Source: Terriglobus albidus
GTDB taxonomy: Bacteria > Acidobacteriota > Terriglobia > Terriglobales > Acidobacteriaceae
DNA: 64,000 nucleotides
Direction: 5' to 3'
NCBI RefSeq assembly: GCF_008000815.1
Contig: NZ_CP042806.1
Coordinates: 4,464,001-4,528,000, forward strand
Below the pieces are notes generated by a model. It was not told the origin of the DNA. It made no database searches and saw nothing but the letters and a program-made list of their open reading frames with translations. The position numbers were made by a program, and so were the translations under genes. Below, in pieces: positions 1 to 64,000 of the stretch. Every line of letters begins with the position of its first letter. Within the stretch, counting starts at the first letter, position 1.

Positions 1-2314
1 CTGAGGCTTCCACCATATTGGTTACGGAACGCACGTACGGGATCGTAGTCTTCATCTGCACGATGCGCTGCCGACCTCGATTGCCTGCGGTCCCGCCACC
101 GGTGCGGTAGATCGCCATGCGCAGATTATTGCTGCCGCTCGGTGTCAGCCTGCCGTGCACTCCGTCACCAAAGACGATTTCGCCCGTGATGCGGTCCAGC
201 GTGTAATGCCGATCCTCCGGACCCGAGCTGCGCAGATCTGGCACGCGCTCGTACGGTACCCAATGTTCGGCACGCCCGGAGCTGACGGAGTGCGAGAGTT
301 CGCGAACCTCCAGGCGCTCCCCTGGTAGAACGGGGCTGCGCGCCGTCTTGACTCGCTGCCCTGGCAGCGCGTTCCCAGAGCCCAGGATCTCGTGTGTGCT
401 GGTCACGGCCTGCGTGGCGGACACCGTATTCAGCAGCACCATACGGAGAGCCGCCGTAAGGTCCGCACCGCCCGCACGCCACGGCACGCGTAACCAGTGA
501 CGCCGCAGCCCGAATAAGGTGCTGGCCTGCGCGGCTGCCGGTGCAAGCAGCGTGACCGCGCCGGAATAAGAGAAGGCAGCAGTTTCATCCACGACACCGA
601 AGTCCTGCCACGCCGAACCGTTCCAGCACTGCCAGGCGATGCGCTGCGAGGTTCCTTCCGCGAGCTGCCCTGCGCGCTGGCGGCTGCTGTCAAAGACGAA
701 GTAAAGCGTCATGGGCAGCGTCGGCAGACCAAGCCCCGGGAGGGATTGAAAGCCGCAGTAGAGCGCCGGCTCAACCTCTGCCGATCGCCGGAACAACAGG
801 ACGCCGCTGCCGGGCGTGCGCAGACTTTCCGATACATTTTCCGTCTGCCACGCATGCGTTACCAGCACGGTCGCCGACCTCGACGCTGCCTGGTGCAGGC
901 TATAGCTACCAAGCACGCTATGCAGAATCGGCGCGGATACGGTCGCGGGTTGATAGACGTACTCCGGCACGCCGGGTTTCGACTCCCGTACAGCGTAGCC
1001 AGCATCCTCGCCGTAGCTGTTCGCAGCCAGCCGGGCGCGCAGCCAAAGCGCTGTCACGCCGCCAACGGTCGATGCGCGAAGCTCAGCTGGCACCACAAAG
1101 GTCACCTCGCCTGACGCGGTAAAGGCACGCGTGCTGTCGCTGAAGCCATTGCCGGAGTCCGGAGTAGCGGCCGAGGTCGTCATCATCCCCAGCAGCTGCC
1201 ATACCGCGCCGTCCCAGAACTCCCACGCGACCCTGGCATTACCCGCCGCATTCACGCGGGGCACCGGTACATCTCCTTCGCCGACGGCCGGATTGGTCAC
1301 ATGGACCTGGAGCTTCACCTGCGTTGCCGCAACGCCAAACAGTTCAGGCTGCGCCAGGTACAACGTGTCGCCGAACCTTGGCCGGTCGCCGAACGGGAAG
1401 AAGTCCTTGTCGAGTTCGAGCGTGCGGCTGCCCGACGACGCCTGAACCAGACGAACACCATCGCCGCTCAGCGTGCGCTCCAGCGTCAGGGAGCGGGCAT
1501 GAACCGCCGCGGCCAGAGGGCTCAGCAGCCGGCAGCGCAGCCAGTAAGCTGTCTCGCCTTCGACTGTAGTTTCAGGAAATGCCGGCATGTCCTGAAAGAC
1601 AACATCACCGCTCTGGGTCATGGCGTTGGTGCCATCGCTTGTGGGCGTAAGCGTCAGCGCCTCTGAGCCGTTCCATATCTCCCATGCAACGACAGGCTGC
1701 GTCGCGGAGAAGACTTCTTCAAGGTCGAAGCTGAGCACAAGCTGCCGCAGCGCCTGCTTGCCGAAAAAGGCGGTGTCGCCGACCCAAAAGGCATGCTCCA
1801 TCGGCGAGTTGCCGGTAAATATCGGGACGGGCTGCTCTGCGGGATCGGAAAGCAGCGACGACAGATCGGTATAGCGGTCGGTCTCCGGCACCTGCACCAT
1901 CAGGCGATCCAGTTGCGCGGTGGACACGACCACTTCGCGATCTGTCTCAAAGATCACAGGTTTGCTCTCGCCCGGACTCGGCGCAGAGGCCACCTGTACG
2001 CCGGCCGGCACCACGGCCGCGATGGTCGCACCCGGGACCGGGCTAAATGTCAGCGGGACGCGCGCCGGCTGCGGCGGCATCACCGTCACTCCCAGTTGCT
2101 CTAAGAACAGCTCACGATGCTGGTCCGAAACGCGATTGATGCGCTCGACCACAAGTTCGGCAAAGCGGCCGAAGACCTGTACCAGACCCGCGGCGGCATC
2201 GCGACGGCTCGGGTCTGCCGTCCAGCCGGGGATATCCTGCGCAAGGCGGCGGTGCGCCTCCGCAATAAGGTCGGCGCGACTGCGCGGATCGACTGCGGGT
2301 GCGGCCGGCATCAT
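1..2314 (-). CDS. Baseplate J-like protein of a contractile injection system (C-terminus beyond window)
   Basis: I translated this open frame by hand; it runs off the left edge, so at least 771 residues are present and the C-terminus is missing. It starts MMPAAPAVDPRSRADL, with the ATG overlapping the stop of the gp25 gene (ATGA). An N-terminal helical part (about residues 1-60) is followed by three copies of a beta-rich repeat, each opening with a W-x-x-W-N/D-G box and closing with WLR (about 1688-1522, 1229-1030 and 640-482). Near residues 707-745 is the baseplate J signature FGDGVHGRL followed by YRTGGGTAGN. Family knowledge: such proteins (TIGR02243-like; Afp11/12 role) form the baseplate wedge that links spike, sheath and fibres. 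The exact subfamily is inference. Confidence 0.85.
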   Translation of the reverse strand, partial: MMPAAPAVDPRSRADLIAEAHRRLAQDIPGWTADPSRRDAAAGLVQVFGRFAELVVERINRVSDQHRELFLEQLGVTVMPPQPARVPLTFSPVPGATIAAVVPAGVQVASAPSPGESKPVIFETDREVVVSTAQLDRLMVQVPETDRYTDLSSLLSDPAEQPVPIFTGNSPMEHAFWVGDTAFFGKQALRQLVLSFDLEEVFSATQPVVAWEIWNGSEALTLTPTSDGTNAMTQSGDVVFQDMPAFPETTVEGETAYWLRCRLLSPLAAAVHARSLTLERTLSGDGVRLVQASSGSRTLELDKDFFPFGDRPRFGDTLYLAQPELFGVAATQVKLQVHVTNPAVGEGDVPVPRVNAAGNARVAWEFWDGAVWQLLGMMTTSAATPDSGNGFSDSTRAFTASGEVTFVVPAELRASTVGGVTALWLRARLAANSYGEDAGYAVRESKPGVPEYVYQPATVSAPILHSVLGSYSLHQAASRSATVLVTHAWQTENVSESLRTPGSGVLLFRRSAEVEPALYCGFQSLPGLGLPTLPMTLYFVFDSSRQRAGQLAEGTSQRIAWQCWNGSAWQDFGVVDETAAFSYSGAVTLLAPAAAQASTLFGLRRHWLRVPWRAGGADLTAALRMVLLNTVSATQAVTSTHEILGSGNALPGQRVKTARSPVLPGERLEVRELSHSVSSGRAEHWVPYERVPDLRSSGPEDRHYTLDRITGEIVFGDGVHGRLTPSGSNNLRMAIYRTGGGTAGNRGRQRIVQMKTTIPYVRSVTNMVEAS

Positions 2315-2700
2315 GCGCGCCCCTGCAGATAGAACGGGTACACCAGGTTGTAACGGCTGTTTGTTCGCAGAATCCGATAGAGAAGATGAATTTCGAGGAC
2401 CGCGCCATTGCTGGCGGGGCGCACGTCGAGCGCCAACAACTCGATGCGGCGCTCCCATACCTCCAGCGCCAGCCTGACCTCGTACGCGGCCAGGCTGGCG
2501 GTCGCGGCGTTGTTGGGCGCGAACACCAGCTGACTCAAGCCGCTGCCGAAATCCGGTCGCATCACCCGCTCACCATGCGCAGTGCTCAGAATCGTCCAGA
2601 TGGACTGCCGCACGCTGCTCTCATACGCTGTAAGACGCACGCCGCCGTCCGCAATCTCCACGGGAAAGCTCCAGCCGACGCCGAGGAAGTCGATGCTCAT
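2311..2700 (-). CDS. gp25/gpW-like baseplate wedge protein
   Basis: A 129-aa protein (MSIDFLGVGWSFPVEI start) with the layout of the GPW_gp25 family. An N-terminal strand is followed by a segment with the RQSIWTIL and GERVMRPDFGSG boxes, the latter being the family hallmark (GER-x-x-x-P-x-x-G), and then the LVFAPN segment. Known role: gp25/Afp9 proteins sit where the sheath meets the baseplate and help nucleate sheath assembly. The gene lies between the PAAR-like tip gene, with a 9-nt gap, and the baseplate J gene, with an ATGA overlap. This is the usual position in injection-system operons. The length is normal for the family. Confidence 0.92.
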   Translation of the reverse strand: MSIDFLGVGWSFPVEIADGGVRLTAYESSVRQSIWTILSTAHGERVMRPDFGSGLSQLVFAPNNAATASLAAYEVRLALEVWERRIELLALDVRPASNGAVLEIHLLYRILRTNSRYNLVYPFYLQGRA

Positions 2701-2709
2701 CGTGTTCTC

Positions 2710-3108
2710 CTATCCGGCCAGAACCGTACCAGCCGCAATCACGGTACCGGCAGGCATATCCGCGGGATCGTTGCAGGTCATGGCGGTATCTCCGTTGCGA
2801 ACGGCACCCTTTCCGTTGATCAGCACCGTCACGCTGCCGGCTGGGACGCTGGCCTGGTTCGATGGTGGCACCTGAAAGCTGATACCCGGCGGCATGGGGA
2901 GATGCGGTGGTGTGTTCACCGCCTTGCTGTCTACCGTAGCCGCCGGCAGCCCGCCAATGAGGACGTTCTGGCTCAGGCCGATCTGCAACTGTCCGCTGAA
3001 GGGGTGTGGCAGCGGCGTCGGTACCGGCCCCGCCGCGCTGGGCACCATAACAATGTGCACATCCACCGCCACCACCTTGTCGCCAAGCTTTGCTGCGGGC
3101 TGTCCCAT
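2710..3108 (-). CDS. PAAR-like spike-tip protein
   Basis: A 132-aa protein beginning MGQPAAKLGDKVVAVDVH, an opening typical of PAAR-like tips. It is rich in Gly, Pro, Val and His, with short motifs (GHx/GDxx-type turns, VLIGGLPAA, INGKGAVRNGDTAMTC) that recall the PAAR/DUF4150 fold. PAAR-like proteins cap the central spike, carry a bound metal ion, and can carry or recruit effectors. No toxin extension is present, so this tip appears purely structural. The gene sits between the spike gene (40-nt gap) and gp25 (9-nt gap). The family call rests on sequence impression and position, not on an alignment. Confidence 0.85.
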   Translation of the reverse strand: MGQPAAKLGDKVVAVDVHIVMVPSAAGPVPTPLPHPFSGQLQIGLSQNVLIGGLPAATVDSKAVNTPPHLPMPPGISFQVPPSNQASVPAGSVTVLINGKGAVRNGDTAMTCNDPADMPAGTVIAAGTVLAG

Positions 3109-3148
3109 GACGCTCCTCTTCTTGATCAGTACGCCTATCGTCTGCGCT

Positions 3149-3787
3149 TCAGTTCAGGTTGATCAGGCTGCCTTTGATGCTGGCCTGTCCGCTCGCCGTC
3201 ACGTTGATGTCCTGCGATGCCTTGATGGCCACTGCAGCCGTTGAAGTGATCTCCACGCCTGCCCCGGTGAGCGTCAGCTTGCCCTGGGCTTCGACCTTCA
3301 CGTTGCCGGCAGCGTGGATGGTGATGCTGTTGTCAGCGGTTGCAATGGTGATGTTGTTCTTCCCACTCTTGTCGATGATCTGGATCTTTTCCGCGCCTTC
3401 CGTGTCGTCCAGGCGCACCATGTGGCCGCTGCGCGACTTCAAAAAGCGATGGTTGTTTTTGCCGTCGGCATTTGCGTCCGGCGGCTTATCCACGCCGTTC
3501 CACAGAGACCCCAGCACGTAGGGATGATCGACCGATCCCTGCTCGAAGGCGATGAGCACCTCGTCACCCACCTCTGGCAGCAGGTACAGGCCGCAATCTT
3601 TGCCGGCCATGGGCGTCACGATCCTCGCCCAGTGGCTTTCGTCGCTTTCATCAAGCCACGGAAACTTCACCTTCACGCGGCCCAAGCCCTCGGCGTCCTT
3701 GTTGTCTGTGACCAGCGCCATCGCGACCCCAAGCGGGTGCGCGGTGCGCCGGTTCAACAGTAGGTTGGGCAATGTTCCCTGGCTCAA
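3149..3787 (-). CDS. Spike protein, gpV/gp5-like half of a split VgrG
   Basis: A 212-aa protein. Residues about 20-100 form an OB-fold Phage_base_V domain, with GVAMALVTDNKD, GRVKVKFPWLDES, WARIVTPMAG and the LPEVGDEVLIAFEQG box. Residues about 140-212 are short beta repeats (NITIATADNSITI and so on, rich in V, T, A and G) that would form the triple-stranded beta-helix needle. In most T6SS VgrGs and in Afp8 this module is fused behind a gpD/gp27 domain. Here it is a separate gene directly downstream of the gpD-like gene with an ATGA overlap. No C-terminal effector domain is seen. The protein should trimerise with its partner to form the membrane-piercing spike. Confidence 0.92.
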   Translation of the reverse strand: MSQGTLPNLLLNRRTAHPLGVAMALVTDNKDAEGLGRVKVKFPWLDESDESHWARIVTPMAGKDCGLYLLPEVGDEVLIAFEQGSVDHPYVLGSLWNGVDKPPDANADGKNNHRFLKSRSGHMVRLDDTEGAEKIQIIDKSGKNNITIATADNSITIHAAGNVKVEAQGKLTLTGAGVEITSTAAVAIKASQDINVTASGQASIKGSLINLN

Positions 3788-4854
3788 TTTGCGTTCCTTC
3801 TCGCTTCGAAGCTGGTGCGGTAACCATTGTGGCTGTAGCGATGCGTGGCAGAGGTTATGTAGTACAGACCGCTGTGTGCCTTTCCAAGTCCGTCCAGGTG
3901 CACCGTGATGCCCGCGCGCAGATCGGTACGGCCGTTCAACTCGCTTTCCGCTCGTATGTAGTCAAGTGCCATCCGCTGCAGCCTGGCCTTTGCAACCTGG
4001 TCGGCATCTGCCTGGCTGGATGTCGGGTGCGAGCCGCCATTCCATGTCGCATCGCCAAACGCCGAACTGGCCGCCGCGATGCCAAGCGCCTTGCCGCTCA
4101 TCGTGGAGCTTTCGTCGTCGCTCGAACTCTGGCCCACGCGCGCTCTCTTGCTGGCGGCATCCCACGAACGCATGGCCACGGCTCCGACCTGCTGCATGGA
4201 CGAGCGGTAGATGCTGATCTGCTGCAGGTCTGCGGGATAGTTGAGCGTAAGGCTCTCTGCCGCTGTATGTTTTCTGGCGCGGAAGATCAGGCGGCGATCG
4301 CGTACAAAGACCTCGTAGCCGATGCGTTGCGCTCGCGTCTCCAGAAACTCTGCGTCCGTCAGGTTGTTCTGCAGAACATAGGGGTAAACCTCGCGGGTTG
4401 GCTCGGTCTCGACGATCAGCCCATACCGCCCTGCGATCTGCTCCACGATGTCACTGTCGGTCATATGGGTGAACGAGTGTGTTTTCCGTCCGCGCATCAG
4501 CCGGTGGCCTCGGTCGTAGCCCCGCACCACAAAGCGCGGCTCCTGGCCGGCCGCGCACACCAGCTCTGAGCCGGTTATCTCTCCGGTCATGAGCGTCTCG
4601 GTCTGATCCATGTAGCCCAGCTTGATCTCCAGTGTCTTGCCTATCGCAAACAGCTCGTCGTCACTCCACTTCATACCCGGCCGCGCAGGATCCGCACCCC
4701 AGTTCATCAGGCTCAGCGAAAACGTAGCCGGGTGCTGCACCTCTTCACGCACAAGCACGCTAAGCAGGTCCTGCGCCGCCTCGCCGGGCAGTGGCGTGCC
4801 GTCTACGGTCACGGTCACAACGGAGACAAGGTTCATTACGCTGGAAGCTGCCAT
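3784..4854 (-). CDS. gpD/gp27-like hub protein, N-terminal half of a split VgrG
   Basis: A 356-aa protein matching the late-control gpD/Phage_GPD pattern. It has N-terminal beta domains, the LEIKLGYMDQTETLMTGEIT segment, FVVRGYDRGHRLMRGRKTHS, then a helical D-x-D-I-V-E-Q-I-A-x-R-Y region, the Q-N-N-x-T-D-A-E-F-L-E-x-R-A box and YEVFVRDRRLIFR. Such hubs trimerise to connect the tail tube to the spike. Residues about 225-300 form a flexible Ser-rich linker. The stop overlaps the start of the gpV-like gene, so the two halves are probably translated together in equal amounts. The gene lies 4 nt downstream of the LysM gene, in the expected tube-to-baseplate order. Confidence 0.92.
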   Translation of the reverse strand: MAASSVMNLVSVVTVTVDGTPLPGEAAQDLLSVLVREEVQHPATFSLSLMNWGADPARPGMKWSDDELFAIGKTLEIKLGYMDQTETLMTGEITGSELVCAAGQEPRFVVRGYDRGHRLMRGRKTHSFTHMTDSDIVEQIAGRYGLIVETEPTREVYPYVLQNNLTDAEFLETRAQRIGYEVFVRDRRLIFRARKHTAAESLTLNYPADLQQISIYRSSMQQVGAVAMRSWDAASKRARVGQSSSDDESSTMSGKALGIAAASSAFGDATWNGGSHPTSSQADADQVAKARLQRMALDYIRAESELNGRTDLRAGITVHLDGLGKAHSGLYYITSATHRYSHNGYRTSFEARRNAN

Positions 4855-4858
4855 CGCG

Positions 4859-5647
4859 TTAACGGTCCACCGTAGGGATCATCAGCACGCGCCCCGGCCG
4901 CAGGTCCAGCGGATCGGTAATGTGGTTGGCGACAGCGATCGGACGCCACAAGGCATCGTCATGCAGGGTTTCGCGTGCGATGCTGGCGAGCGTATCCCCG
5001 GGGTTGACCACGTAAACCTTGTTGACATCGGCAGAGTGCGCTTCGGTGCTGCCGTCCGGCGTGGGCGGTATCCACTGGGTAAACTCGCAACGAAGAGTAG
5101 CCCGCAAGGGTTTCCCATTGGAACTGAAGTAGCTGAGAGTTTGAGTGATCTTGCTCGCGTGCCCGACGAACAGCACTTTACCGTTGGGGTATCCCTCACC
5201 CCACGTGAGCTGACAGAGTGGCGGCCTGTGCAGGTCCACGTCCATCCGTACCAGGTTGATCACGCGCGAGGTGTACTTTCGTACGTCCTCGGGAAGTTTG
5301 TCGGCAGACACCGAATCGTCGCCAGTGACCGGTTCCGTGGTGTCGAACAGCAAATCGAAAGTGAGAGTGTCCAGTAACCAATGTTGGAACTGGTTCAGCG
5401 CAAACTTCGCATTCAACGACGGAGGCGGAACTGTTCCGTTCACCCATTTTGCGGCCATTGTGTGCGCCAGGCTGGCGGGATTGAACATTACCTGGAAGCC
5501 CTTGTTGTCCTTGATAAATCTCGGGCTTCCAGTGTCACCCTTTTTCTCCACCACGATCGTCATCTTTGAAATGGCCGTCGGTTTGTCACCGAGGTCGCTA
5601 TTGATCGACTGATCGATGTATCCCGTAACTGGGTTCCCTATTCCCAT
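4859..5647 (-). CDS. LysM-domain tail protein (Afp7/gp53-like)
   Basis: A 262-aa protein with a C-terminal LysM domain (about residues 205-259: VYVVNPGDTLASIAR, then LWRPIAVAN and RPGRVLMIP). Its N-terminal half has the contractile-tail LysM protein pattern: VMFNPASLAHTMAAKW, FALNQFQHWLLDTLTFDLLFDTTEP, VINLVRMDVDLHRPP. In Afp and PVC the equivalent protein joins the tube to the baseplate, and its LysM domain is structural rather than a secreted peptidoglycan enzyme. The ATG at 5647 overlaps the end of the upstream charged protein gene by 10 nt. Length is near the usual size of about 230-270 aa. Confidence 0.9.
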   Translation of the reverse strand: MGIGNPVTGYIDQSINSDLGDKPTAISKMTIVVEKKGDTGSPRFIKDNKGFQVMFNPASLAHTMAAKWVNGTVPPPSLNAKFALNQFQHWLLDTLTFDLLFDTTEPVTGDDSVSADKLPEDVRKYTSRVINLVRMDVDLHRPPLCQLTWGEGYPNGKVLFVGHASKITQTLSYFSSNGKPLRATLRCEFTQWIPPTPDGSTEAHSADVNKVYVVNPGDTLASIARETLHDDALWRPIAVANHITDPLDLRPGRVLMIPTVDR

Positions 5648-7119
5648 GCGCTTACCCCCCGGCGTTCCGCTTCCAGTTCCATCGTTCGCGCGAACCGATG
5701 CAGCACCTGTTCCGCCAGTTCGTCCAGGTCCAGCCCGTGAAATGCTTCGAGGGCCTTTGTCGCAGTGTTCGAAGCGTCGTGAGCTGTCGCGGCGCTGCTG
5801 GTCAGTGCGCTGGACTCACCTCGTTGCGGCGAACTTTCCTTTGCATGCTGTGCATCGCCTTCACTCCGTTCCACCCTGGCCAGGGCCGCGGGCGCACCGA
5901 TCGCGGCTGCCCGCACTACGGTCACCGGCCCAGCCTCTCGCGTCGCAGGAATCTCGCCGACCGTGTCATGAGCCGCTGATGTTCCTGCCAAGGGTGCGGA
6001 CGGTGTTCCCTGCGCGGGGGAAGCGGCAGGCTGCCCATCGGGCTTGTTGGACCGTCGGAGATGCTCAGCGTTGAGCGGCGGGTACGGCTCCTGGATCTGC
6101 CCCATGCCACCAGCCAGCAATGCTGCCGTTACGGCCTCAGTATGCTCTGCGGCCGCGGACTGATGATACATCTCTTCAAGCTTCTCCTTCTCTTCTTTCT
6201 CCTCCTTCTTCTTCTTCTCCTCCTCAGCCTTTTTCTTCTCTTCCGCTTCTTTCTTCTCTTGCTCAGCCTTTGCGCTTTGCGTGTGTGCCATTGCCGCTGC
6301 ATCTGCGTTGTGCGTCGCAGCTCCAGCGTGCCCACGGTCCTTTTTGTGGACAGCGGAGATGGGTTGCTGCTTTGTGGGTTGCGCGTCAGCCTTGACGACG
6401 GCCGCGGCCGGCTGCGATGCGGGAGTATCTGCTGCCGTTTTCTGCGTTGCGGCTCCCGCTCCTCCACCCGCAGCCGAAGACGAGTCCGCCGGCGCGGGCG
6501 GTTTTCTTCGCTCCGGTAAGACCGTCAGCAGTTTGTAGGTTTGCCCTGCCTCGCCCATGCCTCCAGCCAGCAGCGCGTTGTGGGTGCGCTCCAACCCCTG
6601 TACCCATGCGCTCTGGCCATACATGTGCGAAACCTCGTCTTCGGTCAGATCCGGGGGATCATCCTCCGTTTTCGGCACAGGGTGCTCTAGCGACTTTGAT
6701 GGTGCTGTCGGCTGGGCACCCTTCGTCTCAGCGGTGCCTGGTGCCGTGCCGGGTGCGGATACTGTCGCGCTCGCGGGTATCTCTGCCTCGTGTCGCGTTG
6801 TAGATGCAACGACCGCGTTCACTGGCAGCGGTGTCTCTTGCACGTTGCCACCGGCTGCGACGCCGGAGCGGGGATCGATTGGCACACCAGGCACGACTCT
6901 CGGCCGCGGCGCAGCGGTATTGCGTGTATTCATGGAGCCGTTCCAAACCTGGTCGGCTGGCTCATCCGTTCTCCAGCGCTTCTCAATCTCCCGCACGAAC
7001 CGCCGAACCGCGGCACCTGGCATATCTGCCAGCTGAGACAACTCGTCGCGTTTGATCATGAGCGCACGTTCGTAACGCGCCAGCATCTCGCGCGCCCACG
7101 CTTCCAAGATTCCCTCCAT
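5638..7119 (-). CDS. Charged, low-complexity injection-system protein with a duplicated 24-residue box
   Basis: A 493-aa protein that I do not recognise. The start at 7119 is chosen because GGGAGGG precedes it by 6 nt and the longer frame upstream overlaps the tube gene. Residues 1-50 form a charged helix (MEGILEAWAREMLARYERAL). Two boxes of equal length (24 residues) begin MYGQSA and MYHQSA and both end ALLAGGMG, at residues 166-189 and 317-340. Residues 285-316 are almost only Lys, Glu and Ala, likely a single charged helix. Ala/Pro/Thr-rich linkers fill the rest, and the C-terminus has a conserved-looking helix (LDLDELAEQVLHRF, ending ELEAERRG). Its position between tube 2 and the LysM gene implies a structural or assembly role, which is inference. 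Confidence 0.8.
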   Translation of the reverse strand: MEGILEAWAREMLARYERALMIKRDELSQLADMPGAAVRRFVREIEKRWRTDEPADQVWNGSMNTRNTAAPRPRVVPGVPIDPRSGVAAGGNVQETPLPVNAVVASTTRHEAEIPASATVSAPGTAPGTAETKGAQPTAPSKSLEHPVPKTEDDPPDLTEDEVSHMYGQSAWVQGLERTHNALLAGGMGEAGQTYKLLTVLPERRKPPAPADSSSAAGGGAGAATQKTAADTPASQPAAAVVKADAQPTKQQPISAVHKKDRGHAGAATHNADAAAMAHTQSAKAEQEKKEAEEKKKAEEEKKKKEEKEEKEKLEEMYHQSAAAEHTEAVTAALLAGGMGQIQEPYPPLNAEHLRRSNKPDGQPAASPAQGTPSAPLAGTSAAHDTVGEIPATREAGPVTVVRAAAIGAPAALARVERSEGDAQHAKESSPQRGESSALTSSAATAHDASNTATKALEAFHGLDLDELAEQVLHRFARTMELEAERRGVSAWE

Positions 7120-7151
7120 CGCACCCTCCCTTCCGCGTGGCTGCGTTGCTG

Positions 7152-7697
7152 TTACAGAGAAGCGATCGCCGAGACGCCGCCGATTGCCATGCCAGTCAGA
7201 TTCAAGTCTTTGCTTATGCCGCGATGCACCAGCTCGATGCTTTCGAAAGCGACCGCAGCTTCTCCCGCCTTGAATGCCGGCCCGGTCCATTTCACCGGAT
7301 AGGCATCCCGGAAATTCCAACGCCACATTTCGAGCAGGTTGCTTGTCATCAGCACGATCGATCCGTTGCGCCGCTCGATCTTGCCCTGCATCGCGTCGGC
7401 GTGCCATTGCCACAGCATGTCTGCCGTTGTCAGGCCTCGCTTCAACACAAGACGTGAGTGCTTCACTCCGCTTGTGCGGACCTCCTCAAAGTCGTTCTGG
7501 CCGCCTTCGGGCACCGGAAAGGTCTTGAGTTCGACGTCCAGGCCGGACACCTCCGTGAATCCACCCACCAGCAGTCCATCAATCTCGACTTCGAAATGAT
7601 GTGCCATGGCGGGATCGACTCGATTGCCCAGTCCAAGGCTGCCAGCGATGCTCATTGCCGTTCCAACGCGTGCCATCGCTGTACCGAAGTTGCCCAT
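7152..7697 (-). CDS. Tube protein 2 (gp19-like, N-terminally extended)
   Basis: A 181-aa gp19/TIGR02241-type tail tube protein. The core begins HHFEVEIDGLLVGGFTEVSG, followed by L-x-V-E-L-K-T-F-P-V-P-E-G-G, KHSRLVLKRGLTT, W-x-W-H-A-D-A-M-x-G-K-I-E-R-R-N-G and WNFRDAYPVKWTGPAFKAG. These are the standard tube boxes. An extra N-terminus of about 33 residues (MGNFGTAMARVGTAMSIAG) is rich in Gly, Ala and Met, and a Gly/Ala tail closes the protein. It is a paralogue of the 145-aa tube protein upstream. In Afp/PVC the distal tube proteins form the layers next to the spike. Its start overlaps the stop of the 56-aa gene (TGATG). Confidence 0.92.
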   Translation of the reverse strand: MGNFGTAMARVGTAMSIAGSLGLGNRVDPAMAHHFEVEIDGLLVGGFTEVSGLDVELKTFPVPEGGQNDFEEVRTSGVKHSRLVLKRGLTTADMLWQWHADAMQGKIERRNGSIVLMTSNLLEMWRWNFRDAYPVKWTGPAFKAGEAAVAFESIELVHRGISKDLNLTGMAIGGVSAIASL

Positions 7698-7867
7698 CAG
7701 TATCCTCGCTCCTGCGTTCCGTTCAAGCGTTCGTTCATCTGGGACACTTCCTGCACCCAGCGCCTGCGTTCGAAGTGATCCATGCCCATGATCTGGTCAA
7801 AGGGCCAGTGAAAGTAATAAGCCAGGTACGCTACCTCTCCGCGAAGCTGCTCCGGAGGGTAGCTCAT
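7697..7867 (-). CDS. 56-aa conserved injection-system small protein (DUF6760-like)
   Basis: A short gene I found by translating the gap between tube 2 and the 120-aa gene. The product starts MSYPPEQLRGEVAYLAYYFH and contains the box HWPFDQIMGMDHFERRRW, then VQEVSQMNERL. Small proteins with this H-W-x-x-x-x-I-x-x-M-x-x-x-E-R-x-x-W pattern sit between the tube genes in many eCIS loci, in the Afp6-like position. They resemble the helical T4 gpG/tail-chaperone class, but their function is not settled. Both ends overlap neighbours (ATGA with the upstream stop, TGATG with tube 2), which supports it being real and translationally coupled. Confidence 0.88.
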   Translation of the reverse strand: MSYPPEQLRGEVAYLAYYFHWPFDQIMGMDHFERRRWVQEVSQMNERLNGTQERGY

Positions 7868-8226
7868 GCTTCCCCCAACCGGCCAACCTCTACCTCAAAG
7901 TGTGTCGAGCAGTGCGGGCAGGCCACGCCCACCCTGGAGTGGCCGGTGCTGTTGATGCGTCGGTAGAAGTCCTGCAGGTACGCCAGGTCGGCAGCGAAGA
8001 GGTTCTCCATCACCTTGGGGTTGATGTGCGTCAGCTCGCCCAACTGGGTGACGACGCGTGAGAGCAGGATCAGAATGAGATAGCCGCTGTTGCTCTGCAC
8101 GCGTGGGTCTTTCATGGGCGCGATCTCGTCGTAGGCAGTTGCCAGCCGCATCACGCCGTCGCGATGCAGGTTTCCCTCGGCATCGGGAGCGCCAATGGGC
8201 AGGCGGAACGGAAATTCCGTCGTCAT
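7864..8226 (-). CDS. CxxC protein, putative tail assembly chaperone of the injection system
   Basis: A 120-aa protein. I choose the ATG at 8226, which overlaps the tube 1 stop (TGATG); a GTG one codon upstream is also possible. The N-terminus reads MTTEFPFRLPIGAPDAEGN, followed by a helical core (GVMRLATAYDEIAPMKDPRV, then LILLSRVVTQLGELTHINP). It ends with a half zinc-ribbon, CPHCSTHFEVEV. Conserved proteins of this shape stand directly after the tube gene in many contractile injection loci and are annotated as phage tail assembly proteins. The four-gene chain of 1-4-nt overlaps around it argues for a stoichiometric assembly factor. The chaperone role is inference. Confidence 0.8.
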   Translation of the reverse strand: MTTEFPFRLPIGAPDAEGNLHRDGVMRLATAYDEIAPMKDPRVQSNSGYLILILLSRVVTQLGELTHINPKVMENLFAADLAYLQDFYRRINSTGHSRVGVACPHCSTHFEVEVGRLGEA

Positions 8227-8663
8227 CACGGCCGATCCACTCCCTCATGCGCAATGACAAGCGATTCAATGGCCACATCGGTCGCCGTGGCGGTCAGCGC
8301 CGGACCTGTCCAGGAGGTGGGCCAGCCCATCTTGAAGTTCCATCGGACCTTCTCCTGGCCAGCTTCATCCAGCAGCACGACGGAACCATTCTTGCGTTCG
8401 GTCTTGCCATCGACGACCTTCTTGCGCCAGTTCCAAAGCTCCCTATCGTCAGAGGAACCCCATTTCAACGTGATGTTGTTGTAGTTCTGCAAACCAACCA
8501 GCTTGCGCGGCGTAAGTGGATCGTTGCCCTCGCGGTAGGGAATGACGGTGTTGCTGGAATCAAGGCCAGTGCATTCGCGAAATCCACCGCGCTGGATGCC
8601 GTCGATCTCAATCACGAAGTGAAACGCGTGATACGGTGCTTTGCGATCATCAGAGGAAGGCAT
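8226..8663 (-). CDS. Tube protein 1 (gp19-like, Afp1/PVC1 role)
   Basis: A 145-aa tail tube protein, close to the usual 145-150 aa. Visible boxes are YHAFHFVIEIDGIQRGGFRE with CTGLDSSN, then PYREGNDPLTPRKLVGLQNY, ITLKWGSSDDRELWNWRKKV, DGKTERKNGSVVLLDEAG and W-N-F-K-M-G-W-P-T-S-W-T-G-P. The family is the inner-tube (Hcp/gp19) fold, six subunits per ring, stacked to make the hollow tube driven out by sheath contraction. As the simpler of the two tube genes and the one nearest the sheath genes, it is the likely major tube subunit. It lies 5 nt after the sheath 2 gene. Confidence 0.95.
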   Translation of the reverse strand: MPSSDDRKAPYHAFHFVIEIDGIQRGGFRECTGLDSSNTVIPYREGNDPLTPRKLVGLQNYNNITLKWGSSDDRELWNWRKKVVDGKTERKNGSVVLLDEAGQEKVRWNFKMGWPTSWTGPALTATATDVAIESLVIAHEGVDRP

Positions 8664-8668
8664 AGTTC

Positions 8669-9826
8669 CTACTCCTTTTTCGTTGTTGGGGAATTCGTGC
8701 TGCCCAGCGTCAACTCACCAGCACTGTAGGTCAGGCGCACCACGATGAACTCCGCGGGCGCAACGGGTGCGATGCCGATTTCCGCAACCAGCATGCCCGC
8801 CTCACGCGTGGCTGCTGTGTTGGTCGTGTCATCGCAGCGAAGATAAAACGCCTGCTCGGGGGATGCCCCGGCCAGCGCGCCCTTGCGGTACAAGTCCTCA
8901 AGGTATGCGCCGACGGTGCGGCGTACACGGGCCCACAGGGCTCGCGTACTCGGCTCAAAGGCGATCGGTGCAAGCGCGCTCTGCAGCCATCGCTGCAACG
9001 TAAGCAGCACGCGGCGCACGCTGATGTGGCGCCATTCGTCGTGGGGGTCGATCGTACTCGCTCCCCATACCCGCAAACCGCGCCCGGGAAACGACCGGAT
9101 CCAGTTCACCTGGCTACGCCCTTGTGCCGTCGCAAATACCTCGCCGTCCAGCCTGCGGATTCCGGAAAGGCTCCGGTTCGCTGGTGCATAGAAGACACCG
9201 CGCTGACGATCGTTGCGCGCATACGAACCGGCAATGTGACCGCACGGTGGCACCGCAATGGCAAGCGGAGATGGAGCATCCGTCACATCCGTTGCGTCCA
9301 ACAAATCCACCACGAGCCATGGACTGTAAACCGCGGCGCTGCGACCCTTCAGTTGGGCCACCTGCTGTGCTGCTGCCTCGGGTGATGCGCCCTGCAGCGT
9401 ATCCAGAATGGCGAAGCGCTCGGCGCCCGCATCGCACCACTCCACAACGCGGCGCTGCAGTGGGGCAAACCATTGCGGTGCCTGCGAAAGATCGGGCAGG
9501 CAGATGAGGTCTGCGTCCTCCAGCCCTTCCACCTGGTCGAGTGCCTCATCCAGGGCCGCCATGGGTCCCAGCTCAGGACGGAGTGCATAGACGTAGCAGA
9601 GTTCTCCACCGTTATCGAAGAAGCCACGCACAGCCGCCGCAAGCAATCCGCTCGGAGCATTGATGCCATAGAACGCGACGAACTGCGCCCACGAAAGTAC
9701 AAGCCGTGGTATGCCAACGTGCACCGTAGCGTGCGCCAGAAACACGGGAACACCCGTGTGAAAGCTCCGCCGCGGCGTCGCTTCGATCTCTTGGAGGTAC
9801 AAGCCCGGTAGGATCAGCGCTTTCAT
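8669..9826 (-). CDS. Tail sheath protein 2 (short form)
   Basis: A 385-aa sheath family protein starting MKALILPGLYLQEIEATPRR, where the G-x-Y-x-Q-E box is the sheath N-terminal arm. Then come F-F-D-N-G-G-E-L-C-Y-V-Y, VVDLLDAT, PPCGHIAGSYARND, R-G-V-F-Y-A-P-A-N, W-G-A-S-T-I-D, the WRHISVRRVLL segment and a C-terminus with EIGIAPVAPAEFIVVRLTYS. All are standard sheath motifs. Sheath subunits wrap the tube and contract to drive it. Compared with sheath 1 it lacks the low-complexity insert near the N-terminus. AGGA lies 8 nt upstream of the ATG, and the gene follows sheath 1 by 9 nt. Confidence 0.93.
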   Translation of the reverse strand: MKALILPGLYLQEIEATPRRSFHTGVPVFLAHATVHVGIPRLVLSWAQFVAFYGINAPSGLLAAAVRGFFDNGGELCYVYALRPELGPMAALDEALDQVEGLEDADLICLPDLSQAPQWFAPLQRRVVEWCDAGAERFAILDTLQGASPEAAAQQVAQLKGRSAAVYSPWLVVDLLDATDVTDAPSPLAIAVPPCGHIAGSYARNDRQRGVFYAPANRSLSGIRRLDGEVFATAQGRSQVNWIRSFPGRGLRVWGASTIDPHDEWRHISVRRVLLTLQRWLQSALAPIAFEPSTRALWARVRRTVGAYLEDLYRKGALAGASPEQAFYLRCDDTTNTAATREAGMLVAEIGIAPVAPAEFIVVRLTYSAGELTLGSTNSPTTKKE

Positions 9827-9835
9827 GTTTGTGTC

Positions 9836-11185
9836 CTACTGGCCCTGAGGTCCGGTCCATTGACTGAGGCGGAAGACTACGAACTCCGCAGGCCGCACAA
9901 TCGCCACACCGATCTCGGTCACCACCTGGCCAAGTTCTCGCAACTCAGGCGGATTTGTTTCACGATCGCATTTCACGTAGAACGCCTCGGCTGCCGTCGC
10001 ACCAAAGAGTGCGCCGTCACGCCAGACCGTCGTCAGAAACGCGGTCACGTTGCGTGTAATCTTGGCCCACAGGCTTAGATCATTTGGTTCGAAGACCACC
10101 CACTGCGTTCCCTCGTCAATGGACTTGTAGAGAAACAGCGCCGTTCGGCGAACGTTGATGTAGCGCCATTCCCCATTGCGATCGCCGCCGATGGTGCGCG
10201 CGCCCCAAACGCGGATGTTGCCGTTCAGGCTCCGGATGCAGTTCACCCCAACGTTATTCAAGCCATCCTGTTGCGATTTACGGATCGGATACTTCAAGCC
10301 GAGGGCACCCAATACGACCTCGTTCGCAGGCGCCTTGTGGACGCCGCGCGAACTGTCTGTGCGCGCATAAATGCCAGCCATGTGACCGCTTGGCGGAACG
10401 AACGTCAGGCCTGGTCCATCCGGATAACGCGTTTTCACGCCCGGGTCAAAGACCTGCACCCACGGAAAGTAAACAGCTGCATTTTTTGAGCCATCCGGCA
10501 GTAACGAGGCATCGATGGTGTTCACGGTCTCTGGAGTGTCCATGATGGCAAAGCGATTGCCCGTCGCATCGCAATGCGCCACCAACGCTGCGCGAACGGC
10601 AGTGTCCGTGATGCCCGGCGCTGCCACGATTGCAATCTCGTCGACACTTTCCAATGCCTGCAGAGAACTGTTCAGTTGAACGGTCGAGACCATACGGGTG
10701 ACATACAGGCGCGTACCTCCGTTGTTGAAGAATCCGAAAACGGCATGCACCAGCATGTTATGTTCTGGATCGGTAGAAAAGTCTCCGTAACTCTGCTTGA
10801 ATTCGGCGAAATTCGTGAATAAACGAGGCTCACCCGCCGGAGCTGCAATGGGGAACACGCGTAACAGGAAGCGGCTCGTTTTGTCAGGCGCGGCACCAAC
10901 GACTGATTTCAAGGGAGGAGTTGGCCCATCGCTACCCTTTGCTTCCTCGCTACTCTTTGCCCCATCATCACCGGCCTTGGACGAGGCTTTGGTGACGGGG
11001 GAAGGAGCGACAGCGGATGCCATGGCAGCGGCGGGATCGTAGTCAGGATTTCTCTCGGGGATTGAAACGGTATCGGGAACAATCGCCAGGAATCCTGCTG
11101 TACTGGTACCGACGCCTGCAATCGCCTGCACCGCGGAAGGAATCTCCTGGACATACACGCCCGGAGAAAGATATGCGTTCGGCAT
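9836..11185 (-). CDS. Tail sheath protein 1
   Basis: A 449-aa sheath protein. The start at 11185 (MPNAYLSPGVYVQEIPSAVQ) is preferred because AAGGAG stands 9 nt upstream; the open frame extends 11 codons further. Motifs: the N-terminal arm SPGVYVQEIPS, F-F-N-N-G-G-T-R-L-Y-V-T-R, PPSGHMAGIYARTD, RGVHKAPANEVVLGALGL, INVRRTALFLYKSI and a C-terminal arm EIGVAIVRPAEFVVFRLSQ. The two arms interlock neighbouring subunits in the known family structures. Residues about 48-95 are an Ala/Ser/Lys-rich insert that probably faces outward. Paralogue of the following gene; Afp and PVC likewise carry more than one sheath gene. Confidence 0.95.
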   Translation of the reverse strand: MPNAYLSPGVYVQEIPSAVQAIAGVGTSTAGFLAIVPDTVSIPERNPDYDPAAAMASAVAPSPVTKASSKAGDDGAKSSEEAKGSDGPTPPLKSVVGAAPDKTSRFLLRVFPIAAPAGEPRLFTNFAEFKQSYGDFSTDPEHNMLVHAVFGFFNNGGTRLYVTRMVSTVQLNSSLQALESVDEIAIVAAPGITDTAVRAALVAHCDATGNRFAIMDTPETVNTIDASLLPDGSKNAAVYFPWVQVFDPGVKTRYPDGPGLTFVPPSGHMAGIYARTDSSRGVHKAPANEVVLGALGLKYPIRKSQQDGLNNVGVNCIRSLNGNIRVWGARTIGGDRNGEWRYINVRRTALFLYKSIDEGTQWVVFEPNDLSLWAKITRNVTAFLTTVWRDGALFGATAAEAFYVKCDRETNPPELRELGQVVTEIGVAIVRPAEFVVFRLSQWTGPQGQ

Positions 11186-11297
11186 AGCTGCTGCTCCTTG
11201 AGGAAACAAACCAGACAACGAGTTACAAACTGAGGATCTGAAAAATCAAAGCGTTCCGAACTGCGATATCGCGCTGATTCGTAGTAGCGTCGTGTAA

Positions 11298-11615
11298 CTA
11301 CTCAGGGGTTAGGCGGCGCGGGTATTTGGGGGTTAGGGGTGCCGGCAGCTCCAGATCGAGCCATAACATCCGGAAATCTTCCTGGTGGTAATCACCAATC
11401 TCCGCCAGGACCTCGCATTGCAATCCTTGGTGATTGACCGCGATCATACATGGGCCTCGCATAAGGTCCACGAAAAAATAACTGCCGTCTTCGCCTGTTC
11501 GGGCGTGCGCCACGACCGCACCATCTTTCGCCCGTTGCGCCGACAAGGCGACGTCGGCTATGACCTGCTTTGCGGCATCGCGCACAAAACCACCGATCAC
11601 GCATTGGTGTGACAT
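11298..11615 (-). CDS. Carboxypeptidase regulatory-like (beta-sandwich) small protein in the injection-system operon
   Basis: About 105 aa from the ATG at 11615 (MSHQCVIGGFVRDAAKQVI), which has GGGAG just upstream; an ATG six codons earlier (11633) overlaps the upstream gene instead. The sequence follows the CarboxypepD_reg pattern: G-x-V-x-D, P/D-x-A-L-S-x-x, then TGEDGSYFFVDLMRGPC and a Y-H-Q-E-D-F-R-M segment. Such transthyretin-like folds often mediate protein or sugar binding. It has no signal peptide, so it is probably a structural or decoration piece rather than a secreted enzyme. It lies between the tube terminator and sheath 1. Its exact role is unknown. Confidence 0.7.
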   Translation of the reverse strand: MSHQCVIGGFVRDAAKQVIADVALSAQRAKDGAVVAHARTGEDGSYFFVDLMRGPCMIAVNHQGLQCEVLAEIGDYHQEDFRMLWLDLELPAPLTPKYPRRLTPE

Positions 11616-11625
11616 CGTCTCCCAC

Positions 11626-12246
11626 TCAGGCACGGGGCGTCTCCGGCGAGGAAGGTTGTTCGGTGATACTTCGGAAGCGAACAGTGCGACCCGTAACCAA
11701 CGGCGTTCCTTGCGGAGCGAAGACCGGCACGGGAAAGGTCACTTCATAGTCCAGCGATAGCTTCTGTCGATTGCCCAGCGCCTGGTACACCGACGCTGCT
11801 CGAGCAGGACTCGCGTTGGAGAGCTTGCCCGTAACCGCGCCCGCCGACAGTCCTGAGAGAGCACCCATGAAGACCTCAGCGGGCAACAGGGGCGTGCCCA
11901 GCAGTGCAGCTGTCAGCGTACCAATAATTCCATGCTCCTGACTTGCGTTCACATCCGTCTTCTCGTCTGTCCAAACCGTGATGAGGTAGGTTGCACTTAG
12001 AAAAACCGGTGGCCGCTGTACTTGCGCTGTACCGTCCGCCTGTCGCTGCACGGTCGATGCGTTCTCACGCATATCATCGCGCTGCGTAATTCCGCACAGG
12101 AAGAGGTTGATGAGGGGCAATGCAGTCTCTTCCGAAGGAAACCCAGTGCCAGGATTCGCGAACGAAATCTCGGGGGGGCCTGTCGGAGCCGACGCGCAAA
12201 CCGGTTGCAAAAAAGCCTGCAGGGTCTTGTCGAGATCATCAATCAC
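11626..12246 (-). CDS. Tube/sheath terminator (DUF4255, Afp16/Pvc16-like)
   Basis: 206 aa from a GTG at 12246 (VIDDLDKTLQAFLQP). That start is chosen because AAGGAG lies 5 nt upstream and because Afp16-like proteins begin with just such an I-x-D-L-D-x-T-L helix. The longer open frame to 12324 would add a basic, unlikely leader. Family boxes: INLFLCGITQRDDMRENA, PPVFLSATYLITVWT and L-G-T-P-L-L-P-A-E-V. The DUF4255/Pvc16_N family caps the growing tube and sheath and fixes their length. The gene precedes the sheath genes here, whereas it is last in the Afp and PVC operons. Confidence 0.85.
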   Translation of the reverse strand: MIDDLDKTLQAFLQPVCASAPTGPPEISFANPGTGFPSEETALPLINLFLCGITQRDDMRENASTVQRQADGTAQVQRPPVFLSATYLITVWTDEKTDVNASQEHGIIGTLTAALLGTPLLPAEVFMGALSGLSAGAVTGKLSNASPARAASVYQALGNRQKLSLDYEVTFPVPVFAPQGTPLVTGRTVRFRSITEQPSSPETPRA

Positions 12247-12344
12247 ACGCACTCCTTGCCCGCATCTACGTCGCCGCTTCTTCTTGCCCTTATGACCAAA
12301 GAGGGCGCGCTCCTGGCCAGGCAACAGTTCACCCTTCCAGAGGC

Positions 12345-12821
12345 CTACTGCCTGCTCATACTCATGCCTCCACCATCGCCACGCGCCATTGCGCTGTACA
12401 CGGTGGTCTTGGTACTTAAGAGCCCCGCAGCAGTAACGCGCATATCGTACTGCAGCTCAGCGATGTCGTTGTTCAACTGAAAGTTTCGGATCACAATTTG
12501 TATCGTCAGCTTGCCTATCAGGAGGCCGGAAACATCTTCCTCGAGGTCTACACGAAAGTTCTTGATCATCCCATTGCTGTAAAACCACGATGGCGTGAGG
12601 GTTACGCGGCTTCGCTCCGTGGGATTATCCATGCCCAGAGACTCTTCGAAGAAGTCATAGATGCTATAGATCTCGGGATATTGCACGGGGCCGCTCCACG
12701 GATCGAAGTCGGAGGGTGACTTTCCTTGGGGCAGGACATTAACATCATCCGGAGCGGTGATCTTTACATTGTCCTTCAGAATTTCCCAGGTAGTTTTGAT
12801 GAGATCGGCAATTTCGCTCAT
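12345..12821 (-). CDS. Unknown 158-aa protein at the head of the injection-system operon
   Basis: A 158-aa soluble protein starting MSEIADLIKTTWEILKDNVK. I do not recognise the family. It has an N-terminal helix, a central segment (WSGPVQYPEIYSIYDFFEES, then SRVTLTPSWFYSNGMIKNFR) and a beta-rich C-terminal half (LTIQIVIRNFQLNNDIAEL). There is no signal peptide, membrane segment or obvious catalytic motif. It lies 98 nt upstream of the terminator gene and 142 nt downstream of the 83-aa gene, all on the same strand. A structural or regulatory part of the injection system is likely from context; a cargo protein is an alternative. Confidence 0.65.
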   Translation of the reverse strand: MSEIADLIKTTWEILKDNVKITAPDDVNVLPQGKSPSDFDPWSGPVQYPEIYSIYDFFEESLGMDNPTERSRVTLTPSWFYSNGMIKNFRVDLEEDVSGLLIGKLTIQIVIRNFQLNNDIAELQYDMRVTAAGLLSTKTTVYSAMARGDGGGMSMSRQ

Positions 12822-12963
12822 GCGCTGAACACCTTCCTGATTCTCGAACGTTAAAAGTCAGTCTTGGTCAGCAGGAACATCCCACGAAAGCGTGGATGGT
12901 GGGCTCGTGTACCTGCGTGGTCGAGTTGCAAAACGAGTAGGCGATAGCTCAAAAGTTCTTCAC

Positions 12964-13215
12964 TTACGAGATCGCGGTCTCACTGCCGTCCGTAACGGAA
13001 ACATTCACCTGCATCGGCCCATCGGACCGCTGATACGCGATCTTGCCGTACAAGCCGTCGTCGGTATAGACCTCCAACGCTTCCGTCGGCTGATTCGGTT
13101 CGAGATAACCGTTGAAGATCACTGGGGGTGAGTTAGGGTCACGCCCTTGGTCCACGATAGTCCAAAGGCGGCTTTCGCCGTAGTTACTACGGAACGTTGC
13201 GCGAAGCGTTGGCAT
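12964..13215 (-). CDS. Unknown 83-aa protein, first gene of the injection-system operon
   Basis: An 83-aa beta-rich protein (MPTLRATFRSNYGESRLWTI; later LYGKIAYQRSDGPMQVNVSV) without signal peptide. No family is recognised. The alternation of polar and hydrophobic residues and the many Gly/Asp turns suggest a small beta-sandwich. AGAGGG lies about 10 nt upstream of the ATG. It is the first gene in the minus-strand block, followed by 142 nt of spacer in which I see no further gene. Being unrelated to any standard eCIS part I can name, it is a candidate accessory, immunity or effector-like component. That is inference from position alone. Confidence 0.55.
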   Translation of the reverse strand: MPTLRATFRSNYGESRLWTIVDQGRDPNSPPVIFNGYLEPNQPTEALEVYTDDGLYGKIAYQRSDGPMQVNVSVTDGSETAIS

Positions 13216-13845
13216 GGGGGATGCCCTCTATACAAGATTTGTTTCGTCTTGCCGATCACCGTTTCTTACTAACAGTAACGATCAAAGGCCATTATGGTCG
13301 CAGACCGCTTGCTCACGTTAGCGGGTCTAAGGTGGCACACAAACTCCAAGGCTTCCAAGAAAAGTTCGCTTGGAATATTTGGATTGTGGCACGTTGGAGG
13401 CTATGTCGGCGTCTTTAGCCGAAGATGTTTTCCTTAGGTTCTCCTTAGGTTCTCCTTAGGCTTTCCTTAGGCTTTCCCCGGAGACGGCCAGTGTAGAAGC
13501 GCGTGCTAGCACGCCAGCCGTTTCCTCCCTGCTCTCGAGAGAGAGGACCGCCAACACTGAAAGCTCTCTTACAGGGAGGCTCTCTCTCTATATAGTCGCC
13601 CTCCGTTGGAGTGCCCGGCTTGACTGTGCCGAAGGGTATGAGAGCAGGACAAGAGCGTATGGGACGGGGTAAGAAGTATCGTTGAGGCGAATCGACGGAA
13701 ATAGGAAGTCCCCGGCTTCCTGATAAGCGGATTCCCTTCTCCACTCTGCGAGAACAGCGCAGACGCTCTTGTGCAGCGGTACGGGCTTCCGGCGCTGCCT
13801 TGTCGACGATGAATGAATTGGGCGCACTTGTCTTCCTCAGGCCGA
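13216..13845. other. Non-coding interval upstream of the injection-system operon
   Basis: About 630 bases without a credible gene. The open frames seen here overlap each other on both strands and match nothing I recognise. The interval should contain the promoter of the minus-strand injection-system operon, but I cannot point to a convincing -35/-10 pair. It holds the 11-bp tandem repeat listed separately. The right end passes into a histidine-kinase fragment, so part of this interval may also be decayed coding sequence. Confidence 0.5.
13428..13482. repeat. 11-bp tandem repeat, five units
   Basis: Five head-to-tail units of exactly 11 bp, with consensus TTCTCCTTAGG on the plus strand. The first four end in CCTTAGG and the fifth is degenerate (CTTTCCCCGGA). 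Each good unit contains the 7-bp palindrome CCTAAGG. A period of 11 bp is close to one helical turn, so repeats would lie on one DNA face. The array is about 210 bp upstream of the first injection-system gene. Confidence 0.85.
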
Positions 13846-14064
13846 TGTCTTCTGCGCCTCAAACAAGCTACGGCCAAAATCCACATTCGTCTCGGGGAAC
13901 GGCTTCAGGAGCGAGAACGAATTGCGCGAGATCTTCACGACACATTGTTGCAAGACTTCCAAGCAGTAATACTCCGATTCCAGATTGCCGCAAAGCGCAT
14001 GGCCAAGGACGACCTCAATCGGCCAGAGATCGAAAAGGGCCTAGATTACGCAGATGATGTCTTG
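13846..14064 (+). pseudogene. Histidine kinase remnant (HisKA_3 region)
   Basis: A fragment of about 73 codons of a two-component sensor kinase. It shows the linker LKQATAKIHIRLGERL and the HisKA_3 phospho-acceptor helix ERERIARDLHDTLLQDFQ, with the conserved His, then about 30 residues up to YADDVL. No sensor part, no ATPase (HATPase_c) domain and no upstream transmembrane propeller follow or precede it. The kinase similarity stops at about 14064, exactly where the opposite-strand M13 peptidase fragment ends, so the two fragments were joined by a deletion or rearrangement. It is not expected to make a working protein. Confidence 0.8.
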
Positions 14065-14485
14065 GTTACCTGCCGTAGCGCCGGTTCAAGCGGCTTGACA
14101 CCCAGTCGGTCGGCCAGCCGCTGGTTCATGCAGGCCGCAAAGAAGTTGCCATACTTGATCTCTAGGGGTGTTTCGGGATGCTTTGCCGCCTTTTCCAGCA
14201 ACATGTAGACCGTGTATCGGTTTCGCTCGGTCAGTTCTTCCAGGCGGCCACATTTGGTCTTGTCTCTGGGATGGGATGGCTCCGCTGCCAGTTCCCACAG
14301 GCATAAGCGTAAAAATCCTGGCACGGGTCCGGCGATCTGTCGATTGCGGAAAGGTCCATGCTAATGCCCGTTTCGGGTGCAACGACGGCCGGCCCGTCTG
14401 AACTGCGACTTACTGTCTGAACCTGTTGCGCTCGGCTGGGTGACGACGTCAAGATGCACGGGAAAGCGACCCCACCGCACACCAA
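14065..14485 (-). pseudogene. M13 (neprilysin-like) metallopeptidase N-terminal remnant, frameshifted
   Basis: On the minus strand an N-terminal part reads DLSAIDRSPDPCQDFYAYAC then GNWQRSHPIPETRP, the standard opening of M13 peptidases, preceded by a short leader. The reading frame breaks near 14265 and continues in another frame with LEELTERNRYTVYMLLEKA, YGNFFAACMNQRLADRLGV and KPLEPALRQ, also typical M13 sequence. The similarity ends at about 14065. The catalytic HExxH domain is absent. So this is a frameshifted, truncated remnant of about 140 of the usual 680 residues. Confidence 0.82.
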
Positions 14486-14508
14486 TGCAGCTGCAAATTG
14501 CTTAACTA

Positions 14509-15183
14509 TCAGGAGACAACCTCAAGGGGCACTCTGAATGCAATCGCTGATGCAGTCAGAGTACTTGGTCGGTGCTGCGCTTCGGGAACAATCAGATCAA
14601 TACCGTTCTTGCCGACGGTTTTACCTTCGGGTGTTTCCAGGCAGGATTCCCCCGCCTCCGTGTAGAACGCCTCAGGACCAGAATGGCGGTGCGTTCGTGC
14701 GACTGCGCCGGGAGGAAGAATAGCTTCCATGAATTGCGCAGTATATTTTTCGCCATTTTTAATCGACAGAGGACCGATCTGCGACACACGTTTGCCCCCG
14801 GAAGATTGATCACTTTTTCCGCCGATAGTGAAGAGCCAGACTTTTCCGAGCGCCTCGACAACCGAACCACGGGAACCCTTGGCCGCCTCGGCCGCGGCGC
14901 GGTCAGGGAAGACGTCGAGCGACCAGTAAGTGGGTCCGTCGGGAAGCTCGCCTAATGGCTGGGTCAGGATGATCCAGCAACCCGCTTCGCCGGTTCTTTC
15001 GCTAACCGGGTTGCAGCTGACCAAGCGGGTCTGGGCATGGATTGGGATCGCTGCCGCGAGAAACAGGATGCATCCCAGTGCTGCTTGTACAAAAGGAATC
15101 TTGCGTGACTCTACGAGGTTGTGTGAATTGCAGTCGATACCTATAACCAGATCGTGCACCTTCAATCTTTCTGACTGAATCAT
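14509..15183 (-). CDS. Membrane-anchored or exported cupin-domain protein
   Basis: 224 aa from the ATG at 15183, which has GAGG 7 nt upstream; a GTG at 15210 is the alternative. A long polar N-terminus of about 33 residues precedes a hydrophobic segment (FVQAALGCILFLAAAIPIHA) ending in an AxA-like cleavage site, so it is exported or anchored. Residues about 150-200 hold a cupin core: AILPPGAVARTHRHSGPEAF and YTEAGESCLETPEGKT, with the His-x-His metal ligands. The substrate is unknown. It lies just downstream of the pseudogene junction and in the same direction as another cupin gene, suggesting a small paired locus. Confidence 0.75.
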   Translation of the reverse strand: MIQSERLKVHDLVIGIDCNSHNLVESRKIPFVQAALGCILFLAAAIPIHAQTRLVSCNPVSERTGEAGCWIILTQPLGELPDGPTYWSLDVFPDRAAAEAAKGSRGSVVEALGKVWLFTIGGKSDQSSGGKRVSQIGPLSIKNGEKYTAQFMEAILPPGAVARTHRHSGPEAFYTEAGESCLETPEGKTVGKNGIDLIVPEAQHRPSTLTASAIAFRVPLEVVS

Positions 15184-15361
15184 CTTTATCCTCTGTGTGG
15201 AACTATGCACAACGAATCAAAGTAGAGCTCAAGAAACCTATCACACAAAACGACGTTGTTGCGGAAGGCCGTTGCAGGGTATGTCTCAGGCTGAAAACCG
15301 CGAACATTGTAGGAATCGATAATGAATAGGTTTGAAGAAAACTCCAGCCGTCTATGGCTAA

Positions 15362-15892
15362 CTACAATTGCAGGGGCGGGCCAACGCGCTCGATGCCATA
15401 ACTGCTAAGCACAGCAGACTCGGAAGGAAGCTTACCCGTCTTTCCGAAATCACGGAAGAATGCTTCCATCCTGCCCGCAGGCGTAAACGCAATCAGGAGT
15501 TTGCCAGGCTTGTCGCTCACCTGCGCCCACACGTGTGGGACTTTCCGAGGCATGAGAATCGAATCACCCGGTTTGAGGATCATCCTGTTCTTGCCAACTT
15601 CGACCTGGAATTCGCCCTCCATAGCAAACAGCCATTCATCCTGGTCCGGGTGCATATGGCGGTTAGGCCCACCTTTTCCAAGATTGTCGTGTTCCATGGT
15701 AAACATGCCCCCGCCAGTATCAGCGGAACATACCTTGAAGGAGATCGTACTGAAGCCCAGGCTATGTGTTTCACCAAAGCGATCGGCGCCAGATCGCACA
15801 AAAAGGCCGTTACCGTTGACCTCCGTAGATTGCCCGAGGGCCAGCGAGGGTAGGGATAGTATTCCCAGCTTCACGAAAGACCGTCGTTCCAT
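15362..15892 (-). CDS. Exported cupin-2 domain protein
   Basis: 176 aa from the ATG at 15892 (MERRSFVKLGILSLPSLALG), preceded by GGAG at 7 nt. The R-R-S-F-V-K start is Tat-like. The cupin barrel spans about residues 50-135: GGMFTMEHDNLGKGGPNRHM, H-P-D-Q-D-E-W-L-F-A-M-E-G-E-F, LKPGDSILMPRKVPHVWAQ. The metal-binding residues H-x-H, E and the later H are present. It is a typical cofactor-dependent small beta-barrel; the reaction cannot be told from sequence. A gap of 178 nt separates it from the other cupin gene, so co-transcription is possible but not shown. Confidence 0.82.
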   Translation of the reverse strand: MERRSFVKLGILSLPSLALGQSTEVNGNGLFVRSGADRFGETHSLGFSTISFKVCSADTGGGMFTMEHDNLGKGGPNRHMHPDQDEWLFAMEGEFQVEVGKNRMILKPGDSILMPRKVPHVWAQVSDKPGKLLIAFTPAGRMEAFFRDFGKTGKLPSESAVLSSYGIERVGPPLQL

Positions 15893-16023
15893 TGCTTTCT
15901 CCACATTTGTGTTTTCAAATTTCCGATGCTCTGGATTCCAAGCAAATTATTGGCGTGTAGCATTTGCAGATTCCGTGTTCACCTTGAACTTGCCGTCAAT
16001 TGGAACGTTCAACGTCATTCTCC

Positions 16024-18834
16024 TTAATACCCGGTGAGTGCCAAGAAGACCTGGCCGCCATTTGTGATCCCCACTGGCGTATTGAACACCACATAATGGC
16101 CATCTACGCTGATGGCGGGGTCTCTGTAGTCCTTGTTTGTAGCTGCATTGATCCCTGCCGGATCGTTAGTAGCCATGCTGGTGGAAGGAGTGCAGCCCGC
16201 AGGCGCCCCGATGCACGTGTCGCGCACAAAGATGTGCGCAGCATAGAAGTTACCGGGCTGATCTCCCTGATGCATGAACGCAACGTAGCGGCCATGCTCA
16301 CTTACAGAGCGCCAGCCGATATATGCCCTGCTGGCGGACGTAGCCATATCGGGCCATTCCGAAATCAGGATGGTGGAGGGTGTGCAACCTGCCGACGCGC
16401 CGACGCAGGTGTCGCGCAGGTACACCTGGGAACCATTGTTGATGGTCCGTCCGGCAATCATGTGCTTATCGGTTGTGCTGAACACCACATACCGGCCGTC
16501 ACGGCTGAAGGAAGGCTCTTTATCCGCGATGGAGTCGTTTGCCTGATTGCCTTCGCTGGGTGTGCCGTCGGCGCGCACATCAATCAGGGTGTAGCTCTCC
16601 GCGCATCCTGCCGGAGCCCCGGCGCAGGTGTCCTGCATCCAGATGTGGAGCACCGTACCGTCAGATGCCCGTGAAGGATCTACCGCGGTAAGGTACGCGC
16701 GGAACAGCACGTAGCGTCCACCCGCACTAATGTCAGACTGGAATGGCTGCTTGGGTGGCGTTGTGCCTTTGCCTGTCGCAACGCGCCGGACGGTGGGCGT
16801 GCAACCGGAGGGCGCACCAAAGCAGGTGTCCTTTACAACCAGTGCCGTTGTTCCCGTGTTGTCCGTATCGGTATAAACCACCGGATACAACGCATATCGT
16901 CCCTCAGGGCTTAAGCGGGAAGACAAACCAGTGGCGTAGGAGTAGGAACTGGATATGCCTGGGAACGGCTCCTGCACCTCACTTATTCCGGAAGTGCAGC
17001 CTGTCGCGGCACCCAGGCACGTGTCATAAACGTCGACCTTGTACTGGTATGCGGAATCAAAACCAACGTACCTTCCGCTGTTGCTGACCATCACAATACT
17101 TCCAACGCCGCTGCCCGTGGTGAATACCCCAGGTTTCGACACCATGATGGTGCCTGGAGTGCATCCTGCTGAGGCTGTAGGACCGACACAGGTGTCGCGT
17201 AAGAAACCGCTGTTCTCCCCGTCTATATCATTGGCGACGATGTCGGTTGCCGCTGAAGCGAATCCTACATACCGCCCATCCTGGCTTACCGTCTGGCTGT
17301 AGCTGACATTGTTTGCGCTTCCTCCAGAGAGATAATTCGTAGAGACAAGCTGTACCATCTTGCCTGTTGCCTGCGGGGACACCGTGAAGCTCAGAGAGGT
17401 CGATGTGCCTCCCTCTGCGGGTGGATTTGCCACCGTGATCTGGAAGGTGCCTGTGGTCGTAAGATTGGTCGCAGGAATGTCTGCCGTCAACACCGTGCTG
17501 CTTTGCACATGGGTGACTAAGGCAGAACCGCCCCATTGCACGACGGAGTTGGAAGTAAAGCCTGTGCCGTTCACCGTCATGGTGAAGGAGGCGGCATTCA
17601 GCGTCACACTCGAAGGCGAAAGGCCGGTGATCGTCGGCGTTGCCGGCGTTACGGTGAATGTCTGCTGGTTGGATGAACGAACGCCGCTTTGCACGATATC
17701 TATGTTGGCTGTCTGCGCAGTAGCGATGTTGGCTGCCGGAACTGTCGCACGCAACTGCGTTGGGCTGACAAATACTGTCGTCAGGCTGGTTCCGTTCCAC
17801 GCAACGGAAGCCGCAGCGGTGAAGCCTGTACCTGTGACGGTTAGATTAAAACCGGCGCTGCCCGCAGCAATCGTTGACGGCGAAAGCGAAGTAACGGTGG
17901 GTGGTGCTGCTGTCACTGTAAAGTTCAGCTGATTTGTCGACCGTCCACTTCCTTGAACCACGTCAACGGCGAAATTACCTGCGGCTGCAATATCCGTAGC
18001 GGGAATGGTGGCGGTCAACTGCGTTGCGGTGATGAAGGTCGTCGTCCGTGCCGATCCAGCCCAGGCAACGGCGGCTCCGGGAAGGAAGCCACTGCCGTTC
18101 ACCGTGAGCGCAAACGTCGTGCCGCCTGCAGTTGCAGTCGCGGGTGAGAGCGAGGAAAGTGTGGGACGTGCCGGCGCTGGATTGATCGTGAACGAGAGTG
18201 CGCTCGATCGGTCCCCAGTATCCGTATTGACCGCCGCTACCGGAACCGTTCCCGCCGTAGCGATGAAGCTGGCGGGGATGGGGGCAGTCAGTTGCGTTGC
18301 GCTAACCACAGTCGTCGCAGCAATCCTGCTCCCATTCCAATCGATTTGCGAACCGGTGCGGTAGCCGGTTCCGGTAACGGTCAGCGTGAAATCGGCGCTA
18401 CCTGCGACAGTGCCCGAAGGACTGAGAGATGTCACTGTGGGCAAGGGCGGAGGAGCAGAACTTATGGTGAAGCTGACAGACGCAGACTTCTGGGCGTCGG
18501 GGTTCACCACGCTCACCTGGGCCGTCCCTGGTGCAGCAACGTCGGCAGCGGTAATTGCCGCTGTGATTTGTGTGGCGCTGGTGAATGTGGTTGGTCGGCT
18601 ACTCCCATTCCATTGAACGCTGGAGCCAGAAACGAATCCTGTCCCATTTACGGTCAGCGTAAAAGAAGCGACGCCGGCAGTGACAGAGCCGGGACTCAAC
18701 GACTTGATTGCTGGAGGGACCGCCGCCGGTACCGAGCTATTCGAACCCGAGCACCCCATCAGAAAAACCGAGGGAATAAGAGCGATGACGATGCGGAGCG
18801 TGAGATGGGCGAGGGTGCGGCGTAATGCATTCAT
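16024..18834 (-). CDS. Lipoprotein with five TIG/IPT domains and a beta-propeller-like domain
   Basis: 936 aa from the ATG at 18834 (AAGGG about 7 nt upstream). The signal ends in a lipobox (SVFLMGCSG). Residues about 40-480 are five tandem IPT/TIG Ig-like domains, each opening with L-S-P and containing G-x-G-F and a V-x-W-N-G-like strand. Residues about 490-936 form a PD40/TolB-like propeller in which G-R-Y-V-x-F blades alternate with a repeated D-T-C-x-G-A-x-x-G-C motif; six copies are visible. The paired cysteines probably form disulphides outside the cytoplasm. It is a surface protein, possibly for carbohydrate or protein binding. It is divergent from the CadC-like regulator. Confidence 0.85.
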   Translation of the reverse strand: MNALRRTLAHLTLRIVIALIPSVFLMGCSGSNSSVPAAVPPAIKSLSPGSVTAGVASFTLTVNGTGFVSGSSVQWNGSSRPTTFTSATQITAAITAADVAAPGTAQVSVVNPDAQKSASVSFTISSAPPPLPTVTSLSPSGTVAGSADFTLTVTGTGYRTGSQIDWNGSRIAATTVVSATQLTAPIPASFIATAGTVPVAAVNTDTGDRSSALSFTINPAPARPTLSSLSPATATAGGTTFALTVNGSGFLPGAAVAWAGSARTTTFITATQLTATIPATDIAAAGNFAVDVVQGSGRSTNQLNFTVTAAPPTVTSLSPSTIAAGSAGFNLTVTGTGFTAAASVAWNGTSLTTVFVSPTQLRATVPAANIATAQTANIDIVQSGVRSSNQQTFTVTPATPTITGLSPSSVTLNAASFTMTVNGTGFTSNSVVQWGGSALVTHVQSSTVLTADIPATNLTTTGTFQITVANPPAEGGTSTSLSFTVSPQATGKMVQLVSTNYLSGGSANNVSYSQTVSQDGRYVGFASAATDIVANDIDGENSGFLRDTCVGPTASAGCTPGTIMVSKPGVFTTGSGVGSIVMVSNSGRYVGFDSAYQYKVDVYDTCLGAATGCTSGISEVQEPFPGISSSYSYATGLSSRLSPEGRYALYPVVYTDTDNTGTTALVVKDTCFGAPSGCTPTVRRVATGKGTTPPKQPFQSDISAGGRYVLFRAYLTAVDPSRASDGTVLHIWMQDTCAGAPAGCAESYTLIDVRADGTPSEGNQANDSIADKEPSFSRDGRYVVFSTTDKHMIAGRTINNGSQVYLRDTCVGASAGCTPSTILISEWPDMATSASRAYIGWRSVSEHGRYVAFMHQGDQPGNFYAAHIFVRDTCIGAPAGCTPSTSMATNDPAGINAATNKDYRDPAISVDGHYVVFNTPVGITNGGQVFLALTGY

Positions 18835-19034
18835 GCTTGATCCCTTTTGCCTGGAGCTTGAGTGGAACGAGAGTTGGTTCACGGAGAGTCGAGCCGTTTG
18901 CGAGGGATCTCGCGGTGAAGAAGGGGAACGGCATCAGTAGTAATCTGTTCTCACAAGGTTGGGCCCGTCATGCCTTTCCTGTGATTCTTCTGTGAGGCTT
19001 TTATTAGGGGACTCGTCGCGAGGGGTAGGTCCAT

Positions 19035-21383
19035 TTGCTGTATCTATTTGAAGAATTTGAACTTAGCGAAGAAGGTTTCTCACTTAGCCGCGGCGGAAAA
19101 CGTATCACAATTGAGCCCCGGGTTCTCCATGTGCTTTTTGTGCTGGTCGGTAATGCGGGCAAGTTATTGGAGAAACGAGTACTTCTGGAGGAGGTCTGGA
19201 AAGATACTTTCGTCGAGGAAACGACGCTCACGCGCGCGATCGCTGTCATCCGAAAGCACCTGGAGGACGACCCTCGCGACCCCAAATATGTAGAGACGAT
19301 CCCCACACGCGGCTATCGCTTCATCGCTCCGGTGGTAACTCGGCAGTCGGCTGAGGCGGAAAAATCGGCGGCCGAGCTTCCTGAGCCTGCTCTTCCCATG
19401 GACACGCCGCCCCCCCTGTTTGAACCATCGCAGGAAGTGGCATCCGTCGCTTCCGCGGTATCCGGAGACGCGACCAATTTTTCCAGTAAAAAGAGTGCTT
19501 GGCTCTATGCAGCAGGAGTGCTTTGCTTTGTTGGGATCTCAATTGGCCTGTTTCTCCGGTACAGGTCCCATCGCACCGCCTCGCTGAGTACGAAAGACAC
19601 TCTCGTCCTGGCCGAATTTGCCAACACCAGCGGAGACCCGGTTTTCGATGGCGCCCTCCGGCAAGGGATGATGGTGCAACTGGAGCAATCACCCGTCTTG
19701 CGGCTGGCGAGCGAAGGCCAGATACGGAAGACGCTCAAGCTGATGGGATTGCAGTCTGACGCGCCGTTGACCTCCGAAGTAAGCCGCGAAGTCTGCCAGC
19801 GCATCGGCGGTGATGTGGTGTTGGATGGCTCCATCTCTCGCTTGGGAAATGAATACGTTCTCGGCTTGCGTGCCAGGAGGTGCGGCACGGGTGATGAACT
19901 GGATGCAGAACAGGTTCAGATCGCCCGGAAAGAAGACGCATTGAATGGGTTGACCGAGATTGCCACTCGGTTCCGAACACGTATCGGTGAAACCCTCGTT
20001 ACGATCAGAAATCTGGATACGCCACTTGCCGAAGCGACCACCACCTCGCTAGATGCGCTGAAGGCATTTAGCCAAGCAACCAAGATGTTCAATATCAAGG
20101 GCAGCAGAGCGGCGATGCCTCTATTTCTGCACGCCACCGAATTGGACCCACAGTTCGCCATGGCGCATGTCTGGCTCGGCCGCATGTATGCGGATCTGGG
20201 AGAAGAGGCCTCTTCGATCAAAAGCACTCAGATTGCGTACTCCTTGCGCGACAGGGCGAGTGATCGCGAGCGCTTTTCGATTGATGTTTCTTATGATCTG
20301 TTGGTGACCGGCAACCTGGACAAGGCAAGGGTCACATGTGATGCATGGGGACTGATGTATCCACGCGACGTCTACGCGCGCGCCTTTCTTTCGGGAATGA
20401 TCTATCCGGCATACGGGCAGTATGAGAGAGCGTTGGAAGAAGCAAAGATGTCGATTGCGATTGATCCCGATTTTGTTGTGGGATATCGCAATGCTGCCTT
20501 GAATCTGATCGCCCTGAATCGATTGAACGAGGCCGAAAAGATCCTAGGGAAAGCGGCACAGCGAAATCTCTTTCTCCCCAGCTTTGTCACTGATTCATAT
20601 CGCATGGCCTTTCTCAAGGGAGATCAGGAGGGCATGAAACGAGCCCTGGATACTGCGCCGACGAACCCTTGGCTCATGAATTATGAGGCCGCAACACTCG
20701 CGCAGGCCGGACGTTTGATTCAGGCGCGAGAGCTGCAGGATCAAGCCGTACGTCAGACCTTGCGCGGATCAAGGCAGGAGTTAGAAGCGCAATTACTCGT
20801 GGCCGCATCCTTTACCGAGGTGTTTTATGGTTATCCTGACGGCGCCGCGAAACAGGTTAGGACTGCCTCGCGGCTTTCGACTGGGAAAAGTGTGGAGTAT
20901 GCTGCGGCGCTCGTCCTGGCGATGACGGCAAACGCCGAGGAAGCCTCCGGGCTGATGAACGATCTGCGGCAGCGATTTCCTGAGGATACTCTCGTTCGGT
21001 ACAACTACCTGCCGACAATCCGAGCTGCCTTGGCCTTGGCAGATAAGCGGCCCCAACAGGCGGTCGATCTCCTCCGTGAAACATCGCAGTTTGAATTGAG
21101 CCAGCCACTCTATCCCATCTATCTTCGGGGACAGGCTTTTCTTGCCATGGGGAAGGCTTCGCAAGCGTCGATGGAGTTCAAGAAAATCATCGACCATCCA
21201 GGACTGGTATTAAATGATCCCCTTTTGAACCTCGCCCAGATAAATTTGGCAAGATCCTATGCGGCAGAGGGAGATAACGAAAGCGCCAAGGCGACTTACG
21301 ATCTTGTTCTAAGGCGCTGGAATAGCGCCGACGCAGATCTACCAATTTTGCTGCAGGTGAAAAAGGAGCGTGCCGCGTTGTAG
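19035..21383 (+). CDS. CadC-like winged-helix transmembrane regulator with TPR sensor
   Basis: 782 aa. The first in-frame start is a TTG at 19035, with GAGGGG about 10 nt upstream; no ATG fits the domain start. Residues 1-98 form an OmpR-type winged helix (LYLFEEFELSEEGFSLSRGG; EEVWKDTFVEETTLTRAIAV; VETIPTRGYRFIAPV). A single transmembrane segment lies at about residues 157-175 (AWLYAAGVLCFVGISIGLFL). The rest contains a TolB/FlgO-like N-part (LAEFANTSGDPVFDGALRQG) and TPR repeats to the end. Such membrane-bound one-component regulators sense outside the cytoplasm and bind DNA directly. A role in controlling the divergent TIG protein is inference. Confidence 0.88.
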   Translation: MLYLFEEFELSEEGFSLSRGGKRITIEPRVLHVLFVLVGNAGKLLEKRVLLEEVWKDTFVEETTLTRAIAVIRKHLEDDPRDPKYVETIPTRGYRFIAPVVTRQSAEAEKSAAELPEPALPMDTPPPLFEPSQEVASVASAVSGDATNFSSKKSAWLYAAGVLCFVGISIGLFLRYRSHRTASLSTKDTLVLAEFANTSGDPVFDGALRQGMMVQLEQSPVLRLASEGQIRKTLKLMGLQSDAPLTSEVSREVCQRIGGDVVLDGSISRLGNEYVLGLRARRCGTGDELDAEQVQIARKEDALNGLTEIATRFRTRIGETLVTIRNLDTPLAEATTTSLDALKAFSQATKMFNIKGSRAAMPLFLHATELDPQFAMAHVWLGRMYADLGEEASSIKSTQIAYSLRDRASDRERFSIDVSYDLLVTGNLDKARVTCDAWGLMYPRDVYARAFLSGMIYPAYGQYERALEEAKMSIAIDPDFVVGYRNAALNLIALNRLNEAEKILGKAAQRNLFLPSFVTDSYRMAFLKGDQEGMKRALDTAPTNPWLMNYEAATLAQAGRLIQARELQDQAVRQTLRGSRQELEAQLLVAASFTEVFYGYPDGAAKQVRTASRLSTGKSVEYAAALVLAMTANAEEASGLMNDLRQRFPEDTLVRYNYLPTIRAALALADKRPQQAVDLLRETSQFELSQPLYPIYLRGQAFLAMGKASQASMEFKKIIDHPGLVLNDPLLNLAQINLARSYAAEGDNESAKATYDLVLRRWNSADADLPILLQVKKERAAL

Positions 21384-22285
21384 AGGTCAACCGCTCCATA
21401 TGCAAGATCTTGCGACCCTTCTAGGTGTCCGACTGAGTCAGATTCTTCTTGAAGCTGAACGGATGAGTGAAGAGAACTCCCGAGACAACAAACGGTAATT
21501 TTCTGCCCTGCAAATCAATAGAATTTTAGTTAGACCTCTGCTCATGCGCGGCAGAGGTATTTGCGGAAAACCAAAGTCTTTCGTCGATATAGGGTGCCGA
21601 GGAGGGTGCTGAACTGTCACTGTTTCAGCAACAGAAACGTGCCCTGGAGGCTTATCTTTCGCTTCTTACATCCTCCATGGTCGACGAGGGATTCGCCCTC
21701 TCGCCAGTTGAGAATTGTGAGCGGTGACCGCATCGATGGAGATCCGAACATTGCCGGTCGACGCCTTGAAGCACGAGGGCGAGAGAACCGCCGCCGTATG
21801 ACGTTGGACGAAAATCGCGTAGTTCTGTCGTCCCGAATCGAGGGAGCCACACAGACGGCACAGGCTTGAGCGCTAGTTTGCAGAAGTTTGCTGGTCGTTG
21901 TCGTTCTCCTGAATTTCTCGTAGTCTCCGTCGTATCGCTTCCTGTCTGTACGATTGTGCCTCAAGCTCCCGGGGGGACAGCTGTTCGCTTCCTTCAGCGT
22001 CTTGCCGCACGAAAGGAAAAAAGAAACGTTGCGCAAGAACGAAAATCTGGTGCATCGATTCGTTGAAGTCCCACTGGACGGCCAAAGACCGCTACCTATG
22101 AAATTCCCTGTTCCCGAAGTTGACAAAGGCGAAGAGCACTGCGGAAAAGCGGCCGAATCTACTGATAGAACTTGGGTTAATGAGAAAAAGCTCAGATTCC
22201 TAAAGCTAATTCAGGGCAAATCAGGGTTGATTCGAATCCCTGATTGGGATTTCTATCTTATTGAATCTAAATGACTTATTTTCAT
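21384..22285. other. Long interval without a recognised gene
   Basis: About 900 bases. The frames here overlap on both strands and none shows a recognisable domain. I see a hairpin at 21534-21558 (ACCTCTGC with GCAGAGGT) that could end the CadC-like transcript, though it lacks a clear T-run. Near 22217-22245 an inverted repeat (ATCAGGG with CCCTGAT) shares 12 bases with the T-arm of the adjacent tRNA-Gln. The interval looks like decayed sequence next to a tRNA, possibly an old integration site. Confidence 0.4.
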
Positions 22286-22359
22286 TGGTTGCCCCCCAGG
22301 GATTCGAACCCCGATTGATCGGTTCAGAGCCGACTGTCCTACCATTGAACGAGAGGGCA
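22286..22359 (-). tRNA. tRNA-Gln (anticodon CUG)
   Basis: Read on the minus strand it folds as a full cloverleaf. The acceptor TGCCCTC pairs with GGGGGCA, followed by discriminator A and an encoded CCA. The D-arm is GTTC with GGAC; the anticodon stem is GTCGG with CCGAT around loop CTCTGAA, giving anticodon CTG. The T-arm loop is TTCGAAT. CUG reads the CAG glutamine codon. Confidence 0.95.
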
Positions 22360-22523
22360 ATACTTAGATTGGCCGGGAGAGTCGCGCTTTGTTACCGCGC
22401 CACCACTCACCTAAGTCAGTGTATGGCCTCGAAGGCTTCTGGTCAAATCTCCCACCTTTTCAGAGGGATAGTTGAGATTCCTGAAGGGCGCCAACCGACC
22501 GGATGGCGCCCTTCCGTTTCTGT

Positions 22524-23546
22524 TTATTTGGTCGCAGCGGTAGCCGCAGTACCAAGCAGATCGATAGCTTGCATCACGTCCTGATGCGGCAGCGTTCCGG
22601 AGGTGAGTTGGATGTTCACGCGGTCCACGCCACCCAAAGCTTCATCCACATACTTCAACTTGGTCGCAACCGTATCGGGAGTGCCTACGAAGAACGCTCC
22701 CGTCGGTGAGGCATTACCGTCGAACTGACCCCGGGTTTGCGGTGCTCCCCAGCCACGCTCAGCGCCGATTTTGGCGAACTGACGCTGCCAGACGGGAAAC
22801 ATGGTATCCCCTGCTTGCTTATCCGTATCCGCAAGGAATCCAAGCACATGCAGCCCAACCTTCATGTCTTGCTCCGGGTGTCCGGCCTGGAGATAAACCT
22901 TGCGGTAGAGGTCGATCAATGGGCGGAACCGGTGTGGTTCTCCGCCAATGATTGCCACCATCAGAGGGAGACCGAGCACGCCGGCGCGGGCGAATGACTG
23001 TGGCGTTCCACCAACTCCGAGCCAGACAGGAAGCTTCTGCTGCACCGGGCGAGGATAGACACCTTCACCGTTAAGCGACGAACGAAGCTGCCCTTCCCAG
23101 GTGATGTTGGCCTGCTCACGCAGTTTCAGCAGCAGATCAAGCTTCTCGGAAAAGAGCTCGTCGTAGTGCTTGAGGTCGAAACCGAAGAGCGGGTATGACT
23201 CAGTAAACGAGCCGCGGCCAACGACAATCTCCGCACGTCCGTTCGAGATGAGGTCCACGGTAGCGAACTGCTGAAAGACACGAACTGGATCGTCCGAGCT
23301 CAGCACGGTGACCGAGCTCTGCAGGCGGATCTGTTTTGTGATGGACGCAGCCGCCGCAAGAATGGTCGACGGTGAGCTGGCCAGGTAGTCGGGCCGGTGA
23401 TGCTCGCCAATCCCAAACGCGGCGAGGCCGACCTTGTCAGCGAGCGCGATCTCTTCCATCAGATCTGCCATACGCTGCTGCGCAGGAACGAGATTGCCGG
23501 CGGCATCCGGCGTGTAGTCCACGAAGCTGTCGATTCCGATTTGCAT
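22524..23546 (-). CDS. LLM-class (luciferase-like) flavin-dependent oxidoreductase
   Basis: 340 aa from the ATG at 23546 (MQIGIDSFVDYTPDAAGN). The open frame upstream of it lies in a dispersed repeat and is not coding. Motifs of the bacterial luciferase-like family: DKVGLAAFGIGEHHRPDYLA, with the conserved E-H-H, TKQIRLQSSVTVLSSDDPVR, VFQQFATVDLISNGRAEIVV then GRGSFTESYPLFG, LPVWLGVGGTPQSFARAG and F-V-G-T-P-D-T-V-A. The fold is a TIM barrel that binds FMN (or F420 in some relatives). The substrate is unknown. It stands alone between the tRNA and the FtsX-type permease gene. Confidence 0.9.
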   Translation of the reverse strand: MQIGIDSFVDYTPDAAGNLVPAQQRMADLMEEIALADKVGLAAFGIGEHHRPDYLASSPSTILAAAASITKQIRLQSSVTVLSSDDPVRVFQQFATVDLISNGRAEIVVGRGSFTESYPLFGFDLKHYDELFSEKLDLLLKLREQANITWEGQLRSSLNGEGVYPRPVQQKLPVWLGVGGTPQSFARAGVLGLPLMVAIIGGEPHRFRPLIDLYRKVYLQAGHPEQDMKVGLHVLGFLADTDKQAGDTMFPVWQRQFAKIGAERGWGAPQTRGQFDGNASPTGAFFVGTPDTVATKLKYVDEALGGVDRVNIQLTSGTLPHQDVMQAIDLLGTAATAATK

Positions 23547-23612
23547 ACACAGGAGTAGATGCTTCGATATCGAAATAGTTTCAGGGCGGCTAATTCGTGT
23601 CCTCCTGCATCT

Positions 23613-23675
23613 TGGAACTGATGCGGAGAAGCAGATTTCTCTGCTCCCTTTGGTCGCTACGAAATGACAAACCAA
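23613..23675. repeat. Dispersed repeat family 2, partial copy
   Basis: On the minus strand this reads TTTGTCATTTCGTAGCGACC, then GGGAGCAGAGAAATCTGCTT, matching the left arm of the 32934 element. It lies between the LLM oxidoreductase and FtsX-type permease genes, and it explains the false N-terminal extension of the oxidoreductase frame. Confidence 0.75.
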
Positions 23676-23699
23676 AAAGAGACGCACTGTACCGGCCCC

Positions 23700-26267
23700 T
23701 TATTCCTCGCGCAGGACCTCCAGCGGTTTTTGGCCAAGCACATGGTGGCTGGCGATCCATCCGGTTGCCACGGCCATAACAGCAGTGCCCGCCATCATGG
23801 CAAGGTCGGTGATCCAGGGAAGATGGAACTCGATACTCATCTGGCGTTGCAGAAACCTGGCCACCACCGTGGCAAAGATGACTCCCGTGAAACCGGCGAC
23901 CAGTCCCAGAACAGCGAATTCAATCGAGAAGACGGTGACGATGCGCGAACGGGTCGCTCCCAGCGTTTTGAGTACGACCACCTCGCGGATGCGGCGGTAG
24001 CGCGTGCCCGCAATAGAAGACGCCAGAATCACCATGCCCGCGAAGATGGAAAAGGCTGAGAGGAACTGAATCACCACCGTGATCTGGAGCACGACCTGGC
24101 GGATGGTCTCAAGCGCCTGCGCCACATCGATTACGGTAACTGTGGGATAAGCCAAGAACATGGCGCGCTCAAGCTGACCGACCTTCTTCGGATCGACATG
24201 TGCGCCTCCGTACCAGACGACCGGGAAGCCCTGCAGTGGAGTCCTGGGCAGGATGAACTCCGCACGTGAGTATGCATGCTGGCCGTCGGACTTGATGATC
24301 GCGGCCACAACGGCATCAATCGGCTTGTCCTGTGCCGAGAAGACAATGTGGCTTCCCAGGGTGACACCGAGCCGCTGACTCATGCGTTGCCCGATGGCTA
24401 CCTGGGGCACCGTGGTCTCGGGTTTCCACCATTCTCCCTGTAGCACCGTCGTGCCGGGCGGAAGTTCGTCGGACCATGTGAGTTGGATCGACTGCAGCAT
24501 CCGCCGGGGGAAGTTCGTCAGCCGCAGATCCTTGCCGGCAACGCCGTTCACGCTGGTGATGCGTGAGCTGATGACCGGGATCAGCTCCGGTTCAGCCGTA
24601 ACGCCAGGCTGGCTGGTAAGCACTTTACGTACGCCTTCAACCTCGGAGTTGGCGATGTCGACCAGGAAGATATTCGGGATCTTCGGCGAAGAGACGATAC
24701 GCAGCTCACGGACAACCGCCTGCTGCATAAGGAAGACAGTCGTAATCTGCATGACGCCGAGGCCGACAGCAGCAAGCAGCGCCGCCGAAGGATTTCCGGG
24801 ACGATAGAGGTTGGCCAGACCATGGCGGATGGCCGAGGGCAGAGCAAGTCCAGCTCCGCGCAGGAAGCGGCGTAGGACAGTGAGCAAGATCGCGGCCGCG
24901 GCAAGAAGAGCGACAAGAACCCCTCCGAGACCCACTGCGAAGGTCCTGCCGGTCTGCGCCGAGTCACTCAGCGTAGCGGCAATGAGCGAGAGACCGAGCA
25001 GAATCACAACCGTCGCTAAAAGCTGCGCCCAGTTCGAGCGCAAGCGAGCCCAGAAAGCTTTATGAATAGGTTCGTCAGTCTGCTCCACTGCACGGCGAAG
25101 GATCAGGATGGGGCGCACCTTGCGGATATCCAGCAGGGGCGGCAGCGTAAACAACAGAGTTGTCAGCAGACCGGCCGTCAGTCCGGTCCCAACCGCATGC
25201 CAGTCAAGCGTGAAGGGTGGCTGGACATTGATGAGCCTGCGCAGCAGCACCGGAAGAAATCGCTGTACGGCGGTGCCCATGGTGACGCCTAGAAGACCGC
25301 CAAGCGTGCCGAGCAAGATCGTCTGCAGCAGATAGATGCGCATGATCTGCGAGGACCCGGCGCCGAGCGACTTCATGATGGCGATGGTGTCCATGCGCTG
25401 TTGCAGATGGGCGCGCATAGCCATTGCAACTCCGATGGCGCCAAGAACGAGTGCAACCAGGCTCATCAGGCTCAGAATGCCGGTGGCGCGATCCAGCCCC
25501 TGGGTCAGCGCGGGGTTGGTTTCACGGTAGTCAGTCACCTGCGCTTCAGGGAGCAGCGCAACCAGGCGCTCTTTCCAGGCGGCGACCTGTTGATCGGAGC
25601 TTCGTGCTGGAAGCTCGAAGAGAAAGCGTTCGTTCGACCGGTTCCCTTCTGCGATCAGACCTGCGTCTTCCAACCCTTTGCGTGTGATGATGACGCGCGG
25701 ACCCGCCGCAAACGATCCCGAAAGGCGGTCCGGTTCATTGGTCACCACGCCTGCAATCGTGAAGAGTCCATCGCCGATCTTCACGCGATCTCCGACCTTG
25801 AGATTCAGCCGTATCAGAAGGTCTTCGGCGGCGACGATGGTGTCGTCATGCAACACATTCCGAAGCACGGCCTTCGGCGTGAGATCGACCGTTCCATAAA
25901 AGGGATAGACGGCGGGGTCGATAGCCTTGAGTGAGACCAGGAGAGGGTCAAGCGAGTGCTCGGCAGAGGCCATGGCAACCATCTCGGTCACCGCGGTCAG
26001 GTGCAAGCCTTCGCGCTCCATTGCCTCCAAGCCTTCCTGCTCTTTAGGAGTCGGCTGGGCAAACATCCGGGCTGCAAGATCGGCGGCCATGATGGAGCGT
26101 GCGCGTATGAGTAGCTCAGTGCGGAAGGCGCCGCTGAAACCGCGGACACCGGTAAGCGCGGCAACGCCAACGGCAACCGAGAGGATGACAAAGGCGAACT
26201 TGCCCTTCGACGAACGCATCTCGCGCCAGGCGATACGGCGGGCGGAGGTCCAACTGAGCGACGGCAT
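23700..26267 (-). CDS. FtsX-like ABC transporter permease (YbbP type)
   Basis: An 855-aa permease starting MPSLSWTSARRIAWREMRSS. An N-terminal transmembrane helix (FAFVILSVAVGVAALTGVRG) is followed by a periplasmic MacB-like domain, then a block of helices with the FtsX signature (IAIMKSLGAGSSQIMRIYLL), a middle domain, and a second FtsX block (REVVVLKTLGATRSRIVTVF) before the C-terminal helices. Ten or so helices and two FtsX domains fit the YbbP class, which moves lipids or lipoprotein-like substrates with a YbbA ATPase. The substrate is not proven even in E. coli. Its ATG directly follows the stop of the ATPase gene. Confidence 0.93.
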   Translation of the reverse strand: MPSLSWTSARRIAWREMRSSKGKFAFVILSVAVGVAALTGVRGFSGAFRTELLIRARSIMAADLAARMFAQPTPKEQEGLEAMEREGLHLTAVTEMVAMASAEHSLDPLLVSLKAIDPAVYPFYGTVDLTPKAVLRNVLHDDTIVAAEDLLIRLNLKVGDRVKIGDGLFTIAGVVTNEPDRLSGSFAAGPRVIITRKGLEDAGLIAEGNRSNERFLFELPARSSDQQVAAWKERLVALLPEAQVTDYRETNPALTQGLDRATGILSLMSLVALVLGAIGVAMAMRAHLQQRMDTIAIMKSLGAGSSQIMRIYLLQTILLGTLGGLLGVTMGTAVQRFLPVLLRRLINVQPPFTLDWHAVGTGLTAGLLTTLLFTLPPLLDIRKVRPILILRRAVEQTDEPIHKAFWARLRSNWAQLLATVVILLGLSLIAATLSDSAQTGRTFAVGLGGVLVALLAAAAILLTVLRRFLRGAGLALPSAIRHGLANLYRPGNPSAALLAAVGLGVMQITTVFLMQQAVVRELRIVSSPKIPNIFLVDIANSEVEGVRKVLTSQPGVTAEPELIPVISSRITSVNGVAGKDLRLTNFPRRMLQSIQLTWSDELPPGTTVLQGEWWKPETTVPQVAIGQRMSQRLGVTLGSHIVFSAQDKPIDAVVAAIIKSDGQHAYSRAEFILPRTPLQGFPVVWYGGAHVDPKKVGQLERAMFLAYPTVTVIDVAQALETIRQVVLQITVVIQFLSAFSIFAGMVILASSIAGTRYRRIREVVVLKTLGATRSRIVTVFSIEFAVLGLVAGFTGVIFATVVARFLQRQMSIEFHLPWITDLAMMAGTAVMAVATGWIASHHVLGQKPLEVLREE

Positions 26268-26960
26268 CTACTCGACCGCCTTTCGCTCGTCGGCGACGAC
26301 AAGGCCATCCTTAAGAAGAATGCGCCGCCCGGCGAGAGCGGCGATATTGGGGTCGTGCGTCACCATCACCAGCGTGGTGTTCGAGGTGCGGTTCATCTCC
26401 AGCAGCAGATCCAGTACATGGGTCCCGTTCGCGGAGTCCAGGTTGCCGGTCGGTTCGTCAGCCAACACCACCGGCGGCCGCAGCACGAAGGCGCGGGCAA
26501 TGGCTACACGCTGCTGTTCTCCTCCGGAAAGCTGAATCGGATAGTGGTCCATGCGAGCTTCAAGTCCAACACTGGAAAGAAGCTCCTTCGCACGAGCAAG
26601 ACCGTCGGAGCCGAGATTGAGCTCGTAGGGAAGAAGCACATTTTCCAGTGCGGTGAGCGTCGGAATAAGCTGGTAGGACTGGAAGACGAAGCCGATCTTT
26701 TTGCCTCGCACCTGTGCCAGCCGATCTTCCGGCAGGTAGCTGATGCTCTCTCCGGCGATCTTCACATCGCCGGTCGTAGGCGTATCCAGGCCGGCCAGCA
26801 GGCCGAGCAGTGTGCTTTTTCCGGAGCCGGAAGATCCCATGATGGCGACAAATTCGCCGTGAGCGACGTTGAAGTCGATGCCCTTCAGAATTTCGACAGT
26901 CCGCCGGCCGTTTCGGATAGACCGCGTCAGATTGGTTACCTCGATCATGGCTTCGTTCAA
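26268..26960 (-). CDS. ABC transporter ATP-binding protein (YbbA/LolD type)
   Basis: A 230-aa ATPase. The TTG at 26960 is favoured because GGGGAG lies 6 nt upstream; the ATG at 26948 (MIEVTNLTRSIRNGR) lacks a good site. Walker A is GSSGSGKST (residues 42-50), the Q-loop is FVFQSYQLIP, the signature is LSGGEQQRVAIARA, and Walker B is VVLADEPTGNLDS. The compact MacB/LolD-like layout fits an FtsX-type transporter. It is followed immediately by its permease gene and is divergent from the TesA-like esterase gene, with 31 bp between start codons. The same neighbourhood (tesA divergent from ybbA-ybbP) is known in E. coli. Confidence 0.94.
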   Translation of the reverse strand: MNEAMIEVTNLTRSIRNGRRTVEILKGIDFNVAHGEFVAIMGSSGSGKSTLLGLLAGLDTPTTGDVKIAGESISYLPEDRLAQVRGKKIGFVFQSYQLIPTLTALENVLLPYELNLGSDGLARAKELLSSVGLEARMDHYPIQLSGGEQQRVAIARAFVLRPPVVLADEPTGNLDSANGTHVLDLLLEMNRTSNTTLVMVTHDPNIAALAGRRILLKDGLVVADERKAVE

Positions 26961-26991
26961 TTCGCTCTCCCCAATTCGCTACACTGCTTGC

Positions 26992-27708
26992 GTGAAACTG
27001 TCCTGGATTGCCCTGTCCCTCGCCCTGTCACTCACCCTTACCGGATGCAAGACCAGCGATGGGGCCAGGCACGCCGAGGACTACTCCCGAGACACCCGCC
27101 CGGCCCGGCCAATGGCCCAGAACCCCTCTCCGGCGGCAACCTCAACTATCAAAGACGAACGTCCTGTGATTTTATGCTTCGGCGACTCCATTACTGCCGG
27201 CTATAACCTCGATGCCGGCCAAAGTTACCCGGATTACCTGCAGAAGGCTCTGGATGAAAAGGGGTACAAGTACCACGTCGTCAATCAAGGCATCTCCGGC
27301 GACACCACAAAAGACGGACTTGCACGCGCGGAAGACGCTGTTGCCTTGCACCCTGCCGTGATCCTGGTGGAACTCGGCGGCAACGACGGCCTGCGGGGCA
27401 TCCCTATCGCCAGTACGCGAGCGAACTTTGATGGCATCCTGGCAAAGCTGACAGCGACCGGGGCGAAGGTCGTCCTACTGGGGATTACGCTGCCGCCACA
27501 ATACGGCAAGGTGTACATCAACCAGTTCAACGAGACCTATGCCTTGATGGCAACAAAGTACAACCTGACGCTCTTTCCATTCCTTTATAAGGACGTATAT
27601 GGAGTCCAAGGCGCGATTCAGCGGGATGGGATCCATCCCACCGATCTTGGCAGCCAGTTGATCGTGAAGAATGTTCTTCCCCTTGTGGAACCGAACCTAA
27701 AACGATAA
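26992..27708 (+). CDS. tesA: TesA-like SGNH hydrolase (lysophospholipase/arylesterase), lipoprotein
   Basis: 238 aa from a GTG at 26992 that puts a lipoprotein signal at the N-terminus (KLSWIALSLALSLTLTGC, Cys 19 lipidated). SGNH blocks: LCFGDSITAGY (Ser 66), N-Q-G-I-S-G-D-T-T, ELGGNDGLRG and RDGIHPTDLG with the catalytic Asp and His. TesA acts as thioesterase I, protease I and lysophospholipase L1 in the periplasm. No Shine-Dalgarno is seen; a TACACT box 7 nt before the GTG would fit a leaderless transcript. An ATG at 26947 in the same frame is an alternative start. The gene is divergent from the YbbA-type ATPase gene. Confidence 0.88.
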   Translation: MKLSWIALSLALSLTLTGCKTSDGARHAEDYSRDTRPARPMAQNPSPAATSTIKDERPVILCFGDSITAGYNLDAGQSYPDYLQKALDEKGYKYHVVNQGISGDTTKDGLARAEDAVALHPAVILVELGGNDGLRGIPIASTRANFDGILAKLTATGAKVVLLGITLPPQYGKVYINQFNETYALMATKYNLTLFPFLYKDVYGVQGAIQRDGIHPTDLGSQLIVKNVLPLVEPNLKR

Positions 27709-27848
27709 GTTTTTCGCTAAAGAAAAATCTGTTGCTGCCGACATCCGTCATCGTAACTGCCTGACCCGTTACCTTTTCCCCCGTTTCACGGGGTGCGCTA
27801 AAGCGCACAGTGAGGGGGCCGATAAAGTCGCAGTAAGCCTCATCGGCC

Positions 27849-29153
27849 ATGGTCACGAAAGGTACTGTGCAACTCTCGGCACCAGCTCGCAACATCACAC
27901 CTCAGGGCCCCGCAGCTACCATGCAGGCGCCTGCCGCGGCGGCAGACGGCTCAATGCGCTTCCTGGCCAAGCAGCCGATCATGACAGCGGGACGCAAGAC
28001 CATTGGTTATGAGCTGCTGTTCCGCGCCACATGGGAGAACCGCTTCAGCGGTGATGGCGAAGCCGCCTCAAACAGCATCGTGGACTGGGCCGTTACCCAT
28101 GGACTCGAATCGTTAGTCGGTGAAGCCAAACCGTTTGTTAACTGCACCCGATCGCTGCTCGTAAGCCGCTGCGCTTCGCTGCTGCCCCAAGGTACCGTTC
28201 TTGAGATTCTGGAGAACGTCGACGCGGATGAGGAAGTTCTGGAAGCGTGCCGCTACTACCGCAGTCTGGGATTCGCGCTGGCGCTGGACGACTATGATTT
28301 CCGCGAGCAATGGGAACCATTTCTCGAGCTTGTGGAATATGTCAAAATCGATTTCTCTCAAAGCACCGCAGAGGATCGAAAAAGGACAATCAAAAGGCTT
28401 AAACCACGCGGCATTCGCTTTGTCGCCGAAAGAATCGAAGACGCCGACCAATTGAAGGCCGCCGTTGCGGAAGGGTTTGATTTCTTCCAGGGCTATTTCT
28501 TCATGAAACCCGTCATGACTGCGCGGCGCGGTCCGGGAAAGTCTATTCATCAACTGCAGCTGCTGGCTGAAATCTGCAAGCCGAGCCTGGACCTCGAAAG
28601 CTTTCTTCATATTCTGCGTTCCGAGCCGGCCATCTGTTATCGAGTGCTCCGGTACGTTAACTCCGCCGCCGTTGGTCTGCGCCGCACTGTTACAGATCTG
28701 CGGCATGCGATTATGCTGATCGGCGAAGAGGAAAGCCGCAGAATCGTCCGTACTACGCTGGCCGCCGAGTTGACCGGAGGATCCGGGATCGAGGCAATGG
28801 AACGTTGTGTTCAGCGGGCACGTTTCTGTGAGCTGCTGGCGACCGATCTGAACAGCCCCCGTGAGGAGCTCTATCTGATGGGAATGCTCTCAGCGGTCCT
28901 GCCCATGTTAGAGATGGACGTCAAAGATGCGGCCGCCAATCTTCCCTTGCGGGAAGAGGTGATTGCAGCACTGACCGACCCTGCAATCGAAGAAGCTCAT
29001 GCCCATGCGCTTTCACTTGCCGTTGCGTATGAGCGCGGTGATTGGGGCAGAATGATCGAGTCGTGCAATCGCCTCGGTATCGCTGAAGACGACGTCGCCG
29101 CCAAGCATTATGCGGCAGAACAGTGGACCAGCGCTGTGGTCCACCATTTGTAA
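27849..29153 (+). CDS. EAL-HDOD (YuxH-like) signalling protein
   Basis: A 434-aa protein. An N-terminal Ala/Pro-rich tail of about 35 residues precedes an EAL-like domain (residues 36-235: FLAKQPIMTAGRKTIGYELL, LDDYDF, VKIDFS, AERIED, FFQGYFFMKP). A C-terminal HDOD domain (about 240-430) follows: LDLESFLHILRSEPAICYRV and LIGEEESRRIVRTTLAAELT. Key EAL residues deviate: ELL for EAL, and the second aspartate context is YDF. It probably binds rather than cleaves cyclic di-GMP. Proteins of this layout are usually signalling scaffolds. Start choice is uncertain, since no start has a clear ribosome site; 27954 (MRFLAKQPIM) is possible. Confidence 0.9.
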   Translation: MVTKGTVQLSAPARNITPQGPAATMQAPAAAADGSMRFLAKQPIMTAGRKTIGYELLFRATWENRFSGDGEAASNSIVDWAVTHGLESLVGEAKPFVNCTRSLLVSRCASLLPQGTVLEILENVDADEEVLEACRYYRSLGFALALDDYDFREQWEPFLELVEYVKIDFSQSTAEDRKRTIKRLKPRGIRFVAERIEDADQLKAAVAEGFDFFQGYFFMKPVMTARRGPGKSIHQLQLLAEICKPSLDLESFLHILRSEPAICYRVLRYVNSAAVGLRRTVTDLRHAIMLIGEEESRRIVRTTLAAELTGGSGIEAMERCVQRARFCELLATDLNSPREELYLMGMLSAVLPMLEMDVKDAAANLPLREEVIAALTDPAIEEAHAHALSLAVAYERGDWGRMIESCNRLGIAEDDVAAKHYAAEQWTSAVVHHL

Positions 29154-29161
29154 AAACGGTC

Positions 29162-30037
29162 TCAGCCAATCACAACGATCGGCTGCATCAATGTCCCCGC
29201 GATGCGTTTGCCGATGGCGATCAGGTGGCGCTGGCCTTCGAAGACCTTCACCAGGGGAGCGTTGGAGAACTCCGGCAGATTCACGGCCATACCGTTGCGC
29301 AGGCGGCCCGCCGTTGCCAGGTCGGCTGTCACCGAGGGCATCTCCGACAGAACAGTGCGCGGATGCGGGAGGGCTGCTTCCAGCTCGCCTCGTGCAGCGA
29401 GTGCTTCCATCGTCTCCAAAGACATTGCCTGATCGAAAGTGAATACGCCGGCGCGAGTGCGGCGGAGTTCTGTCAGATGCGCACCACAACCTGCCGCTGT
29501 TCCCAGATCGTGCGCAAGTGAGCGGATATAGCCACCAGCGGAGACCTCCGCGACAAAACGAACGGTCTCTCCTTCCATTTCGATGAGCTCAAAGCGATTC
29601 ACCGTAACGCGGGCCGGCTTCACCGGAACCTCTTTACCTGCGCGCGCCAGCTTGTGCGCAGGTACGCCGTTGATCTTCTTTGCGGAGAAAGGCGGCGGCA
29701 TCTGCTCGATCTCTCCACGGAAACGCGAGGCCAGGGCGCAAAGCTCTTGGAGCGTCTGCGTCAATGGGCGCGGCGACGCTGCCGGCTCACCCTCCGCGTC
29801 GTAAGTATCCGTTGCAAAACCGAACCGGATCTCACCGGTGTAGGCCTTCTCCGCGTTGGAAAAGAACTGCGCCAGACGCGTCCACTTTCCCAGAAGGAGA
29901 GGAAGAACGCCGGTAGCCATCGGATCCAACGTTCCAAGATGGCCAATGGATTTCTCGCCCGTCGCCCGGCGAACACGATTGACAACGTCATGCGAGGTCA
30001 TCCCCGCGGGTTTATCCAGTACTAAAAGTCCGTTCAC
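29162..30037 (-). CDS. truB: tRNA pseudouridine(55) synthase
   Basis: 291 aa from a GTG at 30037 (VNGLLVLDKPAGMTSHDVVN). The longer frame is rejected because it runs back into folE. The catalytic box GHLGTLDPMATGVLPL holds the nucleophilic Asp (residue 38). KAYTGEIRFGFATDTYD, MPPPFSAKKINGVPAHKLAR and SAGGYIRSLAHDLG are further TruB boxes, and a PUA-like C-terminus follows. The enzyme makes the T-loop pseudouridine 55 in tRNAs. The gene starts 4 nt after the folE stop, so the two are probably co-transcribed. It is convergent with the EAL-HDOD gene. Confidence 0.95.
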   Translation of the reverse strand: MNGLLVLDKPAGMTSHDVVNRVRRATGEKSIGHLGTLDPMATGVLPLLLGKWTRLAQFFSNAEKAYTGEIRFGFATDTYDAEGEPAASPRPLTQTLQELCALASRFRGEIEQMPPPFSAKKINGVPAHKLARAGKEVPVKPARVTVNRFELIEMEGETVRFVAEVSAGGYIRSLAHDLGTAAGCGAHLTELRRTRAGVFTFDQAMSLETMEALAARGELEAALPHPRTVLSEMPSVTADLATAGRLRNGMAVNLPEFSNAPLVKVFEGQRHLIAIGKRIAGTLMQPIVVIG

Positions 30038-30041
30038 GTTT

Positions 30042-30632
<591 letters not shown>

Positions 30633-30641
30633 AGTGCTTCC

Positions 30642-31046
30642 CTACTCGCCCCTGTACTCAAAAGAGTTGTTCGGCGTTTCTTCAATACGGATCTTCTCTA
30701 CCTTTGCCGCAGTGAAGCCCTTCAGAATCTCCCAGATGACAATGGCCAGATTCTCCGTAGAAGGGACCAGAGCGGCAAACTCCGGCAAGGTGTTCAGATT
30801 CTGATGATCGAACTTTGCGACGAGGCGCTGGTGGGCGAACTCATCGATTTCGACCAGGTTACAAACCATGCCCGTGGTCGGGTCGACCTTGCCACTGAGA
30901 ACGATCTCGAGCCAATAATTATGCCCGTGGCCAAAGGGATTGTTGCATTTCCCGAAGACCTCGCGGTTACGCTCATCGCTGAAACCGTCTACGTGAAGAC
31001 GGTGCGAGGCGCTGAAGCGATAGCGGCGACCGAGGTAGGCTTTCAT
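30642..31046 (-). CDS. 6-pyruvoyl tetrahydropterin synthase/QueD-like protein, copy 1
   Basis: A 134-aa PTPS/QueD family enzyme. Zinc ligands: His in YRFSASHRLH and the H-G-H pair in NPFGHGHNYWLEI. The catalytic Cys is in FGKC, with FDHQNLN and PSTENLAIVIWEIL following. It acts on dihydroneopterin triphosphate, the FolE product, to give either 6-pyruvoyl tetrahydropterin or 6-carboxy-tetrahydropterin (queuosine path). Which of these cannot be decided from sequence. Copy 1 has E-T-P-N-N at the end where copy 2 differs. Its start overlaps the stop of copy 2 (ATGA), and folE follows 9 nt later. Confidence 0.9.
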   Translation of the reverse strand: MKAYLGRRYRFSASHRLHVDGFSDERNREVFGKCNNPFGHGHNYWLEIVLSGKVDPTTGMVCNLVEIDEFAHQRLVAKFDHQNLNTLPEFAALVPSTENLAIVIWEILKGFTAAKVEKIRIEETPNNSFEYRGE

Positions 31047-31453
31047 GCTTCCCCCATATAGTCGGCGTACAAGTCTTCCATCTCGTAGACGCGGACCTTC
31101 ACCAGATTGGCGCCGGCGATCTTCCCTTCCAGGCGCCGCCAGATCGCAATGGCGATGTTCTCGCTGGTAGGCTGCATTGTCCTGAACTCCGGGACTTCAT
31201 GGTTCAGGTGACGATGGTCGTAGACACTGACGACCTCACGCTCGAGGATCTCCTTCAGTTCTTTCAGGTCCACGACAAAGCCGGTGACGGGATCGACCCT
31301 TCCCTGAACCGTCACCTCCAGCGTGTAGTTATGCCCGTGGCCGTTACGGTTGGCGCATTTGCCGAAGGCACGCTGATTCTCTTCCGGTGACCAGGAGTCG
31401 ACCCAGTAGAAGTGGGACGCGGAGAACTCGGCTTTACGGGTTAACTGAACCAT
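31043..31453 (-). CDS. 6-pyruvoyl tetrahydropterin synthase/QueD-like protein, copy 2
   Basis: A 136-aa paralogue of the following gene and first gene of the pterin block. Boxes: AEFSASHFYWVDSW, FGKCANRNGHGHNYTLEVTV, VYDHRHLNHEVPEF, MQPTSENIAIAIWRRLEGKI and KVRVYEMEDLYADY. The W-x-x-E-E-N-Q-x-x-F-G-K-C spacing and the P-T-S-E-N box are both intact, so it should be active. The two copies are only moderately similar, which suggests separate jobs, for example tetrahydropterin cofactor and queuosine precursor. No queC, queE or queF gene is in this window. A short divergent-free gap of about 40 nt separates it from the enolase-family gene downstream of its promoter. Confidence 0.9.
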   Translation of the reverse strand: MVQLTRKAEFSASHFYWVDSWSPEENQRAFGKCANRNGHGHNYTLEVTVQGRVDPVTGFVVDLKELKEILEREVVSVYDHRHLNHEVPEFRTMQPTSENIAIAIWRRLEGKIAGANLVKVRVYEMEDLYADYMGEA

Positions 31454-31496
31454 CTACCCAGTTTAGATGAGTGGAAAGCCCCGGAGGTACAGAAAC

Positions 31497-32804
31497 CTAC
31501 TCCCACTCCATGGTCTTCTGCGACTCAATCTTGGCAGGGTCGAGCTCGATGTTAAAGCCCGGTCCAGCGGGTAGAGCGATTCTGGCGTTATGCGGGAAGA
31601 GCGGATTTTTCTCGAAGTGATAGAAATGCGCCATCTTATTGACCAGGTACTCTCCCAGCGGGAACGTCATGGGAGGCTGGCTGGCGATGACATGAAGCGC
31701 GGCGTGGAGGCAGTGGCCATGCGGCAGAACGGGAACGTCGTGCAACGCCGCCAGGGTTCCGATCTTTACCAGTTCCGAGACTCCTCCGCACCACTCTGGG
31801 TCGGCCTGAACGACGTCGACGGCCTCCGCCTGCAGGTAACGCTCGACGTCCCAGCGGGTATAAAAGTGCTCCCCTGAGGCAACCGGGAAGTTGATCTTGC
31901 GGCGCACCTGGGCAAAGGTCTCAATCTTGTTCGGCATGGTGATCTCTTCCACCCAACGCGGTCGATACTGCTCCACCTGGCGAGCCCATTCGAGAGCGTA
32001 GGTCATGTCCCAGCCGCTATAGCAATCGAACATGATCTCGACGTCGTCGCCGACGGTCTCGCGCAAAACCTTCACCAGCTCGATATTCTTGCGCATGCCT
32101 TCCGCCCCAGCGCCGGGACCATAGGCCATGAACCACTTCATGTTGCGATAGCCCTCTTTCTTGAGAGCCGCGGCGCGGGTACGAACAGCTTCAGGCTCCA
32201 GCGAGAACCCCAGGCAGGAGGCGTAGTACTCCACCGAGCTGCGAGTGGGACCACCAAGCAGGCGGTAGACCGGAACGCCGAAGTAGCGGCCGCGAAGATC
32301 CCACAGGCAGATGTCGCAGGCGCTGATAGCCATCATGAAGATGGAAGCACGTGATTGCCGGTTGGAGCGATACATCTCATCCCACAGCAACTCCCCCGCT
32401 AACGGGTCTTTGCCGATAAGAAACTTGCGCAGATCGCGATGAACAATCACCGCCGCATCCTCTTCGATGGGACCATAGAGGCCTTCGAGACCCTGGTCGG
32501 TCTTGATGCGGATGTACATGGCAGAGGGCTTGGCAACGCGATCTTTGCCGGTAGGGTGGTCGGCGTAGACCGGCGGACGGAGGTCATCGTAGACATCGAG
32601 CGGACTCACCTGCTGCTGCCCGTTTACTCCCGCCGGTACGGAATAAGACCCGTGGACCTCGAAGATCTCGACATCGCTGATCTTGATAGGACCATTCGGT
32701 CTTTGCCAGTCGAAGAAAAGCCCATGAGCGCGGGGGACAACAGAGACAAAGACGCTGGCGGCGAGACCGCGGAGAACCTGACGGCGGGTAGCAAGAAACG
32801 TCAT
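31497..32804 (-). CDS. Exported mandelate racemase/galactonate dehydratase-like enolase-superfamily protein
   Basis: 435 aa from the ATG at 32804, which has AGGAAAG 9 nt upstream. The N-terminus RRQVLRGLAASVFVSVVPRA is a Tat-type signal. The N-terminal capping domain (KISDVEIFEVHGSYSVP) is followed by the barrel with GLYGPIEEDAAVIVHRDLRK, RASIFMMAISACDICLWDLR, the metal-binding D and E residues in IMFDCYSGWD and WVEEITMPN, SGEHFYTRWDVERYLQ and LPHGHCLHAALHVIASQPPM. Enolase-superfamily enzymes take a proton next to a carboxylate. The substrate is probably a sugar acid. Export of such an enzyme is less common than a cytoplasmic location. Confidence 0.86.
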   Translation of the reverse strand: MTFLATRRQVLRGLAASVFVSVVPRAHGLFFDWQRPNGPIKISDVEIFEVHGSYSVPAGVNGQQQVSPLDVYDDLRPPVYADHPTGKDRVAKPSAMYIRIKTDQGLEGLYGPIEEDAAVIVHRDLRKFLIGKDPLAGELLWDEMYRSNRQSRASIFMMAISACDICLWDLRGRYFGVPVYRLLGGPTRSSVEYYASCLGFSLEPEAVRTRAAALKKEGYRNMKWFMAYGPGAGAEGMRKNIELVKVLRETVGDDVEIMFDCYSGWDMTYALEWARQVEQYRPRWVEEITMPNKIETFAQVRRKINFPVASGEHFYTRWDVERYLQAEAVDVVQADPEWCGGVSELVKIGTLAALHDVPVLPHGHCLHAALHVIASQPPMTFPLGEYLVNKMAHFYHFEKNPLFPHNARIALPAGPGFNIELDPAKIESQKTMEWE

Positions 32805-32933
32805 CGGATGGGCTTTCCTGAACATTTGAAGTGGCTGCGACACGAGACATGAGTCGCGCGGACCAATATAGTTCAGGTGTCGAAAATATGTCTACCGTTG
32901 AGGCGCGAAGGACCATGATGAGTTCGATACAGC

Positions 32934-33087
32934 TTTGGTTTTGTCATTTCGCAGCGACCGAAGGAAGCGGAGAAATCTGCTTTTCCTGACTCTCCATCCT
33001 CGATACGTGACGACCGGTTCCACTTCAGAGTAGAAGGGGGCAACAAAAGCGGATTTCTCCACTACGCTCCGAAATGACAAATCAAAG
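32934..33087. repeat. Dispersed repeat family 2, full inverted-repeat copy
   Basis: An inverted repeat of about 150 bp. The left arm runs TTTTGTCATTTCGCAGCG and on to GGAGAAATCTGCTTTT; the right arm is its reverse complement with a few changes (AAAAGCGGATTTCTCC, CGCTCCGAAATGACAAA). Related single arms occur at 23613-23675 and 61950-62056. It lies between convergently oriented sides of the enolase-family and glycosyltransferase genes, and no open frame is supported in it. Confidence 0.8.
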
Positions 33088-33128
33088 ATGGTGCGACATC
33101 TAGAGGCAGGGGCTCTTATAACTATCCG

Positions 33129-34163
33129 CTAGGCCTTGTAGACTCTGCCCTTCCAAGAGACCTCATGCTTCAGCTTCACCTGCATCCAGCTTCGCCATAG
33201 CAGCCAGGCGAACATGGGCAGAGCGGCAATGCTGAGCACGCAGTCGAACCACGGAAACTCGCTCTTTCGGACGCGGGCGAGATAACGCCACAGCACACGA
33301 ATCCACAGCAGGCCAAGAGCCGCCCACTGCCACCAGAGCAATAACAAGTGCTGCGGCAGAACGACCATCAACACCGGCAGACTGAGCAGCAGGCCAAAAT
33401 CGATCAGCCGAAAACCAGCGAGCGCCAGCGGTTGCAGGAACAAGATGGCGAGGTTCTTCGTCCATCCCTCGATCATCGCCGGCAGGGTGCGATACATCTG
33501 GGTCTCCAGCGCATCGCCGCCGTAGCGGAAACGGAGGCGTCGCCGCGAGGCCTTGACCTTCCAGGCCAGCTCTACATCCTCCAGCACCTTGTCGCCGACC
33601 GCCTGATGTCCACCCACGGCAAAGTAAGTCTCCCGATCAATCAGAAGAAACTGCCCATTGGCGGCCGCGATCCGGCTGGAAGGGTCCGAAACCTTCTTCG
33701 GCGGATATGCGATGGCCAGCTCCGAAAAGATAAGAGGCATCAGCGCCCGCTGCCAGAAGCCGGTAACAATCTGCTTCGGCGAATAGGAGAGCAGCGCCGC
33801 CTCATACTTCTCTGCTTCGCGCATTGCCCGGCCCAGGCTGCCGGATGCGTGCCGGGTATCGGCATCGGTAAACAACAGCCACTTCCCCTTTGCCTGCTGT
33901 GCCGCGGCCCACAGAGCGTTGTTCTTACCGGTCATCCCCTTGCGGCCTGGTTTGGTCTCAAGCGGCGGAGCATTCATAACGGTCACATCGGCAACACTCT
34001 CGGCAATGCGGTGCGTCGCGTCTGTGGAGCCATCGTCGATGACAATCAACTCCCAGTGGCGGCCAAGCTCGAAGCCTGGCTCGCTTTGGGCCGTGAGCGA
34101 ACGCAGGCAGGCCTCCAGGCAGGCTTCTTCGTTCCGCGCCGGCACCATCACGGTAAGTTCCAT
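33129..34163 (-). CDS. Family 2 glycosyltransferase with C-terminal membrane helices
   Basis: A 344-aa protein. The GT-A domain spans residues 1-235: MELTVMVPARNEEACLEACL, ELIVIDDGSTDATHRIAESV, WLLFTDADTRH, A-A-A-N-G-Q-F-L-L-I-D, VLEDVELAWKVKASRRRLRF and a late YRTLPAMIEGWTKN box. Three or four hydrophobic helices follow from about residue 238 (LAILFLQPLALAGFRLIDFG onward). The layout recalls CrtQ-like or hopanoid/lipid glycosyltransferases that act at the inner membrane. The D-x-D and E-D motifs are present, so it should be active. The acceptor is unknown. A palindromic repeat lies immediately upstream. Confidence 0.88.
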   Translation of the reverse strand: MELTVMVPARNEEACLEACLRSLTAQSEPGFELGRHWELIVIDDGSTDATHRIAESVADVTVMNAPPLETKPGRKGMTGKNNALWAAAQQAKGKWLLFTDADTRHASGSLGRAMREAEKYEAALLSYSPKQIVTGFWQRALMPLIFSELAIAYPPKKVSDPSSRIAAANGQFLLIDRETYFAVGGHQAVGDKVLEDVELAWKVKASRRRLRFRYGGDALETQMYRTLPAMIEGWTKNLAILFLQPLALAGFRLIDFGLLLSLPVLMVVLPQHLLLLWWQWAALGLLWIRVLWRYLARVRKSEFPWFDCVLSIAALPMFAWLLWRSWMQVKLKHEVSWKGRVYKA

Positions 34164-34174
34164 CGTCTCTCCCT

Positions 34175-34556
34175 TGGAGCATTTTCCCTGTTGCTAGGGT
34201 GTGTCATCAAACTCCTGTCGTCAGCGTTGCGAGCGCAAATTGGTCCAGACGAGGCGGAGGCCGAAGGCTGTGGCGGGTCCACAGTCGAGGACGACAACGA
34301 AGTATGGGCGAATTTGCGCCGCAACCCGAAGGGCCGGGGCAGATTTTCCCGATCTCTTCGTCACTCGTCGTTTCAGTAGGCCGGCTACAGTTCTCTCCTT
34401 ACTCCTCGATCTCAGAAAAATCTGCTCCCGGCGCTGACGGCACGAGTTTGATGACACACCCTAGGTATCCCGGAAGAGAAGTGCAGCGGAGTTTTCATTG
34501 CGGAAAACGCCATAGATATGGAAGCCCGACACTACACCTGCAGGGAAAATGCTCCA
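34175..34556. repeat. 116-bp palindromic element (family 1), interrupted by a MITE
   Basis: The outer 16-bp inverted ends (TGGAGCATTTTCCCTG and its exact complement CAGGGAAAATGCTCCA) match the other family 1 copies. Without the 34197-34461 insertion and one TA, the element would be about 115 bp. The core hairpin GTTTTCATTGCGGAAAAC is kept. It lies between the glycosyltransferase and TlpA-like genes. Confidence 0.88.
34197..34461. mobile_element. 265-bp MITE with TA target duplication, nested in a family 1 repeat
   Basis: The ends are perfect 18-bp inverted repeats (GGGTGTGTCATCAAACTC and GAGTTTGATGACACACCC), with similarity continuing imperfectly for about 20 bp inwards. A TA dinucleotide stands on each side (34195-34196 and 34462-34463). 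Removing the element and one TA restores a family 1 repeat (TTGCTAGGTATCCC). The TA duplication fits IS630/Tc1-mariner type transposition. No transposase is encoded; the small frames within are mirror images of each other. Confidence 0.85.
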
Positions 34557-34583
34557 GCACTCGTATTATAGGAAGCGACCGTT

Positions 34584-35066
34584 ATGAAGCTTCTTGCCTC
34601 AGCCCTGCTCGCCTCCTCGCTCCTGCTCACCGCCTGTGAGCGCAACGTGAAGCCTGGGCAGATCGGCGGGGTAGCTCCCGATTTCACCGTTACTGATAGC
34701 GACCATTCCGCGAAGTTATCGAACTTCCGCGGCAAGGTGGTGGTGCTGAACTTCTGGGCGTCGTGGTGCGGCCCTTGCGTGGCAGAGATGCCGTCGTTGC
34801 AGGCGCTGCAGGAGCAGATGCCGAATATCCAGGTACTGGCTGTCTCCACCGATGGAGATGGAGACGCCTATAAACGCTTCCTGGATAAACACCGCATCCT
34901 GTTCCTGACGGTGCGCGACGCACAGCAAAAATCGAATGCTCTGTACGGCTCATATCGCTTTCCGGAGACCTACATCATCGACCGCAAGGGAGTGATCCGC
35001 CGCAAGATGATCGGACCGCAGGAGTGGACCAACCCCGAGATGATCGACTACCTGTCCAAGTTGTGA
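34584..35066 (+). CDS. TlpA/ResA-like thioredoxin-fold lipoprotein
   Basis: A 160-aa protein with a lipobox (SSLLLTACE, Cys 18) and a redoxin domain. Boxes: GGVAPDFTVTDSDHSAKLSN, VVLNFWASWCGPCVAEMPSL with the active site WCGPC at 61-65, V-L-A-V-S-T-D, and the cis-Pro region SYRFPETYIIDRKG. It should reduce disulphides at the outside of the membrane, for example in cytochrome c maturation, as in ResA/TlpA. No ccm genes are seen here. A TATTAT box lies 15 nt before the ATG and GGAAG lies 9 nt upstream, just after the repeat ends. Confidence 0.92.
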   Translation: MKLLASALLASSLLLTACERNVKPGQIGGVAPDFTVTDSDHSAKLSNFRGKVVVLNFWASWCGPCVAEMPSLQALQEQMPNIQVLAVSTDGDGDAYKRFLDKHRILFLTVRDAQQKSNALYGSYRFPETYIIDRKGVIRRKMIGPQEWTNPEMIDYLSKL

Positions 35067-35133
35067 CTTGGCAGGGCTGTAACGCCGCGCCGTTCCGCTT
35101 GAACCACGCGCCCCACACCTGTACCCTGAAGAT

Positions 35134-35418
35134 ATGACTACGGTCGACGCTCTTTACCGCTACAGCGTGCCTCCCACGGAGGCCGCGGTTCTGGCCCTGA
35201 ACAACCTGCGTGAGGTCTACGGCATTCGCCGCTTGACTATCGACGAAGCCGCGAAAACAGTGCGCGTGGAGTATGACGCGACGCGCTTCGGCGAGCCGGT
35301 TGTCCGCCAGTTACTGCGCCGCGCCGGTCTGCAGATTGCAGAGCCGGAGACGCTGGTGCTTCCGGCGCCGCCACCTCCTCCTCCGGCACAGCCGGCGGCT
35401 GCTCCGGCAAAGGCGTAG
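35134..35418 (+). CDS. HMA-like small protein with proline/alanine tail
   Basis: A 94-aa protein. Residues 1-68 resemble the ferredoxin-like heavy-metal-associated fold (RYSVPPTEAAVLALNNLREV, LTIDEAAKTVRVEYDATRFG, VVRQLLRRAGLQI). The metal-binding CxxC is absent; the loop carries S-V-P-P. A tail of mainly Pro and Ala (residues 75-94) follows. It may bind another partner rather than a metal. The stop codon TAG is the first three bases of a family 1 repeat, so the tail could have been cut or altered when the element arrived. It is 67 nt downstream of the TlpA-like gene. Confidence 0.7.
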   Translation: MTTVDALYRYSVPPTEAAVLALNNLREVYGIRRLTIDEAAKTVRVEYDATRFGEPVVRQLLRRAGLQIAEPETLVLPAPPPPPPAQPAAAPAKA

Positions 35419-35531
35419 AGCATTTTCACTGTAGGTGCAGTGCAGGGGTTCCAAATCTATGGGCGTTTTCCGCGATGAAAATGCCGCTGCACTCCTCTTC
35501 AGGGATACCCAGCAACAGTGGAAATGCTCTA
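35416..35531. repeat. 116-bp palindromic element (family 1), reverse orientation
   Basis: Ends TAGAGCATTTTCACTGT and ACAGTGGAAATGCTCTA; core GGCGTTTTCCGCGATGAAAA. The element is the reverse complement of the copies at 48186 and 54889. Its first TAG is the stop codon of the HMA-like gene. It precedes tRNA-Arg by 79 nt. Confidence 0.9.
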
Positions 35532-35610
35532 ATCCACACCGGGTCGCAGGTGACAACGATCTGTGTTATCTTAGAAAAGTTGCCGCTGGTTGCATAACAG
35601 CGTGCGGGAT

Positions 35611-35687
35611 GCGCCCGTAGCTCAGCTGGATAGAGCGAATGACTACGAATCATTAGGTCGGAGGTTCGACTCCTTCCGGGCGCACCA
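35611..35687 (+). tRNA. tRNA-Arg (anticodon ACG)
   Basis: Full cloverleaf: acceptor GCGCCCG pairs with CGGGCGC, the discriminator A follows, and CCA is encoded. The D-arm contains GCTCAGCTGGATAGAGC; the anticodon loop CTACGAA gives anticodon ACG; the T-loop is TTCGACT. It reads CGU/CGC/CGA arginine codons after A34 deamination. A hairpin terminator follows. Confidence 0.97.
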
Positions 35688-35701
35688 TCAAGATTCGAAA
35701 A

Positions 35702-35731
35702 CGGACACCGATCGGTGTCCGTTTCGCTTTT
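35702..35731 (+). terminator. Rho-independent terminator after tRNA-Arg
   Basis: A perfect 20-nt inverted repeat, CGGACACCGATCGGTGTCCG, followed by TTTCGCTTTT. It stands 14 nt after the tRNA end and 28 nt before the GH13 gene. Confidence 0.85.
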
Positions 35732-35759
35732 GGACAAAGCCGGCATCTAACCAGAAGGC

Positions 35760-37466
35760 ATGATTAACGACCTCTGGTACAAGAACGCTATTGTCTACTG
35801 CCTTTCGGTCGAGAGTTTTCTAGATGGCAATGGTGACGGCGTCGGCGACTTTCGCGGCCTGATTCAATGCCTGGATTACCTGCAGGGGCTGGGCGTCACC
35901 GCCATCTGGTTGATGCCCTTTCAGACCTCTCCACAAAAAGACGACGGCTACGACATCACGGACTACTACAGCGTCGACCCGCGTTACGGAACGCTGGGCG
36001 ACTTTGTGGAGTTTGCCCATGGCTGCGCACAGCGTGGCATGCGAGTGATGATCGACCTGGTGGTCAACCATACCTCCGACCAGCATCCCTGGTTCAAAGC
36101 CGCGCGCAACAGCCCGGACTCTCCCTATCGCGACTGGTATGTCTGGTCGAAGAAGAAGCCGAGGAATGCGAATAGCGGCATGGTCTTTCCCGGCGTGCAA
36201 CGAACAACGTGGACCTATGATGAAGCTGCCAAGGAGTTTTACTTTCATCGCTTCTATAAATTTCAACCAGACCTGAATACGTCAAACCCCGAGGTTCAGG
36301 CAGAGATCCTGAAGATCATGGGGTTTTGGATTCAACTTGGCGTCTCCGGCTTCCGCATGGATGCCGTTCCCTTTGTCATTGCCACCAAAGGCGCCGGCAT
36401 CACTCGCACAGTGGAGCAGTACGACATGCTGCGCACGTTTGCCGCGTTTCTGAGCTGGCGCAAGGGAGACGCCATCATCCTCGCCGAAGCGAACGTGCTG
36501 CCTTCTTCCGACATGCACTACTTTGGCGAAGCCGGCGAGCGCCTATCGATGATGTTCAATTTCAATGTCAACCAGCACCTGTTCTATTCGCTGGCAACCG
36601 GCGACGTAGGCCCGCTGCAGACATCTCTGATGCAGACAAAGCCACGCCCCGCGACCGCGCAGTGGGCCACGTTTCTACGGAATCACGATGAGCTGGACCT
36701 TGGCCGCTTGACCGAAGCGCAGCGCCGCAAGGTATTTGAGCGGTTCGCCCCGGACAAAGAGATGCAGCTCTACGGCCGCGGTATCCGCAGGCGTTTGGCG
36801 CCGATGCTACATGGCGATCGAAGACGCCTGGAACAGGCCTACTCCCTGCTCTTCTCTATGCCTGGCACTCCGGTACTGCGTTACGGCGATGAGATCGGCA
36901 TGGGAGACAACCTGGCTCTACCGGAGCGCTATAGCACCCGCACCTCCATGCAATGGACCAACGACCATCATGGCGGCTTTACGCGAGCCCCGCGATCGAA
37001 GATACATACCATTCGAAACGGCGCATACGGCTATCAGCATGTGAATGTCGCGGATCAGCGCCGCGATCCGAACTCGCTGATGGACTGGATGGAGCGCATG
37101 ATCCGTGTGCGCAAGGAGACGCCTGAGATCGGTTGGGGCGACTTTCGGATCATCGACACTGGATACAACCAGGTTCTCGGCATCCGTTACGACTGGCGCG
37201 GCAATCACACGCTGGTGCTGCATAACTTCAGCGCCGATCCTGTTGAGCTCCGGCTAGCTCCACACACCATCGGCGATGGAGCGGAAACAGGCGCGCCCCT
37301 GATCAATATCCTGTCGAAAGAACACAGCTTCCTCGAAGAGGAGAAAGATGGACGCTACTCCATCCAACTGGAGCCGTATGGCTATCGCTGGTTCCGCGTG
37401 GGCGGCTTCGACGGACGCCTGCTGAAGATGGCCCAGCGCCCTCCCACTACTTCTTCGCAGCCGTGA
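35760..37466 (+). CDS. GH13 family alpha-glucan enzyme (trehalose synthase/amylase-like)
   Basis: A 568-aa cytoplasmic (no signal) glycoside hydrolase family 13 enzyme. Opening box: LWYKNAIVYCLSVESFLDGN then GDFRGLIQCLDYLQGLGVTA. Catalytic residues: nucleophile Asp in GVSGFRMDAVP, acid/base Glu in IILAEANVLP, and the transition-state Asp in FLRNHDELDLG. V-V-N-H-T is region I. The domain order resembles trehalose synthase, but the product is about 568 aa and the enzyme could equally be an amylase or glucosyl transferase. The 3' end overlaps the glycogen-debranching gene on the other strand by 20 bp, so the two sugar genes are convergent. GAAGG lies just before the ATG. Confidence 0.88.
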   Translation: MINDLWYKNAIVYCLSVESFLDGNGDGVGDFRGLIQCLDYLQGLGVTAIWLMPFQTSPQKDDGYDITDYYSVDPRYGTLGDFVEFAHGCAQRGMRVMIDLVVNHTSDQHPWFKAARNSPDSPYRDWYVWSKKKPRNANSGMVFPGVQRTTWTYDEAAKEFYFHRFYKFQPDLNTSNPEVQAEILKIMGFWIQLGVSGFRMDAVPFVIATKGAGITRTVEQYDMLRTFAAFLSWRKGDAIILAEANVLPSSDMHYFGEAGERLSMMFNFNVNQHLFYSLATGDVGPLQTSLMQTKPRPATAQWATFLRNHDELDLGRLTEAQRRKVFERFAPDKEMQLYGRGIRRRLAPMLHGDRRRLEQAYSLLFSMPGTPVLRYGDEIGMGDNLALPERYSTRTSMQWTNDHHGGFTRAPRSKIHTIRNGAYGYQHVNVADQRRDPNSLMDWMERMIRVRKETPEIGWGDFRIIDTGYNQVLGIRYDWRGNHTLVLHNFSADPVELRLAPHTIGDGAETGAPLINILSKEHSFLEEEKDGRYSIQLEPYGYRWFRVGGFDGRLLKMAQRPPTTSSQP

Positions 37467-39567
37467 GATCCAGCTCTTTCTGTGTCTCTTTATCCGAACG
37501 CATCTGGTGCAGCATGACCTCGCAACGCAGTACCTCGGCGACACTCCATGCCTGCGCCATGCAGCCGCGTGGTGTGAAGGGCTCTTCGGCATCGAAGATC
37601 TCGCTGATGGTACCTACGCCATCTTCATAGAGGTGCTGGTCGAAGCCATGCAGAAAGGCCTGCGCCTTCTCCGCCTGTTCGGGAAAGGTCTTCATCCACG
37701 CATTCACAAAGGGCCCGATCAGCCATCCCCATACCGTTCCCTGGTGATACGCGGCATCCCGAGCCCACAGGTCGCCGTCGTAACGAGGCTTATAGTCTTT
37801 TTCGCCGCGCGCCAGGCTACGCAGACCAACAGGCGTAAGCAACTCGCGCATGCAGCGCTCGACTACCGGCTTCCACCGCGCCTCATCGAGCACGGGATAT
37901 TTCAGCGAGATCGCGATCAGTTGATTGGGCCGGATCTGCGCGTCATCGCCCCCCTCGAACGTATCCACCACATCGAAGAGACACCCCTTATCGCCATTCC
38001 AGAAGCGGCGGTTAAAACTTTCGCGGCACCGGTCCGCCAACTGCAGATAGCGGGCACGATCCGTACGGGTATCCTCGAGCGCCTCAAGCCACTCCACCAA
38101 CAGGCGAAGCGCGTTGTACCAAAGCGCATTCAGCTCCACCGTCTTACCACGACGAGGAGTTACGACCCAATCGCCGACCTTTGCGTCCATCCATGTGAGC
38201 TGATACCCATCCTGCCCCTGGACCATCAAGCCGTCGTTCTGGTCGATATGGATGCCGAAGTCGGTCCCGCGCAGATGCCATTCGGCGACATCGACCATCT
38301 TCGGCAGAAGAAACTCAAGCGTCTCCCAGTCACTGGTTACCTGCACATAGCGATCGATGGCATGGAAGAACCATAACGTCGCATCAGCAGTGTGATACAA
38401 GCCGCTGGTTCTACCTTCGGGAAACATGTTCGGGATGAGGCCGTTATGGATGTAGTTGCCGAAGCTGCGGAGAATGTACTCGGCCTCACGATAGCGGCCG
38501 GTAGAGAGAGTGAGTCCCTCCAGCGAGATCATGGTGTCACGGCCCCAATCGGTAAACCAATGGTAGCCGGCAATCACGGTACGAATCTCATCGCCCACCG
38601 CGTGGGCGCGGATCTGGTCTGCGGTACGCCCCATCGGAGTAATAAGAAACTGGTCGGCGGCAAACACCAGCTCTGCAGCAAAGCCTTCCCGTGCTTCGGG
38701 AGGCGCAGCACGCAGCAGGCGGCGCTTGCGTTCGAGTTCGGTTGCGAATGACGCCCCCGCCGATAGCGCCCGTACCTTCTCCCAATCTTCTGTTGAAGCC
38801 GTGAGAGCGGCAGGCTTTTCGGATCGGAGGTCGGTGGCGAATTTTCCAGGAGACCAAAGAGAACCCTCCCAGTCATAACCGCGTGCCTGTTCGATGCGAT
38901 AGCGAAGATTGTCGAGCCGCCTGGTCTTCATCTGGAAGCCGCACTCATCACAGTTCCAGGCCAGCTTAAGTACCGGAAGATCGTCACTGACGTACAGCTC
39001 GAAGCCATCCTCGACTCCGGTCCAGCGGTACTGTTCCTGTGGCGGCCCCGCCAGCGAGTCGTCGTGTGACCGCACATGCATGGCCGGCTGCACCTCCAAC
39101 CGGCCTCCCTCCCCTTCCAGCAGTGTGTAGGTGATGTACGCCGTGTTCTGCAGATGGACCATGCAGGCGCGTTTTTCGATCACATTGCCGGCGCATCGAA
39201 AGACCCAGACGGGGAGTCCGTTTTCCAGCCGGAACTCCGACAGGTAGGGACTGATGGGATCGGGAGTGTCCCTGTGGACCAGGTCGTCACAGTCCAGCAC
39301 GTACGATTGATCGCCGACGATCAGGCGCTCGCGCAGTTGATTCAGCATTATGGTGCGCCCATGTGGCGCGGGCAAAGCCGCAATCAGCCAGCCATGATAG
39401 CGGCGGGTATTCAGGCCACCCACAGTACCGGAAAGATAGCCACCAAGACCATTCGTGACAATCCACTCGGTAAAGAGGCCTCGACGGCTGCGGACACGTT
39501 CATCCAGGTGGGCTACGTCCAGTTCGACGTGACGGACAATCGGTGCAGGGCGAAAGATCGTCTTCAT
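37447..39567 (-). CDS. Glycogen debranching enzyme (amylo-alpha-1,6-glucosidase type)
   Basis: A 706-aa protein. The GDE N-terminal domain (about residues 30-270) contains ETE-like SRRGLFTEWIVTNGLGGYLS and the GLNTRRYHGWLIAALP box. The C-terminal GDE_C alpha/alpha barrel has AGYHWFTDWGRDTMISLEGL, FGNYIHNGLIPNMFPEG, NALWYNALRLLVEWLEAL, YDGDLWARDAAYHQGTVWGW and a conserved A-Q-A-W-S-V-A-E. These are the archaeal/bacterial debrancher boxes that cleave alpha-1,6 branches, giving maltooligosaccharides or glucose. Asp in W-G-R-D-T and Asp in W-A-R-D-A are probable catalytic residues. It should work with the neighbouring GH13 enzyme in glycogen turnover. Confidence 0.92.
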   Translation of the reverse strand: MKTIFRPAPIVRHVELDVAHLDERVRSRRGLFTEWIVTNGLGGYLSGTVGGLNTRRYHGWLIAALPAPHGRTIMLNQLRERLIVGDQSYVLDCDDLVHRDTPDPISPYLSEFRLENGLPVWVFRCAGNVIEKRACMVHLQNTAYITYTLLEGEGGRLEVQPAMHVRSHDDSLAGPPQEQYRWTGVEDGFELYVSDDLPVLKLAWNCDECGFQMKTRRLDNLRYRIEQARGYDWEGSLWSPGKFATDLRSEKPAALTASTEDWEKVRALSAGASFATELERKRRLLRAAPPEAREGFAAELVFAADQFLITPMGRTADQIRAHAVGDEIRTVIAGYHWFTDWGRDTMISLEGLTLSTGRYREAEYILRSFGNYIHNGLIPNMFPEGRTSGLYHTADATLWFFHAIDRYVQVTSDWETLEFLLPKMVDVAEWHLRGTDFGIHIDQNDGLMVQGQDGYQLTWMDAKVGDWVVTPRRGKTVELNALWYNALRLLVEWLEALEDTRTDRARYLQLADRCRESFNRRFWNGDKGCLFDVVDTFEGGDDAQIRPNQLIAISLKYPVLDEARWKPVVERCMRELLTPVGLRSLARGEKDYKPRYDGDLWARDAAYHQGTVWGWLIGPFVNAWMKTFPEQAEKAQAFLHGFDQHLYEDGVGTISEIFDAEEPFTPRGCMAQAWSVAEVLRCEVMLHQMRSDKETQKELDLTAAKK

Positions 39568-39634
39568 GCTCCCACTTGGATGCGGCGAAATGGCATTGCG
39601 CAGCCAGGGAGTGCCATCAAACTCCTGGGAGAGC

Positions 39635-41557
39635 TTAGCGAGCGATGAGATTCACAATCTGGTTGGTCACCAGCGCGGCCGTATAGGCGAAGACCGTCAT
39701 ATAGGTGAACTGAATGGCCGGCCAGCGCCAGCTATTGGTCTCGCGACGGACCATGATGATGGTGGAAGTGCACTGCAGCGCAAAGGCAAAGAAGACCACC
39801 AGCGCCAGCGCTCCGCCCAGCGTCATATCGCCACGTAGCGCCTGCTGCAGGCCCATCGCATGCGTCTCCGGATCGACGCCATAGAGCGTGCCCAGCGTAC
39901 CGACAATTACCTCACGCGCAACGATGGAGCTGAGCAGACCGATACCGATCTTCCAGTTGAAGCCGAGCGGACGGATGACAGGCTCGATCCAGTGACCGAC
40001 ATGACCGATAACGGAATCCGTCAGCTCAGAGAACTGGCCGGAATGCACCGGCAAAACACTGAGCACCCACACAGCGAAGGTGACGCCCAGAATGATGGTT
40101 CCGGCCTTGCGCAGGAAGAGCTTGGCACGGTCATAGAGCCGGATGCCGAGACCCTGCAGCGTGGGCCAGCGGTACTGTGGCAGTTCCAGGATGAACGGAG
40201 CCGAAGATGCCTTCAGCAACGAGGACTTGAGTACACGCGCCGTAAACAACGCCGCCAGGAAGCCCAGCACATACAGGCTCAGCATGACCGTGGCCCGCAG
40301 ACCAACGAAACTGCCCAGCAGCTTCCGATCGGGAACGAAGGCCGCGATGATGAGGGTATAGACCGGCAAGCGTGCAGAACAGGTCATGAACGGAGCAACC
40401 AGAATGGTGGCGAAGCGGTCGCGCTTGTTCTCAATGGTGCGGGTCGCCATGATGGCGGGAACGGCGCAGGCGTAGGCACTGAGTAACGGAATAAAGGCCT
40501 TACCGTTCAGACCGATGGAACGCATGACGCGATCTGCGATCAAGGCGGCACGAGCAAGATAGCCGGAGTCTTCCAGGATGCCGATGAACGCGAAGAGCAG
40601 AAGAATCTGGGGGAGGAAGACCAGCACCGACTGCACGCCGTTCCACAAACCGTCCCGCAGGAGAGCACGCATCCAGCCGTCAGGTAGGAGCGCCGCAACC
40701 TTTACGCCCAGGCCTGTCAGCAGGTTCCCAAGGCCATCACTCAGCGGTTGTCCCAAGCCAAAGACCACCTGAAAGACAGCAATGACGACCGCAAGAAAGA
40801 TCAGCGGACCCCAGACTCGATGCAAAAGAACGTGGTCCAGACGACGCGTCCACTTGGGAGCATTGGGCTGCTGATATTGCGTACGGGAGCTGACCTGGGT
40901 AGCCCACTTCCTGTAGCTGTCAGCGCTCTGAATCACGGGCAGCTTCACAGCGCCGGGCCGGGTGACCTCGAAGTTGCCGTACTGGCTAAGGAAGTCCGCA
41001 ACGCGATCCAGCCCGACACCCTTCGCAGCGGAGATCAGTGCGACGGGATGGCCGAGCTCACGAGCCATGGCAAGCACATCCACCTTGCCGCCACGCGACT
41101 CAAGCACGTCGGACATGTTCAAAATGACCAGGGTAGGCAGGCCGAGCGCAAGAATGGGAGCAGCCAGCATGAGCTGCCGGTTCATATGGGTGGAGTCGAG
41201 CACCAGCAGTACGGCATCGGGCGCGGCAACTCCAGGCATTTGGCCTTTCAGCACATCGACAGCGACGCGGGCATCTTCGGAAAAAGTGGCGAGCGAGTAG
41301 ATGCCGGGAAGATCGATCAGGGTGAGGTCGCTGCGGCCGATAGCCTTCATCCTGCCGGAATGGTGTTCTACTGTGACGCCCGGATAGTTGCCAACCTTCT
41401 GCCGAAGTCCGGTCAGGCGGTTGAACAGCGTCGATTTTCCACAGTTCGGAGGCCCAATGAGAGCGATTGTCCGGATCTGGCCCTTGTGCGATGCAGACAG
41501 GGGCGGTGCCGTCAGAACGGCGGCATTCGATTCCGCAGGGGTACAGCAGGAGCTCAT
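39635..41557 (-). CDS. feoB: Ferrous iron transporter B
   Basis: A 640-aa FeoB. The G domain has G1 GPPNCGKST (residues 35-43), the switch area RQKVGNYPGVTVEHHSG, G3 LIDLPGIYS, G4-like I-L-N-M-S-D, and a C-terminal core of helices with NGKAFIPLLSAYACAVPAIM, TFMTCSARLPVYTLII-like boxes and a Gate motif repeat. The N-terminus has a Cys pair (S-S-C-C-T-P). FeoB imports Fe(II) in a GTP-dependent way. Its start overlaps the FeoA stop (ATGA). The total is shorter than the roughly 750-aa E. coli form, as in many other phyla. Confidence 0.97.
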   Translation of the reverse strand: MSSCCTPAESNAAVLTAPPLSASHKGQIRTIALIGPPNCGKSTLFNRLTGLRQKVGNYPGVTVEHHSGRMKAIGRSDLTLIDLPGIYSLATFSEDARVAVDVLKGQMPGVAAPDAVLLVLDSTHMNRQLMLAAPILALGLPTLVILNMSDVLESRGGKVDVLAMARELGHPVALISAAKGVGLDRVADFLSQYGNFEVTRPGAVKLPVIQSADSYRKWATQVSSRTQYQQPNAPKWTRRLDHVLLHRVWGPLIFLAVVIAVFQVVFGLGQPLSDGLGNLLTGLGVKVAALLPDGWMRALLRDGLWNGVQSVLVFLPQILLLFAFIGILEDSGYLARAALIADRVMRSIGLNGKAFIPLLSAYACAVPAIMATRTIENKRDRFATILVAPFMTCSARLPVYTLIIAAFVPDRKLLGSFVGLRATVMLSLYVLGFLAALFTARVLKSSLLKASSAPFILELPQYRWPTLQGLGIRLYDRAKLFLRKAGTIILGVTFAVWVLSVLPVHSGQFSELTDSVIGHVGHWIEPVIRPLGFNWKIGIGLLSSIVAREVIVGTLGTLYGVDPETHAMGLQQALRGDMTLGGALALVVFFAFALQCTSTIIMVRRETNSWRWPAIQFTYMTVFAYTAALVTNQIVNLIAR

Positions 41558-41790
41558 TGAACTTTCTCGATGGGGGTCATGAAGAGATGGCGGGCGGTCT
41601 CACGGCGTAATGCAACCTCAATGCCATCAACCCGATAGACGGTGGGATCACCTCCGGGAGCGCGCCGCAGGACGTGGACGCCAGCCCCGGGCAGAAAGCC
41701 CATATGCGCGAGGTGATCGCCTACCTCTTCCGGCAACTCGACCCGCTCCAAACGACCGTGCTGGCCCACCTTCATCTCACTGAGGCACAT
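41554..41790 (-). CDS. feoA: Ferrous iron transport protein A
   Basis: A 78-aa SH3-like protein: MCLSEMKVGQHGRLERVELP, HLAHMGFLPGAGVHVLRRAP and VYRVDGIEVALRRETARHLF are the usual FeoA boxes. FeoA is a small cytoplasmic partner of FeoB. It is translationally coupled to feoB. Upstream (41797-41835) is an AT-richer stretch with direct AATTCAG repeats that could be an operator. Confidence 0.95.
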   Translation of the reverse strand: MCLSEMKVGQHGRLERVELPEEVGDHLAHMGFLPGAGVHVLRRAPGGDPTVYRVDGIEVALRRETARHLFMTPIEKVQ

Positions 41791-41802
41791 CTTTTTCCAC
41801 CT

Positions 41803-41831
41803 AATTCAGTCTACATTAGTCCGAATTCAGA
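41803..41831 (-). promoter_or_regulatory. Possible metal-regulator site upstream of feoA
   Basis: The plus strand reads AATTCAGTCTACATTAGT then CCGAATTCAG, with AATTCAG twice. It is AT-rich in a GC-rich setting and lies 13-42 bp before the feoA start. Iron uptake operons usually carry an operator (Fur, DtxR or MntR type) here. The sequence is not a good match to a consensus I know, so the regulator is unassigned. Confidence 0.25.
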
Positions 41832-41882
41832 TGGTCAGATGTTTTCATCGAAAGGAAAGATTCAGCAACTGAATGGGATACT

Positions 41883-42740
41883 CTAGCGGACGCCCCACTT
41901 CAGCTTCGTGCGCAGGACATCGAAGAGCCCCGTGTCGTACTGCTGAATCAGCCGGACGGCATGCTGCGAACGACGGCAGTGGAGTTCATCCCCAACCTCC
42001 AGAGCAACGGCCTCCTGACCGTCGACGGTGAGATATGTCTGGTCGGCGATGCCCTCTACCTTGATCTGAATCTCGGAGTCTCCATGCACCACGATCGGGC
42101 GGATGGTCAGAAGATGCGGACAGATCGCATTGACGATCATGGCATTGACGTCCGGCATGACGATGGGACCGTTGGCCGCAAGTGAGTAGGCCGTGGAACC
42201 GGTCGGAGTGGACACGATCATTCCGTCAGCCCGGAAGGTCGCCACCAGCTTCCCATTCAGCGTAATGGTGAAGTCTCCCATGCGGGCAATCGCGCCCTTG
42301 GATATCACTACATCGTTCAGCGCCTCAAACTCGTGGAAGGGCTTCCCCCCTCTCCACAGTTCGGCATGCATCATGCTGCGCTGGTCAATCTCGCAACAGT
42401 TCACACACCAGGCCTCAAGCGCCTTGTAGAGGTCCTGGATGGGAATCTCCGTCAGAAATCCCAGGGAGCCCAGGTTCACGCTCAGAATCGGAGTTGCTGT
42501 CTTGGCAAAGGCGCGCGCCGCGCTTAGCAGCGTTCCATCGCCGCCCAGCACAACCACCAGCTCGGGCTGAAGGGCAGCCAGATCGTCACGATGCATGCCG
42601 CTTCCGGCATGAGCGTAAATCGCAGACTGCTCGTCAAAGACAGGTTCATAGCCCCTTGACTTCAGCCAGGAGGCAAGCTCCGGCATGATGGTTTCCAACT
42701 CAGCTTTTTGCGGTTTCGAGATAAGGGCGACCCTGCGCAT
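41883..42740 (-). CDS. nadK: NAD kinase
   Basis: A 285-aa ATP-NAD kinase that makes NADP. Hallmarks: GGDGTLL at residues 66-72, NLGSLGFLTEIP, the N-D-V-V-I-S-K-G box, V-S-T-P-T-G-S-T-A-Y-S-L-A-A-N-G-P-I (the second conserved loop), and IRPIVVHGDSEIQIKVEG. The length is normal. It is followed on the same strand by the FeoA promoter region and preceded by a TlyA-type gene whose stop is one base before the nadK ATG, suggesting co-transcription. Confidence 0.97.
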   Translation of the reverse strand: MRRVALISKPQKAELETIMPELASWLKSRGYEPVFDEQSAIYAHAGSGMHRDDLAALQPELVVVLGGDGTLLSAARAFAKTATPILSVNLGSLGFLTEIPIQDLYKALEAWCVNCCEIDQRSMMHAELWRGGKPFHEFEALNDVVISKGAIARMGDFTITLNGKLVATFRADGMIVSTPTGSTAYSLAANGPIVMPDVNAMIVNAICPHLLTIRPIVVHGDSEIQIKVEGIADQTYLTVDGQEAVALEVGDELHCRRSQHAVRLIQQYDTGLFDVLRTKLKWGVR

Positions 42741-42741
42741 G

Positions 42742-43524
42742 CTAGCTCAGTGTACCTTCCGCCGTGCGGAAGACGACGTGTAGGAGGAACTCCCGATTCC
42801 CTTCTCCACCAAGAATGGGGGAATCGATCACTTCCATGTCGCCTCCTCCGAGCTCGGCGAGACATTGTCGCACCTTTTCGACAGCACTTCGCTGCGCTGC
42901 CTCATCGCGAACGATGCCACCTTTGCCGACAGCGTCCCTGCCGGCTTCAAACTGCGGTTTCACCAGAACCACAGCCTCTCCGTTCCAGCCGCCAGCCTCC
43001 GCAGCACGTAGTGCGCCAAGCACCGGCGGCAACACCAGCGTGGCCGAGATAAACGAGACATCCATCGCAAAGAAGCGGATTCCTGCCGGCAAATCGCCCG
43101 GCTGCAACAAGCGGGCATTCGTACGCTCGCGGAGATCAACGCGTGGGTCCTGGCGTAGCTTCTCGGCGATCTGTCCGGCTCCGGTATCGACACCAAAGAC
43201 ACGCGAGGCACCGTGCTGCAGCATGCAATCGGTAAACCCGCCGGTAGAGACACCGACATCCATGCAAAACAAATCGCTCAGATCGATCTTCCACTGCTGC
43301 AAGGCGTGTTCGAGCTTCAGACCACCACGGCTGACATAGCGCAGGTCATCGCCGAGAATGCGAATCGTGGAGTCGATGGCGACAGACGCACCCGGCTTAT
43401 CAAGCTTCTGTTCATTCACGAGCACGCGGCCTGCCATGATCATGGCCTGCGCGCGTTCGCGGCTGGGAGCGAGAGCGCGCTCCATCAGCAGTTTGTCCAA
43501 ACGAAGTTTTGCTATGGCTGCCAC
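42742..43524 (-). CDS. tlyA: TlyA-type S4/FtsJ RNA methyltransferase
   Basis: A 260-aa protein. Residues about 5-70 form an S4 RNA-binding domain (LRLDKLLMERALAPSRERAQ, AGRVLVNEQKLDKPG). The rest is an FtsJ-like Rossmann methyltransferase: YVSRGGLKLEHALQQW, DVGVSTGGFTDCMLQHGASR (the SAM site), FAMDVSFISATLVLPPVLGA, LVKPQFEAGRDAVGKGG. Family knowledge: TlyA 2'-O-methylates rRNA; the old hemolysin label is not supported by a toxin motif. It is the first gene of a tlyA-nadK pair and divergent from the ECF sigma gene. Confidence 0.93.
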   Translation of the reverse strand: MAAIAKLRLDKLLMERALAPSRERAQAMIMAGRVLVNEQKLDKPGASVAIDSTIRILGDDLRYVSRGGLKLEHALQQWKIDLSDLFCMDVGVSTGGFTDCMLQHGASRVFGVDTGAGQIAEKLRQDPRVDLRERTNARLLQPGDLPAGIRFFAMDVSFISATLVLPPVLGALRAAEAGGWNGEAVVLVKPQFEAGRDAVGKGGIVRDEAAQRSAVEKVRQCLAELGGGDMEVIDSPILGGEGNREFLLHVVFRTAEGTLS

Positions 43525-43683
43525 TTCTGGCAGGTTACACTCAAGCCAACCCCTGCGCGTAGTACAGGAATCTCTGTAGAATGAGCAGGATGTGCCATGC
43601 TTACACGGTGTCCTGGCCGTGCTTTCATGGCATGAAACCCTTGGTTAGACCCACGTAAATCTGCAAGAGCTGCTGAATCGTTC

Positions 43684-44250
43684 ATGTATCGAGACCCTGA
43701 AGTGAAGAGCGAGTCCGGAATCCAGATGCGCGACGATGCATCCCTGCTCGCCCTTGTTCAGTCAGGGGACGAACAGGCGATGGCATCGCTCTATGACCGC
43801 TACTCCCGGGTTGTCTACTCGGTTGCATTGCGAGTTCTGCGGGATCCCGCCGCCGCCGAGGATGTGTTGCAGGACGTGTTCATGCAGGTATGGCGCAATC
43901 CGGACAGGTTTCAGCAGACACGAGGCACGCTCGGCGCGTGGCTGGCGGTCGTGGCGCGCAATCGTTCCATCGATGCGTTGCGCCGGCGCCGTCCGACCGA
44001 TTCCGTCGAAGACGTCATTCTTTCCTCAGGTTTCAATCTGTCCGACGAGGCGGAACGCAACGCGCTGATTGAGAAGGCACGCACCGTGATCCAGAACCTG
44101 CCAGCCGAGCAGCGCAAGACGCTTGAAATGGCGTTCTTCGATGGCCTGACCCACATGGAGATCTCCGAGATGACCGGAGATCCCCTCGGCACCGTAAAAA
44201 CCCGCATCCGCAGTGCGTTGATCTCGCTGCGCAGGAGCTTCCAGGCATGA
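43684..44250 (+). CDS. ECF-type RNA polymerase sigma factor (SigK-like)
   Basis: A 188-aa sigma factor. Region 2: ALVQSGDEQAMASLYDRYSR, VVYSVALRVLRDPAAAEDVL, QDVFMQVWRNPDRFQQTRGT. Region 4: IQNLPAEQRKTLEMAFFDGL, THMEISEMTGDPLGTVKTRI, RSALISLRRSF. The order, with no region 3 between them, is ECF. An alternative start is the ATG at 43726; neither has a clear ribosome site. The stop overlaps the anti-sigma ATG (ATGA), the standard coupled pair. Autoregulation is likely but no promoter with a recognisable ECF consensus is visible. Confidence 0.93.
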   Translation: MYRDPEVKSESGIQMRDDASLLALVQSGDEQAMASLYDRYSRVVYSVALRVLRDPAAAEDVLQDVFMQVWRNPDRFQQTRGTLGAWLAVVARNRSIDALRRRRPTDSVEDVILSSGFNLSDEAERNALIEKARTVIQNLPAEQRKTLEMAFFDGLTHMEISEMTGDPLGTVKTRIRSALISLRRSFQA

Positions 44251-45119
44251 TCGAGCCCAAGCACATATCGGCCGATGACCTGGCGCTCTACGCCATGCAG
44301 TTCCTCACGCCTGAGGAAACAGCTCTCGTAGAAGCACACGTACGCCACTGTCCGGAATGCCGCCGTGAGCTGGCGACCATCCAGGGTGACCTTGCAGCCT
44401 TTGCCCATACGGCAGAGATGCAGACGCCTCCTGTCCTGGCGCGTCAGCGGCTAATGACGCAGGTCAACCGTGAAAAACGAGTCGTGCCCCAGCCTGAATC
44501 GTCGCTTCGGCCAGTAGGCACTCAAGACGGCTCTGTTCCCTTCGCCAGCTATGGAGCGTCTGGCTTCGACGAGTATGACGAAACCCCGCGCAAAGCAGGC
44601 ATCGGCGCCATCATCTTTGGCTGGGCAGGATGGGCTGTAGCAGCCGGACTGGCCTTTGGCGGTTACCACCTCTATCGCCAGCGTGAAGAGCTGCAGCGCA
44701 GCCTGCGCATGAATGCGGCGCAGATGGCCAGTCTGTCAGAAGACGCAGCCAGGGCGCGCGAGATTCTGGACGCCCTCGCTGACAAGACGACGCAGCGCGT
44801 AACCCTCACCAGGGCGGAGACTGCTCCATCGCCAACCGGACGCGTAATCTATCGCGCCGACAGCGGTATGCTGCTCTTCCTCGCCAGCAACATCGCAACG
44901 GTAACGCCGGACAAGACCTATGAGTTGTGGATCATCCCGGCAGAGACAGACCGTTCGCCGATCCCTGCCGGTACCTTCCTGCCCGACGAGCGCGGCAACG
45001 CCGCGATCGTGCTGCCGGATGTGCCGAAGGGAGTGAATGCGAAGGCATTCGGTGTGACCGTTGAGAACCGCGGCGGCTCGCAGGTTCCGACACTGCCGAT
45101 CATCATGGTTGGAATGTAA
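44247..45119 (+). CDS. Anti-sigma factor (RskA-like) with zinc ZAS domain
   Basis: A 290-aa membrane protein. The N-terminal ZAS domain has the His-x3-Cys-x2-Cys motif (HVRHCPECRR, residues 31-40). A single transmembrane helix lies at about residues 119-141 (IIFGWAGWAVAAGLAFGGYH). The outer domain is RskA-type (KTYELWIIPAETDRSPIPAG, LPDVPKGVNAKAFGVTVENR). It holds the upstream sigma factor at the membrane until a signal triggers proteolysis. A strong hairpin terminator follows. Confidence 0.93.
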   Translation: MIEPKHISADDLALYAMQFLTPEETALVEAHVRHCPECRRELATIQGDLAAFAHTAEMQTPPVLARQRLMTQVNREKRVVPQPESSLRPVGTQDGSVPFASYGASGFDEYDETPRKAGIGAIIFGWAGWAVAAGLAFGGYHLYRQREELQRSLRMNAAQMASLSEDAARAREILDALADKTTQRVTLTRAETAPSPTGRVIYRADSGMLLFLASNIATVTPDKTYELWIIPAETDRSPIPAGTFLPDERGNAAIVLPDVPKGVNAKAFGVTVENRGGSQVPTLPIIMVGM

Positions 45120-45148
45120 TGAATGAATAATTGAATGATTGAAGACAA

Positions 45149-45179
45149 GACGAAGGGCGGCCTTAGGCCGCCCTTCGTC
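45149..45179. terminator. Hairpin between convergent anti-sigma and propeller genes
   Basis: A perfect 14-bp inverted repeat (GACGAAGGGCGGCC and its complement) around TTA. It has no strong T-run but lies in the 77-bp convergent gap, so it may serve both directions. Confidence 0.7.
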
Positions 45180-45196
45180 GTTGAGTGACTTAGGTC

Positions 45197-46519
45197 TTAC
45201 TGCGCGTTGCGGCGAACCGAAACGCCGTTGCCCAGGATATCGATCGTCGTATAACGCGTATCGGTGCTGGTATCGATGACCGTGAGGAAGTGTGAATCGC
45301 TGGCGGTGGTGTACACCTTGCCCTTCGGCGTGCCGGTGATCGCTGTAATCCAGTTCGGATGACCGACCACCTTCACCTTCGCCGTCACAGTGTTCGTCGT
45401 CAGGTTGACGACGTAGACCAGACCGTTGCTCGCGTCAGATGCCGTGGGATCGTCGTTGCACATGACATAAGCGCGGGTTCCGTCCTGCAGCGCCGATACC
45501 TGGGTGCAGTTGGTGCCCAGCGGCACTGTCGCCACAACCGTGCCGAAGTCTGTCGCGTCCACCGGGTTGTTGGTGTCGCAGTTCGGGTTGCTGGTCGAGC
45601 TGTTGGCGTTGCAGAGCGGAATGTTGATCACGCTAAGCGAGCTGGTCGTCGAGCCCTGGTTGAGCACCAGAAGCTCGTTGATAGAGCTGGCGACATCGGC
45701 CCAGACGGGCGCGGTACCAACGGTGATGGTGGGATGCGCAACGTCAGCGGTATTGGCCTGCGAGTTGATCACCGAAACCGTATTGCTGCCCTTGTTCATC
45801 ACAAAGACACGCTTCGCATCGGAGGTCATCACACCATAGACGGGCTGACTGCCGACGTTAATGGAGCTGGAGATCGTGTTGGTTGAGGTATCAATCGCAG
45901 CCACCGAACCGGTGGTGCCTGAGCCCTGGCTGATCGCGTAGTAGCGTGTGCCGGTAGTAAGGCCCACAACGTACTGCGGATTGGCCGCAACGTCATACTC
46001 CTGGCGCAGCGAAGCCGGTGAACCGCCGATGATCTGGCCGACAGCGGAACGTCCAAGCTCGCTGACGAATGCTCCCGAGGAGGTCGCAAACAGCGAGTTC
46101 GCGTTCGCGTTGGAGAACAACGTCGTGGAGTACACGATGTTCGTCTTCAACGAAGGCGAGACGTCAAAGTTATTCATCACCGTACCGCTGGAGCTGGTAT
46201 GCAGCGAATATCCCGTACCGCCGTTGCTCGCCGGAGCCAGATCGAAATACGTCGGCTTCGGAGCAATATTCGCAATCGCCAGCACCGTGTCGCCCGAGAA
46301 ATCGACAACGGTGATCAGACCGGGCTGCCCGCTTCCGGGATCCGAGACCACAGCCAGCAGCTTCTGCGGCTGCGACGCCGGACCAACGGGGTTGATGGAG
46401 CTCACGACGGCGCGATACGTATTGCCGCAACCGTTCAACGGAACCAGCGCTGCCGCCGCCGCCAACACTGCACCGGCCTTCGCCAGCACTTTCTTTCCGT
46501 ACCGCACTTCTGAAGCCAA
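45197..46519 (-). CDS. Secreted YVTN-type beta-propeller lipoprotein
   Basis: About 440 aa. I favour a TTG at 46519 (LASEVRYGKKVLAKAGAVL) since GGGAG is 5 nt upstream; a longer frame to 46627 overlaps the divergent DUF92 gene. A lipobox-like segment (LAAAAALVPLNGCG) marks export. The rest is repeating blades with Y/V-V/A-x-x-x-x-x-T-V-S-V-I-x-T-x-x-x-x-V (for example IDTSTNTISSSINVGSQPVY, FVMNKGSNTVSVINSQANTA), a YVTN/NHL-like propeller. Cys-pairs such as the ones near CNANSSTSNPNC may be disulphides. It probably mediates surface binding or recognition. Confidence 0.82.
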   Translation of the reverse strand: MASEVRYGKKVLAKAGAVLAAAAALVPLNGCGNTYRAVVSSINPVGPASQPQKLLAVVSDPGSGQPGLITVVDFSGDTVLAIANIAPKPTYFDLAPASNGGTGYSLHTSSSGTVMNNFDVSPSLKTNIVYSTTLFSNANANSLFATSSGAFVSELGRSAVGQIIGGSPASLRQEYDVAANPQYVVGLTTGTRYYAISQGSGTTGSVAAIDTSTNTISSSINVGSQPVYGVMTSDAKRVFVMNKGSNTVSVINSQANTADVAHPTITVGTAPVWADVASSINELLVLNQGSTTSSLSVINIPLCNANSSTSNPNCDTNNPVDATDFGTVVATVPLGTNCTQVSALQDGTRAYVMCNDDPTASDASNGLVYVVNLTTNTVTAKVKVVGHPNWITAITGTPKGKVYTTASDSHFLTVIDTSTDTRYTTIDILGNGVSVRRNAQ

Positions 46520-46581
46520 ACCATCTCCCAAACACAGACCGAGGTCCGATATGCTCAAAGCCGATTGTAAATCACAGGTGC

Positions 46582-47487
46582 ATGAGCCAGACCACACTCT
46601 CCATCCCCGGAAAAACCATCCCGGCATCCCGTGACCGGCTGCAGTCGCAGTTACTGACGGCCGCCTGCGCCTGCTCCCTGCTGCTGACCTGCTATTCCAT
46701 CTTTGTCTTCAGTCTTGGACGGGCGGGATTCGCCTTTGTTGCAGGCCCCCTTTCGATTGCCGTGGCCTTCGCGATGGTGGTGTTTGCCCTGCGCTCGGCA
46801 ACGCTGGGCGGCTGCCTGCTGGGAGCGCTGATCTGTTTCGACCTGATCGCCTGGACCCGTGACTACAACAGCAACCTGCTGCACTCGGCTTTGACTCCAT
46901 TACTGGCGCTCTTCCTTCTGACCTGGGCGGCGACACGGATCCGGCGTGCGGAGAAAGAGCGTGCGGGTCTGGCCGAGCCGAAGCATGGAAGAACGGCGTC
47001 GCAAGTCGCCGCCAACCTGGCTGTCGCGGCTCTGATCGTCACCTGGCTTGGCGCATGGCTGTTTGGCAAATTTTTCAAACTTCCCTACCCCTTCAGCTAC
47101 TTCGCATCGCTGGCAGCATGTCTGGCAGCCTTGGCCGAAGCGACTGCTGACACCATCTCTTCCGAGATCGGACAGGTCTTCGGCGGAGAACCGTGGCTTG
47201 GATTCCGGCGCGTCCCGCCGGGAACAGACGGCGCCATCTCGATGGTGGGCACACTCGCGGGCGTTGCTGGAGCGGCAATTGTGACTGGCATCGGCTGGTG
47301 GGCTCTTCTGCTGACGCCGAAGGTAGCGGCCGTTGCGTTCTTCGCGGCGGTGCTTGGCCTCTTCTTCGACACGCTCCTTGGAGCGACCGTGGAACGGGCC
47401 GGCTGGCTAGGCAATGATCTGGTGAATTTCCTCTCAACGCTAGTTGCAGCGATCGCCGCAGCGGCAGGGATTGGATTGCTGCGGTAA
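46582..47487 (+). CDS. DUF92 family membrane protein
   Basis: A 301-aa protein with many hydrophobic helices and the DUF92 signature ATADTISSEIGQVFGGEPW, PGTDGAISMVGTLAGVAGAA and the C-terminal box LLGATVERAGWLGNDLVNFL. The family is related to CDP-archaeol-synthase/phytol-kinase-like prenol and lipid kinases, though most members are uncharacterised. The internal W-A-A-T-R-I-R-R-A-E-K-E-R segment is a charged loop. It is divergent from the propeller gene. The start is clear, though the SD is weak. Confidence 0.88.
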   Translation: MSQTTLSIPGKTIPASRDRLQSQLLTAACACSLLLTCYSIFVFSLGRAGFAFVAGPLSIAVAFAMVVFALRSATLGGCLLGALICFDLIAWTRDYNSNLLHSALTPLLALFLLTWAATRIRRAEKERAGLAEPKHGRTASQVAANLAVAALIVTWLGAWLFGKFFKLPYPFSYFASLAACLAALAEATADTISSEIGQVFGGEPWLGFRRVPPGTDGAISMVGTLAGVAGAAIVTGIGWWALLLTPKVAAVAFFAAVLGLFFDTLLGATVERAGWLGNDLVNFLSTLVAAIAAAAGIGLLR

Positions 47488-47509
47488 AAATCCGGAGCTG
47501 GACCTGGGG

Positions 47510-48154
47510 CTACAGGTCCTCTGCCCCGATCCACCAGCGATGGACAAAGCTGGCGGGAATGTGGAGCCGGACCGCGGTGTAGCTGACAATCTCATGCACG
47601 ATCCGCATCCGGTAGTCCCAGGGGCTGATGCGTCCATAGACAGAGCGAGGCGAGGTCCAGACATTCAAACCGGCCTGACGGCATAGTTCTCGGATGCGAA
47701 AGAGATGCGATCCGTCACTGACCACCACCACATGCTGCCAGTTTTGAGTGCGTGCCATCTCTGCCAGCACCTCCACCTGTTGTTCTGTGTCGATGGAGCG
47801 GGTCTCCGGAATGATCTGTTCGTAAGGAACACCCTGGGCCAGCAGATAATCCCGGCCGACTCCGCCCTCGGTCCGGCCGGAATCCTTCTCCGTGCCCCCG
47901 CCGAGTGTCACGATGACGGGCGCGATCTGTCTGCGATAGAGTGCCACGGCCTTATCCAACCGGGCGTGCAATACAGGGGAGGGCCGGCCACCATACTCGG
48001 CCGCTCCAAACACGGCAATCGCATCTGACGGTTGCGCCTGATCCTCCTGCGCGACCTGCACAATCTGGTGGTAAACCCAAACGCACCAAGAGAGGGCCGC
48101 CAATAGAACCAGGAGCAGCAACCATCGCCAGAAGTGCCGTTTTCGCTCAGGCAT
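47510..48154 (-). CDS. YdcF/SanA-like DUF218 membrane-anchored protein
   Basis: A 214-aa protein. The N-terminus is a single membrane helix (FWRWLLLLVLLAALSWCVWV). The DUF218 fold follows: AIAVFGAAEYGGRPSPVLHA, IVTLGGGTEKD, PEQIIPETRSIDTEQQ-like loop with T-R-S-I-D-T, VVVVSDGSHLFRIRELCRQA. It is close to YdcF/ElyC, a family tied to cell-envelope and undecaprenyl carrier metabolism, and would face outwards. No catalytic residue can be named. It is convergent with the DUF92 gene. Confidence 0.88.
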   Translation of the reverse strand: MPERKRHFWRWLLLLVLLAALSWCVWVYHQIVQVAQEDQAQPSDAIAVFGAAEYGGRPSPVLHARLDKAVALYRRQIAPVIVTLGGGTEKDSGRTEGGVGRDYLLAQGVPYEQIIPETRSIDTEQQVEVLAEMARTQNWQHVVVVSDGSHLFRIRELCRQAGLNVWTSPRSVYGRISPWDYRMRIVHEIVSYTAVRLHIPASFVHRWWIGAEDL

Positions 48155-48185
48155 GTGCTTCCATCATACGAAGCATGGCAAGTAT

Positions 48186-48301
48186 CAGAGCATTTCTCCT
48201 GTTGCTGGGTATCCTGAAAGGGGCGTGCAGCGGCGTTTTCATTGCGGAAAACGCCCATAGAGGTGGAAACCCTACACTACACCTACAGGAGAAATGTTCT
48301 A
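48186..48301. repeat. 116-bp palindromic element (family 1), forward orientation
   Basis: Ends CAGAGCATTTCTCCTGT and ACAGGAGAAATGTTCTA; core hairpin GCGTTTTCATTGCGGAAAACGC. It lies between the ydcF-like start and the stop of the YrdC-type gene. Confidence 0.9.
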
Positions 48302-48305
48302 ACGA

Positions 48306-48974
48306 TCAGGCCCGTTGCAGTGCAAGCGCAATCTCGTGAGTCGGGATCGCGCCTTCACGCAGAATCATCCAGGATGAACCGCCGCCGCTAAGATCGACAA
48401 TGGTCGTCGGCTGGGTCCGGGATGTGGGTCCACCGTCAACAATCAGCGGAATCTGATCGCCGATCTGCTCCTGTACACCATTGGCATGCGTACACTCCGG
48501 CAGTCCCGACATGTTTGCCGCCGTTGCCGTAATCGGCAGTCCAAGCTTGGCAACCACTGCCCGCGGAATCGCTGCCTCCGGCACGCGTAGCGCAACGTTG
48601 CCCGTCTGGGCGGTAACCCGCAGAGGCAATTTGCCGCCGGCCTTCACGATGATGGTCAAGGGGCCGGGCCAGAACTTCTCTGTCAAACGATCGAAGGCAG
48701 TATCGAGATCACGTGCCAACTCATACGACTGCGAAACCTCGGAGAGCAGCAGGCTCAGCGGTTTGTACTTCGCGCGTTTTTTTATCTCGTAGATACGCTC
48801 AACGGCGCGAAGGTTAACGGGATCCACGGCAAGCCCGTAAAAGGTATCGGTTGGCATACCGATCACATCGCCCTGATTCAGGCGTTCGGCAACATACGCC
48901 ACCAGCTCCGGTTCCGGCTCATCCGGATGCATACGAACAACGTCAGCGCTCAATACGGTCCCTCTGAAACTCAT
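48306..48974 (-). CDS. tsaC: L-threonylcarbamoyladenylate synthase (TsaC/YrdC/Sua5)
   Basis: A 222-aa YrdC-domain enzyme that makes threonylcarbamoyl-AMP for the t6A modification of ANN-decoding tRNAs. Boxes: GDVIGMPTDTFYGLAVDPVN, IYEIKKRAKYKPLSLLLSEV, FWPGPLTIIVKAGGKLPLRV, LPITATAANMSGLPECTHAN. The K-R-x-x-x-K-P and the S/T-A-N-x-S-G loop are diagnostic. It lacks the second Sua5 domain, so it is the short bacterial form. It precedes the family 1 repeat; no co-transcribed gene is evident. Confidence 0.95.
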   Translation of the reverse strand: MSFRGTVLSADVVRMHPDEPEPELVAYVAERLNQGDVIGMPTDTFYGLAVDPVNLRAVERIYEIKKRAKYKPLSLLLSEVSQSYELARDLDTAFDRLTEKFWPGPLTIIVKAGGKLPLRVTAQTGNVALRVPEAAIPRAVVAKLGLPITATAANMSGLPECTHANGVQEQIGDQIPLIVDGGPTSRTQPTTIVDLSGGGSSWMILREGAIPTHEIALALQRA

Positions 48975-49307
48975 TCAGAGTACAACAAGCACCGTTTTTG
49001 GTTGCCTATGAGGCGCTGAAACGTTGCCACTTAGATGCTGGGCTCGGATGCAAGGTTCTTGTCCTGTTACCTCCGTAACCCACATTTCCTTTCCTGTAAT
49101 CCTTCTTTTCAAAGAATTGCAACTATTGCCTTGGGGCTGTGTCTGGTTCTGTCAGGTCGGCTATCCCCGCTCCAATGTGTTCCAAGCACATTGGTTCAGG
49201 CTCGACCAGAAGGAGCCGGTATACGGTCTGGATACCATCTTTCCCGGCGCGTCGCCTGGCCTTCCCTGATTCGGCATTTCAATCTCAGCCGTTGGAGGAA
49301 TAAAAAA
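48975..49307. other. Non-coding leader region upstream of the Gly-rich protein gene
   Basis: About 330 bases without a gene. It holds a perfect 8-bp hairpin (CCAATGTG, 7-nt loop, CACATTGG at 49172-49194) and a further stem (GGTAT with ATACC near 49220-49239). I do not recognise a riboswitch. A long 5' leader for the next gene is possible. Confidence 0.45.
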
Positions 49308-49973
49308 ATGAAAAAGTCATATCGGACGCATTCTCTTGCTCTCTCCCTCATGTTTTTCTTCAGTGTTGCCGCTTTTGCGCAACGCGGTCACCCCATTGGC
49401 TCGGGCGTAGGTCTCGGTGGCGGTGCGGGTGCTGGTGTAGGCTCAGGCGCTGCTCTCGGCGGTGGTGCGGCTACTGGTGTAGGTACAGGCACTGGTCTCG
49501 GTGGCGGTAGTCTTGGCGCCGGTACCGGTGCAGGGCTAGGCGCCAACGCTGGTACCGGTCGCACGAATGTTGGCGTAAACGGAGCAACTTCCGCGAACGT
49601 CAACGCCTCCAGGCAATCACCCGCCGCGGTACTGAGCGATACACACCTCAACTCATCGCTCACCTCTTCCCTTGGCAAGAGCGGTGTCTCGATCCCCGGC
49701 GGCAATCTTCAGACCGCCTGCTCAGGCTTCAAAGAGCTCGGCAATTGCGTTGCAGCAATGCATGTTGCGCAGAATCTCAACGTCCCCTTTTCCAGTCTGC
49801 AGTCGCAGATGACCGGTTCAAAAGCCGTTAGCCTGGGCAAGGCCATCCAGAACACCGCAGCAGCGGGTACAGATGCGAAGGCGGAAGCGAAGAAAGCCAC
49901 AAAGCAAGCCAACGCTGACATCCATGCCAGCGAGTCTGCGTCATCGACAACCACGGCTGACTCCCACATGTAA
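49308..49973 (+). CDS. Secreted glycine-rich repeat protein
   Basis: A 221-aa protein from the ATG at 49308, which follows GGAGG and an AT-rich spacer. The signal peptide is clear (LALSLMFFFSVAAFAQRG). Mature residues about 30-90 are a Gly-rich repeat of the type G-x-G-x-G-x-G-L-G-G-G-x-G-x-G. The remainder is more ordinary (AVLSDTHLNSSLTSSLGKSG, CSGFKELGNCVAAMHVAQNL), with two Cys residues and an Ala/Lys-rich helix near the end. Its function is unknown; Gly-rich repeats suggest an extracellular structural or matrix role. The hairpin at 49992-50030 follows as terminator. Confidence 0.78.
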   Translation: MKKSYRTHSLALSLMFFFSVAAFAQRGHPIGSGVGLGGGAGAGVGSGAALGGGAATGVGTGTGLGGGSLGAGTGAGLGANAGTGRTNVGVNGATSANVNASRQSPAAVLSDTHLNSSLTSSLGKSGVSIPGGNLQTACSGFKELGNCVAAMHVAQNLNVPFSSLQSQMTGSKAVSLGKAIQNTAAAGTDAKAEAKKATKQANADIHASESASSTTTADSHM

Positions 49974-49991
49974 GTCGCAAACTCCTCCGAA

Positions 49992-50030
49992 AATACGAAG
50001 AGACTCCCTGCATGGGAGTCTCTTCGTATT
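49992..50030 (+). terminator. Terminator after the Gly-rich protein gene
   Basis: An inverted repeat with 17-bp arms (AATACGAAGAGACTCCC and complement) around TGCAT, in the short gap before the convergent transporter gene. Confidence 0.8.
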
Positions 50031-50046
50031 TAAGAACTTCATCCTC

Positions 50047-51630
50047 TCAATGGCCTGCCGGCGCCTTGCCACCCGCCCTGAAGTGCTTTGCCAGAAGCAC
50101 TAACGGCGCAGCGAGAAGAGTGATCCAGCCCATCAGACGAAAGCAGTCCATGAAGCCGAGCATGCGGGTATGCGCCTCAAACTGAGCATAGAGCTGCGCA
50201 TATGCTCCGCGCGTGGCGTCGGCCACGCTGTAGCCGTGGATCTGGAGATAGCTTGAAACCTGCCTCACATTCTGCTGCAGCGCATCGCTGGATGAAGAGA
50301 AGTACGCTGACAAGCGATCTTCGTGAAAATTCTGCCGCCGCTCGCTCATCGTGGTAACAAAGGACACGCCGAAGCTCCCACCCCAGTTGCGGAAGAGATT
50401 CGTCAGGCTCGACGCCTTATTGTTCTGATCAGGCCTGAGCTGCGAGTACGCCAGCACCGTGAGCGGAACAAAGAGGAAGGCATATCCAAGTCCCTGATAG
50501 GCGCGGGCAAAGGCGTAATGGAAGTAGTCAGACTGCAGCGTCAGACGGCTGTAATAAAACATTGAGGCGGCGACAACAGTTAGGCTGGCGCCGATCATCA
50601 TACGCGGGTGCACAATCCCTCGCTGCACGAGTTGCGCGGCGACAGGAGCGAGGAAGGTAATCACCAGAGCTCCCGGGCCCAGCACCAGGCCGGCGTCGAG
50701 CGCACGATATCCATACAGGCTCTGCAGGATCTGCGGGATCATCGTTGTCGTTGCGAAGAGGCCTACGCCGAAGATGAAATAAAAGGCGCAGGCAATCGCG
50801 AAGTTCCGGTTTGCAAGCATATGGAACTCCACGATGGGATCTGGTGTGCGCAGCTCCCACCAGATGGCAGTCCCCCAGCAAACCACAGCGATTGCAAACA
50901 GCCAACTGATCGTTGTGCTGCCAAACCAGTCGTCGATCTGGCCGCGGTCGAGCACCAGCTCAAGCGCAGCCGAGCCGATGCCGATCAGAGCAATACCAAC
51001 GCCATCGACCTTGCCGCCGCCCTGCGCCTTCAACTTGCGGCGCTCCTCCTCAAAGGCTGGGGGATCGTGCACAAAACGCTCTGTCAGAAACAGGCTCAAC
51101 GCGCCGATAGGGATGTTGATGAAGAAGACCCAGCGCCAGTTGAAGTTGTCGGTAATCCAGCCGCCGAGAACAGGACCGATTGCCGGCGCTGTGACGATGG
51201 CGACGGTATAAAGCGCAAAAGCACTGGCGCGCTTCGCAGGCGGGAAGGTGTCGACCAGAATCGCCTGCTCTACCGGAGCGAGCCCCCCGCCTGCAATTCC
51301 CTGCAGCACACGCGCGATCAGAATCACGTTCAGGCTGGGCGCGATACCGCAGAAGAAGCTGGTGACGGTAAAGAGCACCACGCAGAGCATGTAATAGGTC
51401 TTGCGGCCGAAGACGCGGCTCAGCCAGGCCGACATCGGCAAAACGACAGCGTTGGCTACCAGGTAGGTCGTCAAAATCCAGGTCACCTCATCAAAGCTGC
51501 GACCTAGCCCCCCGGCGATATGCGGCAGAGCCACATTGGCAATGGAGGTATCCAGAAGCTCCATGAAGGTAGCGATGGTTACGGTCAGCGCCACCACCCA
51601 CGGGTTCACCTGCCTTCGGTTCTCTGCCAC
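50047..51630 (-). CDS. DHA2-family (EmrB-type) drug efflux transporter, 14 helices
   Basis: A 527-aa major-facilitator permease. The MFS motifs are visible: FMELLDTSIANVALPHIAGG (motif D1 region), SAWLSRVFGRKTYYMLCVVL (motif A), ILIARVLQGIAGGGLAPVEQ (motif B), and IVTAPAIGPVLGGWITDNFN with the motif C pattern G-P-x-x-G-G, the mark of the antiport class. About 14 hydrophobic helices are countable. It is divergent from the TetR gene and both share two palindromic operators. No membrane-fusion (EmrA) gene is adjacent. It probably exports drugs or other toxic compounds. Confidence 0.94.
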   Translation of the reverse strand: MAENRRQVNPWVVALTVTIATFMELLDTSIANVALPHIAGGLGRSFDEVTWILTTYLVANAVVLPMSAWLSRVFGRKTYYMLCVVLFTVTSFFCGIAPSLNVILIARVLQGIAGGGLAPVEQAILVDTFPPAKRASAFALYTVAIVTAPAIGPVLGGWITDNFNWRWVFFINIPIGALSLFLTERFVHDPPAFEEERRKLKAQGGGKVDGVGIALIGIGSAALELVLDRGQIDDWFGSTTISWLFAIAVVCWGTAIWWELRTPDPIVEFHMLANRNFAIACAFYFIFGVGLFATTTMIPQILQSLYGYRALDAGLVLGPGALVITFLAPVAAQLVQRGIVHPRMMIGASLTVVAASMFYYSRLTLQSDYFHYAFARAYQGLGYAFLFVPLTVLAYSQLRPDQNNKASSLTNLFRNWGGSFGVSFVTTMSERRQNFHEDRLSAYFSSSSDALQQNVRQVSSYLQIHGYSVADATRGAYAQLYAQFEAHTRMLGFMDCFRLMGWITLLAAPLVLLAKHFRAGGKAPAGH

Positions 51631-51648
51631 GACTGTACCCTTTCATGC

Positions 51649-51660
51649 GACCGATCGGTC
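51649..51660. promoter_or_regulatory. TetR-type operator site 1
   Basis: The perfect 12-bp palindrome GACCGATCGGTC, immediately upstream of the transporter start (51630). A second site of the same core lies at 51682-51697. Confidence 0.7.
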
Positions 51661-51681
51661 TCTTTTTACATCTAAAAACAT

Positions 51682-51697
51682 GAGACCGGACGGTCTC
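51682..51697. promoter_or_regulatory. TetR-type operator site 2
   Basis: The palindrome GAGACCGGACGGTCTC has the core GACCGnnCGGTC shared with site 1, with 33 bp between the starts of the two sites. Between the tetR and transporter starts, this arrangement fits dual repression by the TetR protein. That binding is inference. Confidence 0.75.
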
Positions 51698-51737
51698 AAG
51701 TAGAGATAAGATGGAGCCGGGCAGGAGAACGATTCAA

Positions 51738-52346
51738 ATGAAAAAAGGCCAGCAGACGCGCGAACGCATCATTGCCCAGGCGGCCCCCGTATTCAATGCA
51801 TATGGCTACGAGGGGGCAACCATGTCACAGCTCATGGAAGCCACCGGCCTGGAAAAAGGCGGCATTTATCGCCACTTCAGCAGTAAGGAAGAGCTCGCAA
51901 AGGAGTCGTTCAAGTTCGCCTGGAATACGGTGCTGGAGGTCCGCCTTCGAGGGCTGGATGAAGTGCCGACCGCCCTCGGCAAACTGCGGCACATCATCGA
52001 TAACTTCGTTGAGATCCGGTCTCCGGTTTCAGGAGGGTGCCCCCTGCTGAATACAGCCATGGACTGTGACGACGGCAACCCCGCGCTGCGTGAGCTGGCG
52101 AAGAAGACACTGCAAAATTGGCAGCAGCGCCTGATGAAGATTGTGGACGATGGCATACACACCGGGGAGATCGTGGGCACCGCTTCACCGAAGATCACCG
52201 CAAACATCATCATCTCTACCCTTGAGGGCGCGGTGATGATTACCCGGCTGGAACACACTCTGGATGCGCTGCACGATGCGCGTACTGCCCTGTCGGCCCA
52301 TCTGGAGACTCTTGCGGCAAAGCCCCGGAGGCACGCAAGAACCTAG
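51738..52346 (+). CDS. TetR-family transcriptional repressor
   Basis: 202 aa from the ATG at 51738, which has AGGAG upstream; an in-frame ATG at 51711 lies close to the operator and lacks a site. The N-terminal helix-turn-helix is GYEGATMSQLMEATGLEKGG then IYRHFSSKEELAKESF. The C-terminal ligand domain contains GGCPLLNTAMDCDDGNPALR, which resembles the TetR_C_6/AcrR type. It probably represses both itself and the divergent DHA2 pump through the two palindromes. Its stop TAG is the first three bases of a family 1 repeat. Confidence 0.92.
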   Translation: MKKGQQTRERIIAQAAPVFNAYGYEGATMSQLMEATGLEKGGIYRHFSSKEELAKESFKFAWNTVLEVRLRGLDEVPTALGKLRHIIDNFVEIRSPVSGGCPLLNTAMDCDDGNPALRELAKKTLQNWQQRLMKIVDDGIHTGEIVGTASPKITANIIISTLEGAVMITRLEHTLDALHDARTALSAHLETLAAKPRRHART

Positions 52347-52459
52347 AGCATTTTTCCTGTAGGTGGAGTGCAGGGCTTGTGCATCTATAGGCGTTTTCCT
52401 CAATGAAAACACTGCTTCACACTTCTCCCGGGATACCCGGCAACAGGACAGATGCTCTA
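52344..52459. repeat. 116-bp palindromic element (family 1), reverse orientation
   Basis: Ends TAGAGCATTTTTCCTGT and ACAGGACAGATGCTCTA; core GGCGTTTTCCTCAATGAAAA. The initial TAG forms the tetR stop codon. Confidence 0.9.
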
Positions 52460-52467
52460 AGGACTAC

Positions 52468-52497
52468 GGGTGGCAGGAAGAACATTCTCCTGCCACC
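52468..52497. terminator. Hairpin downstream of tetR, convergent with the GT-C gene
   Basis: GGGTGGCAGGA pairs with TCCTGCCACCC around an 8-nt loop. It stands between the family 1 repeat and the 3' end of the membrane glycosyltransferase gene. Confidence 0.65.
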
Positions 52498-52522
52498 CGC
52501 TCTGCCCTCAATGAGGGGCGAT

Positions 52523-53887
52523 TCAGTTGGCGGGTTGAAGCTCCGCTTCCACAGCAAATGCATCCTCATCTTCGTCCACATAGCTTTCCTGTGGCTGCAT
52601 TCCTACCAGGCCTACGATGACGAGAGCCAGGATCTGCGGCTCGATCGGCTGACGATAGTCCATCGAAGCATGCGTCAGATAGTACGGGATAGGAAACAGT
52701 ACTACGAGTGCGAGGTACGGCATGACCGAGCGCCAGTCCTGCCGCAGCCAACGGCGGATACCGCGTAGCATTAGCAGGGTAAGACCGGTGCAGAAGAACA
52801 AATTCGGGATGTCGAAGGGCTCACGCTTCAGATAATCACGATCGAAGCTCCAGAAGCTGGTCCAGTAACGCAGAGTCCTGCGCAGCGTGACAGCCGCGAA
52901 GTGGCGAGGATGCTGACGGACAAAACGTACGGAAAGATCGTGCTTTTCGGCCAGGTACGCCGTCTCTCCCATCTCGACCCACTTCTTCATCTCGTAGTCA
53001 TTGCTTGCCGGATGCGCTGCAGGAGGGTTCGTCACCGAAGTGTCTCCATGGTTGCCTGCATAGAACTCGAGCCAGAAACCATCGCGCAAAGGTACGGCCG
53101 TATGCAGGACACGCTGGTTGCGGATCGACCATGGCAGGACAACGACGATTGTTGCCAGCACCGCAACCGCCATACGGCGAATCCACGGTCCCCCCTCGCG
53201 GCGTACACGCCAGCCGGCAAGCAGAAGCAGGAACGGAAGCGAAGTCAGGACCGAGGGATTTGAAAGCAGCGTAACGCCGAAGAGCGCACCGAAGGCAGCC
53301 CAGCCGATCGACCGGTGAGCACTGTGCAGCACCTGTGCTGCCCAGAAGCAGCAGGCAAAAAGCAGCGAAGTCAGAGCGTAGTCCCAGACCTGGGATGCGG
53401 AAAAGTAGATGGCGAAGGGGTAGAGCGCCCAACCCCATGCTGCCCAGCGCGCCGCTCGCTGACCGGCCACATTACGAACACTGAAATAGACCGGAATGCA
53501 GGTCAGCGCCGAGAAGAGACTGTTGATCGCCAGCAATACATAGGCAGCCTGCAGCGTATAGAGCCCGAACACGCGAAAGACCCCGGACATCAGGTACGGA
53601 TAGATGGGTGGGACCAGTGCCGTGGGTCCGGTCAACGGCAGGAAAGGCGCGCTGAAGCCATGGCCGAAGAAGAGACTGCGGGCCACCCATCCCATTTCGG
53701 CGCCGAAATCGCCGTGATCGAACGTTGGTTTGGCAATATCACCGGCGGCGAATACAGCAACGATCAGCCGAATCGCCAGAGCAAAGAAGACTACCGCGGG
53801 TAGGAGCCGGACTGGAGAATCGAAACTTTCCCGAAGACGGGAGAACCACGAAGAAGGCTTCGTGCGCGTCGCGAAAACTGTCGTCAT
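52523..53887 (-). CDS. GT-C type membrane glycosyltransferase (PMT/GT39-like)
   Basis: A 454-aa integral membrane protein. The first loop has FDHGDFGAEMGWVARSLFFG, where the Asp/Glu residues resemble the GT-C catalytic D-x-D/E-x-D motif. A dozen hydrophobic segments follow, with the periplasmic WYF-free but W-rich C-terminal loop (YWTSFWSFDRDYLKREPFDI). ArnT/dolichol-phosphate-mannosyltransferase-like enzymes move sugars from polyprenyl phosphates outside the membrane. The substrate is unknown. The C-terminus is acidic (V-D-E-D-E-D-A-F). GAGG precedes the ATG by 5 nt but is masked by a leader hairpin at 53890-53905. Confidence 0.82.
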   Translation of the reverse strand: MTTVFATRTKPSSWFSRLRESFDSPVRLLPAVVFFALAIRLIVAVFAAGDIAKPTFDHGDFGAEMGWVARSLFFGHGFSAPFLPLTGPTALVPPIYPYLMSGVFRVFGLYTLQAAYVLLAINSLFSALTCIPVYFSVRNVAGQRAARWAAWGWALYPFAIYFSASQVWDYALTSLLFACCFWAAQVLHSAHRSIGWAAFGALFGVTLLSNPSVLTSLPFLLLLAGWRVRREGGPWIRRMAVAVLATIVVVLPWSIRNQRVLHTAVPLRDGFWLEFYAGNHGDTSVTNPPAAHPASNDYEMKKWVEMGETAYLAEKHDLSVRFVRQHPRHFAAVTLRRTLRYWTSFWSFDRDYLKREPFDIPNLFFCTGLTLLMLRGIRRWLRQDWRSVMPYLALVVLFPIPYYLTHASMDYRQPIEPQILALVIVGLVGMQPQESYVDEDEDAFAVEAELQPAN

Positions 53888-53889
53888 GC

Positions 53890-53957
53890 CACCTCACCGG
53901 AGGTGCAAGACGCGGGGGATGTCGCCGTGCCAAAGCCGGCGAGTTTGTTTTCTTGCA
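53890..53957 (-). promoter_or_regulatory. Structured leader with a hairpin covering the ribosome site
   Basis: On the minus strand the leader reads TGCAAG (53957 side), an inner stem CGCCG with CGGCG, then CTTGCA closing the outer stem. CACCTC, loop CGGT and GAGGTG follow; the last arm is the Shine-Dalgarno. The geometry is that of a translation-control leader. I do not recognise a known riboswitch class. Confidence 0.35.
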
Positions 53958-54114
53958 TGTAGCTCCTTCATGAGCCTCTTGGACGTGTTCTTTTTGCTTT
54001 TGAACTACGAACGCACTAAAAAAATCTCTCGTATGAGGAGCGCAATCGATCGAATGTCGCGTCTAAAGTTGCCCTAGTCTCTCATCCCAAAGGCCTTAAA
54101 ATGTTAAAAATCTG

Positions 54115-54891
54115 ATGCCTTTCCTGATCACCAGCCGAACGAATCCCCGTTTAAAGCAGCTTCGAGCTGCGCTGGATGGACTGACCCGGCTCTCCGAAGG
54201 CTACATCGGCATTGAAGGCGAGCATCTACTGGAAGAGGCCCTTCGCAGTGGCCTCGAAGTAAAGTCCGTCTTTTTGCGCGAGGACCGGGTCCTTCCGGCA
54301 TCCCTTATTCTGCCTCCAACCTTGGAAGTCATCTCCGTCGCAAAGGATGCCTTTGTTTCGGCGACGGAGTCTCCACAGGGGGTTGCCGCATTGGTTATCC
54401 CTCCCCGGCACTCCCCCGAGGCGCTGCTGCGTGGTAAGCCGCTGATCGTCGTTACCGAGGCCCTTCAGGATCCAGGCAACCTGGGCACCCTGATCCGTAC
54501 GGCGGAGGCCTTCGGAGCGACCGGCCTGGTGACGCTTTCAGGGACTGTATCGCCCTGGAACCAGAAAGCGCTGCGTGCCTCCGCCGGGTCGGCGCTGCGG
54601 CTGCCGATCGTTGCCGGGGATACGGCAACCATCGATCTGCTGCGCCGTAACGGAGTCCGGATTCTTGCAGCCGTCCCGGCAGATGGCATTCCCGCAACCA
54701 AGGCCGGCCTGGTGGAACCGTGTGCCATCCTTCTGGGAAATGAAGGCGCGGGGCTCTCGGCCTCGATGCTCGGCCTCGCCGATGAACGCATTACTATTCC
54801 CACGCCAGGACCGACAGAAAGCCTGAACGCCGCGGTAGCCGGCAGCATCCTTCTCTATGAAGCAGCGCGGCAACGCGCAGGTGAGCAGTAG
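54115..54891 (+). CDS. TrmH/SpoU-family RNA 2'-O-methyltransferase
   Basis: A 258-aa enzyme. An N-terminal substrate-binding domain (residues 1-95, ITSRTNPRLKQLRAALDGLT, YIGIEGEHLLEEALRSGLEV) is followed by the SPOUT domain with motif 1 ALQDPGNLGTLIRTAEAFGA, motif 2 ILLGNEGAGLS and motif 3 PTPGPTESLNAAVAGSILLY. These are the knotted SAM-binding residues. It methylates a ribose in tRNA or rRNA; the target is not evident. Its stop TAG lies at the first bases of a family 1 repeat, which separates it from rarA. Confidence 0.93.
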   Translation: MPFLITSRTNPRLKQLRAALDGLTRLSEGYIGIEGEHLLEEALRSGLEVKSVFLREDRVLPASLILPPTLEVISVAKDAFVSATESPQGVAALVIPPRHSPEALLRGKPLIVVTEALQDPGNLGTLIRTAEAFGATGLVTLSGTVSPWNQKALRASAGSALRLPIVAGDTATIDLLRRNGVRILAAVPADGIPATKAGLVEPCAILLGNEGAGLSASMLGLADERITIPTPGPTESLNAAVAGSILLYEAARQRAGEQ

Positions 54892-55004
54892 AGCATTTTC
54901 CCTGTTGCTGGGTGTCTCGGAAGAAGAGTACAGCGGCGTTTTCATTGCGGAAAACGCCCATAGATGCGGAAGCCCTACACTACACCTACAGGGAAAATAC
55001 TCTA
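54889..55004. repeat. 116-bp palindromic element (family 1), forward orientation
   Basis: Ends TAGAGCATTTTCCCTGT and ACAGGGAAAATACTCTA; core GCGTTTTCATTGCGGAAAACGC. Its left TAG is the stop of the methyltransferase gene, and its right end is 3 nt before the rarA ATG, so it forms the whole spacer. Confidence 0.92.
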
Positions 55005-55007
55005 ACG

Positions 55008-56345
55008 ATGGGACTCTTCGATGTATCGCCGATGGTGCAGGACACCGGCACGTCACGTGCTCCGCTGGCCGAACGTATGCGCCCTCGCACACTGGATGAA
55101 TTCACCGGGCAGGAACACCTGCTTGGTCCCGGCAAGCCGTTGCGCACCCAGATCGAACAGGACGATGCCGCCTCCATCATTCTGTGGGGGCCGCCGGGAG
55201 TCGGTAAGACGACGCTGGCGAAGATCATCGCGCGCGTGACCCAGGCCACCTTTATCGAGTTTTCGGCGGTACTCTCCGGCATCAAAGAGATCAAGCAGGT
55301 GATGGCAGACGCGGAGAAAGCCGCCCAGATGGGTTCGCGCACGATCCTGTTCGTCGATGAGATTCACCGCTTTAACAAGGCACAACAGGACGCCTTTCTG
55401 CCCTACGTCGAGCGCGGCTCCATTCGCCTGATCGGAGCGACGACCGAGAACCCCTCCTTTGAAATTAACGCCGCACTGCTCTCCCGTTGCCGTGTCTACA
55501 CCCTGCAGCAGCTCACGCAGCCGCAAATTATCAGCCTGCTGCAACGTGCGCTGCACGATGAGGAACGGGGTCTCGGCAAGTTGGGCCTGGCAGCAGACGA
55601 AGCTGCAATGGCCACCATCGCCAGCTACTCCAGCGGAGACGCCCGCTATGCTCTGAATGCGCTGGAGGTCGCCGCAAAGCTGGCGGTCTCGCGTAAACAG
55701 AACGCGCTGACAGAATCGCTGGTCACCGATGCTCTGCAGCAGCGTGTGCTGCTCTATGACAAGAGCGGCGAACAGCACTACGACCTGATCTCGGCACTGC
55801 ATAAGTCGGTGCGGAACTCCGACGCCGATGCCTCTCTGTACTGGCTTGGCCGGATGCTCGTCGCCGGCGAAGACCCCATGTATGTGGCGCGCAGAGTGGT
55901 CCGTATGGCCGTAGAGGATATCGGCCTGGCAGCGCCGGAGGCGCTCAATCTCTGCCTTTCAGCGCGCGATGCCATGCACTTCCTCGGTTCTCCGGAAGGA
56001 GAGCTCGCACTCGCCCAGGCCGTCACCTACCTGGCCCTGGCGCCGAAGTCGAATGCCGTTTACACCGCCTGGGGCGCGATCCAACAGGATATCCAGCGCA
56101 CGGCTGCCGAGCCTGTGCCGCTGCACCTTCGCAATGCTCCCACCTCGCTGCTGAAGTCACTCGATTACGGGAAGGACTATCAGTACGCCCATGACGTCGA
56201 AGGCAAGGTGGCTGATATGGATTGCCTGCCTCCTTCTCTCGCGAACCGCCGCTACTACCAGCCCACGCAGGACGGCCGCGAAAAGCTGCTGGCGCAGCGT
56301 ATGGAAGAGATCCGGCGCATCCGCGACTCGAAGCGTCGGCGCTAG
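55008..56345 (+). CDS. rarA: Replication-associated recombination protein A (MgsA/RarA)
   Basis: 445 aa from the ATG at 55008; the open frame upstream reads through the repeat and is not coding. The AAA+ core has LAERMRPRTLDEFTGQEHLL, Walker A GPPGVGKT (residues 61-68), Walker B ILFVDEIHRF, sensor 1 IGATTENPSFEINAALLSR, and the C-terminal MgsA domain with HYDLISALHKSVRNSDADAS and LYWLGRMLVAGEDPMYVARR. It acts at stalled replication forks. Translation must rely on a site made by the repeat's GGGAAAA, because nothing else lies between. Confidence 0.96.
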   Translation: MGLFDVSPMVQDTGTSRAPLAERMRPRTLDEFTGQEHLLGPGKPLRTQIEQDDAASIILWGPPGVGKTTLAKIIARVTQATFIEFSAVLSGIKEIKQVMADAEKAAQMGSRTILFVDEIHRFNKAQQDAFLPYVERGSIRLIGATTENPSFEINAALLSRCRVYTLQQLTQPQIISLLQRALHDEERGLGKLGLAADEAAMATIASYSSGDARYALNALEVAAKLAVSRKQNALTESLVTDALQQRVLLYDKSGEQHYDLISALHKSVRNSDADASLYWLGRMLVAGEDPMYVARRVVRMAVEDIGLAAPEALNLCLSARDAMHFLGSPEGELALAQAVTYLALAPKSNAVYTAWGAIQQDIQRTAAEPVPLHLRNAPTSLLKSLDYGKDYQYAHDVEGKVADMDCLPPSLANRRYYQPTQDGREKLLAQRMEEIRRIRDSKRRR

Positions 56346-56375
56346 CGACGAGAGCGTACATATCTACGAATCGTT

Positions 56376-56849
56376 CTAGCCGCCCTGACTTGCCTTCGGC
56401 TTGCGAAACGCATAGATGATGGCTAGTAGCGGCGGAGCCAGCAAGACTCCCCAAAAGGGGATGATGATGCCCAGCACAATCGGCCCGAAGAACGCCGCCC
56501 ACCAGGGGACGCGTGCGGTCCGCTTCAGCAGATAGGGTTGAATCAGCAGGCCATCGATAGCGGCAATCGCCCCGTAGAGGCCCAGCAGCCAGCAGTAGCT
56601 GTACCAATCCTTGTCGGTGAACAGAAGCGCCAGGGCAGGACCGCAGACGCTGAGCACCGGCCCAAAGTTGGGAATGAACTGCAACAGACCGCCGAGCATG
56701 CCCCACAGCGGAGCCAGTGGGACGCCTATCAGGGTAAGTCCGAGCCACCATAACGCGCCTACGATCAGTGCATCGAGCGTCGTGGCCCGCCACCATGCGA
56801 CCAGCGCACCACCGGCGGTCTTCAGTGCATCCCTCTCAAAGCCTGCCAA
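56376..56849 (-). CDS. Short AI-2E/DUF20-family membrane protein
   Basis: A 157-aa protein covering only the C-terminal half of the usual roughly 350-aa AI-2E exporter family (GVPLAPLWGMLGGLLQFIPN, then FGPVLSVCGPALALLFTD, GLLIQPYLLKRTARVPWWAA, GPIVLGIIIPFWGVLLAPPL). It starts at a TTG with GGAGG 6 nt upstream, so the short version is translated rather than a random fragment. Family members transport small molecules or sodium; the truncated form may be a degenerate or a specialised protein. It is divergent from the amylase gene. Confidence 0.72.
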   Translation of the reverse strand: MAGFERDALKTAGGALVAWWRATTLDALIVGALWWLGLTLIGVPLAPLWGMLGGLLQFIPNFGPVLSVCGPALALLFTDKDWYSYCWLLGLYGAIAAIDGLLIQPYLLKRTARVPWWAAFFGPIVLGIIIPFWGVLLAPPLLAIIYAFRKPKASQGG

Positions 56850-56954
56850 AGCACTCCTCCGGTGAAATCCGCATCCAACACCTTGGATGCGCCATCAAGC
56901 ACACAAGAACACTACAGCACAGCACATGCACCATCCGCCCCTGGAGAACTCGAT

Positions 56955-58286
56955 ATGGCTGTAATGATGCAAGCTTTCTACTGGGACGCGCCAATCCACG
57001 AAAGCAAGATCGGTGAATGGTGGAACCACCTCAGAGAACTTACACCGCAGCTTACTGCCTCGGGCATCAATGCCCTTTGGCTTCCTCCCATCTCAAAAGC
57101 AGCGGATATCAGATCGAACGGTTATGACCCGTATGACTACTTCGACCTTGGAGACTTTGACCAGAAGGGCGGAACCAAGACGCTGTATGGCAATCGTGCC
57201 GAGTTGGAGGCACTCATCAAAACACTCCATGACCACCAGATCGGCGCCTATGCGGATATGGTGATCAATCACAACTCCGGCGCCGATGCCGAAGAAGTGA
57301 ATCCGTTGGACGGGCAAAAACGCTGGACAAAGTTCACGCCTAAGTCGGGCAAGTTCCCTCGTGACTGGAACTGCTTTCATCCTTCGCGTTATGAACAGGT
57401 GATGATGGAGGGCGAAAACTTCGCCGGCTTCCCTCACCTGTGCCATCGCAATCCGCGTGTCTACGAAGCGATGTATGAGTACGCCCGCTTGCTCATCGAA
57501 GAGCTCAAGTTCGACGGCTTCCGCTTCGACTTCGTTAAAGGCTATGAACCATGGATGATCGGCCTGCTGGCGAAGTATCGTTATGAACGCGAAGGCACGG
57601 ACTTCGTGCCGTTTGTCGTAGGCGAGCACTGGTCCTCGAAAGAAGAGATCGGTGGGTGGCTGGAACGAGTGAACCGCCACACAGACTCGCAGATCGCGGC
57701 GTTAGACTTTCCTCTGCGCTACAAGCTGAAAGATCTGTGCGACACACTGCAATATGACCTCAGGAATTTAACCGATGATGGCGCCGTCGTGACCAAGCGC
57801 CCGTTCAACGCCGTTACGTTCGTCGACAATCACGATATGGGCGACGATGAGATCATCAACGACAAGATGCTTGCCTATTCGTTCATTCTGGTGAACGAAG
57901 GCTACCCCTGTATCTTCTGGTACGACTACTTCAACCATGACCTCGCAAGGCCGCGGACGCCGAACGGGATCGATGCTTTGATCGACGTGCATCATCGGTA
58001 TGCCGGCGGAGAAGCCTCCATCCTGCATGCGGACCCGGACTTGTACATCATGCAACGTGGCGGATTCGACCAGCAGCCGGGATTGGTCTATGTGCTGAAC
58101 AATCTCGGAGACAAATGGTCAGGAACGTTGGTCAAAACACAGTGGCCGAACCAGAAGTTTCGTCCTCTCGCGTGGGACGGCCACGACATCGCCCATCCGG
58201 ACGAGCGCCGCACGAATGAGGAGGGCCAGGCGGAGTTTCCCGCGCCTCCACGGGGATACTGTGTCTACGTTCCGGTAGAGGATTAA
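56955..58286 (+). CDS. Cytoplasmic GH13 alpha-amylase
   Basis: 443 aa from the ATG at 56955 (MAVMMQAFYWDAPIHESKIG), preceded by GGAG; a GTG at 56862 is possible but has no site. Catalytic residues: V-I-N-H-N region I, Asp in FDGFRFDFVKGYE, Glu in FVVGEHWSSKEE, and Asp in VTFVDNHDMGDDEI. No signal peptide is present, so it acts inside the cell on maltooligosaccharides or glycogen. The Q-A-F-Y-W opening fits the GH13_5 subfamily. It forms, with the GH13 enzyme and the debrancher 18 kb away, an alpha-glucan set. Confidence 0.92.
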   Translation: MAVMMQAFYWDAPIHESKIGEWWNHLRELTPQLTASGINALWLPPISKAADIRSNGYDPYDYFDLGDFDQKGGTKTLYGNRAELEALIKTLHDHQIGAYADMVINHNSGADAEEVNPLDGQKRWTKFTPKSGKFPRDWNCFHPSRYEQVMMEGENFAGFPHLCHRNPRVYEAMYEYARLLIEELKFDGFRFDFVKGYEPWMIGLLAKYRYEREGTDFVPFVVGEHWSSKEEIGGWLERVNRHTDSQIAALDFPLRYKLKDLCDTLQYDLRNLTDDGAVVTKRPFNAVTFVDNHDMGDDEIINDKMLAYSFILVNEGYPCIFWYDYFNHDLARPRTPNGIDALIDVHHRYAGGEASILHADPDLYIMQRGGFDQQPGLVYVLNNLGDKWSGTLVKTQWPNQKFRPLAWDGHDIAHPDERRTNEEGQAEFPAPPRGYCVYVPVED

Positions 58287-58335
58287 GACCACAAAATAAC
58301 GGGTCAACCTTTCCACCGGCCATACGTCCATTAGC

Positions 58336-58572
58336 ATGGATGTCGTTATGCCCTGGCCGAAAAAAATTTGTGCCCTCTGTGAGGAAGAATTCGAGCTGAA
58401 GCCTGACAAGCCCGGCTTCGCGAACCACTGCCCAACCTGTACCGCATTCGAGATGGAAGAAGCCGCCGCCAACCAGTCCTCGAAGGACGCCGATCAAGTC
58501 CGGTATGAGGCCGAAATGAACGAAGCCCGGCGCGCCTCCATCAAGAATCTGCTCTACCGCAAAGATAGCTAG
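58336..58572 (+). CDS. Small putative zinc-ribbon protein
   Basis: A 78-aa protein (an ATG at 58348 may be the true start, MPWPKKICALCEEEFELKPD). Two CxxC pairs, CALC and CPTC, about 22 residues apart suggest one zinc site. The rest is a charged helix (EAEMNEARRASIKNLLYRK). No function is known. It lies 49 nt after the amylase gene and is followed by the metallo-beta-lactamase-fold gene. Confidence 0.62.
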   Translation: MDVVMPWPKKICALCEEEFELKPDKPGFANHCPTCTAFEMEEAAANQSSKDADQVRYEAEMNEARRASIKNLLYRKDS

Positions 58573-58627
58573 CCAACAGCAAGGGCTATCATGGCAGGCA
58601 TCTCTTGATTCCAGGAGTGTGCCACCC

Positions 58628-59572
58628 GTGAAGCCCTTTTCCCTTTCCCCGCGCATTGTCACCGTTCGCATCCTCTTGTGCATCGTCGCCGGTTCCATGG
58701 CGGCAGCCCAACCGGCCGCTCCCAGACCGCCGATGATCCCCTCCGGCGAGACGCGGAAGCTGACTTCTCACACCTACGCGATTGAAGACAAGGACACGAC
58801 TCCGGGTGTGCCGAACATCGGCTTCGTGGTTGGTTCCCGCGGCATCCTGGTCATCGACACGGGAATGGGGCCGCGCAACGGCCAGACCGTAGTGGCCGAG
58901 GCGCAGAAGCTGGCTCCCGGACACCAGCTCTATCTCGTCACCACGCATGTACATCCCGAACACGATCTCGGCGCCGAAGCCTTCCCGCCGCAGACGAAGG
59001 TGATTCGATCGGCCGACCAGGAGAAGGACATTGCCCAGTACGGCCTGAGCATGGCCAACACCTTCATCGCTCGCAGTACCATCAATGCCGAGCTGCTTAC
59101 CGGGGCAAATTTCCGCACCGCCGACATTCATTTCGACAAATCGTACGACCTCGACCTGGGCGGTATTACTGTCCGTATTCTGGCGATGGGGCCAAACCAT
59201 ACCCGTGGCGACACCGCAATCTGGGTACCGGCTGAACGGGTCCTGTTTTCCGGCGATGTTGCCATGAAGGGACTGCCGTCATTTGCCAGTCCCGATTCCA
59301 GCGTCAAGCAGTGGCTGGCCAGCCTGCAGACCTTTGCCGCCTTGAAACCGGCCATCGTTGTTCCCAGCCATGGGCCAATTGGAGACACCGGCTACATCAC
59401 CGGCTATCAGTCATTGCTGACCACCGTGCGTGACCGCACCGCGGCGCTCAAACGGCAAGGGAAGTCTCTGGAAGAGGTGACATCCATTCTGACCGCCGAA
59501 CTCAAGCCGAAGTATGCCGATACCAATCGCCTGGCCGGAGCTATCCGGACAGCCTATGCTGAAGCCTCGTAG
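58628..59572 (+). CDS. Exported metallo-beta-lactamase-fold hydrolase
   Basis: 314 aa from a GTG at 58628 (AGGAG upstream; GTG 58619 is too close to it). A signal peptide is visible (IVTVRILLCIVAGSMAAAQ). MBL motifs: THVHPEHDLG, the second His in MGPNHTRGDTAIW, Asp in VLFSGDVAMKG and the last His in IVVPSHGPIGD. This is an H-x-H-x-x-H-D variant (H-V-H-P-E-H-D), so a dinuclear metal site should form. The substrate is unknown; it resembles SoxH/quinoprotein-associated MBL proteins rather than a resistance enzyme. It overlaps the convergent MarR gene by about 19 bp. Confidence 0.87.
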   Translation: MKPFSLSPRIVTVRILLCIVAGSMAAAQPAAPRPPMIPSGETRKLTSHTYAIEDKDTTPGVPNIGFVVGSRGILVIDTGMGPRNGQTVVAEAQKLAPGHQLYLVTTHVHPEHDLGAEAFPPQTKVIRSADQEKDIAQYGLSMANTFIARSTINAELLTGANFRTADIHFDKSYDLDLGGITVRILAMGPNHTRGDTAIWVPAERVLFSGDVAMKGLPSFASPDSSVKQWLASLQTFAALKPAIVVPSHGPIGDTGYITGYQSLLTTVRDRTAALKRQGKSLEEVTSILTAELKPKYADTNRLAGAIRTAYAEAS

Positions 59573-59961
59573 CTGACCGCACGCATCGCGGCAAACAGAG
59601 CCTGCCATCCGTCGTCCCCCAGAGCCTTACGGAGACGTTTCTGCGCTCGCTGCCAATGCGGCATCGTGTCGGCTAGAAGCCGGCGGCCAATGGGGGTGAC
59701 GCGCAACCCGCCGCGTCCACCCTCTACCCAGCCGCGTTTCTTCATCACAGCGATATCGCGCGAGACGGTGGTTTTATCCATGCACAGAGCATGGGCAAGA
59801 CCGGCCTGCGTACAAAGCGGCATATGCTCCATCATTTGCAGCAGACCGAACTGTGCCGGCTCCATGTGTCCCACCATCTCCTCGGCATACAGGCGCGTCA
59901 AGATTCTCGCCAGGCGACGGGCAGACATGCAGGCACACGGAAGCTCTGGAAGAGCTGTCAT
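59554..59961 (-). CDS. MarR-family transcriptional regulator
   Basis: A 135-aa winged-helix protein: CMSARRLARILTRLYAEEMV, MEPAQFGLLQMMEHMPLCTQ, AGLAHALCMDKTTVSRDIAV (recognition helix) and MKKRGWVEGGRGGLRVTPIG. It carries several Cys residues (C-A-C-M, C-T, C-M), which could act as redox switches as in OhrR. Its ATG overlaps the stop of the upstream exported protein gene (ATGA). A 30-bp perfect palindrome in front of that gene is the likely operator, so it probably represses its own operon. Confidence 0.9.
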   Translation of the reverse strand: MTALPELPCACMSARRLARILTRLYAEEMVGHMEPAQFGLLQMMEHMPLCTQAGLAHALCMDKTTVSRDIAVMKKRGWVEGGRGGLRVTPIGRRLLADTMPHWQRAQKRLRKALGDDGWQALFAAMRAVSYEASA

Positions 59962-60326
59962 TGCTTCGGCCCCAGAAGGCGCTTGAGCGGCTGCAGCGGA
60001 GCCAACGGCGTGAACTGGAGATCGACAAGACCGGCCTTATCCAGGGGCAGCGCGCCCATGATGCCCTTGGCATCTTCCACACTGGTGGCGTTCAGCAGAA
60101 AAACGACACCGGTGCCATCGGCACGCGAATACCACTGCAGGATCTTGCCGTCGAGATAAGCCTGGACGGTATCAGTAACCTCCTGCTGCATGACGGGGGC
60201 CACCTTCGACCGCATCTCCGGCTTGACGGTGAGGCTCACCAGAACGCAGGTGGGTTTCATAGGTGTCTGGGAATGCACGCTTCCCCAACCGGCAAGAAGC
60301 ACGACGACGAGAAGAAATTTGCGCAT
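59958..60326 (-). CDS. Exported alpha/beta-barrel (ABM/YCII-like) protein
   Basis: 122 aa from the ATG at 60326 (MRKFLLVVVLLAGWGSVHSQ), with a clear signal peptide. The mature part has VLVSLTVKPEMRSKVAPVM, QQEVTDTVQAYLDGKILQWY, GVVFLLNATSVEDAKGIMGA and LPLDKAGLVDLQFTPL, a dimeric ferredoxin-like pattern as in muconolactone-isomerase-like or YCII-like proteins. The function is unknown. It is the first gene of the marR operon, whose promoter region is the 60339-60368 palindrome. Confidence 0.8.
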   Translation of the reverse strand: MRKFLLVVVLLAGWGSVHSQTPMKPTCVLVSLTVKPEMRSKVAPVMQQEVTDTVQAYLDGKILQWYSRADGTGVVFLLNATSVEDAKGIMGALPLDKAGLVDLQFTPLAPLQPLKRLLGPKQ

Positions 60327-60338
60327 GATGGCTCCTGA

Positions 60339-60368
60339 GACTATAAGTTGTATATACAACTTATAGTC
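60339..60368. promoter_or_regulatory. 30-bp perfect palindrome, probable MarR operator
   Basis: GACTATAAGTTGTAT is followed directly by its exact reverse complement ATACAACTTATAGTC. The centre TTGTATATACAA is typical of MarR/OhrR binding sites. It lies 13 bp upstream of the first gene of the marR operon and 53 bp upstream of purQ. Confidence 0.8.
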
Positions 60369-60420
60369 GCTCTTCCTCCTCTTCGCCAAAGAAATTCTCC
60401 GAAACAGCTACAATCAAGCC

Positions 60421-61116
60421 ATGAAGTTCGGCGTCCTCGTCTTCCCCGGATCCAACTGCGACCACGATACCTACAATGTGCTGGATGCCGTCGCGCATCA
60501 GCCGGTGACCTTCCTGTGGCATGAGTCGACCGATCTGCAGGGCTGCGATGCCATCCTTGTGCCGGGAGGCTTCGCTTATGGCGACTATCTCCGCACCGGA
60601 GCCATCGCCCACTTCGCCCCGGTGATGGGCGCTGTGAAGAAGTTTGCGGCGAACGGTGGCCTGGTGATGGGCATCTGCAACGGCTTCCAGATTCTGACCG
60701 AGAGTGGTCTGCTGCCAGGCGCGCTGATGCGCAATGCCGGCTTGAAGTACATCTGTAAACAGGTACACCTGCGGACAGAGACGACAGACTCGCCGTTTAC
60801 CGCTTCCCTCTCCCCGGGGGAGGTGCTGCAGATGCCGGTCGGCCACATGGAAGGCAATTACTTCTGCGATGAGGCCACGCTGGCTCAGCTTGAAAAGCAG
60901 AATCGCGTCGCCTTCCGTTACGCCACTCCCGAAGGCCAGGTCACACCTGAGGCAAATCCCAATGGCTCCCTGAAGAACATTGCCGGTATCCTTTCTGAGG
61001 GACGCAATGTGCTCGGTCTGATGCCGCATCCGGATCGCTCCAGCGAGGTTATGCTCGGCTCTGCCGATGGCTTGAAACTGTTCCAGAACATGGTGTCGGC
61101 GCTTGCCGCCAGATGA
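60421..61116 (+). CDS. purQ: Phosphoribosylformylglycinamidine synthase, glutaminase subunit
   Basis: A 231-aa class I glutamine amidotransferase. Boxes: [40 protein letters not shown], catalytic Cys 86 in GICNGFQ, and His/Glu in [10 protein letters not shown]. It feeds ammonia to PurL in purine synthesis. The length is right for the small-subunit form of a PurS-PurQ-PurL complex. The CpsB-like gene follows 18 nt downstream; purL and purS are not in the window. Confidence 0.97.
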
Positions 61117-61134
61117 TAGGCTGAGCACTTCAGA

Positions 61135-61935
61135 ATGATCGATCTTCATCATCATCTTCTCTATGGTCTCGACGATGGTGCGCGAACGCTGGAAGATTCG
61201 CTCAACATGACCCGCATGGCCATCGAAGACGGCATTACTCACATTGTGTGTACGCCGCATGCCAATCACCGGTATCGTTTCGATCCGGAGATCAACAACG
61301 CGCGTCTGAACGATATCAAGCAAGAGTTGAATCGCTCCGGCGATGGCGACAAGATCACCTTCGGGCTCGGCTGCGACTTCCACATGACGTACGACAACAT
61401 CGAAGACGCCAAGGTGAATCCCGCCAAATACAGCATCAACGGCAACGGATACCTTCTGGTGGAGCTTCCCGATGAAGGCATTCCCGTCGGTCTGACCGAA
61501 ACCTTCTACCAGCTCCAGCTCGCCGGCCTGACGCCGATCCTTACGCACCCGGAGCGCAATGCCACGCTACAGCGCAACCCGGACCGGATGAAGAACTGGA
61601 TCCGCGGAGGCCTTCTGATCCAGGTCACGGCAGGTTCCGTCATCGGCCGCTTCGGCCGCCTGGCACAAGCCCTGGCCTCACGCATGCTGGCGGATAACTG
61701 GGTTCATGTGATCGCGACGGACGCACACAACGTCTCCAGCCGCCCGCCGAAGATGCGTCAGGCAACTGATGCCATCGAAGAGATGTACGGCGCTGAAACA
61801 GCCCGCCGTCTCTGCGTCGAGAACCCAAGGCGCATCTTCTACGGAAAGCAACTCGGAGAGCAGCCGGAACCGATCGGCATCTATGGCGACCTGCAGCCGA
61901 AGAAGTCCTGGTTCGATAAACTGCTCCGCCGCTAG
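61135..61935 (+). CDS. CpsB/YwqE-like PHP-fold protein-tyrosine phosphatase
   Basis: A 266-aa PHP-domain phosphatase. Metal ligands: MIDLHHHLLYGLDDG, CTPHANH, the E in LVELPDEGIP, LTPILTHPERN and HVIATDAHNVSSRPP. These are the CpsB/YwqE boxes, which dephosphorylate BY-kinases and control capsule or exopolysaccharide output. No BY-kinase gene is nearby. The C-terminus is a short basic tail (SWFDKLLRR). It may be co-transcribed with purQ. Confidence 0.93.
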   Translation: MIDLHHHLLYGLDDGARTLEDSLNMTRMAIEDGITHIVCTPHANHRYRFDPEINNARLNDIKQELNRSGDGDKITFGLGCDFHMTYDNIEDAKVNPAKYSINGNGYLLVELPDEGIPVGLTETFYQLQLAGLTPILTHPERNATLQRNPDRMKNWIRGGLLIQVTAGSVIGRFGRLAQALASRMLADNWVHVIATDAHNVSSRPPKMRQATDAIEEMYGAETARRLCVENPRRIFYGKQLGEQPEPIGIYGDLQPKKSWFDKLLRR

Positions 61936-61949
61936 AACGCGGGCGACAC

Positions 61950-62056
61950 TTTTGTTTGTCATTTCGGAGCGGAGCGGAGAAATCTGCTTTTCTACCGATG
62001 TTTCTTACCCAGGCGGAAACTGGAAAGCAGATCCCTGCGGGATGAGAAATCAAAAA
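61950..62056. repeat. Dispersed repeat family 2, partial copy
   Basis: Reads TTTTGTTTGTCATTTCGGAG then GGAGAAATCTGCTTTT, and ends GATGAGAAATCAAAAAG, so it is an imperfect inverted repeat of the same family as 32934-33087. It follows the CpsB-like phosphatase gene and precedes the convergent SDR gene. Confidence 0.75.
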
Positions 62057-62186
62057 GCGGTCGCGCGAAGCGCGATACCCCACGCTAAGCCCGATAAAGC
62101 TGCGAAGAATGGGGCAACGAGGGTATCGGCTAGACCGAATTTTCGATCCAACCAGCAACCAGGAACCAGCACCTAGAAACTCTCTT

Positions 62187-62912
62187 TTACAGCGACAGTC
62201 CGCCGTCGACGCTGATCAGCTGCCCGGTAATGAAGTGCGGTCCGGTTGCAAAGAAAAGCACCGCTGCGGCCACCTCTTCGGCGCTCCCATTGCGCTTCAT
62301 CGGTGTACGTTCGGCGAAGTGCTGATATTCGGCCTCCACGTCGCCGAAGACAATCATCCCAGGTGCGACACAGTTCACACTGATCTCCGGAGCCCATGCC
62401 TTGGCCATCGTCTGACTCAGCATGTGCAGGGCCGCCTTGGAGGTGCAGTAATGCCCGTGCGTTGCCCAGGGATGCAGACCTCCCAGGGAGCCGATGTTCA
62501 CGATGCGTCCGTGACTGGCTTTCAGATAGGGAAATGCCGCCTGCGCCACCAGGAATGGTCCACGCGTATTAGTCTCTGCCATGGCATCCCATTGCTCGAC
62601 TGTGAGGTGCTCAAGGGCCGCCGTCTCAAAACGGCCGGCGTTGTTCACCAGCAGATCCAACCCGCCCATCGTCTCCGCCGCCCGGTTCACTGCCTCCCGC
62701 ACGCTTTGCGGCTGGCGCAGATCGCAGGAAACAGCATTGGCCGCCACACCCAGCGCCCTGATCTCTGAGATCACACGCTCGGCATCGGCCGAAGATTCCC
62801 GGTAGGTAATGGCCACATCCGCACCTGATCGTGCCAGTTCCAGCGCGATCGCGCGGCCAATCCTCCTGGCGCCGCCGGTGACCAGCGCTCGCTTCCCTGA
62901 AAGCAGACCCAT
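62187..62912 (-). CDS. Short-chain dehydrogenase/reductase (FabG-like)
   Basis: 241 aa from the ATG at 62912 (MGLLSGKRALVTGGARRIGR). The NAD(P) motif TGGARRIGR, N-N-A-G, the catalytic Ser in NIGSLGGLHPWATHG, and Tyr-x3-Lys in HYCTSKAALH are all present. The C-terminal ITGQLISVDGGLSL is the usual SDR end. The T-G-G-A-R-R-I start and R-R after the Gly loop suggest NADPH. It resembles pteridine reductase/FabG-like enzymes; a pteridine reductase would fit with the pterin genes here, but the substrate cannot be proved. Upstream is a tandem family 1 repeat. Confidence 0.92.
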   Translation of the reverse strand: MGLLSGKRALVTGGARRIGRAIALELARSGADVAITYRESSADAERVISEIRALGVAANAVSCDLRQPQSVREAVNRAAETMGGLDLLVNNAGRFETAALEHLTVEQWDAMAETNTRGPFLVAQAAFPYLKASHGRIVNIGSLGGLHPWATHGHYCTSKAALHMLSQTMAKAWAPEISVNCVAPGMIVFGDVEAEYQHFAERTPMKRNGSAEEVAAAVLFFATGPHFITGQLISVDGGLSL

Positions 62913-62920
62913 GCCGGAAT

Positions 62921-63190
62921 TAGAGCATTTCTCCAAATTCTGTAGCTTTGGAAAAATCTGCGAATGCCGTTTTCTTCGCGGAAAACGTCGCAAACAGCCA
63001 AAACTTCACCCCAGCGAAGCAGGTTCGCTGGGGCCCCCGATACTCCGCTCTACACCATAGGAGAAATGCTCTGGATGTGGAGCCTCAGGAGGTTATTCCC
63101 GTTCAAGCCGGAGCGTGCAGCGGCGTTTTCATTGAGGAAACGCCCATAGATGCACAAGCCCGACACTACACCTACAGGAAAAATGCTCTA
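62921..63190. repeat. Tandem pair of family 1-related palindromic elements
   Basis: Unit 1 (62921-63072) begins TAGAGCATTTCTCC and ends GGAGAAATGCTCTGG but has a different middle, including the hairpin CCCCAGCGAA with TTCGCTGGGG. Unit 2 (63073-63190) keeps the CGGCGTTTTCATTGAGGAAA core and ends ACAGGAAAAATGCTCTA. Together they fill the gap between the SDR and the carboxypeptidase-regulatory-like gene. Confidence 0.82.
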
Positions 63191-63243
63191 TCGCAATAAT
63201 GCGAACGGGCCGCCCACAGGCGGCCCACTCGGCAACATCATGA

Positions 63244-63771
63244 TTACTTCGGCGACGAGGTATTGTTCGTCTTGTTGGTGTCCGAGGTATTGTTCGTTTT
63301 ACTATCCTTCGGCCGATTCGCTTCCTGTACGCCGGCCTTACGCTGCGACTCCTTGTCGCCATTGTCCTGATACGCAGAGACCTGCTCGCGTGGGCGAATG
63401 ACGCGTACCTCGATCGCCTTATTCGCCTCTGCAATCTCGTATTGCTTGGCATAGCTGGCAAACCCGGTTGCGAGCACTTGCAGCACTACGGTCGCTCCTC
63501 GCGGAATGACATCGATCGTTGCCTTACCGTCGGGTCCGGTCTTCACTTCATAGCTTCCGTTCGGTTGACCATCTTCCATAGGACGGAAGATCACGGCGGC
63601 ATTCTGAATCGGTTTGCCGTTGAAGTCCTTTACCACCAGAACTTCAATACGCGAGGTCTCCGGCGGCGCTTTGTACTTACGCCCATGTCGATCTTCACGG
63701 TTGTCCTGGGCGCCACTCACGCCCGTAACCGCCATTACCGCCGCCAACGCTACAACACCTGCACACCGCAT
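63244..63771 (-). CDS. Secreted carboxypeptidase regulatory-like domain protein
   Basis: 175 aa from the ATG at 63771, after GAGGGG; the longer frame to 63939 would cross the CIRCE promoter. Signal peptide: RCAGVVALAAVMAVTGVSGA. Residues about 45-125 form a CarboxypepD_reg beta-sandwich (VKDFNGKPIQNAAVIFRPME, GPDGKATIDVIPRGATVVLQ). The C-terminus is low complexity, rich in Asn, Thr, Ser and Lys (DSKTNNTSDTNKTNNTSSPK). Its function is unknown; the tail resembles a linker that could be glycosylated. It is divergent from the heat-shock gene at the right edge. Confidence 0.8.
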   Translation of the reverse strand: MRCAGVVALAAVMAVTGVSGAQDNREDRHGRKYKAPPETSRIEVLVVKDFNGKPIQNAAVIFRPMEDGQPNGSYEVKTGPDGKATIDVIPRGATVVLQVLATGFASYAKQYEIAEANKAIEVRVIRPREQVSAYQDNGDKESQRKAGVQEANRPKDSKTNNTSDTNKTNNTSSPK

Positions 63772-63904
63772 CCTGGAGCCCCTCAAAAAGCTGACGTTAT
63801 TGTACTTCTGCCACCACAGGACGGGGGAGGATATCGTTCGATAGCGTCCCGCAAAAGCGCTTAAGTAATATGAGCGCGTTTCACTCATATTTAATCTCCA
63901 CAGC

Positions 63905-63933
63905 TTGACTTCGTTTTCCCGTTTGCATATCGT
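63905..63933 (+). promoter_or_regulatory. groES: Housekeeping-type promoter of the heat-shock operon
   Basis: TTGACT (63905-63910), 17 nt spacing, then TATCGT (63928-63933). The -10 region overlaps the left arm of the CIRCE site, as in other HrcA-controlled promoters. Confidence 0.65.
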
Positions 63934-63959
63934 TAGCAATCGGAAGGCGTGAGTGCTAA
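63933..63959 (+). promoter_or_regulatory. CIRCE operator (HrcA binding site)
   Basis: TTAGCAATC, 9 nt, GAGTGCTAA. The right arm is exact to the CIRCE consensus (TTAGCACTC-N9-GAGTGCTAA) and the left arm has one mismatch. HrcA binds CIRCE to repress groESL until heat stress. Confidence 0.9.
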
Positions 63960-63996
63960 TTCCGCCGGACCAACCATTCCAAGGAGAAGTTCACAC

Positions 63997-64000
63997 ATGG
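63997..64000 (+). CDS. groES: Start of a CIRCE-controlled gene, probably groES (only the start codon in the window)
   Basis: The ATG at 63997 is preceded by AAGGAG (63981-63986). Only four bases of the gene are in the window, so the identity is inferred from the CIRCE site and from what usually follows it. Confidence 0.5.

Follow-up and report, generated by a model that had tools for sequence, protein, structure and literature searches.

What kind of particle would be built by a contractile injection system (CIS) whose genome has no recognizable copy of the AAA+ ATPase found in its relatives? This question is raised by a gene cluster of Terriglobus albidus that enters the window, the stretch of 64,000 nucleotides analysed here, from its left edge.

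A 20-gene operon predicted to encode a contractile injection system

The window holds 17 CIS genes, all on the minus strand and running from position 13215 to position 1, with the last gene crossing the window edge. Left of the edge, the operon continues with the rest of baseplate gene J1, then J2, a Tail_P2_I/CIS12 gene, and a CIS13-like gene, ending at about window position -3269. All of the resulting 20 genes are open frames. An earlier note on this DNA had correctly listed the 17 genes but described most junctions as start/stop overlaps; such overlaps occur at 7 of the 16 junctions in the window part of the operon, and 14 of the 16 have an overlap or a gap of at most 40 bases.

12964..13215, minus: g1, 83-aa orphan, no family
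12345..12821, minus: g2, 158-aa orphan, no family
11626..12324, minus: g3, DUF4255/Pvc16_N tail terminator (Cis16), Pfam 9e-20
11298..11633, minus: g4, CarboxypepD_reg protein, Pfam 1.4e-7
9836..11218, minus: g5, sheath A (Cis2), Pfam
8669..9826, minus: g6, sheath B, Pfam
8226..8663, minus: g7, inner tube (gp19, Cis1), Pfam 6e-41
7864..8229, minus: g8, tail assembly chaperone-like, C-terminal CxxC, PHROG 508 2e-6
7697..7867, minus: g9, DUF6760, Pfam 2e-15
7152..7697, minus: g10, second tube/adaptor (CIS5-like), Pfam gp19 2e-35
5638..7119, minus: g11, low-complexity protein, C-terminal ERRG-type motif
4859..5647, minus: g12, CIS_tube + LysM (Cis7), Pfam 5e-26 and 9e-7
3784..4854, minus: g13, gpD-like hub (N-terminal part of VgrG), Phage_GPD 5e-18
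3149..3787, minus: g14, gpV-like spike (C-terminal part of VgrG), Phage_base_V 2e-29
2710..3108, minus: g15, PAAR tip, Pfam 1.5e-10
2311..2700, minus: g16, gp25 (Cis9), Pfam 6e-22
1..2311 and on to window -646, minus: g17, baseplate J (Cis11), TIGR02243 1e-79
about -5009 to -4167, plus: ricin-TM gene (one TM, ricin lectin), past the operon 3' end

Family matches agree with the two sheaths, two tubes, LysM protein, split VgrG, PAAR, gp25, and baseplate J named earlier. Both sheath genes match PF04984 above its cut-off (7e-19 and 1.3e-8), and the best PDB matches of sheath A are 8bky/9gtp (4e-98) and 8bl4/9gts (1e-95), with sheath 7b5h of the Anabaena thylakoid CIS (PMC8894136) also among its better solved matches. 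The best PDB chain for g3 is 9gts_0A, a Pvc16_N protein (8e-14). The best solved matches to sheath A and to the DUF4255 protein come from the type IId CIS of Streptomyces coelicolor (PMC10066040, PMC12237407, the latter naming entries 9GTP and 9GTS). Taken together, the sheath's best solved matches belong to Streptomyces, haloarchaeal, and thylakoid CIS. In the hub and spike, g13 covers positions 3-346 and g14 positions 371-538 of the 547-position VgrG_rel profile. The operon has two TIGR02243-type baseplate proteins. Several matches are weaker: g10 matches CIS5_fam at 4e-33, below the family cut-off; g9 is weakly P2 gpE-like (Phage_P2_GpE 0.029); the Tail_P2_I/CIS12 gene matches CIS12_fam at 3e-15, far below its cut-off; and the 332-aa CIS13-like protein, the sole candidate for a receptor-binding fibre, has a weak N-terminal match (2.6e-10), also far below cut-off. 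In a difference from the Anabaena thylakoid CIS, this CIS13-like protein has no clear TM segment, its highest mean hydropathy being 1.67 versus 2.31 in the ricin-TM protein. The g8 protein is a conserved marker of its CIS class, with at least 380 relatives in genome contigs, 80 of which were kept. The ERRG-type motif of g11 or a variant of it occurs in the 45 locus rows listed, in candidate frames of about 300-1224 aa. No tape measure family was recognized in the operon, and the Streptomyces CIS likewise has no typical tape measure.

The cap position holds two genes, g3 and g4, and the Anabaena thylakoid CIS has a two-protein cap (PMC8894136). The CarboxypepD_reg match of g4 (32.2 bits) falls just under the 32.3 cut-off, and g4, which shares 27-33% identity with the g4-like proteins of relatives (alignment A4), reaches about half their length. 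A role of g4 as second cap protein (Cis16B) would be speculative: searched with a profile of g4-like proteins, the PDB gave no match to a CIS cap chain.

Open genes are present for cap, two sheaths, two tubes, assembly chaperones, hub, spike, tip, and baseplate, and contractile sheath, gp19 tube, gp25, and baseplate J stand together in a single cluster. Judged from its sequence, the operon is a structural CIS operon of the eCIS superfamily, and its nearest relatives place it in class II.

Gene order is shared with relatives, except for two orphan genes

The earlier note reported a DUF4255 terminator, a CarboxypepD_reg protein, and two family-less genes ahead of the sheaths, which we confirm, and regarded this operon head as unusual, which we do not: the same order is normal in Acidobacteriota and Myxococcota relatives. 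DUF4255, g4-like, sheath A, sheath B, tube, chaperone, DUF6760, tube 2, a variable gene, LysM, gpD, gpV, (PAAR), gp25, and J1 recur in this order in L102, L103 (genome G402), L106, and G485, followed by J2 where the fetched stretch reaches that far; no PAAR gene turned up in L102 and G485. BLAST aligns 16 of the 20 operon genes with five relatives, covering most of each gene at identities of about 30-74%. Gene order is near-identical in the class-II CIS of Acidobacteriota, Myxococcota, and Accumulibacter (L102, L103/G402, L106, L127, and G485). In these five, other genes occupy the slot that here holds g1 and g2 alone, and in most relatives examined this slot contains the ATPase and extra, often cargo-like, genes. 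Within the operon head, only the two orphan genes are peculiar. In the gpV tree, the window sequence lies inside an open 37-row group of Acidobacteriota, Cyanobacteriota, Myxococcota, and Pseudomonadota, and S. clavuligerus falls outside it on a long branch.

The Streptomyces CIS has two tube homologues and no conventional fibre (PMC10066040, PMC12237407); unlike it, the Terriglobus operon encodes two sheaths and a PAAR protein and keeps gpD and gpV as separate genes. The CIS of Haloferax larsenii (clade IIa, T6SS mode; PMC11566945) likewise has separate VgrG/gpV, PAAR, gp25, DUF6760, and two baseplate proteins, but differs in having an AAA ATPase, a DUF4157 gene, and a split cluster.

The orphans themselves gave few leads. 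No match to g1 was found in Pfam, NCBIfam, PHROG, or the PDB. It is weakly like an 82-aa gene between the ATPase and DUF4255 genes of L103 (pairwise score 51, reached by 0 of 2000 shuffles, the top one scoring 50), with a phmmer E of about 5 among the fetched ORFs, too weak a similarity for us to adopt as homology. Among 300 family genomes, g2 is present in T. albidus alone, and it has no match in 80 CIS loci, in phages, or in IMG/VR. Its one distant homologue lies on an Indioceanicola plasmid (33%, E 7e-13), where the incomplete annotation has no CIS gene within 20 kb and the neighbouring gene belongs to no Pfam family and matches nothing in the PDB at better than E 0.2. We rejected g2 as a CIS gene family, as the sole homologue found sits away from any annotated CIS. 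The structure model of g2 (pLDDT 52) was too poor for a fold search.

No CIS-type ATPase is recognizable in the genome

The one-contig, 6.41 Mb genome has no recognizable CIS-type AAA+ ATPase (Cis15), the best match to our ATPase profile (A2) scoring 75 bits, whereas such an ATPase is present in 34 of 34 other CIS genomes counted, the lowest at 287 bits. Several comparisons contribute to this count. First, in a search of 16 genomes, 15 scored at least 525 bits and T. albidus 75. Second, among six family genomes with a g8 match, five scored at least 605 bits; the sixth, G481 (66 bits), has an isolated g8-like ORF without a CIS. Third, 24 of 28 DUF4255 genomes gave a match of E 1e-30 or better. 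The exceptions are T. albidus (G000), G136, G161, and G288, and in the last three none of the 20 operon proteins has a match in the 40 kb fetched (37 kb in G161).

The 34 genomes are 15 + 5 + 15 less one shared (G231), each with CIS genes seen, and 27 of them are outside the profile, which includes seven. We left out G481. Also excluded were the regions of G136, G161, G288, and G008 and one of the two G111 regions (the first), none of which matches any of the 20 proteins. Damaged ATPases were counted as present: that of G571 (L176), in two pieces with one stop, and those of G046 and G575 (L106), each interrupted by one stop. Among the 27 other DUF4255 genomes, eight (G049, G057, G180, G195, G204, G235, G238, and G259) have ATPase matches but stand outside the count, the surroundings of the gene not having been fetched. 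A very divergent ATPase would escape the profile.

Nearer the locus, the best ATPase match in the surrounding 96 kb is an AAA gene at window 55.2 kb (E 3e-4). Extension to the left, suggested earlier as a way to find ATPase, fibre, and cargo genes, yielded J2, Tail_P2_I/CIS12, CIS13-like, and ricin-TM genes but no ATPase in the operon part there; the S. clavuligerus cluster, by contrast, has an ATPase upstream of the sheath. Many relatives' clusters (e.g. L162, L163, and L121) have no ATPase within 10 kb flanks; it is the genome-wide absence that is rare, not the lack of an ATPase next to the cluster. The five relatives of near-identical gene order all have the ATPase. The eCIS_core domain (DUF4157) had no match in T. 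albidus, and six of seven other genomes were positive in the same search, with relatives G402 and G485 confirmed. The parts of the literature reached by a non-exhaustive search contained no earlier report of a CIS genome without an ATPase. The earlier note had named a complete genome without an eCIS-type ATPase as a result that would refute its reading, and this is the result obtained. As the structural genes still indicate the eCIS superfamily, we read the absence as a variant rather than a refutation.

A gene for a one-TM ricin-lectin protein lies beyond the operon

The ricin-TM gene is adjoined by a broken paralogue. Among 398 family genomes searched, its N-terminal region occurs at two places in T. 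albidus, both beside the CIS, and in none of the 397 others; plasmids gave no match. No ricin domain was found near relatives' CIS at E 1e-3 among 29,246 ORFs of 206 loci. The structure model (pLDDT 40) was useless for a fold search. In S. coelicolor, the proteins Sco4256-4258 have one TM segment each and a similar N-terminus; two of them carry ricin C-termini, and the triple mutant makes about 85% empty particles (PMC10066040). The Terriglobus layout resembles these effectors in architecture only, and its gene sits outside the operon on the other strand, whereas Sco4256-4258 are in the CIS cluster.

Proposed loss of the loading module and its alternatives

In the reading that we favor, with our confidence evenly balanced, this is a class-II CIS that kept its chassis and lost its loading module, and that assembles unloaded or with the lectin-TM protein or tip-borne cargo. 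The loading module may have disappeared along with the 5' flank, its place in most of the relatives examined; in T. albidus that flank now contains gene fragments. Particles would still assemble in the cytoplasm; Photorhabdus cassettes (PVCs) lacking Pvc15 do assemble yet carry no payload (PMC11495950). The standard ATPase route of cargo loading would be unavailable to them, and they would be unloaded puncturing devices or carriers of the lectin-TM protein or tip-borne cargo. By analogy with Streptomyces, the target is probably the producer's own envelope.

The main rival, which we hold to be a substantial possibility, is that the locus is a relic: a recently crippled, non-working CIS from which ATPase and cargo are gone and in which decay is beginning. 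Both flanks contain gene fragments, with a HisKA_3 piece and M13 peptidase pieces at 13813-14485 on the 5' side and, directly after the last CIS gene, a TM/CarboxypepD gene spread over several frames, a pattern that would fit decay or indels around the locus; the short g4 points the same way. Against a relic stand the 20 open genes, the mostly full length of the 16 BLAST-aligned ones, and the retained C-terminal motif of g11. No close homologue was found, and the open frames may reflect no more than a recent loss of the ATPase.

It is unlikely, in our estimate, that this is a working natural CIS without a loading ATPase, whose lumen or tip takes membrane-anchored lectins and which acts on the producer's own envelope. 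Improbable, too, is an ordinary eCIS in which an unrelated host AAA+ protein has taken the ATPase role. The genome has 26 AAA matches, and the best candidate, also the closest by E-value to a CIS ATPase (28% over 181 aa), is a 356-aa frame at about 1.06 Mb. However, its 75 bits, compared with at least 287 for the counted CIS ATPases, lie in the range of many other AAA proteins in the 16-genome search (about 42-90), and its neighbours are unrelated; such a role is not supported. A defective prophage tail or R-type tailocin is hardly credible: although R-type bacteriocins and phages also lack Cis15 (PMC12210884), the DUF4255 cap, CIS_tube+LysM protein, pair of TIGR02243-type baseplate proteins, CIS12/CIS13-like genes, and gene order shared with ATPase-bearing CIS clusters all argue against it, as do flank gene starts that, read by eye, resemble ordinary chromosomal genes. 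The earlier proposal of a domesticated tail device is supported, with no capsid or terminase gene recognized among the flank gene starts read on both sides (the family scan covering few flank genes). Genes for a phage fibre, tape measure, lysis, or phage regulation were likewise not recognized, either within the operon or among the neighbouring gene starts that were read.

A natural genome with a whole chassis and no ATPase makes it testable whether the ATPase serves loading only, and whether an unloaded or differently loaded CIS benefits its owner. The locus further brings together class-II CIS and one-TM ricin proteins, two themes whose origins lie in distant phyla. If T. albidus does have a working CIS without an ATPase, syringe building and syringe loading would be separable in evolution.

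A CIS operon whose genome lacks a recognizable loading ATPase

The 17 window genes (g1–g17) read in the earlier note as a contractile injection system (CIS) are present, and family searches assigned them to CIS. Beyond the left edge of the window, the operon takes in the remainder of J1 and then J2, Tail_P2_I/CIS12, and a CIS13-like gene, ending near window position -3269, for a total of 20 genes with overlaps at eight of 19 junctions. The leftward extension proposed in that note yielded the remaining operon genes but not a CIS-type AAA+ ATPase, for which the best match in 96 kb around the locus (E 3e-4) was to a different AAA gene, at 55.2 kb in the window. The Terriglobus albidus genome is a single contig (6.41 Mb, completeness 99.74%), of which the window covers positions 4464001–4528000; it has one DUF4255 gene and two sheath matches, both within the operon, whose GC content is 60.5% compared to 52.1% and 58.2% in two flanks.

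In relatives, the ATPase (~650–760 residues) has its slot upstream of DUF4255; in Caballeronia and Paraburkholderia, it lies at the 3' end instead. When we searched whole genomes with a seven-row ATPase profile, the best T. albidus match scored 75 bits and was a generic AAA protein, whereas all 34 other CIS genomes counted were positive (lowest score 287 bits; G231, a family member, counted once), 27 of which stand outside the profile. By set, the profile was positive in 15 of 16 genomes (T. albidus being the exception), in five of six family genomes with a match to g8 (the other one carries no CIS), and in 24 of 28 DUF4255 genomes; 15 of 20 regions fetched from 19 DUF4255 genomes contained CIS genes, and all 15 corresponding genomes had the ATPase. 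Because many of 80 loci showed no ATPase within 10 kb of the cluster, distance from the cluster says little, and the telling feature is the genome-wide lack. In a gpV tree of 67 rows, T. albidus stands alone inside an open mixed-phylum group (37 rows, support 80/77), and the lack therefore looks private to its lineage as far as sampled. G231, G380, and G508, which are also CIS genomes from this family, fall in a different group, and the mixed phyla fit horizontal transfer.

It is improbable that another AAA protein substitutes for the CIS ATPase. One AAA protein elsewhere in the genome possibly belongs to a bacterial ubiquitin-like operon; the protein preceding it may be a ubiquitin-conjugating (E2-like) enzyme.

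L036 192-3376, about 1.06 Mb of the genome: 356-residue AAA protein and, before it, a 187-residue protein

The operon head

A search of public genomes with g8, a conserved protein, as the query gave at least 380 relatives, of which we kept 80. The head, previously called unusual, proved ordinary: the order from DUF4255 onward, which takes in a g4-like protein, both sheaths, and gpD and gpV as separate genes, is shared with loci L102, L103, and L106 and repeated in genomes G402 (a Terriglobia relative with the family label of T. albidus, source of L103) and G485. Genes in relatives came from a simple caller that missed or mis-framed some, including L106 gpV, which is present by BLAST; no PAAR gene was seen in the L102 and G485 clusters. 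The g4-like proteins were recognized by alignment to g4 (27–33% identity). The T. albidus head is reduced: its g4 has about half the length of its relatives', and in the 79 bases between g4 and sheath A it has no counterpart of the 86–127-residue gene that L102, G402, and G485 carry at this place. One cluster in G250 (L091/L092) has two DUF4255 genes flanking the ATPase and a fused VgrG.

Open operon genes and gene fragments beside them

When the 20 genes were compared by BLAST with five relatives, 16 of them (g3, g5–g10, and g12–g20) had significant matches with most of their length aligned, although some alignments were partial, as for g20 and a much longer L127 protein. This comparison did not cover g1, g2, g4, or g11; g4 was aligned to relatives by MAFFT only. 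The g8 protein matches a tail assembly chaperone family. For g11 (window 5638-7119), Pfam (best 0.002, below cut-off), NCBIfam, and PHROGs gave no convincing family. Its homologs at the 45 loci listed, located between tube 2 and LysM, differ widely in length (about 300–1224 residues) but carry a C-terminal ERRG-type motif or variant, which g11 retains.

Gene fragments lie on both sides:

window 13813-14485, flanked by the CIS head and a cupin gene: histidine kinase (HisKA_3) fragments and M13 peptidase fragments (two overlapping frames)
L003:7422-8051 (window -6578 to -5949), minus strand: LuxR/NarL-like response regulator divided over two frames, one ORF for its receiver domain and another for its GerE HTH

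The HisKA_3 and M13 pieces suggest the place where a loading module was lost; the split regulator is either a pseudogene or an assembly indel. Given the HisKA_3 and M13 pieces and the missing ATPase, the CIS may be a relic, already useless, a reading that we hold to be a real but lesser possibility in view of the 16 well-aligned genes.

Candidate cargo and mechanism

No eCIS_core (DUF4157) protein was found in T. albidus by a search positive in six of seven other genomes (the other negative was G481). A ricin-TM protein lies in the 3' flank:

L003:8991-9833, plus strand: 280-residue protein comprising an N-terminal domain, a single hydrophobic segment (mean hydropathy 2.31), and repeats of the ricin type (PF14200, 1e-32)

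The last CIS gene is followed immediately by a gene that looks broken, with an N-terminal/TM piece resembling that of this protein (39% over 61 residues) and a CarboxypepD piece in different frames. Among 398 family genomes, the ricin-TM N-terminal region occurs only in T. albidus, at two places, both by the CIS operon. In G402, three small proteins (122–137 residues; L211:10968-12309) with similar hydrophobic, Ala-rich stretches lie between the ATPase and the eCIS_core protein and are possible cargo.

In layout only, the ricin-TM protein is like Streptomyces Sco4256–4258, which are described as one-TM proteins with similar N-termini, two with ricin C-termini; in their triple mutant most particles are empty and CIS-dependent death is lost (PMC10066040). 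PVC particles without Pvc15 form but carry no payload (PMC11495950). T. albidus should form particles that could not be loaded by the standard route. We give an even chance that its CIS is functional, and the particles would then be used unloaded or be loaded with the ricin-TM protein.
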